Shown: one piece after another, positions 1-42,788 of the stretch
How positions within the stretch are numbered: position 1 is the first letter of the stretch
Layout: each line of letters begins with the position of its first letter
From: Limnobacter sp. CACIAM 66H1
GTDB lineage: Bacteria > Pseudomonadota > Gammaproteobacteria > Burkholderiales > Burkholderiaceae_B
DNA: 42,788 nt
NCBI RefSeq assembly: GCF_001601825.1
Contig: NZ_LUJK01000027.1
Span: forward strand, 1-42,788
Direction of reading: 5' to 3'
Program-made: the position numbers and the translations under genes
The notes under the pieces: model-generated
Seen by the model: the letters and a program-made list of their open reading frames with translations, nothing else
What the model was told of the DNA's origin: nothing
Databases searched by the model: none

Positions 1-495
1 CAGCAAGGCACGCAACATCCAGGCGGTTTTTTCGTGAATGTCCATGCGTTGAGTCAATAAATCAGCAGACGGCTGATCATCGCCGTCTTCGATGATTGGA
101 AAAATTTCGCGGGCGGTGCGTGCAATCGCTTCGTGACCCTTGGCAAGAATTTCCACCATTTCCATGGCCTTGGGCGGCTTGGCGGGCGCGTCTTTCAAAG
201 TACTTAACTTCGCAAATTCGGCATACGAACCTGGCGCATGAAAACCAAGCGCCCGAATACGCTCTGCGATTGGATCGACAGCATTCCACATTTCGGTGTA
301 CTGACCCATGAACATGGTGTGCAAGGTGTTGAACATTTTTCCGGTCACGTTCCAGTGGAAATTGTGCGTGGTCAGGTACAAGGTGTAGGTCTCGGCCAGC
401 AAACGGCTAAGCGCCTGGGCAATCGCGGCACGCTTGGCATCTGGGATGCCAATATTGATTGAGGGCATGTCGGGTTTCTTTGCTGCTTTGGCCAT
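1..495 (-). CDS. dps: Dps family ferritin-like DNA-binding protein (3' end beyond window)
   Basis: Dps proteins form dodecamers that oxidise and store iron and protect DNA under oxidative stress or starvation. The 165 codons seen here start at ATG 495 after a good AGGAGAG ribosome site and run off the left edge without a stop. H47, H59, D74 and E78 (inside HNFHWNVTG and further on) have the 12-15-4 spacing of the Dps inter-subunit ferroxidase centre. The N-terminus is Lys/Ala-rich (MAKAAKKPD), a feature that binds DNA in several Dps proteins. The gene lies just downstream of the SMP-30-like gene on the same strand, 15 bases apart. No OxyR site was identified. Confidence 0.93.
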   Translation of the reverse strand, partial: MAKAAKKPDMPSINIGIPDAKRAAIAQALSRLLAETYTLYLTTHNFHWNVTGKMFNTLHTMFMGQYTEMWNAVDPIAERIRALGFHAPGSYAEFAKLSTLKDAPAKPPKAMEMVEILAKGHEAIARTAREIFPIIEDGDDQPSADLLTQRMDIHEKTAWMLRALL

Positions 496-510
496 TTCTT
501 CTCTCCTGTT

Positions 511-1644
511 TTATTCGCTTGGTGACTGACCCAGTGGATTGGAAATAGTTGCAATTCCGTTGATATGCACTGACCCGAGGTACAGTTTGCCATTAAAGGG
601 CGTCACCTGCGTGACGTAATAATAGTAAGCACCCGCCTTCTCCGCCTGCAGATTGGCAATCACGGTGCCTTGCGGGTTGATCGCCAGCGCCATGGCCTTG
701 GGCTTGATCGGGAATTGAACGTAGTTCAATAATTTTGCCATTACTTTTCGAACAGCAGGTTGATCGGCGAGCGAATCCAGCAGGGGGTCACGTAAACTGG
801 GTACGGCAACCCAGTAGTTTCCGTCCACATCCGTGCGAATATTGTCTGGGAAACCGGGCAAGCCATCGACAAACACATCGCGAGTTCCGGCCCTCTCACC
901 TTGCAACCAATACCGCACAATTCGGTATTCGCCAGTTTCGTTCACCAACACATAGTCGCCAGCCTTTGAAATTGTTACACCGTTGGCAAATTGCAACCCA
1001 CGAAGTAATGTTTTTGTTTCACCGGTTTGGAAATCATATTGAAGCAATCGTCCGTTCGGGCCGTGTTCAAGCACATCGAGCACATAATTGTTGAAATCAA
1101 ACTTGCTGGAAGCATCCGAAAAATAGGCATAGCGGCCATCGGCACTCACCGCCACATCGTCTACAAACTTGAATGGCACACCTTCCGACTCAGTCGAGAG
1201 CACTGTGACTTCGCCTTGCAGGGTCACTTTCAACAAGCCCTTGATCGCATCGGCCACCACCAGAAAACCCTCTGGATGGAACACCAAACCCAAGGGGCGG
1301 CCTTTGGTGTTGGCAATCAGATCAAAGGGCGTGGTTTGGGGGCTTTCTTTGACTTGCAGATTCTCTGGGTCAAACCGAACAATTTCACCGGTGTTCATGC
1401 CGGTGTACAACAAGCCATCAGGGCCAGGTTCGATTGACTCGGGCTGAAGCAGGTTGTACGTGCCAAATACCTCGGCTTGGTCCAGCAAATTGTTGCTGGC
1501 ATAGGGCCCCGAAGTGAGGCTGGGCATGGGTGCCGGCTTCCAGGCCACGGGCTCCACAGGCGTAGAACCAAACACCACCACGCCACCAATAACCGCCACT
1601 GGCAGCAGGACCACTGCAATCAAAACTTTGCCCAAAGCACGCAT
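511..1644 (-). CDS. SMP-30/strictosidine synthase-like beta-propeller protein, membrane anchored
   Basis: This is a 377-residue protein with an uncleaved-looking N-terminal hydrophobic segment (about residues 5-27, VLIAVVLLPVAVIGGVVVF), so it is probably periplasmic and anchored in the inner membrane. The rest shows the repeated strand pattern of a six-bladed propeller: PESIEPGPDGLLYTG, GRPLGLVFHPEG, FVDDVAVSADGRYAYFSDASS, FANGVTISKAGDYVLVNET and GFPDNIRTDVDGNYWVA. These are typical of the strictosidine synthase/APMAP/gluconolactonase superfamily, whose members include lactonases and arylesterases. The substrate cannot be told. The ATG at 1644 follows AAGGTG at about 10 bases. The gene is divergent from the acyl-CoA dehydrogenase at 1729, so the two may share a promoter region. 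Confidence 0.85.
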   Translation of the reverse strand: MRALGKVLIAVVLLPVAVIGGVVVFGSTPVEPVAWKPAPMPSLTSGPYASNNLLDQAEVFGTYNLLQPESIEPGPDGLLYTGMNTGEIVRFDPENLQVKESPQTTPFDLIANTKGRPLGLVFHPEGFLVVADAIKGLLKVTLQGEVTVLSTESEGVPFKFVDDVAVSADGRYAYFSDASSKFDFNNYVLDVLEHGPNGRLLQYDFQTGETKTLLRGLQFANGVTISKAGDYVLVNETGEYRIVRYWLQGERAGTRDVFVDGLPGFPDNIRTDVDGNYWVAVPSLRDPLLDSLADQPAVRKVMAKLLNYVQFPIKPKAMALAINPQGTVIANLQAEKAGAYYYYVTQVTPFNGKLYLGSVHINGIATISNPLGQSPSE

Positions 1645-1728
1645 ATTGTTGACACCTTGTAATTTCCGTTAGCATGGATGATATCGGAGGAAACAAGCCG
1701 AACCGTCAAAATAATCAGGAGACCGGTT

Positions 1729-2958
1729 GTGAATTTTGAACCCAGCGCCAAAGCGCAAGACTTTGTAAAGCGCGTTCGCGCCTTCATGAAAAACGAAATC
1801 GCACCGCTAGAGGCTGCTTACTGGGACAAAATAGAGGCCCAGTGCAATGGCCGCGAGTGGAACAACTGGCGCATTCCCCCAGAAATGGAAGCCCTGAAAA
1901 GCAAGGCGCGCGAGGCAGGCCTGTGGAACATGTTCCTGCCCGATGACAAACTTGGCGCAGGCCTGAGCACCATGGAATACGCCTTGATTGCCGAAGAAAC
2001 CGGCCGCAGCCTGATGGCACCCGAGGTGTTCAATTGCAACGCCCCCGACACCGGCAACATGGAAGTGCTGTGGAAATACGGCAATGCCGAGCAAAAAAAG
2101 GAATGGCTGGAGCCCCTGCTTGCAGGTGAAATTCGGTCTGTGTTTTGCATGACAGAGCCTGATGTGGCCAGCAGCGACGCGACCAATATGCAAGCCACAG
2201 CCACCCTGGAGGGCAATGAAGTAGTCATCAACGGCACTAAGTGGTGGAGCAGCGGCATTGGTGACCCGCGTGCCAAAATTGCCATTGTCATGGCCCGAAC
2301 AGAAAATCCGGATTTGGATCGTCATCACCAACACACCATGGTGCTGGTGCCGTTGAATACCCCTGGTGTTTCTGTCAAACGCATGTTGCCAGTGTTCGGC
2401 ACTTACGATGAGCCGCACGGCCACGGCGAGGTGGAGTTCAACAATGTGCGCGTCCCTTTGGGCAATGTCATTGCTGGTCTGGGCAAGGGCTTTGAGATCG
2501 CACAAGGACGCTTGGGCCCGGGCCGTATCCACCACTGCATGCGCTGCATTGGCGCGGCTGAGGAATCGCTGGACCTGATGATTCAACGTGGCATGAGTCG
2601 CATCGCTTTTGGAAAGCCCCTGATTAATTTGGGTGGTAACCGTGAACGGGTGGCCGAGGCTCGATTGGCCATCGACCAGGCTCGACTGTTAACCCTGTAT
2701 GCAGCCTGGAAACTGGACCAGGTGGGTGCACTGCAAGCCATGACTGAAATTGCTGCGATCAAGGTAGTGGCCCCCAACGTGCTGGAACAGGTGGTCGACA
2801 TGGCCATTCAAATGCACGGCGGCGCAGGTGTTAGCCGCGACACGCCGCTTTCCGGTTTTTACATTCAGGCACGCAGCCTGCGCCTGGCCGATGGCCCCGA
2901 CGAAGTTCACAAAGGCGTGATAGCCCGCATTGAAATGATGAAGCGGGGTTTCAAATAA
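1729..2958 (+). CDS. acyl-CoA dehydrogenase (ACAD10/11-like)
   Basis: FAD-dependent acyl-CoA dehydrogenase. An in-frame ATG lies at 1678, but I prefer GTG 1729: AGGAG (1717-1721) is seven bases before it, and the protein then begins MNFEPSAKAQDFV, typical of the family, giving 409 residues. The ACAD fold is clear from CMTEPDVASSDATNM (flavin/substrate loop), the central beta domain, and the C-terminal MHGGAGVSRDTPLSGFY motif. The gene shares one base with the next gene (TAATG), an APH-type kinase. The same two domains are fused in eukaryotic ACAD11. The ACAD/APH pairing in bacteria (the LvaA/LvaC type) acts on 4-hydroxyacyl-CoA, so hydroxy-acid degradation is possible. The substrate is inference. 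Confidence 0.9.
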   Translation: MNFEPSAKAQDFVKRVRAFMKNEIAPLEAAYWDKIEAQCNGREWNNWRIPPEMEALKSKAREAGLWNMFLPDDKLGAGLSTMEYALIAEETGRSLMAPEVFNCNAPDTGNMEVLWKYGNAEQKKEWLEPLLAGEIRSVFCMTEPDVASSDATNMQATATLEGNEVVINGTKWWSSGIGDPRAKIAIVMARTENPDLDRHHQHTMVLVPLNTPGVSVKRMLPVFGTYDEPHGHGEVEFNNVRVPLGNVIAGLGKGFEIAQGRLGPGRIHHCMRCIGAAEESLDLMIQRGMSRIAFGKPLINLGGNRERVAEARLAIDQARLLTLYAAWKLDQVGALQAMTEIAAIKVVAPNVLEQVVDMAIQMHGGAGVSRDTPLSGFYIQARSLRLADGPDEVHKGVIARIEMMKRGFK

Positions 2959-4034
2959 TGACCGAGTCCACAAAATCGGTCATCGACACAGGTGGTGCGG
3001 TTCGCCAGGGCGAAGAGTTAAATACCGATGTGGTAACAGGATGGCTTCGCACGCAAGGTTTAACGCTGAGCGACAAGCCCGAGTTAACACAATATTCTGG
3101 GGGAGCTTCCAACTGGACCTACCGTTTGAAGTACCCCGAAGCCGATTTGATTCTGCGCCGTCCACCCAAAGGCACCAAAGCCAAAGGTGCGCACGACATG
3201 GGCCGTGAGTTTCGCATTCAAAGCCTGTTAAAACCCGTGTACCCCTATGTGCCCAATATGGTGGGGCATTGCGCCGACGAGTCGCTGATTGGCAGTGAAT
3301 TTTACGTGATGCACCGAATCGAGGGAATTATTCCGCGCAAGCACATGCCGCGTGGCGTGCAGCTTAGTCGCGAACAGGCCCGGCAACTCAGCATCAACTT
3401 TCTGGATCGGTTGATTGAGCTTCACCAGATCGACATTCACGCCAGCGGACTGAATAGCTTAAGCAAGGGCAGTGGTTACACACGCCGCCAGCTTGACGGC
3501 TGGAACCAGCGCTACGACAAGGCACGCACCTGGAATGTAAGTTCATTCAACAAGGTACGGCGCTGGCTTGATTTGAATTGCCCCGACGATGTGAAACTGT
3601 GCATGATTCACAACGACTGGCGGCTGGACAATGTGGTGCTGAACCCCAGTAAGCCCACCGAAATCATTGGTGCTCTGGATTGGGAGCTGGCCACCGTAGG
3701 CGACCCGCTGATGGATTTGGGCAGTGTGATTACCTACTGGGTGCAGAGTGACGACAACTTCTTGATGAAGATGCTGCAACGACAACCTTCCAACCTGCCC
3801 GGCATGATGACGCGCCGTGAAATGGTGGACTACTACATGCAGAAAACTGGAATACACACCAACAACTGGACCTTCTACGAGGTGTTTGGCTTGTTCCGAA
3901 TCGCCGTGATTGCACAACAAATTTATTACCGCTACCACCACAAGCAAACACGCAATCCGGCATTTAAAAACTTCTGGATTATGGTGAATTATTTTGATTG
4001 GCGATGTAAATCGCTCATCAAGAAAGCAGGTTGA
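2958..4034 (+). CDS. APH-type phosphotransferase (ACAD10/11 or LvaA-like kinase)
   Basis: This 358-residue protein has the aminoglycoside phosphotransferase/choline kinase fold. The catalytic loop is HNDWRLDN (H218, D220, N225) and the metal-binding Asp is D241 in LDWELATVGDP. The N-terminal lobe has a nucleotide loop (YSGGASNWTYRLKY) and the expected LRRPP segment. In this subfamily the kinase is paired with an acyl-CoA dehydrogenase, as it is here with a one-base overlap. Established work on LvaA and on ACAD10/11 indicates phosphorylation of 4-hydroxyacyl-CoA before the dehydrogenase partner eliminates the phosphate. Antibiotic resistance is unlikely from the context. It is translationally coupled to the genes on both sides. 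Confidence 0.88.
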   Translation: MTESTKSVIDTGGAVRQGEELNTDVVTGWLRTQGLTLSDKPELTQYSGGASNWTYRLKYPEADLILRRPPKGTKAKGAHDMGREFRIQSLLKPVYPYVPNMVGHCADESLIGSEFYVMHRIEGIIPRKHMPRGVQLSREQARQLSINFLDRLIELHQIDIHASGLNSLSKGSGYTRRQLDGWNQRYDKARTWNVSSFNKVRRWLDLNCPDDVKLCMIHNDWRLDNVVLNPSKPTEIIGALDWELATVGDPLMDLGSVITYWVQSDDNFLMKMLQRQPSNLPGMMTRREMVDYYMQKTGIHTNNWTFYEVFGLFRIAVIAQQIYYRYHHKQTRNPAFKNFWIMVNYFDWRCKSLIKKAG

Positions 4035-4040
4035 ATACGC

Positions 4041-4805
4041 ATGGGAACCATCTATTTGATCCGACACGGTCAAGCCAGTTTCGACAGTGCCGATTACGAC
4101 CAATTGTCTGATCTTGGGCAACTTCAGGCAGCCCAATTGGGTGCCTGGTTCAAGGCAAGAAAAATCCGCCTTCACGGTTTTTTCAGTGGCAGCATGAATC
4201 GACATTTGCAAACTGCGCAGGCTTTTGCAGGCACCTACGGTGTGTTTCAAGAACCGGTGCAGCATGCGGGTTTGAATGAGTACGACCATGAAGCCATTTT
4301 GCAGGCGCTGATCGGGCAGTACGACGACCCCGATGCATTCGAACAGCAGGTGATGCAAAACGCCGACCCTCGCAAGGCCTTTCAACAAATTTTCGAGAAA
4401 GCGATTGCGCGTTGGGTGAGCGGTGAACACGACAACGACTACCCGGAAAGTTGGCTTGGCTTCAAAGCCAGGGTGATGAGTGGTTTGGGTGCTGTTACGG
4501 CGCAAGCGATGCAACTGAAGCAAGGGTCGGGTTCAGCCAATGTGGCGGTATTCACTTCAGGTGGACCAATTACAGCCGTTGCGCAAAACCTGTTGCAATT
4601 GCCTGACGCCAATGCATTCAAGCTGAACTGGATGATTACCAATTGCAGTGTGAGCAAACTGTTGTTTGGGCAACGTGGTGTAAGCCTGGCCAGCTTCAAC
4701 GAGCAAGCCCATTTTGAAGGTGAAATAGCAGGTGTACTGGCAGACCAGGCCACCGGGCTGGAAGCATTTGCTGCCAAACCCAATGGCCTGATTTCTTACC
4801 GATAA
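4041..4805 (+). CDS. histidine phosphatase superfamily protein (phosphoglycerate-mutase-like)
   Basis: The 254-residue protein begins MGTIYLIRHGQASF; the RHG motif (R8-H9-G10) carries the phospho-accepting histidine. The C-terminal segment VAVFTSGGPITAV sits where most members have a second catalytic His (VSHGG); here the position reads Ser, so full phosphatase activity is not certain. The gene starts six bases after the APH-like kinase, with AGGTTG upstream, and looks like the third member of the ACAD/APH operon. A phosphatase beside a kinase that makes phospho-acyl intermediates could be a proofreading or salvage step, which is inference. It converges on the copper operon. Confidence 0.85.
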   Translation: MGTIYLIRHGQASFDSADYDQLSDLGQLQAAQLGAWFKARKIRLHGFFSGSMNRHLQTAQAFAGTYGVFQEPVQHAGLNEYDHEAILQALIGQYDDPDAFEQQVMQNADPRKAFQQIFEKAIARWVSGEHDNDYPESWLGFKARVMSGLGAVTAQAMQLKQGSGSANVAVFTSGGPITAVAQNLLQLPDANAFKLNWMITNCSVSKLLFGQRGVSLASFNEQAHFEGEIAGVLADQATGLEAFAAKPNGLISYR

Positions 4806-4810
4806 GAATC

Positions 4811-4827
4811 AAGCACTCACTGTGCTT
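4811..4827. terminator. short hairpin between convergent genes
   Basis: AAGCAC-TCACT-GTGCTT forms a six-base-pair hairpin, extendable with a two-base bulge to ATCAAG/TTGAT. It lies where the phosphatase gene and the copper operon converge, and it overlaps the last codons of the CusF-like gene. It has only a short T-run, so termination is a guess from position. Confidence 0.4.
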
Positions 4828-5188
4828 TCTTGATCTCGGTCACGGTGTAGTTCGAACCTTCCTGCTTCACGTTGAACTTCACTTTGTCACCTTCTTTCAA
4901 GCCTTCCAGCATGGCTTTGTCAGCCACACCGAACACCATGGTCATGGGTGGCATTTCAACGCTTTTGATTTCACCGTGCTTCACAGTGATCTTGCCAGTG
5001 TTCTTGTTGATCTTGCGAATTTCGCCATCGGCCATTTCAGCTTGGGAAGCAGCTTTCGCCTTGGCCTCGGCCTCGGCTTTCATGCGATTCTCGTTTTCAA
5101 TGACATGTACCGTGTGGTCGGCCGCGTAAGCGGCACTGGCGCCCAACAAAGCCAAGGTAATTGCACTCAGTTTCAATGTATTTTTCAT
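4817..5188 (-). CDS. CusF-like periplasmic copper-binding protein
   Basis: This is a 123-residue protein with a signal peptide (MKNTLKLSAITLALLGASAAYA) and a mature domain of the CusF type, a small OB-fold Cu(I)/Ag(I) chaperone. The metal loop reads H71-GEIKSVE-M79-PP-M82-T-M84. Spacing matches E. coli CusF H36/W44/M47/M49, but the Trp that caps the copper is replaced by Met79. Between signal and domain is an Ala/Glu/Lys-rich stretch (about residues 36-52) that may be helical. It is the last gene of the copper operon, 20 bases after the cupredoxin. It probably hands Cu(I) to periplasmic partners; no CusB/CusA pump is in the operon. Confidence 0.87.
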   Translation of the reverse strand: MKNTLKLSAITLALLGASAAYAADHTVHVIENENRMKAEAEAKAKAASQAEMADGEIRKINKNTGKITVKHGEIKSVEMPPMTMVFGVADKAMLEGLKEGDKVKFNVKQEGSNYTVTEIKKAQ

Positions 5189-5208
5189 GGTGTTACTCCT
5201 ACAAAAAG

Positions 5209-5703
5209 TTATTTGGCCGCCACGGTGATTGTGCCCACCATGCCCGCCTGAAAATGACCCGCGATCAAACAGGCGAATTCAAATTTGCCTGCTTTGTTAA
5301 AGGTCCAAACAATTTCGCCCGTTTTACCGGGGTCCACATGGGCCATGTAAGGTTCGTCATGTTCCATGCCGGGAAATTTCAACATCAACTCTGCGTGCTT
5401 TGCGTTTTCTGCTTTGGTTCCAATCACAAACTCATGCAGTAGCGCGCCCTTGTTGTGAACTACGAAACGAATGGTTTCCCCTTCTTTGACTGTCAGCTGA
5501 CCCGGCTTGAAACGCATGTCGTCGCCCATGCTGACCTCAATGGTTCGAGCCACCGCAGCCGTATCACCTGCAATACCCCAATCAGTTTGCTCTTTCACCA
5601 CCGGCGTATTGCCTGTTTTCTTTTCGCCATGAGCAAGTGCAATATTGTTCACTCCTCCCAATAACGCAGCACAGGCAATCAGGACTCCAGATAATTTCAA
5701 CAT
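5209..5703 (-). CDS. secreted cupredoxin (CopI-like)
   Basis: This 164-residue protein has a signal peptide (about residues 1-24, ending IALA) and one cupredoxin domain. The type-1 copper ligands are visible as H90 (LLHEF), C145, H150 and M155 in ACLIAGHFQAGM. CopI-type periplasmic cupredoxins are linked to copper tolerance in proteobacteria. The ATG at 5703 has AAGGA upstream. The gene lies 24 bases after the multicopper oxidase stop. It may bind copper or pass electrons to the oxidase; the direction is not evident from sequence. Confidence 0.88.
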   Translation of the reverse strand: MLKLSGVLIACAALLGGVNNIALAHGEKKTGNTPVVKEQTDWGIAGDTAAVARTIEVSMGDDMRFKPGQLTVKEGETIRFVVHNKGALLHEFVIGTKAENAKHAELMLKFPGMEHDEPYMAHVDPGKTGEIVWTFNKAGKFEFACLIAGHFQAGMVGTITVAAK

Positions 5704-5727
5704 TTACATTCCTTTACGTAAAAACGA

Positions 5728-7140
5728 TCAGTGACCTGAATGCCCGGTGGGTTTACGCACCTGTAACTCAATGTGCGGCTGGTTCTTCTGTGCCAACTTC
5801 ATGCCGGGCTGCCCGGCATTGCTGCTGCGTTTGGGTTTGGCCAGTTCACCCGTAAATTCATAGGCCACAGTACCTTCTGGATGCTGATACCAACCAGGGT
5901 CTGAATAGTCACCTGGCTTCTGGTCCCTTCGTACTTTCAGCATACTGAACATACCGCCCATTTCCACCGAACCAAAGGGGCCTTCGCCCGTCATCATGGG
6001 AATGGTGTTGTCGGGCAGCGGCATTTGCATTTCAGCCATGTCGGCCATACCCCGCTCACCCATGGCCATGTAGTCCGGAATCAGGTTGGTGATTTTCTTG
6101 GTCATGCCCCGGTGGTCCACGCCGATCATGGTGGGCACATCGTGGCCCATCGCATTCATGGTGTGATGGCTTTTGTGACAATGAAATGCCCAGTCGCCTT
6201 CTTCGTTGGCGATGAATTCCATTTGACGCATTTGGCCCACCGCAATATCCACGGTGACTTCAGGCCAGCGTGAATTTTTCGGTGTCGGACCACCATCGGT
6301 ACCAGTCACCTCAAATTCATGGCCATGAATGTGAATGGGGTGATTGGTCATCGTCAGATTACCAACACGAATCCGGACTCGATCATTCTTGCGAGCGACG
6401 AGTGGTGAAATACCCGGGAACAGCCGACTGTTCCAGGTCCACAAATTGAAATCCAGCATGGTCATGATTTTCGGCGTGTACGCGCCAGGGTCAATGTCAT
6501 AGGCATTCAACAAGAAACAGTAATCCCGGTCCACTTCATTAATCAGCGGGTTCTTGTTCTTTGGGTGGGTGACCCAAAAACCCATCATACCCATGGCCAT
6601 TTGCACCATTTCATCGGCATGCGGGTGGTACATGAAGGTGCCAGGTCTGCGCGCCTCAAATTCATACACAAAGGTTTTACCGGCTGGAATACCTGGCTGG
6701 TTCAAACCGGTCACACCATCCATGCCGTTGGGCAAGCGCTGGCCATGCCAGTGAATGCTGGTGTGCTCAGGCAGTTTGTTGGTGACAAATATACGCACCC
6801 GGTCGCCCTCCACCACCTCTATGGTGGGGCCAGGGCTTTGCCCGTTGTAGCCCCACAAGTGAGCCGTCATACCCGGTGCCATTTCCCGCAACACAGGCTC
6901 GGCCACCAGGTGGAATTCCTTCACACCATTGTTCATGCGCCATGGTAAGGTCCAGCCATTCAATGTCACCACCGGGTTGTAAGGGCGCCCAGTGTTGGGC
7001 ACCAGGGGGGGCATGGTGTCAGGCGATGTTTGCAAAATGGGTTCAGGCAAAGCGCTCATGGCCACTTTGCTGACGCTGGCCGCAGCCACCGCGCCGCCAG
7101 TTAGTGCAGCGGCCTTGAAAAATTCTCGTCTCGAAGTCAT
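5728..7140 (-). CDS. Tat-exported multicopper oxidase (CopA-like)
   Basis: This 470-residue laccase-like oxidase probably oxidises Cu(I) or organic substrates in the periplasm. The N-terminus has a Tat motif (SRREFFKA, residues 3-10) followed by an Ala-rich segment. All four copper motifs are present: HWH (130-132), HPH (172-174), HPIHIHGH (267-274) and HCHKSHH (320-326), with Met331 where the axial residue of the type-1 site falls. A Met-rich tract near the C-terminus (about residues 358-395, MADMAEMQMPLP and MMTGEG) resembles the methionine-rich copper segments of CueO/CopA. The ATG at 7140 has AAGGAC upstream. It is shorter than classical plasmid CopA proteins (about 600 residues). Confidence 0.92.
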   Translation of the reverse strand: MTSRREFFKAAALTGGAVAAASVSKVAMSALPEPILQTSPDTMPPLVPNTGRPYNPVVTLNGWTLPWRMNNGVKEFHLVAEPVLREMAPGMTAHLWGYNGQSPGPTIEVVEGDRVRIFVTNKLPEHTSIHWHGQRLPNGMDGVTGLNQPGIPAGKTFVYEFEARRPGTFMYHPHADEMVQMAMGMMGFWVTHPKNKNPLINEVDRDYCFLLNAYDIDPGAYTPKIMTMLDFNLWTWNSRLFPGISPLVARKNDRVRIRVGNLTMTNHPIHIHGHEFEVTGTDGGPTPKNSRWPEVTVDIAVGQMRQMEFIANEEGDWAFHCHKSHHTMNAMGHDVPTMIGVDHRGMTKKITNLIPDYMAMGERGMADMAEMQMPLPDNTIPMMTGEGPFGSVEMGGMFSMLKVRRDQKPGDYSDPGWYQHPEGTVAYEFTGELAKPKRSSNAGQPGMKLAQKNQPHIELQVRKPTGHSGH

Positions 7141-7157
7141 GTTGAATGTCCTTTCGT

Positions 7158-8582
7158 TTAGTGACCACCGCCAGCGTCGCCGCCAGCGCTTGCGGCCGCG
7201 CCACTGACCGACACCATCATGGGTTTGCCCACCATGGTGGCCTGCAACGCAGCGTCAGCACGCCAAAAATCTGCTTGGGCGTTAATGGCCTGCACCACCA
7301 CGCTCACCTGGTCGCGGCTATCCGCCAATAGTTCAAACACCCCAATGAACATGCCGTTGTAACGCAACACGTTTTCATCGGCGATGGTTTGCCGCAGCGG
7401 AATGATTTCGTCGCGGTAGTGGCGTGCAATATCGTAGGTGGTGCGGTAAGCGGAATAGCTTTCACGCAACGTGGATTGCGCGCCGCGCAGGGTTGCCTCA
7501 AGCCTGTTGGCAGCAGCCAGCGTGCTGGCATTGAAGGCATCGCGCTTCATTCCGCCCCAATCAAAAATTGGCAGCGCCAGTTCCAATTCCCACCCTTTTT
7601 TGTTGTTGCGCTCGCCGGTGTCGTTCTCAAAAATCGTGTCGTAACGGATACCGGCTTCAATGTCCAGAAAACTGGCCACGTTGCCCAATCCTTGCGCTTT
7701 TGCACTGGCATCAAAGCCCAGCTTGGCCATCCTCACATCGAGTCGATTCTCGGCCCGCTTGGCCACATCAGCCGCGGGTTTGGGCGCCTCAGGCAAATCG
7801 GGCAAGCGATCGGGTAACTTCAACTGCGCCGCTTGCTCGGTGTTCAAACCCAACATGCGCACCAGTGCTTCGCGGGTGGCTGTGGCTTTGTGCCGTGTGG
7901 CTGCAAGATTAAGCGCAGCGTCGGCATAAAAACTTTGCTGGCGTGCGCGCTGCAAGCGTGTAAAGTTGCCTACTTCTTGCATGCGGCGAGCCAATTCAGC
8001 GCTGGTTTGAGCACTTTCAAACACCTGCTGGGCATAAGTGTGAGCCTGCTGGGCGGCAACTGCATCCACCCAAGCCTGACGAACCTGGGTCACCTGGTCT
8101 ACCACGCTGCTGGTTAATTGCAACTGCGCGCGGTCGATTTGCGTGCGGGCAATGCCTTGGCGCGCCGGAAAGCTGAGCAAATCCAGCAAACCGAAACTCA
8201 GCAGTCGACCCAATTCAAGTTCATCTTTAATGCGCACACGTTCGAATGCAAACACCGGGTTGTGAATGCGGCCACTTTGCGCAGCTTGCGCCGCTTGTGC
8301 CCAGTTCTCGGCCAATACGGTTTGAAACTGGGGGCTGTGGGTCAACATCAGTTCAACCGCAGCCGGCTGGCTTAGAGGCTCCTTCAAAATCTGATTTGCT
8401 TTGGCGGTCATGGCCTGGCGTTGTTCATCGGTTAGAACAAGGCTCATCTTGCCCTGAGTGAAGCCACTCAGCTCTTGATTGGTTTGGTCTAGAGACTCGT
8501 TGATATTGACCGTGGCGCAGCCCGTCAACACGAGCACCGCAAGCGCAACCGTCGTTCTCCTCAAAATACGGTGGGCGTTCAT
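7158..8582 (-). CDS. TolC-family outer membrane lipoprotein of the copper operon
   Basis: The 474-residue protein starts with a lipoprotein signal (VLTGC, lipidated Cys22). It then has the long helical, Gln/Ala-rich pattern of TolC/CusC-type outer membrane factors, for example VDQVTQVRQAWVDAVAAQQ and the second-repeat helices near residues 360-460. It is translationally coupled to the small upstream gene, whose TGA overlaps this ATG, and has a strong GGAGGT site. A tripartite channel is normally encoded with an RND pump and adaptor, but neither is present in this operon. It may work with a pump encoded elsewhere, or fill the place that CopB occupies in classical copAB operons. The C-terminus is Gly/Ala-rich and ends GGGH. 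Confidence 0.87.
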   Translation of the reverse strand: MNAHRILRRTTVALAVLVLTGCATVNINESLDQTNQELSGFTQGKMSLVLTDEQRQAMTAKANQILKEPLSQPAAVELMLTHSPQFQTVLAENWAQAAQAAQSGRIHNPVFAFERVRIKDELELGRLLSFGLLDLLSFPARQGIARTQIDRAQLQLTSSVVDQVTQVRQAWVDAVAAQQAHTYAQQVFESAQTSAELARRMQEVGNFTRLQRARQQSFYADAALNLAATRHKATATREALVRMLGLNTEQAAQLKLPDRLPDLPEAPKPAADVAKRAENRLDVRMAKLGFDASAKAQGLGNVASFLDIEAGIRYDTIFENDTGERNNKKGWELELALPIFDWGGMKRDAFNASTLAAANRLEATLRGAQSTLRESYSAYRTTYDIARHYRDEIIPLRQTIADENVLRYNGMFIGVFELLADSRDQVSVVVQAINAQADFWRADAALQATMVGKPMMVSVSGAAASAGGDAGGGH

Positions 8583-8863
8583 TGCGCACCTCCGTGATTG
8601 TGTGACTGGGTTTTGGATGGGTCTTGAGCACTGGCCGGTTTGTCTTTTTCTTGGTCTTCATAAGGCTCGCGTGCATAGACACGCCAGCCACCGATTTCAT
8701 CAACCAGTTGATTCGCCTTGGGCCAGTTTTGTATTTCAGAATCGGAATAGGCTTGGTAGCCTTCAAATGCCGATTGGTAGTCAAGTTCTTGCACAGTCTG
8801 TTCGGCATTCGCAGACGATGCGAAGGCGAGTAACAGGGGCGCGAATAAGAAATGGGACTTCAT
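8579..8863 (-). CDS. small secreted protein of the copper operon
   Basis: The protein is 94 residues from ATG 8863; a TTG four codons earlier is less likely because GAGGA sits just before the ATG. A clear signal peptide (MKSHFLFAPLLLAFASSANA) is followed by an acidic domain with several Tyr and Trp (YQSAFEGYQAYSDSEIQNW, then IGGWRVYAREPY) and a Lys/Ser-rich tail ending HNHGGAQ. I do not recognise a named family. The four-base overlap with the TolC-like gene indicates co-translation, so a role in periplasmic copper handling is likely, but the mechanism is unknown. Confidence 0.75.
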   Translation of the reverse strand: MKSHFLFAPLLLAFASSANAEQTVQELDYQSAFEGYQAYSDSEIQNWPKANQLVDEIGGWRVYAREPYEDQEKDKPASAQDPSKTQSHNHGGAQ

Positions 8864-8926
8864 AGATCCTCGCAATCATTTAATACACAAGGCATGCAGG
8901 CGAATGTGGCCCGGCATGCCCAAGAA

Positions 8927-9340
8927 TCAAATGGCGAGGGTTTTGGGCAGTCGATCAATCCGACGCGTGTCGGCGGAATGCGGAAGTTGCGGCGAAGAAA
9001 CGGGGTGCAGCATGTCCTGCTGAATGGCATTGAAGCTGGCCTGTGCTACCGGCAACAGCACCACAGCACAGGTGGGCGCGCAGTTGCAACAACCGTGCAG
9101 CGACTTCATCAATTTTCTGGATGAGTCAGGATCGGCATGATCCACCATATCGTGCATGCTGTGATCCATGCCCTCATGGTTCAGTTCGCTGTGGTGCATG
9201 GTGCTGTGGTCGATTGCCTGACCGGCGCTGCTTGAACTTCCATTCAAATGGCACGCAAACATGCCGACCTGCGCCATGCCCTGAACAGGCAACGCAAGCA
9301 ACATGAGCCACATGAAAAGAATTCGAACCATTTTTGTCAT
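8927..9340 (-). CDS. His/Met-rich secreted protein, probable metal binder
   Basis: The protein is about 137 residues from ATG 9340; ATG 9352 or 9331 are also possible, as no start has an ideally spaced site. A hydrophobic N-terminus (ILFMWLMLLALPVQGMA) serves as signal peptide. A run rich in His, Met and Asp follows (STMHHSELNHEGMDHSMHDM, then VDHADPDSS), and after it a Cys cluster CCNCAPTC that precedes a hydrophobic stretch. The pattern suggests copper or another soft metal as ligand. It lies 63 bases upstream of the copper operon on the same strand and may be its first gene. I cannot name the family with certainty. Confidence 0.65.
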   Translation of the reverse strand: MTKMVRILFMWLMLLALPVQGMAQVGMFACHLNGSSSSAGQAIDHSTMHHSELNHEGMDHSMHDMVDHADPDSSRKLMKSLHGCCNCAPTCAVVLLPVAQASFNAIQQDMLHPVSSPQLPHSADTRRIDRLPKTLAI

Positions 9341-9394
9341 AAACCGGAACATACCACCTGAGCTAGGACAGGGCAAGCTGTAGAAAGTTCGAAA

Positions 9395-9413
9395 GCTTCC
9401 CCCTGTGGGAAGC
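9395..9413 (-). promoter_or_regulatory. GCTTCCC-N5-GGGAAGC dyad: terminator or CueR-type operator
   Basis: A perfect seven-base inverted repeat with a CCTGT spacer lies directly after the stop of the ferritin-like gene and about 55 bases before the copper cluster start. It could be the terminator of the former, although the following T-run is poor. It also reads CTTCC-N7-GGAAG, the arm spacing of MerR-family CueR operators on copper genes. The flanking -35 and -10 hexamers are weak, so the choice stays open. Confidence 0.4.
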
Positions 9414-10376
9414 CTAGGCCGGGACTTTCATGTTCGCAGCAATCGCCCCAGCAGCCATGGCAGCCGGGGACTGATTCAAGTAATCCTGTGCAAGTTGGGT
9501 TGACCCCTCCTTGGAAGGGTCGTACCAGGGACTGAAGTAGGGTAACTGCTGCATCACCAGCCAAAGTGGATTGGGCAACAACTGCTTGCGTGAGGCCTTG
9601 AACCATTCAACCCACATCCATGGTTTGTAAACCGCAGGTTTTTTCTTGGCAAAACGAGGATCTTGTCCGGCAATGTTGGCAGCACCATCCACCCACAAGC
9701 CAATAATCATCGGGACCACAATGGCCGCCAAGTAATAGCGGGACAAATAATCGCCCCCCAGATGCTTGTACAAATCAAAGGCCACGCTACGGTGTTCCAC
9801 CTCTTCCGCACCGTGCCAGCGAATCAGGTCCAGCAAGACCTGATCTGAATTCAGCTCGTCCCATTTTTTGTTTTCAAGCACATACATGCCCAATACGCAG
9901 GTCATGTGTTCAATGGTGGCCACCAGGCCCAATCTCGCCAATAGCCAGCGACGTTCCAGCCAGGTTGGGACTTTCTTGCCGAAAGGCGTGTCATCCAGCA
10001 CCACATCAAACAACCATTTCATCAATCGCTGATTGCGCTCGGTCTTTATGCCGCGCGCGGCGAGATATTCCTCAGTGGCTGAACTGTGCCCACGTGCATG
10101 CATCGCTTCCTGCTTGATGAATCCGCGCACATCTTCTTTCAACTTTTCATCGGTCACCAAGGGCAGAGCCTTGTTGTACAGCCGACAAAACCAGAACTCG
10201 CCAGCAGGCAAAATCAGGTTGATCTCGTTGATGAAGTAGCTTGCGTAGGGCTCATCGGGAATCCAGTCAATCGGTGTTTCCGACCAATCAAATTTCACGT
10301 TGCGTTGCTTCAAAGGCACGTCAGTGTTGGACGCGGGACGCGCGGCTTTTTTTCGCGCAGCAGTGGTGGCGGTCAT
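9414..10376 (-). CDS. ferritin-like 'metal-dependent hydrolase' family protein (PF10118 type)
   Basis: The protein is 320 residues from ATG 10376 (GGAG about 10 bases upstream). Codons further upstream are open but unlikely to be translated, because they cross a dyad at 10404. Two ExxH elements, KQEAMHARGH and WHGAEEVEHRS, with EHMT between them, suggest a helical di-metal centre like ferritin-like oxygenases. The family is usually annotated as predicted metal-dependent hydrolase, with no firm reaction that I know of. A hydrophobic helix (YYLAAIVVPMIIGLWV) suggests membrane association. The basic Ala-rich start (TTAARKKAARPA) is probably flexible. It is a single gene with its own promoter region. 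Confidence 0.8.
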   Translation of the reverse strand: MTATTAARKKAARPASNTDVPLKQRNVKFDWSETPIDWIPDEPYASYFINEINLILPAGEFWFCRLYNKALPLVTDEKLKEDVRGFIKQEAMHARGHSSATEEYLAARGIKTERNQRLMKWLFDVVLDDTPFGKKVPTWLERRWLLARLGLVATIEHMTCVLGMYVLENKKWDELNSDQVLLDLIRWHGAEEVEHRSVAFDLYKHLGGDYLSRYYLAAIVVPMIIGLWVDGAANIAGQDPRFAKKKPAVYKPWMWVEWFKASRKQLLPNPLWLVMQQLPYFSPWYDPSKEGSTQLAQDYLNQSPAAMAAGAIAANMKVPA

Positions 10377-10403
10377 GGTGGGTCTCCGACGGTTTTTGCT
10401 TAA

Positions 10404-10425
10404 GATGACATTCTTCGATGTCATC
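10404..10425. promoter_or_regulatory. GATGACAT-N6-ATGTCATC operator-like dyad
   Basis: A perfect eight-base inverted repeat with six-base spacer lies 28 bases upstream of the ferritin-like gene start. Length and position fit an operator of a dimeric repressor (TetR-like). No T-run follows on either strand, so a terminator is unlikely. It is also 95 bases upstream of the divergent PIN toxin gene. Confidence 0.5.
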
Positions 10426-10519
10426 GTTTGATCATAACCGGGAAGTGACAGAACCGATAGTGGATTTGCTCTAGGGAAATGAAAGATGTACCGTGGTGGC
10501 AAAAATGCTACCATTGATA

Positions 10520-10936
10520 ATGATTGTTGTAATTGATACCAACGTGTTTATTTCAGCCTGCCTTGGCAACGGCGACAGCACTCGCGTGATCGAGGCGGTG
10601 CTTCTTGAAAAGATTCGCCCTTTAATCTGCACCGCTTTGATTAATGAATATGAGGCCGTGTTGGCCAGACCGGTTCTATTCAAATCAAGTCGCCTGAATG
10701 ACAGCGAAAGAAACAAGCTTCTGGATTTGTTTTTTTCAAAATGTAATCTTCAAAAAATTTATTTCAATTGGCGCCCCAATCTTCGCGATGAAGCAGACAA
10801 TCATTTAATCGAACTGGCGATTGCGGGTAATGCAGAAGTGATCGTGACCCAAAATATCAAAGACTTCAAAGGCACTGAGTTAATCTTTGATGGCTTAAGA
10901 ATTCTGAGCCCAAACCAGCTTTTAAAGGAGGTTTGA
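10520..10936 (+). CDS. PIN-domain toxin of a type II toxin-antitoxin pair
   Basis: The protein is 138 residues from ATG 10520; in-frame starts at 10493 and 10505 are possible, but MIVVIDTNVFISACL is the usual family N-terminus. The PIN RNase acidic residues are visible: Asp in VIDTN, Glu in LINEYEAVL, Asp/Glu in LRDEADNHLIELAIAG, and the VTQNIKDF segment. It belongs to the COG1569-like 'putative toxin, PIN family', which cleaves RNA using metal. Its stop codon directly abuts the ATG of the next gene, an RHH antitoxin, and the antitoxin's strong AAAGGAGGT site lies inside the toxin gene. The toxin-first order is common for this family. Confidence 0.85.
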   Translation: MIVVIDTNVFISACLGNGDSTRVIEAVLLEKIRPLICTALINEYEAVLARPVLFKSSRLNDSERNKLLDLFFSKCNLQKIYFNWRPNLRDEADNHLIELAIAGNAEVIVTQNIKDFKGTELIFDGLRILSPNQLLKEV

Positions 10937-11524
10937 ATGGCAGCTTTAACTGTGCGTCTTTCCGATGAAAAACATGCTCGCCTGAAAGCGCTGGCCAAGG
11001 CGCGTGGCATTCCGCTCAATGCGCTAATTGATGAAATGACAACTCAAATACTGGCTGAATTTGACGCTGAAACCCGATTTCAAGTCAGAGCCATGCGCGG
11101 CAGACAAATACCGGTTGAAGAGGGACTTGCGTTGCTGACCAAGGCACGTGGTGAACCTACTTCCACAGGAGGGTCTTCGCAAGAGGTTTTACACGAGAGA
11201 TCCAAACCATATGTTCGACCTTCTGCGGGTAACTCTGAACACGCAGGGTACTTCACTCTGACCAAAACGGCAGACAAGCGATATCAATTCATCTTACACA
11301 GCGGGACACACCAGCAAATTTTGACCAGTCAAATTTTCGACACAAGAAAAGAGGCGGAAAATGCGATTGAGATCTTGCAGAAAGCATCAAAGGATGCGTT
11401 TCAGATTAATTTTGATTCTGGATTAATGGCTGATCTGAAACTAGGAAGGCTTACGTTTGAGTTGCCTAACAATCAGGTAATCACCAAAAAACGCTGCCAA
11501 GGCATTTGTCCGCCGTCTAGTTGA
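10937..11524 (+). CDS. ribbon-helix-helix antitoxin fused to a DUF1508 (YegP-like) domain
   Basis: The first ~70 of 195 residues (MAALTVRLSDEKHARLKALA, then RGIPLNALIDEMTTQILAEFD) are a CopG/Arc-type RHH repressor typical of PIN-partner antitoxins, which normally end near residue 80. Here a linker (about 72-100) leads into GYFTLTKTADKRYQFILHSG and QQILTSQIFDTRKEAENAIE, one DUF1508 repeat (about 103-152). A 40-residue tail of no recognised family ends in RCQGICPPSS. The neighbouring convergent gene at 11603 encodes two DUF1508 repeats, so the domain may have been captured locally. Expected role: neutralise the PIN toxin and repress the operon; the role of the extra domain is unknown. Confidence 0.8.
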   Translation: MAALTVRLSDEKHARLKALAKARGIPLNALIDEMTTQILAEFDAETRFQVRAMRGRQIPVEEGLALLTKARGEPTSTGGSSQEVLHERSKPYVRPSAGNSEHAGYFTLTKTADKRYQFILHSGTHQQILTSQIFDTRKEAENAIEILQKASKDAFQINFDSGLMADLKLGRLTFELPNNQVITKKRCQGICPPSS

Positions 11525-11602
11525 ACTCTCAAAAACCAGTCTTATACACTGAAACGGTTACCCACACAAAAAGCCAAGCCAATTGCGTGGGTTTAAAATA
11601 AC

Positions 11603-11938
11603 TCAAATGGTGGAATCTTTGACCGTGGTCGACTTGCCATTGGTTTTTACCGACTCAATGCCGTTGTCACATGCAGCCTCGCTGGCGTACATCTGGCTGG
11701 AACCAATAATTTGATGGTTGGCAGCCTTCAAGTTGAAATGGTGCTTGCCGTTGGCAGCGACCTTCTTCTCATAACGTGATGCTTCACCGCAGTTTTTCTG
11801 AACTGACTCAATTCCGTTTTCAGCCGCTGCTTTGGTTTTGTAAAGCTCGCTGGTCAAAATGGTTTCATGGTTTCCCGCCTTCAGGGCAAATTTGAACTGA
11901 CCGTCGCTGCTTTTGCTTAATTCGAAATAACCTGCCAT
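11603..11938 (-). CDS. two-repeat DUF1508/YegP-like protein
   Basis: The protein is 111 residues from ATG 11938 with AAGGAG six bases upstream; the TTG two codons earlier falls in the spacer. It holds two copies of the ~50-residue YegP fold: GYFELSKSSDGQFKFALKAG with ILTSELYKTKAAAENGI, and YEKKVAANGKHHFNLKAANH with IIGSSQMYASEAACDNGI. The biochemical function of the family is not established. It is convergent with the antitoxin that carries the same domain. Confidence 0.88.
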   Translation of the reverse strand: MAGYFELSKSSDGQFKFALKAGNHETILTSELYKTKAAAENGIESVQKNCGEASRYEKKVAANGKHHFNLKAANHQIIGSSQMYASEAACDNGIESVKTNGKSTTVKDSTI

Positions 11939-12031
11939 CTCCAACTCCTTTGTTTGAATGTTTGTTGAATGCTATGGGTTAACCCATTTTGGTTATATCA
12001 CAGGCTGGTGAAAGTTCAATGCATCAAGCAA

Positions 12032-12061
12032 AAACGGCGACCAGTTACCCGGTCGCCGTTT
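12032..12061 (-). terminator. rho-independent terminator of the RND efflux operon
   Basis: AAACGGCGACC and GGTCGCCGTTT form a perfect 11-base-pair stem around an eight-base loop, 24 bases past the stop of the outer membrane factor. On the minus strand the stem ends in TTTTTG. It can also act on the plus strand. Confidence 0.85.
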
Positions 12062-12084
12062 GAGGTACTACATCGTTCAGGCGC

Positions 12085-13530
12085 TTATTCTTTCAAAGCC
12101 ACCTGCTCGGCATTGAAACCACCACCCAAAGCTCGAATCATCGCCAGGCTTGCGCCTTGCTGGCTCTGCCAGGCCGATGCCCAACTGAGTTGTGCGTTCA
12201 ACAAATTGCGTTGGGCATCCAGCAACTCAAGCTGGTTGGCCACGCCGTTGTCGACGCGTAACTGCGCCAGTCGAACCACTTGGGTCAGGGTTTGAACCTG
12301 CTCCTGTCGCGCCTGCAAGCGCTCACGTGCTTCACGCTGAGCCACGATGGCGTCGTAAATTTCCTGGAATGCAGTACGTATACTGGCTTCATACTGCAAC
12401 ACCGCTTGATTGCGGCGCGCCACGGCTGCGTCTCGTTCATCAAACAAACGACCCGCCTGGAAAATTGGCTGTGTAATTTGAGTCTGAAAACTCCACACTC
12501 GGGCTGGGCCGCTGAACAAATCGCTTAAATCTGCGCTTTCACGTCCACCAAATGCACTCAAACCAATTGTGGGGAAAAAGGCTTTGCGGGCCGCTTCCAG
12601 GTTGGCTTCGCCAGCCAGCAATTGTTGCTCGGCTGCAGCCAAATCGGGGCGGCGCAGCAACAATTCTGAAGGTGTGTTTTCCGGCAATATGAACAGCTTG
12701 GTCAATTCCAGGTTTTCCACTGCCAACGCCGGAAGTTCGGGCGCATTGCCACCCACAATCACTGCGAGTGCGTTTTGGGCACGCGCCAGTTGTTCGCGAG
12801 TGTCGGGCAGCTGAGCACGCACTGCCAGCAATTCAGCTTCCGTTTGGCGCAATTGAAGTTCATTGCTCAAACCCACGTCGTAACGCTGCTTGGCCAGCTT
12901 GTATGCGGCATCGCGACTTTCAAGAGTTTGTTCAAGCACCTTGACTTGCAGGCCCAGCACTCGCACTTGTGTGTACAGGGAGGCCGCCGTTGCGGTCACG
13001 CTCAAACGCACACCACGTACGTTGTAGCCTTGCTGCATGAAAGCGGCACGGGCTGCATCCTCCAAGGCACCAATGCGACCCCACAGGTCAAGCTCCCAAG
13101 TAGCGCCAATGCCAAACTGCTGGCTTTCATACACATTCTGCCCACCGAATACAGGCACGTTGCCAGCCTGTGAGGGACGATTTCGACCCGTTGTGAACTG
13201 ACCAAAAATGGAAGGCCACTGCTGGGACTTCGCAATGCCCAGTACTGCACCGGCTTCATTCAAGCGCTCATTGGCCAAACGCACATCGGTGTTGTTTTTC
13301 AGGGCCTGTTCAACAACTTGAGTCAAAGCGGGATCACCCAACAATAGCCACCAGGCTTCGTTTTGAACCTGGCTCATGCCAACGCCTTTGGCGTTTTCAG
13401 GCACCACGACTTCGGTCGACTTTTCTGGCTTTGCGGTGAACCTGTCCAGCAGAGGAATGCTGGAAGCACAACCCGTCAACGCCAGGGTTAAGCCCAAGGC
13501 AATCGCTGTTTTTGGAAGGGCTTTAAGCAT
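12085..13530 (-). CDS. RND efflux outer membrane lipoprotein (OprM/NodT family)
   Basis: The protein is 481 residues from ATG 13530, preceded by AGGGGG. It has a lipoprotein signal with LTGC (Cys21) and both TolC-type repeats: ALKNNTDVRLANERLNEAGA with WELDLWGRIGALEDAARAA, and later RRPDLAAAEQQLLAGEANLE with the ending VDNGVANQLELLDAQRNLL. It forms the outer membrane channel of the tripartite pump encoded by the two upstream genes. It overlaps the RND transporter stop by eight bases, so translation is coupled. A longer reading frame upstream lies inside the RND gene and is not a better start. Confidence 0.93.
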   Translation of the reverse strand: MLKALPKTAIALGLTLALTGCASSIPLLDRFTAKPEKSTEVVVPENAKGVGMSQVQNEAWWLLLGDPALTQVVEQALKNNTDVRLANERLNEAGAVLGIAKSQQWPSIFGQFTTGRNRPSQAGNVPVFGGQNVYESQQFGIGATWELDLWGRIGALEDAARAAFMQQGYNVRGVRLSVTATAASLYTQVRVLGLQVKVLEQTLESRDAAYKLAKQRYDVGLSNELQLRQTEAELLAVRAQLPDTREQLARAQNALAVIVGGNAPELPALAVENLELTKLFILPENTPSELLLRRPDLAAAEQQLLAGEANLEAARKAFFPTIGLSAFGGRESADLSDLFSGPARVWSFQTQITQPIFQAGRLFDERDAAVARRNQAVLQYEASIRTAFQEIYDAIVAQREARERLQARQEQVQTLTQVVRLAQLRVDNGVANQLELLDAQRNLLNAQLSWASAWQSQQGASLAMIRALGGGFNAEQVALKE

Positions 13531-16500
13531 GGTCGCCCCCTTTGTTCGTTGTAGATTGATTGGATGAATCATTTGCTTCCTCTTCATCACCATGGTGTCG
13601 TCCACCTTTTTCACTTCTGTCAATCAGACGGTAAAACAGGGGCACAAAGAAAATGGCCAGCAATGTGGCAGCAGTCATGCCGCCCATTACACCGGTACCC
13701 ACCGCGGTTCTCGCGCCGGCACCCGCACCGCTGGAGAACGCCAACGGAACGACCCCTAGAATAAACGCAAACGAGGTCATGAGGATGGGGCGGAACCGCA
13801 AACGGGCTGCTTCCAGAGAAGCCTCCAATGCACTCATGCCTTCCTCGCGCTTCAATACCGCGAATTCCACAATCAAAATTGCGTTCTTCGCAGCAAGGCC
13901 AAGCAGGGTAACCAAACCAATCTGGAAATACACGTCATTGGTCATGTCGCGCATCCAAACCGCAAGCAGGGCGCCAAACAAACCAAACGGCATGGCCAGC
14001 AATACGGAGAATGGCAGGGTCCACTTTTCATACTGTGCCGCCAAAATCAGGAACACCATCAGTGCACCCAAAATCAGGGCAAAACTGGACGAACCCGCAG
14101 AACGCTTTTCCTGGAAGGAGGCACCCGAGAAGTCATAGCTGAAATCATCAGGCAAGACCTCGGAAGCAATGTCTTCAATCGCCTTGATGGCTTCGCCGGA
14201 ACTCACCCCAGGTGCGCCACTACCGAGCAATTTCACCGCCGGTAGATTGTTGAAACGCTCCAAAGTTTCCGGACCTTGCGAAAACTCCACTTTTGCAAAG
14301 GCAGAAATTGGAATCATCTCGCCCTTGTTGGAACGCACGTACATATTGCCGATGTCAGTCGGGCTTTTGCGATACTGCGCATCCGCCGACATCAACACCT
14401 GCCAGGTGCGGCCAAACTTGTTGAAGTCATTCACATAGTACGTACCCAGGCTTGCCGACAAGGTATCGAACACCTCATTCACATTCACTCCCATGGCACG
14501 TGCACGTTCGCGGTCTACATCCACATACAACTGTGGTGTGCCTGGGCGCCACAGCGTTTGTACACCGGCAAGGCGCGGATCGGCGTTGGCTTTGGCGATA
14601 AAGTTGTTCATCACCTTGGCCAATTCTGCCGGCCCACCCTCGCCACGATTTTGAATGTAAAACTCAAAGCCACCTGCATTGCCCAAACCGAAGATTGGAG
14701 GTGGGGCAAAGGCCAGCACCAAACCTTCCTGAATGCCAGCCGTGCGGCCAAACAATTCACCCACCAGCTCCCCGGTTACAGCTTCGCGCTCATCCCAGTG
14801 GCGCTGGGTCACAAACATGGTGGCCGCGTTGTTCTTGAAACTGCCACCCAAAAAGTCGAACCCGGTGAATGCCACGGAATACTCATTGGCCGGGTTGGCT
14901 GCCACTGCATCCACCACTTCTGCCACCACCTTGTCTGTGCGCTGCAAAGTAGCGCCGTCAGGCAAAAACACCGCAGCAATGAAGTAGCCCTGGTCTTCAT
15001 CGGGTACCAATGAACCGGGTGTAGCCCTGAACAAACCGGCGGTCACCACCAGCATGACCAAAAACAAGCCGATACCAATGGCCGGACGCATGCTGATGAA
15101 CTTCACGCCACCGACGTATTTGGTCGTGACACGGCCAAACCAGTCATTGAACCAGGTGAAAAATTTACCGGGTTTTTTGTGTTCATGTTTCAACAACATC
15201 ACACACAATGCTGGCGTCAAGGTCAGCGCAACGATGCCCGACACGATCACCGCAATCGCGATGGTGATCGCAAACTGGCGGTACAGCTCACCAGTCAAAC
15301 CACCGAGGAAACCAATTGGAATAAACACAGCCGACAACACCAGCACAATTGCAATCACCGGGCCCGTCACTTCCTGCATGGCCTTGATCGCAGCCTTGCG
15401 GGCACTCAAGCCCTCCTCATGCATGATTCGCTCAACGTTTTCCAGCACCACAATGGCGTCGTCCACCACAATACCGATGGCCAGCACCATGCCGAACAAG
15501 GTCAGTGTGTTAATGGAATAGCCCAACAGGTACAAGCCAGCAAATGCACCCAACAGGGACACGGGTACAGCCAGAATTGGAATCAGCGTGGCGCGCCAGT
15601 TTTGCAAAAACACATACACCACGATGAACACCAGAATCATCGCTTCAATCAGCGTTTTCACCACTTCGCGAATCGACACTTCTACGAATCGTGTGGTGTC
15701 ATAAGGCACCGCATAGTTAAGACCTTCTGGAAAGTCCGCCGCAATTTCATCCACCGTGCCCTTCACGGTTTGAGCTACTTCAAGCGCATTGGCACCCGGC
15801 TGCAAAAACACACCCACCAGTGTCGCTGGCTTGCCATTGATGCGACCGGTAAAGTCGTAATCCTTGGAACCCAATTCCACGCGGGCAACGTCTTTCAAGC
15901 GCAAGGACGAACCATCCGGATTCACCCGGATCAACACATTTTCAAACTGCTCAACATCTTGCAATCGGCCTTGCGCCGTGATGGTGTAAACCAGTTCCTG
16001 GCCGTTGTTGTTGGGCGCCTGGCCCACCTTGCCCGCAGCAAACTGTGCGTTCTGCTCGTTCAAGGCCGCGGCAATGTCGCCAGCTGTCAACTTCAATTGC
16101 GCCATGCGATCCGGTTTGATCCAGATTCGCATGGCATAGTCTTTCGCACCAAAAATTTGAACGTTGGTCGTACCCGGAATCCGCTTGATGCGGTCCAGTA
16201 CGTTCAAGGTCACATAGTTCGAGGTGTAAAAGTCATCAAACCGGCCGTCTTCTGAGTAAAACGCCAACACCTGCAAAAATGAGGAAGAACCCTTGTTCAC
16301 GGTTACACCTTGCCTGCGCACTTCCTGCGGCAAAATGTTTTCCACTTGCTTTACACGGTTGTTCACGTTCAAAGCGGCTTGATCAGGATCAGTACCAATT
16401 TCAAACGTCACCATGATTTCAACCACGCCGCTGCTGGCCGAAGTCGAGCTCATGTACATCATGTTCTCGACACCGTTGATGGCGTTTTCAATCGGCGCGG

Positions 16501-16687
16501 CCACGGTGCTGGCAATCACTTCTGCAGAGGCGCCGGGATACACCGCACGAACCTGCACCACTGGGGGTGCAATTTCAGGGTACTGCGCAATCGGTAAACC
16601 ACGCATGGCAGCCAAACCGGCCAGCATGATGAAAATCGACAACACGGCCGCAAACACAGGCCGGTCGATAAAAAATTTCGAAAACAT
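13523..16687 (-). CDS. RND multidrug efflux transporter, HAE1 family (AcrB/MexB-like)
   Basis: The 1054-residue inner membrane proton-drug antiporter begins MFSKFFIDRPVFAAVLSI, typical of AcrB. The proton-relay aspartates are in GIVVDDAIVVLENVERIM (TM4), and the essential lysine is in LAAKNAILIVEFA (TM10). Two large periplasmic loops are intact, and length equals the family norm (about 1045-1055). The C-terminus is hydrophilic, with GGRHHGDEEEANDSS. It lies ten bases after the adaptor gene and overlaps the channel gene. AcrB-like homologues export solvents, dyes, antibiotics and bile-type detergents; the spectrum cannot be predicted here. Confidence 0.96.
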   Translation of the reverse strand: MFSKFFIDRPVFAAVLSIFIMLAGLAAMRGLPIAQYPEIAPPVVQVRAVYPGASAEVIASTVAAPIENAINGVENMMYMSSTSASSGVVEIMVTFEIGTDPDQAALNVNNRVKQVENILPQEVRRQGVTVNKGSSSFLQVLAFYSEDGRFDDFYTSNYVTLNVLDRIKRIPGTTNVQIFGAKDYAMRIWIKPDRMAQLKLTAGDIAAALNEQNAQFAAGKVGQAPNNNGQELVYTITAQGRLQDVEQFENVLIRVNPDGSSLRLKDVARVELGSKDYDFTGRINGKPATLVGVFLQPGANALEVAQTVKGTVDEIAADFPEGLNYAVPYDTTRFVEVSIREVVKTLIEAMILVFIVVYVFLQNWRATLIPILAVPVSLLGAFAGLYLLGYSINTLTLFGMVLAIGIVVDDAIVVLENVERIMHEEGLSARKAAIKAMQEVTGPVIAIVLVLSAVFIPIGFLGGLTGELYRQFAITIAIAVIVSGIVALTLTPALCVMLLKHEHKKPGKFFTWFNDWFGRVTTKYVGGVKFISMRPAIGIGLFLVMLVVTAGLFRATPGSLVPDEDQGYFIAAVFLPDGATLQRTDKVVAEVVDAVAANPANEYSVAFTGFDFLGGSFKNNAATMFVTQRHWDEREAVTGELVGELFGRTAGIQEGLVLAFAPPPIFGLGNAGGFEFYIQNRGEGGPAELAKVMNNFIAKANADPRLAGVQTLWRPGTPQLYVDVDRERARAMGVNVNEVFDTLSASLGTYYVNDFNKFGRTWQVLMSADAQYRKSPTDIGNMYVRSNKGEMIPISAFAKVEFSQGPETLERFNNLPAVKLLGSGAPGVSSGEAIKAIEDIASEVLPDDFSYDFSGASFQEKRSAGSSSFALILGALMVFLILAAQYEKWTLPFSVLLAMPFGLFGALLAVWMRDMTNDVYFQIGLVTLLGLAAKNAILIVEFAVLKREEGMSALEASLEAARLRFRPILMTSFAFILGVVPLAFSSGAGAGARTAVGTGVMGGMTAATLLAIFFVPLFYRLIDRSEKGGRHHGDEEEANDSSNQSTTNKGGDHA

Positions 16688-16697
16688 GAATGACCCC

Positions 16698-17972
16698 TTA
16701 TTGCTTCTGCTCTGTGGCTACAGGTGCGTTGACCTGTGCGGCGCTGTCAACAACTGCGGGCTGCGCATCGGCGCCTGCAATCACGGGTTGTACGGGTGTT
16801 CCGGGTGGGGCCTTCATGAACCCGTCGGTCATCACTTTGTCGCCAGCAACCAGTCCATCGGTTACTACCCATTGGTCACCTTTCCACTGCGCAACCTGCA
16901 CAGGGCGTGGGGCCACAGTATTTTCAGGGCTGACTGTCATCACAACCTTGCCACCCTCCGGGTTTTCAAGCACAGCCCGTTGTGGCAACAACACAGCATC
17001 CTTTTGCACCGCACCGCTGACGCGCACACGCACAAATTGCCCTGGGCTCAACACTTCCTTGTCATTGGCCAACACGGCACGTGCATCGACCGTACCGGTG
17101 GCTGGGTTCACGCGTACATCCTGAAAGCCCAGCTTTGCTTTCAATCCCATGGGTTTACCATCGGCACCCAGTACCTCAACCACCAAGTCGCCATTGCTCA
17201 AGGCAACCGCGCCACTTGCAATGCCTTTGCGCAATTGCTCATGGTCTTTTTCAGGAATACCAAAGTTCACATAGACCTGGTCGATCTGCGTTACTGTGGT
17301 CAACAACTCGGAAGGGCCAGACACAAAACTGCCCTCGGAGTACAACGAACGGCTTGCAAAGCCATTCACTGGCGATTCAACCCGCGCATACTCCAGGTTC
17401 AGGCGAGCCGTGCGAACCGCAGCACTGGCAACCTGCAAATCTGCCTTGGCCACTTCGAAGGCAGATTGCGCATTGTCCAATTCAGATTGCGACACCGCTT
17501 TGCTGTCGGCCAGAGGCATGACCCGTTTGTAATCGCGTTCGGCTTGAGCAGCGCGAACCTTGGCTGCATTTTCATCGGCCAGGGCACGGGCCAAAGCAGT
17601 TTGGTAGGGAGCATTGTCCAGGCTGTACAAAGATTGGCCTTTCTTCACTCGGCCGCCCTCTTCAAACTGGCGGCGCTCGATAATACCGGCCACACGGGCG
17701 CGAATTTCAACCTCGCGCAAGCCAGCAATTTGAGCTGGGTATTCATAAGTCAATTCGAGCGGTTGAGTTTTTACTTCAACCACGGGTACGGGTGCTGCCT
17801 GGCCGGCACCGGGGCCACCGGGGGCTTGGGCATCGGCGCCCTGGCCACAGCCCAGCAACAAAGCGCTGGACAAAACAGTCACCAGCAGCGCGGGCAGAAG
17901 GGTGGCTCCTGCAAAAGCGCGGCTGTAGGGGGAAGCTTGGGTTTGCTTTGATTTCAATGAGTTGCTGTGCAT
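16698..17972 (-). CDS. RND periplasmic adaptor lipoprotein (AcrA/MexA family)
   Basis: The protein is 424 residues from ATG 17972. A longer N-terminal reading would run through the promoter and operator. The lipobox LLLGC gives lipidated Cys42 after a somewhat long charged leader. Features: a lipoyl half-motif (YEYPAQIAGLREVEIRARVA), an alpha-hairpin of alternating Ala/Glu/Lys helices, and the second lipoyl half (EYARVESPVNGFASRSLYSEG), followed by beta-barrel and membrane-proximal domains. It bridges the RND pump to the outer membrane channel. It is the first gene of the operon and is divergent from a TetR repressor. Confidence 0.94.
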   Translation of the reverse strand: MHSNSLKSKQTQASPYSRAFAGATLLPALLVTVLSSALLLGCGQGADAQAPGGPGAGQAAPVPVVEVKTQPLELTYEYPAQIAGLREVEIRARVAGIIERRQFEEGGRVKKGQSLYSLDNAPYQTALARALADENAAKVRAAQAERDYKRVMPLADSKAVSQSELDNAQSAFEVAKADLQVASAAVRTARLNLEYARVESPVNGFASRSLYSEGSFVSGPSELLTTVTQIDQVYVNFGIPEKDHEQLRKGIASGAVALSNGDLVVEVLGADGKPMGLKAKLGFQDVRVNPATGTVDARAVLANDKEVLSPGQFVRVRVSGAVQKDAVLLPQRAVLENPEGGKVVMTVSPENTVAPRPVQVAQWKGDQWVVTDGLVAGDKVMTDGFMKAPPGTPVQPVIAGADAQPAVVDSAAQVNAPVATEQKQ

Positions 17973-18043
17973 GATATTTGCCCTGTTATATCCTTGTGGG
18001 AATTTTTCGGGTTGATTTAATGACCGAGAAGTCAGATAATACA

Positions 18044-18063
18044 TACATACATGAGTGTATGTA
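18044..18063. promoter_or_regulatory. AcrR-type operator between adaptor gene and TetR gene
   Basis: TACATACA-TGAG-TGTATGTA is a perfect inverted repeat in the 122-base divergent intergenic space. Another TACA precedes it (from 18040). The E. coli AcrR operator on acrAB also has TACATACA and TGTATGTA arms, with a longer centre. The site lies 31 bases before the repressor start and 71 bases before the pump start, so it can control both. Confidence 0.85.
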
Positions 18064-18094
18064 AATAAATTTTTCAATTTTGGCGTAGACGATT

Positions 18095-18715
18095 GTGGTA
18101 AGAAAAACGAAGGAAGAAGCGCAGGAGACTAGAAACCTGATTCTGGACACAGCCGAAGCAGTGTTCTCTGAGAAAGGGGTATCAAGGACCACGCTGAACG
18201 ACATTGCCAAGGCCGCGGATTTGACGCGGGGGGCCATTTATTGGCACTTCAAGAACAAAGCCGACCTCTTTGATGCGATGTTACAACGCGTCATATTACC
18301 GATGGATGAATTCATCGCCACGCCCGATTTACACCCCGAGCAACGACCGCTGGCCTATCTACGCACGCGCTCCATGCATGTGGTGCGTACCTTGGCCGAA
18401 GACACTCGCACACAGCGGGTTTTTGACATCGTGATGCACAAGGCAGAAATGGTTGATGACATGTTGCCCATCCGAGACAGACACCTGGAAGCCATTCAAG
18501 GCTGCATTCAAACCATTGAAGCCGATTTTCAAGCCGCGATTGCCAAAGGCGAATTGCCTGCACATACCAATGCCCGTCAGGCAGCGATTGGCTTGCATGC
18601 CCTGATTGACGGGCTTTTTGCCAACTTTGTGCTCAGCCCAAACCTGTTCAACCTGATGGAGCAGGCTGAATTCACAATCGACAATTACCTCAACGGCCTG
18701 TCCAACCGAAAGTAA
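18095..18715 (+). CDS. TetR-family repressor of the RND operon (AcrR/TtgR-like)
   Basis: The protein is 206 residues from GTG 18095. The N-terminal DNA-binding domain (residues 10-60) is clear: ETRNLILDTAEAVFSEKGVS, TTLNDIAKAADLTRGAIYWH and FKNKADLFDAML. The sequence is of the AcrR/TtgR/MexR-neighbour type, with a helical ligand domain after it. It is divergent from the pump genes over an AcrR-type operator, so it probably represses the pump and itself, and releases DNA on binding drugs. A GC-rich hairpin follows the stop. Confidence 0.92.
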   Translation: MVRKTKEEAQETRNLILDTAEAVFSEKGVSRTTLNDIAKAADLTRGAIYWHFKNKADLFDAMLQRVILPMDEFIATPDLHPEQRPLAYLRTRSMHVVRTLAEDTRTQRVFDIVMHKAEMVDDMLPIRDRHLEAIQGCIQTIEADFQAAIAKGELPAHTNARQAAIGLHALIDGLFANFVLSPNLFNLMEQAEFTIDNYLNGLSNRK

Positions 18716-18717
18716 CC

Positions 18718-18742
18718 CGGCTGACACAGGGGCCGGCTTTTC
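18718..18742 (+). terminator. terminator after the TetR gene
   Basis: CCGGC-N10-GCCGG followed by CTTTT begins three bases after the TetR stop. The T-run overlaps the end of the convergent SDR gene. Confidence 0.6.
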
Positions 18743-19427
18743 AAACCCGCCCAGTGACCGGAATGCCCGCCCCATTGATGTCGCGGGCAGCATCGGACAA
18801 CAAGAATCCAATAACCCCGGCCAAAGAGTCGGGTGCCACCCAATCGGCTGGGTCTGCATCAGGCATGGCCTCGCGATTGGCGGGGGTGTCCAAAATACTG
18901 GGTAACACGGCATTGGCACGAATACCCAAATGCTTGTTTTCCGCCGCCAGAGCTTCGGTCAAACGCAGCACAGCTGACTTGGCAGCCGAATAAGCCCCCA
19001 TGCCTTCCGCTGCTTTTGATGCAGCCGCCGCCCCAATATTGACGATCACGCCACTTTGTTGATCCTGAAACAGCGGCAGAATGGCTTGACACATATTCAC
19101 GGTGGTTTGCACATTCATGGCGTACTGAGTATTCCAGGTATCAAGGCTGCTTTCAGCCTGACGCTCCCAAACGAAACCACCTGCAATATTGACCACCGCA
19201 TCGATTTGGCCAAAATATTCCCAGGCTTGATTCACCACCTCTTGAGCATGCTCGGGCAAGGTCAAGTCTACATTGCCAATCGACACCGCATCGCTTTCGC
19301 CTTCCCACTCAGGCTGATGCAAATCAATCAACAGCAGTCGATAACCCAAACTTCCCAAGTGGGTGGCCACCGCCTGACCCAAATTGCCTGCTGCGCCGGT
19401 GACGATCACCACTGGACTGCTGTTCAT
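18741..19427 (-). CDS. short-chain dehydrogenase/reductase family protein
   Basis: This 228-residue Rossmann protein has a nucleotide-binding TGAAGNLGQ (about residues 11-19), NIAGG at the end of beta-4, and YSAAK with the catalytic Tyr and Lys. The Ser normally about 13 residues before the Tyr appears as Ala in NIGAAAASK, so catalysis may be unusual. The C-terminus INGAGIPVTGRV is of the usual 'G..I.V.GG' kind. Substrate is unknown. It has no close operon partner: it converges with the TetR gene and is divergent from the HExxH protein. Confidence 0.88.
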   Translation of the reverse strand: MNSSPVVIVTGAAGNLGQAVATHLGSLGYRLLLIDLHQPEWEGESDAVSIGNVDLTLPEHAQEVVNQAWEYFGQIDAVVNIAGGFVWERQAESSLDTWNTQYAMNVQTTVNMCQAILPLFQDQQSGVIVNIGAAAASKAAEGMGAYSAAKSAVLRLTEALAAENKHLGIRANAVLPSILDTPANREAMPDADPADWVAPDSLAGVIGFLLSDAARDINGAGIPVTGRV

Positions 19428-19540
19428 GTGAATTCACTCCCGAATTGATTGTGTGCATGGAGACTATTTTGACATGCCGAATCGGCTTTCACGCCCCCAC
19501 CCCCTTTGAATACCCCCTTTAAGGGCAACGCATTGGTGCA

Positions 19541-20230
19541 ATGCTGAATTCAACAAAACCTGCCGTTCACAAGACATCACCGGAATTCTTGGAGCATGTC
19601 ATGTGGAACGGTTTATTCTTTGGTTTGGTCAGCCTGTTCACACCCCAAGCCAGCCTGCCCGACACGGCAGCCATGAAAGAGGAAATCGCCCAGTTCGCCC
19701 AGGTCTACGCCATCGACACTGATCGCATCCATGTTCGAGAAAGCACCATGAACAACCCCTCTCCATTTTTGACTAACAGCGGCATCAAGGCCTGCGTGCT
19801 GCACGTCAACCAACATGCAGACGCCAAGCGCGTGTGGTCTCATTTTCTGGACTCCGGTCACGCGGGTGCCGAACCCGCATTTCTGGCATTCACTTCGGCC
19901 CATGAATTGACCCACTGCCTGATGTCAGAAAAAGGAAAACGTGTGGCCGCCAAGCAGGCACTACAGGAACACCTGGGCATTCAATTCAAGAATAATGTCC
20001 ATTTTGAAGAAACACTGGCGGATCTGGTCGGCTTGGCGTATGTCCAGAAAGTAATGCCAGAACATTATGAGGTGGTGTATCAACGCGTGAAGTCGATTCG
20101 CACCGACTTTTCGAAACGAGATCCAGAGCACGACAGCTCGCGCGCCTTGAACACACACACCATCGCCTTCGCTGATCAAATGTTCAGCAAATCCAACACC
20201 ATCCGTTTGGCAGACGCCGGTAGCCGGTAA
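19541..20230 (+). CDS. putative zinc metalloprotease with HExxH motif, family not recognised
   Basis: This 229-residue protein contains SAHELTHCLM (His121-Glu122-x-x-His125) and, some 30 residues later, EETLADLVGLAY (Glu157, Asp161). This is the arrangement of gluzincin-like zinc peptidases, where the third ligand is a Glu in an ExxxD helix. The stretch WNGLFFGLVSLFTPQAS near residues 22-38 is hydrophobic and might act as an internal signal or membrane contact. I cannot assign a named family. ATG 19541 has no strong ribosome site. No accessory gene points to the substrate. Confidence 0.7.
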   Translation: MLNSTKPAVHKTSPEFLEHVMWNGLFFGLVSLFTPQASLPDTAAMKEEIAQFAQVYAIDTDRIHVRESTMNNPSPFLTNSGIKACVLHVNQHADAKRVWSHFLDSGHAGAEPAFLAFTSAHELTHCLMSEKGKRVAAKQALQEHLGIQFKNNVHFEETLADLVGLAYVQKVMPEHYEVVYQRVKSIRTDFSKRDPEHDSSRALNTHTIAFADQMFSKSNTIRLADAGSR

Positions 20231-20287
20231 AAAAATCGGCTGTGAATCGGATCGTACGAAAGCACGATCTGCAAAAGCATGGTTAAA

Positions 20288-20305
20288 TTCAAACGATCGT
20301 TTGAA
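20288..20305. promoter_or_regulatory. operator copy 1: TTCAAAC-GATC-GTTTGAA
   Basis: A perfect 18-base palindrome lies 32 bases upstream of the proposed SDR start. It shares TCAAAC-N4-GTTTGA with sites at 21288 and 29413, each in front of an acyl-CoA catabolism gene. TetR-type repressors of fatty or branched acid degradation use sites of this size. A TTG start at 20301 would lie inside it, which argues against that start. Confidence 0.8.
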
Positions 20306-20336
20306 AACAAACAAGCACAATTCACAGGTGACCCTT

Positions 20337-21245
20337 TTGAACAGCTTCCAATCCGTATTTCGCCCCAATCTGTTTGCAGGACAAACGGTGCTGGTCACCG
20401 GCGGAGGTTCCGGCATCGGCCGCTGTACCGCACATGAACTGGCCAGCCTGGGTGCAGACCTGGCCTTGGTCGGTCGAAAAATGGAAAAGCTTGAAACCGT
20501 GAAAGCGGAAATTGAGCAAACCTGCAAGGTCAAAATTTCCCTGCACAGCTGTGACATTCGCGAAGAGGAGCGGGTCAAGGAGACAGTGGCCGACGTGTTG
20601 GCGGCCCACGGCAAAATCAATCACCTGATCAACAATGCAGGGGGGCAATTCCCCTCACCGCTGAACATGATTAGTGGCAAAGGGTTCGAAACCGTGGTGC
20701 GTAACAACCTCACAGGTGGATTTCTGATGGCCCGAGAGGTCTTCAACCAATACATGATGTTGCATCTGGGCGAGTCCGACATGTCCATCACCAACATTAT
20801 TGCGGACATGTGGAACGGCATGCCCGGCATGGGCCACTCAGGCGCAGCGCGCGCTGGCATGCTGAACTTCTCGGAAACAGCGTCCAATGAATGGGCTCCC
20901 GTGCGCGTGAATGCGGTTGCACCGGGCTTCATTGCATCGAGCGGCATGGACACTTACCCTGAGCCCATGAAACAAACCATCATGCAACTGGACAAGACGA
21001 TTCCGTTACAACGCTTGGGCCTGGAGGCAGAGGTGTCAGGCGCCTTGGTGTTCTTGTGCAGCCCCGCGGCCTCATTCATCTCGGGTTCCTGTATTCGAAT
21101 CGACGGCGCAGCCCCTAACGCGCGCCGCATTTGGCAAGTGGGCACCGGCAAACCCAACCCGGCTTTCAACAGCTTTCATTTGGGTGGCGTGCCGGAGGTG
21201 ATTCAGCGTCGAGACGCTGCACGCGCAGCGGCCAGCAAGAAATAA
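20337..21245 (+). CDS. SDR family oxidoreductase of the acyl-CoA cluster (dienoyl/enoyl-CoA reductase-like)
   Basis: The protein is about 302 residues from TTG 20337, with AGGTG six bases upstream; GTG 20328 is an alternative. The Rossmann motif TGGGSGIGRCTAHEL and NNAGGQFPSP (substrate-loop form seen in peroxisomal 2,4-dienoyl-CoA and trans-2-enoyl-CoA reductases) are present. The usual YxxxK is not found: the aligned segment reads HSGAARAG within NGMPGMGHSGAARAGM. AtuB/AtuG-like SDRs accompany geranyl-CoA carboxylase in Pseudomonas. It is preceded by operator copy 1 and followed after 99 bases by the carboxyltransferase. Probable NAD(P)-dependent step on an unsaturated acyl-CoA. Confidence 0.85.
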   Translation: MNSFQSVFRPNLFAGQTVLVTGGGSGIGRCTAHELASLGADLALVGRKMEKLETVKAEIEQTCKVKISLHSCDIREEERVKETVADVLAAHGKINHLINNAGGQFPSPLNMISGKGFETVVRNNLTGGFLMAREVFNQYMMLHLGESDMSITNIIADMWNGMPGMGHSGAARAGMLNFSETASNEWAPVRVNAVAPGFIASSGMDTYPEPMKQTIMQLDKTIPLQRLGLEAEVSGALVFLCSPAASFISGSCIRIDGAAPNARRIWQVGTGKPNPAFNSFHLGGVPEVIQRRDAARAAASKK

Positions 21246-21287
21246 GCCCGTATTTAAGGCTTGACACACCAAAGTCTCACCCGCAAA

Positions 21288-21305
21288 ATCAAACAAACGT
21301 TTGAT
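21288..21305. promoter_or_regulatory. operator copy 2: ATCAAAC-AAAC-GTTTGAT
   Basis: A seven-base perfect inverted repeat with four-base centre lies 39 bases before the carboxyltransferase start. It has the same arms as copies 1 and 3; its 16-base core reads the same as copy 3 on the opposite strand. Confidence 0.8.
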
Positions 21306-21344
21306 TTTTTTGACCCTCTTGCCGCTACTTAAAGCCACAAACCA

Positions 21345-22973
21345 ATGCCTATTTTAGAGAGCCTCGTTTCCACAAATTCCGCCGAGTTTGAACTCAACAA
21401 GGCCAATATGGAAACGGCCCTGAATGAACTTCGATCGCTGGAGAAACGTACACGCGACGCCTCGGCAAAAGCTGCGCCATCGTTTGCAAAGCGCGGGCAG
21501 TTGCTGCCGCGCGACCGGGTGGCGCTACTGCTCGACTCGGGTTCTCCTTTTCTGGAACTGAGCACCCTGGCTGGTTACATGCAAGATGGTCAAAAGGCCG
21601 ACAAAAGCATTCCCGGCGGCGGCATCATTGCCGGGCTGGGCTATGTGGCCAACACCTTGTGTATGGTGGTTGCCAGCGATTCTGGCATCGAAGCCGGTGC
21701 GCTTCAGGCCATGGGCATTGAAAAAATGCAAAGGGCTCAGGACGTTGCTCTGGAAAACAAACTGCCCTTCATTAACCTCGGCGAATCCGCTGGTGCCAAT
21801 TTGTTGAAGTACAAAGTCGAGCACTTCATATTGGGCGGCGGTAATTTCTACCGCCTGGCCAAGCTCAGCGCGGCTGGGCTGCCCGTCATCAACGTACTGC
21901 ACGGTTCGTCCACTGCGGGTGGTGCCTACATTCCCGGTTTAAGCGATGTGGTCATTATGGTTCGTGAACGTGCACGCGCATTTCTCGCTGGCCCCCCTTT
22001 GTTGAAAGCCGCCACGGGCGAGATAGCAACGGATGAGGAACTGGGCGGCGCCGACATGCACTGCTCAGTCTCAGGCTTGGGTGACTACATCGCCGACGAC
22101 GACCGCCACGCCATTGCACTGGCCCGCGACGTGATGGAAAAAATCGACTGGAACAGCAGCAATCGCAATGTGATACCCACATTGAATGCTCACGCGCCTG
22201 CACCACGCTACCCAGCCGAAGAACTACTGGGTATCATGCCCGCCGATATCAAAACGCCGGTGGACATGCGTGAAGTCATCGCCCGCATCGTCGACGACTC
22301 CGACTTCCTCGAATTCAAGGCCAACTATGGTCCGGCCACGCTGTGCGGATACGCCAAGCTGATGGGTGTTTCCATCGGCATCATCAGCAACCTGGGGCCG
22401 ATCGACACGGCTGGTGCCACCAAAGCCACGCACTTTATTCAAAGCTGCTGCCAAACCAAAACCCCAATCATCTACCTGCAAAACACGACCGGTTACATGG
22501 TGGGCAAAGAGGCTGAGCAAGGCGGCATCATCAAACATGGCTCAAAAATGATTCAAGCGGTAAGCAACGCAACAGTTCCTCAAATCACTTTGCTGTGCGG
22601 TGCCAGTTTTGGTGCTGGTAACTATGGGATGTGCGGCAGGGCATTTGGTCCACGTTTCGTGTTTGCCTGGCCCAACAGCAAAACTGCGGTCATGGGTGCC
22701 GAGCAAGCCGCCGGCACCATGGCCACTGTGATGCAGGCCAGCGCGGCACGAAAAGGCATGGAGGTACCAGATTTCATGCTGGAAAACATGAAAAAACAAA
22801 TCATCGACACGTTTGAAGCACAAACCAGCGCATTCCACACCAGCGGATTGTTGCTCGACGACGGCGTGATCGATCCAAGAGACACACGACAGGTGCTGGC
22901 GCTTGCGCTGATCGCCTGTCTGCAACAAGAGCGCAGTGTGCAGCCCATGCAATTTGGCGTGGCTCGGCCGTAA
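21345..22973 (+). CDS. acyl-CoA carboxylase carboxyltransferase (beta) subunit, geranyl-CoA or methylcrotonyl-CoA carboxylase type
   Basis: This 542-residue biotin-dependent carboxyltransferase contains the two crotonase-like domains. Conserved parts are LLPRDRVALLLDSGSPFLEL, GESAGANLL, GSSTAGGAYIPGLSD, LQNTTGYMVGKEAE and GASFGAGNYGMCGRAF. The segment VVASDSGIEAGALQAMGIEK differs from the NDATVKGGTYYP form of methylcrotonyl-CoA carboxylase. It reads more like AtuC-type geranyl-CoA carboxylase, which carboxylates the gamma-methyl of geranyl-CoA. The biotin subunit is at 26249 on the other strand. The substrate assignment is from memory of motifs and is uncertain. Operator copy 2 precedes it and a strong terminator follows. 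Confidence 0.85.
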   Translation: MPILESLVSTNSAEFELNKANMETALNELRSLEKRTRDASAKAAPSFAKRGQLLPRDRVALLLDSGSPFLELSTLAGYMQDGQKADKSIPGGGIIAGLGYVANTLCMVVASDSGIEAGALQAMGIEKMQRAQDVALENKLPFINLGESAGANLLKYKVEHFILGGGNFYRLAKLSAAGLPVINVLHGSSTAGGAYIPGLSDVVIMVRERARAFLAGPPLLKAATGEIATDEELGGADMHCSVSGLGDYIADDDRHAIALARDVMEKIDWNSSNRNVIPTLNAHAPAPRYPAEELLGIMPADIKTPVDMREVIARIVDDSDFLEFKANYGPATLCGYAKLMGVSIGIISNLGPIDTAGATKATHFIQSCCQTKTPIIYLQNTTGYMVGKEAEQGGIIKHGSKMIQAVSNATVPQITLLCGASFGAGNYGMCGRAFGPRFVFAWPNSKTAVMGAEQAAGTMATVMQASAARKGMEVPDFMLENMKKQIIDTFEAQTSAFHTSGLLLDDGVIDPRDTRQVLALALIACLQQERSVQPMQFGVARP

Positions 22974-22998
22974 AAAATTGGCCCAACTCTGGAATGCA

Positions 22999-23024
22999 AA
23001 AAGGCACCCCGAAGGGTGCCTTTT
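22999..23024. terminator. bidirectional rho-independent terminator
   Basis: AAAAGGCACCC-CGAA-GGGTGCCTTTT is a perfect 11-base-pair stem with a stable tetraloop and flanking A/T tracts. It separates the convergent carboxyltransferase and repetitive-protein genes and can serve both. Confidence 0.93.
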
Positions 23025-23066
23025 CACTTTGCCGGGGGGTCGGAGCCCCAGGCAATACTACAAAGC

Positions 23067-24830
23067 TTAGATGGGCAGGCTGTCTGTGGGCAGCGCGCTG
23101 GTCAATGCATCCAGTGGGCTTGCACCGGAGGAGATTGGCAAGCTTGATGGATCCAGCAGGCTTGTCAATGAATCCAGGGGCGTGCCTGTGGACGGGAAGC
23201 TTGGCAAGCCACCACCTGCACCGCCACCTGCTGCCAGGTCGGTCAGTACGCTAGGGTCCAGCAGTGACGTGACCATGTCCAAGGGCGTGCCTGTTTCGGG
23301 GATGCCGGGCAAACCGCCACCCGCGCCGCCACCCGCAGCGGCATCGGCCAATGGGCCCAAAACCGCGTCCAGGGGTGTACCTGTGGGGCCGTCGGATCCA
23401 CCGCCGCCGGCGCCAGCCAGCGCATCGGTCAGAATGGCTGGATCAAGCATGGATGTCACTGAATCCAGAGGAGTACCTGTAGAGGGGAAGCTTGGCAAGC
23501 CGCCGCCACCGCCACCAGCCAGTGCGTCAGTCAGAATGCTTGGGTCGAGCAATGCAGTAACCTGATCCAATGGAGTGCCTGTTTCAGGGAAACTTGGCAA
23601 GCCGCCACCACCTGCGCCGCCCAAGGCGTCAGTGACTGGGCCAAGCACTGCATCCAACGGTGTACCTGTGGGGCCAGCTGCACCACCTCCGTCACCGCCG
23701 GGCAGTGGCAAGCCACCGGACAGCGCTGCAACTAGAGGATCGGTCACAGGGGTCAGTGCGTCGAAAGCCTGGTTCAGGCCATCGGCCAAAGGCTGAGAGA
23801 CCATGGGCAGTGCATCAGTTGCAGTGGCCAAGCCATCAAACAAGGGTGCGGCGGCGTCAAAACCTTGGGTCAGACCATCGTTCAGTGGGCCCAGGGCTGG
23901 TGCAAGCGCTCCAACTGCCTGAGACAGGCCGTCGGCCAGCTGGGGTGTCACCATGCTCAAGCCACCACCCAGTTGTTCTGCGACCACGCGCAGGTTAACC
24001 GGCAAAGTATCAGCAGCGGCTGTCACCAAACCATCCTCATTGCCCGCCAATACATCGACCACGGGTGAAAGCGCTTCTTCAACAGCTTCAGTGATGGGCG
24101 TTACGTTTTGATCGAGCGAGTCGGTCACGGGGGCCAAGCCTGTCAGTGCATCGCTCAAGGTGTCGTTCACAGGGGTGAGGGCTGGCTCGAGTGCATCCGT
24201 GATGGGTGCTGTTTCTTCCAGAACTGGATCCAATGCTTCAGTCACAGGTGCCAACGCGCCTACTGGAGCATCAACGACTGTTGTGACAGGTGACAGCGCA
24301 TCCAGGGTCTCTTCGAGTGCTGGGGAGGCCGGGCCAGCTGCATCGGTAACGGGCTCGAGTGCACCTGCGGCTGCTTCGCCGGAGCCACCACCGGAAGAAC
24401 CACCGCCGGAGCCGCCGTCGCTGTCATCGCTTCCCAACACGAATGCAGCACCAGCTACAGCAGCCAGTGGGCCAGCCAAACCGCCCGCGGCCAAACCTGC
24501 GCCAAACAAGCCAAACATACCGCCTGCGCCTGTTACGGCTACGGTTTCGCCTTCAGTCAACAATTCGAATTCGCCTTCGGCCACTTCAAACTCAGCGCCA
24601 TTCTCACCTTCTTTCAGCGTGGCTACCGCGTTGGATTGCAGAATACCTTCTGTGGCTTTTTGACCTTCGGCGCCAGGAAATTCGATGTAAGCAGATCCTT
24701 CTGCACTGGTGGTAACTGTGTCACCTGCAGAAATAATGTCACCTTCTTTCAGAAGGACTTGTTCACCGTCGGGACGGGTTACAGAAACCTCTCCCAACAC
24801 GCTTTTGATAATTCCAGTGATGTTAGCCAC
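23067..24830 (-). CDS. LapA-like retention-module protein with long repetitive region
   Basis: The protein is 587 residues from GTG 24830 (GGAG ten bases upstream). Residues 1-95 (MANITGIIKSVLGEVSVTRP, then EGDIISAGDTVTTSAEGSAYIEF) resemble the N-terminal retention module of LapA/BapA-type adhesins, which stays in the periplasm or outer membrane channel. Residues 98-131 are hydrophobic and Gly/Ala-rich, then comes a Ser/Gly linker. Residues about 155-385 carry a helical repeat of the form APVTDAL-P. Residues 386-587 carry six TGTPLD modules. There is no RTX GGxGxD repeat, no Ig-like domain and no transporter nearby. It may be a surface or envelope-spanning protein; function unknown. It lies within a catabolic cluster. 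Confidence 0.75.
   Translation of the reverse strand: MANITGIIKSVLGEVSVTRPDGEQVLLKEGDIISAGDTVTTSAEGSAYIEFPGAEGQKATEGILQSNAVATLKEGENGAEFEVAEGEFELLTEGETVAVTGAGGMFGLFGAGLAAGGLAGPLAAVAGAAFVLGSDDSDGGSGGGSSGGGSGEAAAGALEPVTDAAGPASPALEETLDALSPVTTVVDAPVGALAPVTEALDPVLEETAPITDALEPALTPVNDTLSDALTGLAPVTDSLDQNVTPITEAVEEALSPVVDVLAGNEDGLVTAAADTLPVNLRVVAEQLGGGLSMVTPQLADGLSQAVGALAPALGPLNDGLTQGFDAAAPLFDGLATATDALPMVSQPLADGLNQAFDALTPVTDPLVAALSGGLPLPGGDGGGAAGPTGTPLDAVLGPVTDALGGAGGGGLPSFPETGTPLDQVTALLDPSILTDALAGGGGGGLPSFPSTGTPLDSVTSMLDPAILTDALAGAGGGGSDGPTGTPLDAVLGPLADAAAGGGAGGGLPGIPETGTPLDMVTSLLDPSVLTDLAAGGGAGGGLPSFPSTGTPLDSLTSLLDPSSLPISSGASPLDALTSALPTDSLPI
23070..23675 (-). repeat. six TGTPLD modules in two A-B-C sets
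   Basis: This covers codons 386-587 of the repetitive protein. Module order is A (GPTGTPLDAVLGP), B (PETGTPLD), C (LPSFPSTGTPLD), then A, B, C again, each 25-46 residues and mostly ended by a Gly-rich run. The pattern suggests that a three-module block was duplicated. Confidence 0.85.
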
Positions 24831-24957
24831 AGTACATTCTCCGACAATGGTGTGTTCATTTAAAAGTTCGGCGAAAGTTCCGCCTTGTGAGAGTTTTACT
24901 GTCGGTAATCAGGAAATGGATGTGAATATTTCCTAATAATTAACAATGTTTAACATT

Positions 24958-24982
24958 ATTTGTAAGTGTTGTACTTACAAAT
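24958..24982. promoter_or_regulatory. ATTTGTAAGT-N5-ACTTACAAAT dyad upstream of the repetitive protein
   Basis: A perfect ten-base inverted repeat with GTTGT spacer lies in the AT-rich 253-base region between 24831 and 25083, about 130 bases before the GTG start at 24830. No T-run follows. It could be an operator for the repetitive-protein promoter; it could also mark the end of the acyl-CoA dehydrogenase unit at 25084. A poorer dyad (AATGT-TTA-ACATT) lies beside it. I saw no gene in this gap. Confidence 0.55.
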
Positions 24983-25083
24983 CCTGATTTGCCGCCTGTA
25001 AAGCACTCTCGGGGAAACGCCGATCGAATCTAATTCTTTGTTATTCAGCCAATTAGTGTAACTCTTTCGGGGGGTAATTTACA

Positions 25084-26214
25084 TCACCAGGCCAGTTGTC
25101 GAATGGCCAGTTCTTTCATGATTTCTTCTGCGCCGCCACCAATGCACATCACTTTTACTTCGCGGTAAATACGCTCGGTGGAGCTTCCGCGCATGAAGCC
25201 CATGCCCCCGAGAATTTGTACGGCCTCATTGGCACAGTGCTGCAAGGTTTGAGTGGCTTGGTTTTTTAGCAAACAGATATCGGCCACTAGCGTTTCGTTG
25301 ATATTACCCCGGTCGATTCGGTCTATGGTCTCGTCGAACCAGGCCTCAGTGGCCCGGACTTTCATTCGCATATCGGCCAATTTGTGGGCAATCACCTGAT
25401 GATCCATCAGGCGTTTGCCAAAGGTTTGACGATTTTGGGCCCAATCCAGAGCCTCATTCAAACACACCTTTGAGAAGCCCACGCAAGCACCGGCCAGCAT
25501 CAAGCGTTCGGTGTTGAAGTTTTCCATGATGATGCGAAAACCTTTACCCTCTTTGCCGACCAGGTAGGCAGCAGGTACTTCCACATTGTCAAAGTAAATG
25601 CTGGCGGTGTCACTCATCCACCAACCTGTCTTTTTCAGCGGGCTACGGGTCAGGCCCTTGGCGTTGCCTGGCACCATGAGCACGGAAATACCGCGTGCAC
25701 CGGGCTCGCCAGTTCGTACAGCCACAGTGAGCCAATCGGCACGCACGCCGCTGGTGATGAATACCTTTTCGCCGTTGATTCGATAGTAGGGAGTGCCGTC
25801 TCTATGAAACAGGTCAGCTTTGGTTTTCAGATTGGCCACGTCAGACCCGCCCGAGGGCTCGGTAATGGCCAGCGCGCTGATGGCTTCACCTTTCAATACA
25901 GCAGGAGCGATCAGTTGAACCAGCGCTTCACTGCCATGATTCAACAACGGAGGTAAACCGATGTTGTGGCTGAACAGGCCTGCCAACAGGCCTCCACTGC
26001 CTGCGGAACACACCAGGTTGGACAGCCTCAAGCGATCGGCCAGCGAGCATTCGAATCCTCCGACTTCTTCCGGGTAACCCAGGCCTAGCAAGCCAAGCTC
26101 GCCAGCCTGACGGTACAGCTCGCGGGGGAATTCCCCTGCCTCGTCCCAGTCATTGATGTGGGGCTTGATCTGCTCATTGACGAATCGCTCCACCGAGCGG
26201 AAAAAGTCTTCCAC
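25084..26214 (-). CDS. acyl-CoA dehydrogenase, third gene of the carboxylase operon
   Basis: The protein is 376 residues from GTG 26214, which has GGAGGAG upstream; the open frame extends to a TTG at 26265 without such a site. ACAD motifs: ALAITEPSGGSDVANLKTKA, GWWMSDTASIYFDNVEVPA, the QILGGMGFMRGSSTERIYRE segment, and a C-terminal MCIGGGAEEIMKELAIRQ typical of citronellyl-/isovaleryl-type dehydrogenases. It starts 34 bases after the biotin carboxylase stop. It probably introduces a double bond into a branched or isoprenoid acyl-CoA before carboxylation. Confidence 0.9.
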   Translation of the reverse strand: MEDFFRSVERFVNEQIKPHINDWDEAGEFPRELYRQAGELGLLGLGYPEEVGGFECSLADRLRLSNLVCSAGSGGLLAGLFSHNIGLPPLLNHGSEALVQLIAPAVLKGEAISALAITEPSGGSDVANLKTKADLFHRDGTPYYRINGEKVFITSGVRADWLTVAVRTGEPGARGISVLMVPGNAKGLTRSPLKKTGWWMSDTASIYFDNVEVPAAYLVGKEGKGFRIIMENFNTERLMLAGACVGFSKVCLNEALDWAQNRQTFGKRLMDHQVIAHKLADMRMKVRATEAWFDETIDRIDRGNINETLVADICLLKNQATQTLQHCANEAVQILGGMGFMRGSSTERIYREVKVMCIGGGAEEIMKELAIRQLAW

Positions 26215-26248
26215 GGATTGTGTCTCCTCCAGCCGGGCTGTGTGTTGT

Positions 26249-28237
26249 TTATAGAATCTGACCAAGCTGGACCATGGCTTGTTTCTGCTTCATTTGGTCA
26301 CCCACCCTGATGTGCACCTGCTCCACCACTGCAGCGGATTTGGCAGTAATGCGATGTTCCATTTTCATGGCCTCCAGACACACCAACACGGTGCCAGCTT
26401 CTACCTGTTGGCCCGGTTGAACCAGCACTTGTGTCACTTTGCCGTTCATCGGGCTGCTGACAAGGGGTTGAAACACACCTTCCGCCAAGGCAGAGGCACT
26501 CAGAAGAGTTTCATCATCCACATGCAATGCCTGTGGATTTAGCCATTGTTGAACCCATACTCCGCTTGAGCTAGGCGTCAGGGTGTATTGCGCGGATAGC
26601 CCTTGCACCATCGCCTTGATGGTGAAACTGCCTTTTGCCATGTCGTTACAATTCCAGTGCTCGATCACCACTGTTTCATCACCCAGTCCTTCGATCACGT
26701 AACCTTGCACGCTACGCCCAACCTTCAAATTCAAGGTGGTGCCCCGAGCCTTGATTTTCAGCGGCTGGGGCAGCGCACGTGTGCTTGAAAAGCCCGTCAA
26801 AGGTATCGGCCACGCGCAGTGCTTAAGGCGGGGTACATAAGCCAAAAAGACTGCGGCCACGGCACACTCTGGCAGGAAATGTTGAGGTTTGAGCAATTCA
26901 TCAGCATGCTGGGCCAAAAAGCCCGTGCCGAAATCACCCCCCTGAAAAACAGGGTGGCTGGCAATTCGTTGCAAGTAGAGTGCATTGTGCTCAAAGCCGA
27001 TGAGTACGGTTCTTTTGAGTGAATCAGCCAGCTTTTCGCAGGCGGAAAGGCGGTGATCGCCATGCACAATGACCTTCGCCAAAAGGCTGTCGTACCAAGG
27101 ACTTACCTCACCGCCTGTTTGCAGGGCGTGGTCGCAGCGGCTGTTCGCATCAGGACTCCAGGCCAACACTGGCCCGGTTTGCGGCATGAAGTCGCGCGCA
27201 GGGTCTTCAGCACACAGGCGGCCTTGAATGGCATGGCCGTTGAACACGATTTGCTCTTGTTGCAAGGTGAGGTGTTCGCCTGACGCAATTCGCAATTGCC
27301 ATTGCACAAGATCAATTCCAGTGATGGCCTCTGTCACCCCATGCTCAACCTGCAAACGGGTGTTCATTTCAATGAAGTAAAAGTCACCGTTTGAATCCAG
27401 CAAAAATTCAACCGTGCCCGCACCCACATAGTGGGTGGCATGCACCAGTTTTAATGCGGCTTCACCCATGCGTGCACGCAGCTCCGCGTCCACCGCTGGG
27501 CTGGGTGCTTCTTCCACAATTTTCTGGTGACGGCGTTGAACGGAGCAATCGCGCTCGCCCAAATGCACCGCGTGACCGTGGGTATCGGCCAGCACCTGAA
27601 TCTCAATGTGGCGCGGGTTGATGATGGCTTTTTCAAGCATGACCCGATCGTCGTTGAATGCATTCTTCGCCTCAAGTTGGGCCGAGTGAAGTTGCGATGC
27701 AAATTCGGATTCAGTCATCACCAAACGCATGCCACGCCCGCCACCGCCTGCCAGTGCCTTGATCATGACCGGGTAGCCAATCCGCTGCGCCGCAGCCATG
27801 AGGTCGGTTACGCTTGCGTTGGGCTCACTAAAGCCAGGAATACAAGGCAGGCCAGCCTGTTGGGCAATTTCTTTCGCACGGGCCTTGTCGGCCATGTCAG
27901 CAATCGCCTGTGGCGTGGGACCGACCAAGGTAATTCCCGCGTCCACGCAGGCTTGCGCAAAGGCAGGGCTTTCCGATACAAAACCATAGCCGGGGTGAAT
28001 GGCGTCTGCACCGGCTTTCAGGACTGTTTCAATGAGTTTGTCAATGCGCAAGTACGATTCAAGCGAGGGTGCCGGCCCAATGCAATAAGCTTCATCAGCC
28101 TCTTGAACATGCATGGCTTTTTCGTCGGCCTCGGAATAGACGGCGACTGTTGCAATACCCATGGGTTTGGCCGCACGCAGTATTCTGCGCGCGATTTCAT
28201 TGCGATTGGCAATGAGCAGTTTTTTGATCCTAGGCAT
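26249..28237 (-). CDS. acyl-CoA carboxylase biotin carboxylase/biotin carrier (alpha) subunit
   Basis: The protein is 662 residues from ATG 28237 (MPRIKKLLIANRNEIARRIL). The biotin carboxylase part carries EADEAYCIGP, the ATP-grasp glycine loop KALAGGGGRGMRLV, RDCSVQRRHQKIVEEAPSPA and FIEMNTRLQVEHGVTEAITG. The C-terminal carrier domain has CLEAMKMEHRI with the biotinylated Lys. Length fits the alpha subunits of methylcrotonyl- and geranyl-CoA carboxylases. It overlaps the upstream dehydrogenase gene by eight bases. Its beta partner is at 21345 on the opposite strand, about 3.3 kb away, with only the repetitive-protein gene and one dehydrogenase gene between. Confidence 0.93.
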   Translation of the reverse strand: MPRIKKLLIANRNEIARRILRAAKPMGIATVAVYSEADEKAMHVQEADEAYCIGPAPSLESYLRIDKLIETVLKAGADAIHPGYGFVSESPAFAQACVDAGITLVGPTPQAIADMADKARAKEIAQQAGLPCIPGFSEPNASVTDLMAAAQRIGYPVMIKALAGGGGRGMRLVMTESEFASQLHSAQLEAKNAFNDDRVMLEKAIINPRHIEIQVLADTHGHAVHLGERDCSVQRRHQKIVEEAPSPAVDAELRARMGEAALKLVHATHYVGAGTVEFLLDSNGDFYFIEMNTRLQVEHGVTEAITGIDLVQWQLRIASGEHLTLQQEQIVFNGHAIQGRLCAEDPARDFMPQTGPVLAWSPDANSRCDHALQTGGEVSPWYDSLLAKVIVHGDHRLSACEKLADSLKRTVLIGFEHNALYLQRIASHPVFQGGDFGTGFLAQHADELLKPQHFLPECAVAAVFLAYVPRLKHCAWPIPLTGFSSTRALPQPLKIKARGTTLNLKVGRSVQGYVIEGLGDETVVIEHWNCNDMAKGSFTIKAMVQGLSAQYTLTPSSSGVWVQQWLNPQALHVDDETLLSASALAEGVFQPLVSSPMNGKVTQVLVQPGQQVEAGTVLVCLEAMKMEHRITAKSAAVVEQVHIRVGDQMKQKQAMVQLGQIL

Positions 28238-29393
28238 TCTTTTTCTTGCCCGGCAAAATACCCATGAATTTGCAGATGATGCCCAGCATGACTTCGTCTG
28301 CACCGCCACCAATTGAGATCAGTCGGCCATCGCGATACAACTGCGACGCTGGGTTCTCCCAAGTAAAACCCATGCCGCCCCAGAATTGCAAACACTTGTC
28401 AGCGACTTCGCGCACCAAGCGACCACTCTTCAGTTTGCACATGCTGGCCAGCTCGGTGACTTCGCCACCTGCCACGTATTCTTCAGTGGCCTGCCACACC
28501 AAGGCACACAAGGCCTCAATTTCAGTTTTCAATTCAGCCAGTGTGAAATGCACCACTTGTTGATCGAGCACGGTGCTGCCGAACAAGTTGCGCTGGCGGG
28601 TGTAGTTGATGGTTTCGTTCAGCACATGCATCATGCCTTCGATGCTGTTGGCGGCACCCCACAGGCGCTCCTCCTGAAACTGAATCATTTGGTACATAAA
28701 GCCTGCGCCTTCCATACCAATCAAGTTGCGCTGGGGTACACGCACATTGTCAAAGTGAATAAGACCCGTGTCGGATGCCCACATGCCGATTTTGTGAATC
28801 TTCTTCTCAATCGTAATGCCCGGTGTTTTCATGGGCACGATGATCAGTGATTTGTTCTGGTGGGGTTTGCCTTCGCTGGTGTTGGCCAACAGGCAAATCC
28901 AGTCGGCTTGCAAACTGTTGGTGATCCACATTTTGCTGCCGTTGATGATGTAATCACTGCCATCTTTGCGTGCGGTGGTTTTGACACCGGCTACATCGGA
29001 GCCCGCACCGGGTTCTGAAACACCGATACAAGCCACCATGTCACCAGCAATGGCAGGTGCCAGGAATTCACGGCGCAGCTCGTCGCTGCCGAACCGCGCC
29101 AAAGCGGGTGTGGCCATGTCGGTCTGAACGCCGATTGCCATGGGCACACCGCCACAATGGATTTTGCCTAAAGCTTGCGCCGCCACCACGGAATAGCTGT
29201 AATCCAAACCCATGCCGCCAAACTCTTCTGGTTTGGTCAGTCCCAGCAAGCCAAGATTACCCATCTTTTTGAACAGCTCATGGGCGGGAAACATTTGTTC
29301 CTTTTCCCAGGTGGCCACGTGTGGGTTGATCTCGTTTTCAACAAAGCGCTCAATGGTGCGCTGCAGTTCCTTGTGTTCTTGGGTGAGTTTCAC
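28230..29393 (-). CDS. acyl-CoA dehydrogenase, citronellyl-CoA dehydrogenase (AtuD)-like
   Basis: The protein is 387 residues from GTG 29393 with GGAG six bases upstream; the frame stays open to 29441 but would cross an operator. N-terminus KLTQEHKELQRTIERFVENE, then GVSEPGAGSDVAGVKTTARK, IHKIGMWASDTGLIHFDNVR and LQFWGGMGFTWENPASQLYR. The combination of this dehydrogenase with a carboxylase of the GCC/MCC group matches the acyclic terpene (atu) or leucine (liu) pathways; I favour atu by overall look. It is the first gene of a three-gene unit led by operator copy 3. Confidence 0.9.
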   Translation of the reverse strand: MKLTQEHKELQRTIERFVENEINPHVATWEKEQMFPAHELFKKMGNLGLLGLTKPEEFGGMGLDYSYSVVAAQALGKIHCGGVPMAIGVQTDMATPALARFGSDELRREFLAPAIAGDMVACIGVSEPGAGSDVAGVKTTARKDGSDYIINGSKMWITNSLQADWICLLANTSEGKPHQNKSLIIVPMKTPGITIEKKIHKIGMWASDTGLIHFDNVRVPQRNLIGMEGAGFMYQMIQFQEERLWGAANSIEGMMHVLNETINYTRQRNLFGSTVLDQQVVHFTLAELKTEIEALCALVWQATEEYVAGGEVTELASMCKLKSGRLVREVADKCLQFWGGMGFTWENPASQLYRDGRLISIGGGADEVMLGIICKFMGILPGKKKNA

Positions 29394-29412
29394 GATGTCT
29401 CCAACATTGACA

Positions 29413-29430
29413 ATCAAACGTTTGTTTGAA
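29413..29430. promoter_or_regulatory. operator copy 3: ATCAAAC-GTTT-GTTTGAA
   Basis: The dyad TCAAAC-N4-GTTTGA lies 20 bases upstream of the dehydrogenase start, in the same relation as copies 1 and 2 to their genes. It is placed to control the whole dehydrogenase-carboxylase-dehydrogenase operon. Confidence 0.8.
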
Positions 29431-29509
29431 TTTATTGTCAAAAAATATCATCCCCCCGCAAGAAAAGCAAATACGGTTTTCAAAGTCACTTTAAGTTCAC
29501 CGCGACCAG

Positions 29510-30565
29510 TCAAGTCTGATCATCGTTCCCGTCCATCGCATTCATGATTTCTCGAAATACAGCTGCCGCCATTTCCAAATGATCCGACTTGATGTACTCC
29601 TCGGGTTGACAGTCACGATAAATTGCTCTGGCCAGTGCCACATACTCGACAACGGGAATCTGTAGCTCCTCGGCTCGCTTCCTCATCATTGGCACCTGTT
29701 CATCAACCTCGATGAACAGAACATAAGGCACATCATGTACACCGGGTTCATAATCCAAGCCGACAGCAATGTGAGTTGGGTTTGTAACTAGTACTTTCGC
29801 ATCACCTAACTTACTCAGGGAGCTATTCAGAATGCTGCGATGTTCCTGTTTCCGGTGGTGCTTGATCTCCGGGTTACCCTCAACCACTTTGTATTCATCC
29901 TTAAGATCATTCTTACTCATTCTTAACGACTTTAGATAAGCCATGTAAGTAATCAGCCAGTCGAGAATACTGAAGAACCCGAGTATCGCGATTAAGGTGA
30001 AGAAAAACTTTTTGAGCAACTGGTGCAAAGACTCAAAGACCCCTGTCAATCCACCAAAAACCGACAAAAGAATCGTCTGAATCTCATAAGTTAAAATGTA
30101 ATAAAGACCCAAAAAAACAAAAGTAATTTTGAAGAAAGCTGTGACCAAGAGAAGGAGGCTTTTCTTGGAGAACATGTTCTTGATGTTTTCAACAAAATTG
30201 AGCTTTTTTATGGAAGGTAAAACAGGCTCTGTCGAAACGACAAACCCGATATGCGCCCAGGTTGAAAACATGCCAATCAACATACCAGCTGCAGCAAAAC
30301 CCATGAACAGCAAAGCGGAGGGCCAGATGATTGCGACAAGGAGCTCCGCGACTAACAACTCCTCACCAGATTGAAGAACGAAGAATATCTGATCAAAAAT
30401 ATCAGAAACAGGCCCGGTAAATAGTGCGGGAAATACAATGATCCCGCCCAGTAAAAACAAGAGTTTCCCGAGCGTGACCAACTCCTTGGCATAAGAAACC
30501 TGACCTTTCTTTCGACTATCTTTAATCTTCTTCGGCGTTGGCTTTTCTGTCTTTTCTCCGCTCAT
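29510..30565 (-). CDS. sctU: type III secretion export apparatus switch protein SctU (YscU/SpaS family)
   Basis: The protein is 351 residues from ATG 30565, overlapping the SctT stop (ATGA). The N-terminus MSGEKTEKPTPKKIKDSRKK is diagnostic. Four hydrophobic segments follow, then a cytoplasmic domain with the autocleavage motif NPTH (VLVTNPTHIAVGLDY) and the pocket sequence DEQVPMMRKRAEELQIPVVE. SctU switches substrate specificity of the injectisome. It could be confused with flagellar FlhB, but the neighbours SctT, SctS and SctN of the injectisome type favour SctU. The gene appears intact, unlike sctS and sctN upstream. Confidence 0.92.
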   Translation of the reverse strand: MSGEKTEKPTPKKIKDSRKKGQVSYAKELVTLGKLLFLLGGIIVFPALFTGPVSDIFDQIFFVLQSGEELLVAELLVAIIWPSALLFMGFAAAGMLIGMFSTWAHIGFVVSTEPVLPSIKKLNFVENIKNMFSKKSLLLLVTAFFKITFVFLGLYYILTYEIQTILLSVFGGLTGVFESLHQLLKKFFFTLIAILGFFSILDWLITYMAYLKSLRMSKNDLKDEYKVVEGNPEIKHHRKQEHRSILNSSLSKLGDAKVLVTNPTHIAVGLDYEPGVHDVPYVLFIEVDEQVPMMRKRAEELQIPVVEYVALARAIYRDCQPEEYIKSDHLEMAAAVFREIMNAMDGNDDQT

Positions 30566-31368
30566 CGCGACACCTCGGCGAGGAATCCCGATATCCACTC
30601 TAGATTCTGGCGAATCATTTGCGAAACCGCATCATTCATAAATTCGAAAATCAAAAGCAAGATCAACAGGCCGATCAGGCATTTCAATCCAAACTGCATC
30701 GAATAGAACTGCACGTTGGGTGTAAACGCTGCTACAACAGCAACACACAACTCGGTCAAAATCAGCACCACGATCACGGGTGCGCAAATCAGAAAAGCCA
30801 TGACAAAGGCCTTCTTGAACAGCTCAAAGACGGGGATGGCCCACATCTGTAAATCTCCCATGGCTAAAACACCGGGAGGTAACACGATGAAACTGCCTTG
30901 TACCAGCTCAACGGCCTGAATCAAGCCTGCCCCAGTTAAAAAGAGATAAATATAGACAATCGTCATGAACTCCTCGAGGGGTAAGGATTCACCGGACTCA
31001 CCTGAAGTCATCTGTGCTGCAAACGATGTTCCTCGCAGGTTATCGATTAAATTACCTGCGATTCGATAAGCGAAATAAGGGGTCAAAATGACAAAACACA
31101 ACATCACCCCAAGCAAAGCCTCCGACAGCATCATGCCAATGATCGCCAAGGAGTGAGTGACTTGCAAATCCACCAGTGGTGCGAACTGAATCGCGGGCAT
31201 GATGATCAAAGCCGCACACACACAGGACTTGATAAGCCATGTGCTTATACTTCGACTAAACAATGGCAAGAGTGCTATGAACGCCATGGTGCGGGGAAAG
31301 AACCACAAGGCAGCGTGGAAGATATCTCCAACATCTCCCACAGAGCCTAAAAGTGCTTCGTAAATCAC
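30562..31368 (-). CDS. sctT: type III secretion export apparatus protein SctT (YscT/SpaR family)
   Basis: The protein is 268 residues from GTG 31368, which overlaps the SctS stop (GTGA). It is very hydrophobic, with family segments FFPRTMAFIALLPLFSRS, AAQMTSGESGESLPLEEFMT and LCVAVVAAFTPNVQFYSMQF. SctT forms part of the SctRST helical export gate in the inner membrane. Length is normal (about 260). Low G+C compared with the flanking metH region. Confidence 0.92.
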   Translation of the reverse strand: MIYEALLGSVGDVGDIFHAALWFFPRTMAFIALLPLFSRSISTWLIKSCVCAALIIMPAIQFAPLVDLQVTHSLAIIGMMLSEALLGVMLCFVILTPYFAYRIAGNLIDNLRGTSFAAQMTSGESGESLPLEEFMTIVYIYLFLTGAGLIQAVELVQGSFIVLPPGVLAMGDLQMWAIPVFELFKKAFVMAFLICAPVIVVLILTELCVAVVAAFTPNVQFYSMQFGLKCLIGLLILLLIFEFMNDAVSQMIRQNLEWISGFLAEVSR

Positions 31369-31568
31369 TTTTTACCGAGATAGGCGACTTGGTCAAGCAA
31401 GCCATTGGTAAATTGGATCAGGAGATCGCCCATCCATGGACCTAAGGTGACCAACAAGGCAACTGTTCCAAAGACTTTGATACCGAAAGGTAAGGACTGA
31501 TCTTGTAATTGAAAAACCGCCTGCAGAATACCGATCAGTACACCGACCAGCACAGTCATTAAAACCAT
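31365..31568 (-). CDS. sctS: SctS export gate subunit, 5'-truncated
   Basis: Only 67 residues from ATG 31568, against about 86-88 in SpaQ/YscS/SctS. The clear family core VLVGVLIGILQAVFQLQDQS and LPFGIKVFGTVALLV is present. In the same frame, conserved-looking codons continue upstream of the ATG (LYVSAP) until a TGA at 31617-31619, with no usable start among them, so most of the first transmembrane helix is lost. The truncated end coincides with the truncated 3' end of sctN. The product is probably non-functional unless rescued by another copy. It ends overlapping sctT. Confidence 0.85.
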   Translation of the reverse strand: MVLMTVLVGVLIGILQAVFQLQDQSLPFGIKVFGTVALLVTLGPWMGDLLIQFTNGLLDQVAYLGKK

Positions 31569-32779
31569 GGGGGCCGAAACATATAATCGGTCTCGGCATC
31601 TGAACCTTTCTTGTACTCATCCAACTGCAAAAGTAACTCGACCTTCTGATATCTTTCATAAATTCGACGGACTGTCCTGCAAACTGCAAGATGTCCCTCA
31701 TCCACCACGTTGGATTGGACACGAGACAAACTCTGGATGATATCGACAGCAGGGTATTGACCTTTGTTGGCCATTTCCTGAGAAAGGATGAGGTGAGCAT
31801 CCAGCAAGGATTTGCATTCAGAGGCTACAGCGTCCTCGGAGATCGATTTTTTCTCCATCAACACGGTATAAACCGCGGTAATATCCCCAACCTGAGTGCG
31901 ACCCGAACGTTCTATAAGTCTCGGCAATAACTGATAAACCGATGGTGTAAGAGCATCGCGTGTGGTTGGCTCTCCTGCAGCCATTCCGATTTCACGTTGT
32001 GCTCGAGCAAGGCGTGTAACCGAGTCGATCAATAAAAGCACTCGAAACCCTTGATTGCGGTATGCCTCTGCAATCGTGGTCGCGGTGAACGCAGCACGAA
32101 CCCTTTCAAGCGCGCTTTTATCGGAGGTTGCACAAACAACCACCGATCGGGTCCTGGTAGCTTCGTCAAGCTCATTTTCATAAAACTCCCGAACTTCCCT
32201 ACCACGCTCTCCAACCAACCCAAAAACCACCCGGTCGACATCTGCGCCCCGAGCGATCTGCGCCATGAGTGTGGATTTGCCGCAGCCGGGGGGAGCGAAT
32301 ATTCCGATTCGTTGACCAGAGCCAAAGGTATTCATCACATCAATACAGGCTATCTTGGTCTTCATGGGTGAGGAAATTGGCGGTCGGTCTGTCGGGGAAG
32401 GGCCCTCCTTTATGACAGATTCGCCTAACCCGCTCAAATCCAATGCACCCGAGTCAAGTGACAATCCTTGTTCAATGTCGCGACCGAATCCATCTAGAAT
32501 TCGTCCCAAAATGGTGTCATTGACGCAAATTGCATGGCTGCGGCCTGTAGACGTCACGCGCGCACCATGTGTGACACCTAAAACATCCTCCAAACAAACA
32601 ATCAGCGCCTCGTTTCCCTCGAACGCAATCACCTCACCGATCAGGTGTACTTTTTTCTTCTGATTGGTTTCAATGAGTACAATTTCGCCCACAAAGGAAT
32701 TTGGCAAATCACTTCGAATCAAACTTCCTTTCAGGCTTTTGACACGACCACCCGTGTGGATTACCTTTGTCGTCCACAA
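31559..32779 (-). CDS. sctN: type III secretion ATPase SctN, C-terminally truncated
   Basis: A 406-residue injectisome ATPase (YscN/InvC family; about 430-440 usual). Walker A APPGCGKST, the GERGREVREF segment, Walker B LLLIDSVTRLARAQREIGMA and PSVYQLLPRLIERSG are intact. Family similarity stops after EYKKGSDAETD (residue 398); the last eight residues (YMFRPPWF) are unrelated, and the usual helical end is missing. The start is also odd: TTG 32779 without a good ribosome site, after an in-frame stop 18 bases earlier, leaving only about 11 residues before the GGRV motif. It overlaps the preceding gene by 71 bases. Confidence 0.9.
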   Translation of the reverse strand: MWTTKVIHTGGRVKSLKGSLIRSDLPNSFVGEIVLIETNQKKKVHLIGEVIAFEGNEALIVCLEDVLGVTHGARVTSTGRSHAICVNDTILGRILDGFGRDIEQGLSLDSGALDLSGLGESVIKEGPSPTDRPPISSPMKTKIACIDVMNTFGSGQRIGIFAPPGCGKSTLMAQIARGADVDRVVFGLVGERGREVREFYENELDEATRTRSVVVCATSDKSALERVRAAFTATTIAEAYRNQGFRVLLLIDSVTRLARAQREIGMAAGEPTTRDALTPSVYQLLPRLIERSGRTQVGDITAVYTVLMEKKSISEDAVASECKSLLDAHLILSQEMANKGQYPAVDIIQSLSRVQSNVVDEGHLAVCRTVRRIYERYQKVELLLQLDEYKKGSDAETDYMFRPPWF

Positions 32780-33173
32780 AAGGACTTGAGGTAATCAGGC
32801 CTGGATCAGTAAGTTCGCTTTGAACATCGACTCGTTGACGATCTCCATCTTCCGAGGAACGACATGAATCCAACGTCACTGATACTTCCGAATCAAGAAA
32901 GAAAGCTTGTTTTTTTGGCGTTGGTAGCTCAGCGATGAAGCAATCGAGCACAGCATCTCTCGGGCTTTGACATGGTGGATCGAAGACCAAGTCGATGAAT
33001 TTTTTTTGATCGTGAACCGAAGAAAGCCTCCCAGCATCAGTCTGCACACGCTTCAAGACCCTGGCGTCTTTACGCTGATTCTCAAGTAATTTTAATACTT
33101 GCACATCTCCAGCGCTGTGACTTGCAACATCCTTGGCTGTAATGGTTGAATCAATAGTCTTCGAATTACTCAT
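32709..33173 (-). CDS. unrecognised protein of the type III locus
   Basis: This 154-residue hydrophilic protein starts at ATG 33173, with AGGT six bases upstream, and overlaps the gene before it by eight bases. The N-terminal half is Lys/Asp-rich and probably helical (LKLLENQRKDARVLKRVQTD). The C-terminal part is polar, without a signal or membrane segment. The last 24 codons overlap sctN in another frame, which is unusual and may mean a frameshift or loss of the original stop. Position between a SctW candidate and SctN suggests a chaperone or regulator; no homology is recognised. Confidence 0.6.
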   Translation of the reverse strand: MSNSKTIDSTITAKDVASHSAGDVQVLKLLENQRKDARVLKRVQTDAGRLSSVHDQKKFIDLVFDPPCQSPRDAVLDCFIAELPTPKKQAFFLDSEVSVTLDSCRSSEDGDRQRVDVQSELTDPGLITSSPFVDDKGNPHGWSCQKPERKFDSK

Positions 33174-33522
33174 GGCTTACCTGTTTGTTTTTTAAGCCAA
33201 CCATGCCCAGACAATGGTCCAAAACATGACTAAGATATTGAGGATTTTTATTTAGTGAAAAGCCCTCTATTGTCTCCAGTGCCAGCGCAAAAACAGGAGG
33301 ACAAACCACCTTCAGGTACAAATCATGTTGCATGCTGTAGAACGGTTGATCCTCCAGCGTAAGGAAGTTGGACACATCAACCCAAAATCTGTTTTCAGGC
33401 AACAAGAAAACTGACCGCTCTGGCAACATTCGAAAGGTTTGGTACATTTGCAAATTTTCAAAAATAAGCCAACCGGCTACCCGACCTATTTGCTTTAGAT
33501 CAGATTCCTGTTCAATTTCCAT
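33166..33522 (-). CDS. unrecognised small protein of the type III locus (chaperone candidate)
   Basis: The protein is 118 residues from ATG 33522, overlapping the previous gene's stop by 11 bases. It is acidic at the N-terminus (MEIEQESDLKQIGRVAGWLI), then mixed alpha/beta with RSVFLLPENRFWVDVSNFLT in the middle and a helical end (PQYLSHVLDHCLGMVGL). Size and position between a gatekeeper-like gene and the ATPase correspond to InvB/TyeA-type small partners in other systems. The sequence itself does not prove it. Confidence 0.65.
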   Translation of the reverse strand: MEIEQESDLKQIGRVAGWLIFENLQMYQTFRMLPERSVFLLPENRFWVDVSNFLTLEDQPFYSMQHDLYLKVVCPPVFALALETIEGFSLNKNPQYLSHVLDHCLGMVGLKNKQVSHE

Positions 33523-34696
33523 GGCGTCTCATTCGCAGTAGCTTTTCAGAAAGCTTTGATATGTCGGTAATCTCATTGAGCTTGTCCGCAGATTCTGCCC
33601 ATAGCGTGTCTTTTGTGTCCCTTACAAAACAGACTGCTAGTCGTAAATAGCGCAAGGCTCCAAGTGCATCCACACCAATTGAGCCGTAACTATCACGCAG
33701 CATGTTGTTCTCGCGGTGTCCAACGCCGCGCAGTGTTCTCAAAAAAGACACCGTGAAATCTGCGCGATCGGGCAGACTTTTCGCATTGATTTTTGTGAGG
33801 CCTTCCATAAAGAATTCGACCCTTTCATATACCGTAGACAGCTCATTGATCATGTTGATTTCCCTGTTGAGCGCGGCCAATCTGCGTAACGAATACTGCG
33901 AGGGGTAAAGGATCTGTTCCTTTTTGATCACCGTAATCAACCGGTGATGAATCATTCGAAGGTATCTAGGCGCATTCTCAAAATGTTCTCGAACAAGCAC
34001 GAGATCATGAAGATTGGCCAAGTCAACCGCTCCGGAGTAGCAGCCGGCGTAAATTTGAACAAAATGTTTTGCTTTGAGTGGCATAGACTGCTCTACAAAA
34101 AGCCCATCGTCATAAGCTCCCAGTGAGGGCATCACCACGTCTGAAAATTTAGCAGCAACATCCACAATATTTTGTTCGGTTTTTTGCATCTCCTCATCAG
34201 TTAAATGAATCAAACCCTCTTGATGTTTTGCACGTAGGGTCAGTAGAGAGAGATAGACTCGAAGTGCCTTTTGCTGCTCTGATTCGCCCCGATACTGATT
34301 GGCTGGATCATCAAATGCGTAACCTTTATTGGGTAGAACACGCATCACGGAGTGCTCAAAGAAAGTGTCGTCATCAGAGATCAGTGTTGAGAATGCCTTA
34401 CGCAGATCGCTGTAACTTTTACTGCGGGTAAACCAAGGGGCGGGAATCAGACCCGATCGGGCGACTGCGTCAAGCTTTCCCTGCAAGTTCGATTCATTGG
34501 ATTTTTTGTTGCCGGCAGCTATGGTTGGTGCGCCCTTCGTGGCCTGGCGATTTTTATGAATATTTCCCGTACTTCTGGCCTGTGCTATTCGATTCAAAAA
34601 ATGACCATCAGTAACAAAATTCGAATTACTCGAACTGGTGTGATCCAAACCCGTAAATATATTTGGAACAATGCTTTTTGGTATGGTTATGGCCAT
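33512..34696 (-). CDS. type III locus protein, possible gatekeeper SctW (YopN/InvE-like)
   Basis: This 394-residue, mostly helical cytosolic or secreted-type protein is first in the minus-strand cluster, with AGAGGT before ATG 34696. The N-terminus is Ser/Thr/Asn-rich and disordered (HTSSSNSNFVTDGHFLNRIA), as in secreted effectors and gatekeepers. The rest has helical bundles, e.g. KALRVYLSLLTLRAKHQEGL and MINELSTVYERVEFFMEGLT. Length and place before the ATPase fit SctW, which holds back effector secretion. No motif I can see is decisive. G+C is low: a sample at 34141-34200 is about 37%. Confidence 0.6.
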   Translation of the reverse strand: MAITIPKSIVPNIFTGLDHTSSSNSNFVTDGHFLNRIAQARSTGNIHKNRQATKGAPTIAAGNKKSNESNLQGKLDAVARSGLIPAPWFTRSKSYSDLRKAFSTLISDDDTFFEHSVMRVLPNKGYAFDDPANQYRGESEQQKALRVYLSLLTLRAKHQEGLIHLTDEEMQKTEQNIVDVAAKFSDVVMPSLGAYDDGLFVEQSMPLKAKHFVQIYAGCYSGAVDLANLHDLVLVREHFENAPRYLRMIHHRLITVIKKEQILYPSQYSLRRLAALNREINMINELSTVYERVEFFMEGLTKINAKSLPDRADFTVSFLRTLRGVGHRENNMLRDSYGSIGVDALGALRYLRLAVCFVRDTKDTLWAESADKLNEITDISKLSEKLLRMRRHGN

Positions 34697-34777
34697 TTCA
34701 ACCTCTTTTCACCTGTGACATTTGAGTGAAAATAAAGAGGTGCAAAGTTCAAAAAATAATGTGAAAAATCTTGAAGT

Positions 34778-35299
34778 TCAGATGGGTCTCCACACCATCC
34801 AATACATCCGATCGTGTTGGTGGTATTCGATAACCTTGAACCCAAAACCAACATAAAGCTTGAGCGCAAACCGGTTTTGGGCGTGAACGAATAAAGAGAG
34901 CCTTTCCCCTCGTGCAGCCAACTGGGTGGAAAATTGCCCAAGTATGCGACGACCGATGCCTTGACGTCGATACACAGGTTTGACGATTAATTTTGCCAAG
35001 AGGTGACCAAAACCCTGAAAATGATGAAGTTCAGCATAACCAAGTGTTTCACCCGACTTGCTGGCAACAAGGGCTTTTCTGAATGATTCAGAGTTGTGCG
35101 TCAAACGTGGACTTGACGCAGTAAATCTTTCACCTGAAATAAGGGTCGAGTCTAGATCGAGATCGAGATCGCCAGCCCAGAACTTAATTTCATTGTGTAT
35201 TAGAACTATCGCTACCGGAGAGACCTCCCAGCGAAAATTACAAGGTGATGAATCCAATTGAGGTAGACCGCGCTGTTGGAACCCTTGATTTTGTGACAA
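34778..35299 (-). CDS. GNAT-family N-acetyltransferase
   Basis: The reading frame starts at TTG 35299; another TTG is 14 codons downstream, and neither has a good ribosome site, so the N-terminus is uncertain. The acetyl-CoA binding motif A is clear: LIVKPVYRRQGIGRRILGQF (R/QxxGxG), with FVHAQNRFALKLYVGFGFKV as motif B (N..A..LY...GF). It is most like general small-molecule or RimI-type GNAT proteins; substrate unknown. It lies 58 bases downstream of metH and upstream of the type III genes, sharing the latter's lower G+C. Confidence 0.85.
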   Translation of the reverse strand: MSQNQGFQQRGLPQLDSSPCNFRWEVSPVAIVLIHNEIKFWAGDLDLDLDSTLISGERFTASSPRLTHNSESFRKALVASKSGETLGYAELHHFQGFGHLLAKLIVKPVYRRQGIGRRILGQFSTQLAARGERLSLFVHAQNRFALKLYVGFGFKVIEYHQHDRMYWMVWRPI

Positions 35300-35357
35300 T
35301 CAAAAACCAAAGGTTCCGGACTCGCGGCTAGTACGGGGATCATCGAATCGCTAGGGA

Positions 35358-39152
<3,795 letters not shown>

Positions 39153-39239
39153 CGCGGGGCCTCTATATGATGCAAGGGTTTGAAAACAGGCTGCATTTTA
39201 GCAGGTAAATGGCGTAAAGCGTTGTACTCCGGACGTACG

Positions 39240-39420
39240 GCGAAGCAAGTGAACCGCGCAATATTGCCTAAGCAATGCTTCTAATTCCGGCTTGACGCTT
39301 CTGGCTTGGGGCATGCGAAACGCCTTGGCGTCTTCGCATCGGTTCCTGGCGGAACCGCCCCGCGCTGCGAATCCGCCGGGAAGCCTTGCAAAGCCGGCAA
39401 CACAGCGCAGCTCACTTACT
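39240..39420 (-). other. hairpin-rich leader region upstream of metH
   Basis: The 305-base gap 39153-39457 holds no convincing gene. It has a nested stem GCTGCG...CGCAGC (39364-39411) with GCCGG/CCGGC inside. Next to it are a seven-base hairpin CGGTTCC-TGGC-GGAACCG (39340-39357), a 12-base-pair hairpin with one bulge (39313-39339: ATGCGAA-ACGCC paired to GGCGT-TTCGCAT), and ATTGC-CTAA-GCAAT (39263-39276). It may be a riboswitch-like leader or a dispersed palindromic repeat. I could not match it to the cobalamin or SAH riboswitch consensus. Confidence 0.55.
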
Positions 39421-39457
39421 CCTCCGTTGTATCTTTGAGTCTCCCACTTTTTCCATT

Positions 39458-39982
39458 TCACGGCACCACAGTAGCCCCTCGCAGGCGATATAAACCATAC
39501 AGGTTGGCCACAGTGATCACGATCATGGTCAAGCACAGTTCCCAGGAATCAAACAGGTAACCATGCACCGCCCACAGGGCGTTGGTGACCAATGTGGCTT
39601 TGCGCATGCCAACGTTGCCCATCATGAACAAGGCCCATGTTCCCAACAAGGTAGCAAACAGCGGCAGAGAACTGGCCAGCCAGCCCTGCCAGGTGAACAC
39701 AGCAATCGCAATCGCCAGACCGCTAAAACCTAGTACCAGCGCCAAACGCAAACGCTGGCCCATGACGTTGGAATAAATGGTGACGGCTTGTCGTACCCCA
39801 GTCAGCAACATGATCAAGAAACCGGTGTGCACGCCCAACAGGTAGTATTGAAGCCCCCAAGCCATTGACGACAACGCAAACAAGAGCTTGGTACCGCGCT
39901 CTGATATGACGCAGAACCCGGCAATACTCAGACCAAACGCCAGGACGCCGACAGCCCGGGTTAATAAATCAGTTGAATCCAA
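39458..39982 (-). CDS. YgjV-family inner membrane protein
   Basis: This 174-residue protein has six or so hydrophobic helices (VGVLAFGLSIAGFCVIS, LLFALSSMAWGLQYYLLGVH, LALVLGFSGLAIAIAVFTW, LTMIVITVANLYGLYRL). The pattern, with QYYLLG early and NALWAVHGYLFDSW late, fits YgjV (PF10688). The function of the family is not known. The start is TTG 39982 and lacks a clear ribosome site; no ATG exists nearby. It is upstream of metH on the same strand. Confidence 0.8.
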   Translation of the reverse strand: MDSTDLLTRAVGVLAFGLSIAGFCVISERGTKLLFALSSMAWGLQYYLLGVHTGFLIMLLTGVRQAVTIYSNVMGQRLRLALVLGFSGLAIAIAVFTWQGWLASSLPLFATLLGTWALFMMGNVGMRKATLVTNALWAVHGYLFDSWELCLTMIVITVANLYGLYRLRGATVVP

Positions 39983-40179
39983 TTCTGATGATTCCAGTCG
40001 TGATGAAACATTGTTCGCAATACTACCTTTGAATTGTTAACTCCCGGGCAGCAAACACAATCCATCTGAGATTGATTCAATACCCTGAAAAACCAGACAA
40101 ATCATGCCTCTTTAACGATTGAGGGTTGCCTCAGCCTGAGTTACAGTGATTCATCCGCAATTTCCCCAAATTCCGCTTC

Positions 40180-42788
40180 ATGCTTAATTTCAATATTCGC
40201 TCAAGCTTCACAACCCGCTTGATCGTAGGCAGTCTGATTGCGCTGTTTTTACTGTCTATTCCTGTGGCCATTACCGCGCACTGGATTTTGCGCAACAACA
40301 CCATCAACCAAGCGGGTGTGAATGCCTTGGCGCAAACCGAGCAAATCGCGCAGTCGGTTGATCGTCATTTGAAAGAGCACTTGCGTGACCTGGTCTACAC
40401 CAGTCGCATTGAGCAGTCATTTGGAAATTTCAGTGCCGAAGAACAAACCAAGCTTTTGCAGATCATGCGCGACCACACCCCGGGCTATTTGTGGATTGGT
40501 GTGGCAGCACCGGACGGCACCGTACTGGCTGCACTGGACGATTTGTTGGTTGGAAAAAGCGTAGCTGCGCGCCCGTGGTTCAAACAAGGTTTGATAGCAC
40601 CGGCGATTATGGACGTGCATGAGGCGGCTTTGCTTGCGGCCTTGTTACCTTCTCGGGCTGAAGAAAAGTACCAGTTTATTGATTTCACCACCCCGCTGAA
40701 AAACAGGGCAGACGAAATTATTGGGGTGATCGGCATTCACCTGGACTGGAAGTATTTCATTGCAGAAATCGAGAAAGACGTATTCAACACCATTAACCCA
40801 TCCGCACCCACCGTAATTCTGGCCAAAGACGGCAGCTTGAGAATGGGCAATCGACTTGACCTGGCGGACTTTCAGGACAGCACAGCATGGACTGCAATGG
40901 CCGGCTTTCAAAGAGCAGTGGCCGGGGAAAACAACTGGTCGATAGAAACCTTGAGTGACGGGAGAGACTACCTGGTGGCTTTTTCGCCCAACAACAGCGC
41001 GGAGACCCGCAGTTTGGGCTGGATTTCAGCCACGGTGACCCCGCTGGATGCCGTGGCATCTCCAATTTCAAAGGCACTGATCGGCGCCATTGTTGCTTTG
41101 ATTATTGGCACAGTGGCCACCCTGTTGCTGGTGCTTGCACTGGGCAGAAGCCTTTCTGCCAAGGCCAGCGCTTATCTTGAACTTGTTCGAAAAAATGACC
41201 CCAAAGCGCTTGAAGCCTCCATGAAGGAGTTACCCACCGAGCTGCAACCCATTTCCCGAGACATTCTTGATTTGACCCGAGGATTGACTGAAAAAAGCTT
41301 GTCACTTGAAAAAGCCCTGAAATCCGCCAAGGAAAGTTACTGGGTGGTTGAAGCCCTGATTGTGCAGGCACCCATTCCAATCGCCATGTTTGACACAGAA
41401 ATGAACTACGTGGCGGCCTCCTCACGCTGGGTACAAACCTTTGCAAATGGCCACAAGGGTAGCCTGGTCGGCAAAAACCATTACGACGTGGTGCCCAACC
41501 TGCACGAACGCTGGCGCCAAGCGCATAAGGCGGGCCTGGCGGGTGAAAGCCTGTCGGCCACTTCAGACCCTTGGACTAGCCAGGACGGACACACCATTTG
41601 GCTGGATTGGGCCATTGAGCCTTGGCTGAAACCAGATGGTCACCGCGGCGGCATTATCTTGATGTGCAAGGATGTGACCGAAGAGCGGCTAATTCGGGAT
41701 AGCCTCGCCGAGAGCGAAGAACGTTTCAAGCTGGCCATGGAGGGTTCACACGATGGACTGTGGGATTGGCAAGTGGGAACGAACAAGGTTTATTTTTCAC
41801 CCAGCTGGAAACGCTTGCTGGGCTACGAAGACCATGAGTTAAGCAATGATTTCGGTACCTGGGAACGCTTGACCGCGCCCGATGACCTCGAGGTGGCAAA
41901 AAAGGTTCTGGCCGAGGCTTTAGACGATCCTGAAAAGGATTCTTACGAGGCCGAATTCTGCATGGCGCACAAAAACGGCCATTGGGTACATATTTTGGCC
42001 AAGGCCCTGATTGTACGCGACGAAGACGGCAAACCGACCCGGGTGGTGGGTACTCACCTGGACCGGACCGTCCAGCTAGAACTGGAAAGCCGGCTTCGTG
42101 AAACAGCCATTGCAGCCAAGGCGGAGAAAGACTCCAACGCAGAAAAAAGCCGCTTTTTAGCCACCATGAGCCATGAAATTCGCACGCCTTTGAACGGAAT
42201 CATGGGTTTTGCACGTTTGCTGGAGATGGATTTGCCACCCGGTGAGCTAAAGGAACAAGCAGGTTATCTCGTGCAGTCCTCCGAAACACTGTCGTCAATT
42301 CTCAACGACATTCTTGACTTCTCGAAACTGGAGTCGGGCATGGTCAAGCTTGTAGATTCGCCATTTTTGATGGAGCAACTGCTCAAAGGCAGCACAGAAT
42401 TGCCTCGCCTGACCTGCGAATCCAAGGGTGTGAAGTTTGAGCTGAACAACAAACTGGGCGAGCATCAGATTTATTCCGGTGACATGGGTCGCCTGCGCCA
42501 AATACTCCAAAACCTTTTATCTAACGCGATCAAGTTCACTTCTCACGGCAAAGTTAGCTTAACCGTCAGCAACACACAATTAAATCCAAACGAAGACCTG
42601 ATTACTTTTGAGGTCAGTGACACTGGCCTTGGCATTCCAAAAGACAAACAATCACTGTTGTTCAAGCCTTTTTCGCAGGTACACACTGACCGTGAAAACC
42701 GGTTTGGCGCTACTGGGCTTGGTTTGTCGATCGTAAAAAGCTTGGTCAACGCCATGGGTGGGGAAATTCAGCTGGAGTCGGAGCTGGG
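40180..42788 (+). CDS. membrane sensor histidine kinase with two PAS domains (3' end beyond window)
   Basis: 869 codons from ATG 40180, running off the window. TM1 is at about residues 14-36, then a periplasmic cache-like sensor domain (about 37-300), and TM2 (about 300-325, ALIGAIVALIIGTVATLLLV). PAS 1 is at about 400-505 (APIPIAMFDTEMNYVAASSR) and PAS 2 at about 510-640 (FKLAMEGSHDGLWDWQVGTN, KRLLGYEDHEL). The dimerisation helix has the phospho-accepting His665 in MSHEIRTPLNG, and the ATPase domain has NLLSNAIKFT, DTGLGIP and GLGLSIVKSLV. A receiver domain downstream is likely, as in similar hybrid kinases, but is not visible. No signal can be named. The 197 bases upstream show nothing distinctive. 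Confidence 0.93.
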   Translation, partial: MLNFNIRSSFTTRLIVGSLIALFLLSIPVAITAHWILRNNTINQAGVNALAQTEQIAQSVDRHLKEHLRDLVYTSRIEQSFGNFSAEEQTKLLQIMRDHTPGYLWIGVAAPDGTVLAALDDLLVGKSVAARPWFKQGLIAPAIMDVHEAALLAALLPSRAEEKYQFIDFTTPLKNRADEIIGVIGIHLDWKYFIAEIEKDVFNTINPSAPTVILAKDGSLRMGNRLDLADFQDSTAWTAMAGFQRAVAGENNWSIETLSDGRDYLVAFSPNNSAETRSLGWISATVTPLDAVASPISKALIGAIVALIIGTVATLLLVLALGRSLSAKASAYLELVRKNDPKALEASMKELPTELQPISRDILDLTRGLTEKSLSLEKALKSAKESYWVVEALIVQAPIPIAMFDTEMNYVAASSRWVQTFANGHKGSLVGKNHYDVVPNLHERWRQAHKAGLAGESLSATSDPWTSQDGHTIWLDWAIEPWLKPDGHRGGIILMCKDVTEERLIRDSLAESEERFKLAMEGSHDGLWDWQVGTNKVYFSPSWKRLLGYEDHELSNDFGTWERLTAPDDLEVAKKVLAEALDDPEKDSYEAEFCMAHKNGHWVHILAKALIVRDEDGKPTRVVGTHLDRTVQLELESRLRETAIAAKAEKDSNAEKSRFLATMSHEIRTPLNGIMGFARLLEMDLPPGELKEQAGYLVQSSETLSSILNDILDFSKLESGMVKLVDSPFLMEQLLKGSTELPRLTCESKGVKFELNNKLGEHQIYSGDMGRLRQILQNLLSNAIKFTSHGKVSLTVSNTQLNPNEDLITFEVSDTGLGIPKDKQSLLFKPFSQVHTDRENRFGATGLGLSIVKSLVNAMGGEIQLESEL

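Follow-up and report, generated by a model that had tools for sequence, protein, structure and literature searches.

Why should a bacterial chromosome carry four genes of a non-flagellar type III secretion system (T3SS), two of them cut and the others seemingly intact, and no further gene of its core? We addressed this question for the 42,788-nucleotide stretch of Limnobacter sp. CACIAM 66H1 DNA presented above, which is referred to as the window throughout. Our reading, to which we assign a probability of roughly 0.9, is that the locus is what remains of a T3SS island after two recent internal deletions, and that the genes left behind are dead.

The remnant locus and the identity of its genes

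Read on the minus strand from the metH-like towards the acyl-CoA dehydrogenase-like gene, the locus consists of a GNAT ORF, ORFs of 394, 118 and 154 amino acids, and then sctN, sctS, sctT and sctU (Table 1), these four being the only T3SS core genes in the window. In particular, sctN has lost approximately its first 20-21 native residues together with its last 34 codons. Its match to TIGR02546 ends at profile position 389 of 423, a run of 348 amino acids is identical to the copy on a contig termed L003, and its start differs from that on a second contig, L042 (both described below). The match of SctS to TIGR01403 spans positions 21-80 of 81 and, with the next ATG taken as its start, the protein is 18 residues shorter than in the intact copy, just as the initial annotation, made from the sequence alone, had proposed a missing start. 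Its statement that sctT and sctU are intact also holds.

Table 1. Features of the remnant locus and its borders (window positions)
Feature	Position	Strand	Description
acyl-CoA dehydrogenase-like gene	28230..29441	-	island border, sctU side; name read from sequence
sctU	29510..30598	-	intact ORF, 362 aa from furthest start; PF01312, TIGR01404; protein identical to L003 copy
sctT	30562..31368	-	intact ORF, 268 aa; PF01311, TIGR01401; protein identical to L003 copy
sctS remnant	31365..31568	-	67 aa, against 85 aa in intact copy (L003:3241-3498)
sctN remnant	31559..32779	-	406-aa ORF, TTG start; cut at both ends
junction, deletion 2	31583..31585	-	sctN-sctS fusion, 2,214 bp lost, 3-bp microhomology
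154-aa ORF	32709..33173	-	crosses junction 1; last ~18 residues are out-of-frame sctN DNA
junction, deletion 1	32763..32764	-	joins sctN 5' end to another ORF; loss of at least 10.58 kb
118-aa ORF	33166..33522	-	possible T3SS chaperone, by position only
394-aa ORF	33512..34696	-	possible gatekeeper SctW, positional label, unconfirmed
metH-like gene	35358..39152	-	island border, opposite side; name read from sequence

A flagellar origin of the four fragments is ruled out by the model scores, which are in each case higher for the Sct model than for its flagellar counterpart, all four proteins scoring under the curated cut-offs of their Sct models. Namely, SctU reaches 300 bits with TIGR01404 against 229 with FlhB, SctT 107 with TIGR01401 against 85 with FliR, SctN 471 with TIGR02546 against at most 400 with FliI-only models, and SctS 58 with TIGR01403 against 46 with FliQ. 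In the intact copy, SctC, SctJ and SctR lie above the Sct cut-offs, and SctD, SctV, SctL, SctQ and SctS below them.

The 394-, 118- and 154-aa ORFs have no confident family in Pfam or NCBIfam, and the 394-aa ORF has no confident match among the solved structures of the PDB. Their succession resembles the row of 389-, 113- and 230-aa ORFs that follows sctC in a relative, G014, with measurable similarity for the first pair only: the 394-aa ORF is 22% identical to the 389-aa ORF adjoining sctC (phmmer E 8.5e-13 in a 12-protein set), and the 113-aa ORF stands at the place matching that of the 118-aa ORF, the similarity between the two not being significant. By this order, the 154-aa ORF would be the stump of the third gene in such a row. 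As for base composition, the remnant region (28501-36000) has a GC content of 0.45-0.49 in 1.5-kb bins, as opposed to 0.50-0.60 in the rest of the window, with one dip outside the region (0.445 at 10501-12000).

Two junctions set against contigs of a Nostoc assembly

A search of genome contigs with SctT returned a single locus, the 5,880-bp contig NZ_JAIVFW010000142.1 (L003; coverage 3.47x) of the Nostoc sp. CHAB 5844 assembly (G060), which we take to be a bacterial contaminant in a cyanobacterial assembly. Its positions 1-1066 and 3278-5880 align to the window with 1 and 3 mismatches, respectively, with no window match between them, and the two alignments overlap by 3 bp at the sctN-sctS junction, leaving 2,214 bp missing from the window. 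Identity is 99.9%, with 4 mismatches in 3,669 aligned bases (1 in sctN, 3 in sctU), all of them synonymous, as the SctN core, SctT and SctU show no amino-acid difference between the two copies. The lost DNA runs from the final 34 codons of sctN to the first 12 codons plus one base of sctS, and between them lie ORFs of 138 and 120 amino acids at the positions of sctO and sctP (neither with a family match), sctQ and sctR. Microhomology of at least 3 bp is found in 5.7% of random breakpoint pairs, and the mechanism is therefore only weakly indicated.

This comparison shows the event that the initial annotation had postulated, i.e. one deletion from the end of sctN to the start of sctS. The native end of the ATPase is indeed gone, although its tail is to be read as GSDAETDY followed by seven foreign residues, and not as GSDAETD followed by eight, the Y codon being the 3-bp microhomology itself. 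Likewise, the LYVSAP noted in frame before the sctS ATG is made up of native codons for YVSAP and an L that keeps two native bases. The missing sctO, sctP, sctQ and sctR had been named correctly, but under an SPI-1-like gene order, which is ruled out by the order V-D-N-...-Q-R-S-T-U of the genus.

What had been missing from that account is a second, larger deletion, 1.2 kb from the first, which cuts the other end of sctN. When window positions 22789-42788 were searched against the same assembly, a second contig (L042; C15) was matched over 67 bases: L042:1-64 is identical to window 32700-32763, and the two diverge thereafter. Past the divergence, L042 carries, in the order of transcription, ORFs of 218, 187 and 474 amino acids, a 145-aa ORF, sctJ, a 186-aa ORF, sctL, sctC, sctV, sctD and the ATG start of sctN. 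In the window, at least 10.58 kb including sctD, sctV, sctC, sctL and sctJ is gone at this junction, and SctN now begins with 6 foreign residues in place of approximately 21 native ones.

It should be noted that the intact copy on L003 comes from a low-coverage contig, and that L042 is tied to the window by the 64 identical bases only, with 51 bp of window sequence separating L003 from L042. The far partner of the junction was not found in the Nostoc assembly with window 22789-42788 as query, and we therefore infer both the size of this deletion and its nature as a simple one. Moreover, window 1-20000 had no match there, L003 and L042 being the only pieces of this organism seen. A rearrangement at this junction in place of a simple deletion is possible, given that gene order varies among members of the genus. 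As regards the contigs themselves, the 474-aa ORF upstream of sctJ (L042:7964-9388) matches an EF-hand model (PF13405) at its N-terminus, only slightly over the cut-off, and is possibly a secreted substrate. The T3SS genes of L003 and L042, which match the window strain over 3.7 kb at 99.9% and over 64 bases, respectively, could be misassigned to Nostoc; our literature search found no paper on Nostoc sp. CHAB 5844. The bearer of the intact copy in the cyanobacterial culture looks like a same-species sister that has kept the system.

Fate of the lost genes and of the remnant

Could the lost genes have moved elsewhere in the window's own genome (G000), a draft of 108 contigs scored 100% complete? 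This is ruled out by the DNA searches combined with those for SctJ and SctR. The deleted 2.2-kb stretch matches its own two ends only, and L042 beyond base 67, including the DNA of sctC and sctD, has no match. No other copy of sctR was found, the protein-family and SctR searches being in agreement, and the genome's one member of the FliP family, at 293.8 bits, exceeds the FliP cut-off and is the flagellar protein. The single FHIPEP match is FlhA-like with flhF- and flhB-like neighbours (named by reading), and the best match to SctJ is FliF-like. Consequently, as concerns the genes that had been singled out for a genome-wide search, sctR and sctV are absent, SctJ has no match above cut-off, and the DNA of sctQ and sctC is unmatched. 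Absence of SctC and SctD refers to a DNA-level match of the intact copy, a search whose reach ends short of diverged homologues.

How, then, may the locus have come about? Two deletions would suffice: one with its ends within sctN and sctS, which removed 2,214 bp and is shown against L003, and a larger one on the other side of sctN, where a stretch of at least 10.58 kb would have given way to the junction within the 154-aa ORF. Both could have arisen by end joining or slippage at short homology, and would have been neutral or even favoured once the injector was no longer needed. An export gate or a needle complex cannot form without rings, secretin, SctV and SctR, and as the inner rings and the other three have been lost, the genes that remain are most likely dead. 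That the sctT, sctU and sctN-core frames are still open would then reflect the youth of the loss and not function, the loss being judged young because the aligned DNA differs from the intact copy at just those four synonymous sites.

One may object that the true chromosome is intact and that the assembler dropped two pieces of it. After all, the genome is a draft in 108 contigs, and the two junctions lie within 1.2 kb of each other. Against this, the pieces supposedly dropped match no contig of a genome scored as complete, sctR and sctJ are missing also by separate protein and family searches, and a collapse of repeats requires long repeats, while the mapped junction shares 3 bp only; we hence regard an artefact of this kind as unlikely. 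Even less probable, in our opinion, is that the remnant is still useful, with SctT, SctU or the SctN core serving the flagellar export apparatus or regulation. Such a role would draw on open frames whose proteins are identical to those of the intact copy, on the flagellar FliP, FlhA-like and FliF-like proteins that the genome encodes, and on the precedent of a role proposed for the degenerate ETT2 of E. coli (PMC3459982). However, four changes in 3.7 kb mean little time for decay, such that open frames prove little, and SctN is without both its ends and SctS without its start; SctR, SctV, SctJ and the secretin that the intact copy encodes are missing.

The island and its scars across the genus

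To place this remnant among its relatives, we considered 16 genomes of the genus, including the window's own, and took a total of 19 stretches from the 13 SctJ-positive ones. SctJ is above cut-off in these 13 of 16, with FliF-like matches only in G000, G004 and G015, and SctR is found in 12, with FliP-like matches only in G000, G004, G013 and G015. Both sctN and sctS were found in 12 of the 13 relatives examined, G013 having neither on the stretch examined. In all 12, SctN extends 37-51 residues past the end of its match to the window protein, SctS has 80-89 amino acids, and the sctN stop lies 2,152-2,804 bp from the sctS ATG. Equally short SctN and SctS ends in relatives would have counted against the initial annotation, and none of these 12 has them. 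The order V-D-N-...-R-S-T-U is kept in 11 of the 12, the exception being G011, where sctD was not matched and sctV is cut by the end of the stretch; SctQ was not matched in G001, G003, G011 and G002. For SctV, comparison of the intact protein from the window's species with 11 SctV proteins of the genus gave identities of 44-49%. At the borders, metH-like proteins (84-97% identical) are found on the T3SS stretch of 11 of the 13 relatives and acyl-CoA dehydrogenase-like proteins (88-98% identical) in stretches of 9 genus genomes, the distance between the two genes being 22.6 kb in G014, in the same orientation, as against 5.9 kb in the window. Near these border genes, the T3SS blocks V-D-N-...-U and J-L-C vary in order and orientation among members of the genus (L025, L031, L050, L042).

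Do other members of the genus carry similar scars? On the G013 contig, sctV and then sctJ are kept, and a junction near L054:6777-6789 skips approximately 18.6 kb relative to G007, where the skipped stretch holds sctN to sctU and sctC. DNA identity between the two is about 95% there, and a 4-bp shared word was read by eye at the junction. Since G013 is a draft (250 contigs, 91% complete, 4% contaminated), this junction may be an assembly error instead of a deletion. In G004, a 478-aa ORF beside metH (L066:746-2182) is a fragment of sctV with 73% identity to residues 1-452 of SctV in G007. It is followed by ORFs that resemble two ORFs on the island side in G007; from these to the acyl-CoA dehydrogenase gene there is no further match to the T3SS baits. 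Like the window, both remnants lie beside metH and lack the mid-island T3SS genes, but their breakpoints differ from those of the window, G004 keeping about 452 residues of sctV and G013 keeping sctV and sctJ. In G015, there is no T3SS match in the 10 kb before the acyl-CoA dehydrogenase gene, and the metH side was not located. In other words, three of the four genomes without sctR bear different scars (G000, G004, G013), and the fourth (G015) is without a T3SS match on the acyl-CoA dehydrogenase side. We tentatively suggest, at slightly less than even odds, that the island, at one and the same place in the chromosome, has been lost repeatedly in the genus through internal deletions that arose independently, with the window strain caught in the middle of its loss.

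The operon order V-D-N-O-P-Q-R-S-T-U is what we take to be the mark of Hrp1-type systems, and it is found here as V-D and the start of sctN in L042 and as N to U in L003, the relatives being alike. In this sense, the intact copy and the genus relatives share core genes and operon order with Hrp1-like systems, a likeness by gene order and not by tree, whereas the window keeps just the cut sctN, the cut sctS, sctT and sctU of that core. T3SS contigs from Ostreococcus cultures have been assigned to Limnobacter and found to group as sister to Hrp1 (PMC4224133), two genomes of L. thiooxidans (3.21 and 3.45 Mb) are reported to contain T3SS homologues, some of them possibly misannotated flagellar genes (PMC4557100), and Limnobacter sp. 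MED105 is listed with counts in a table (PMC2702493). In the available portions of these three sources, neither deletion is described.

In one survey, 61 replicons carried at least three of nine core homologues yet lacked at least two, and only two of these were non-flagellar T3SS, which its authors took to mean that such loci are quickly deleted once they stop functioning (PMC3459982). The ETT2 of E. coli, as described in that source, is like the window a chromosomal T3SS locus with part of its genes left; it is likened here by description and not by sequence, whereas the loss in the window can be measured against a 99.9%-identical intact copy. The decay that we describe is ordinary, but its resolution is unusual. 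It is rare to see a partial injectisome locus, and here a loss has been caught early enough for one deletion to be defined exactly, a second to be known from one side, and an almost identical intact locus to be at hand for comparison. It carries two warnings, namely that matches to sctN, sctT and sctU alone are no proof that a system works, and that contigs from a contaminant can bring T3SS genes into a cyanobacterial assembly. Combined with the scars in other members of the genus, this case would allow the pace and sequence of injectisome loss to be tested, and repeated loss, if true, would point to an injector whose cost or dispensability depends on the organisms around the bacterium.
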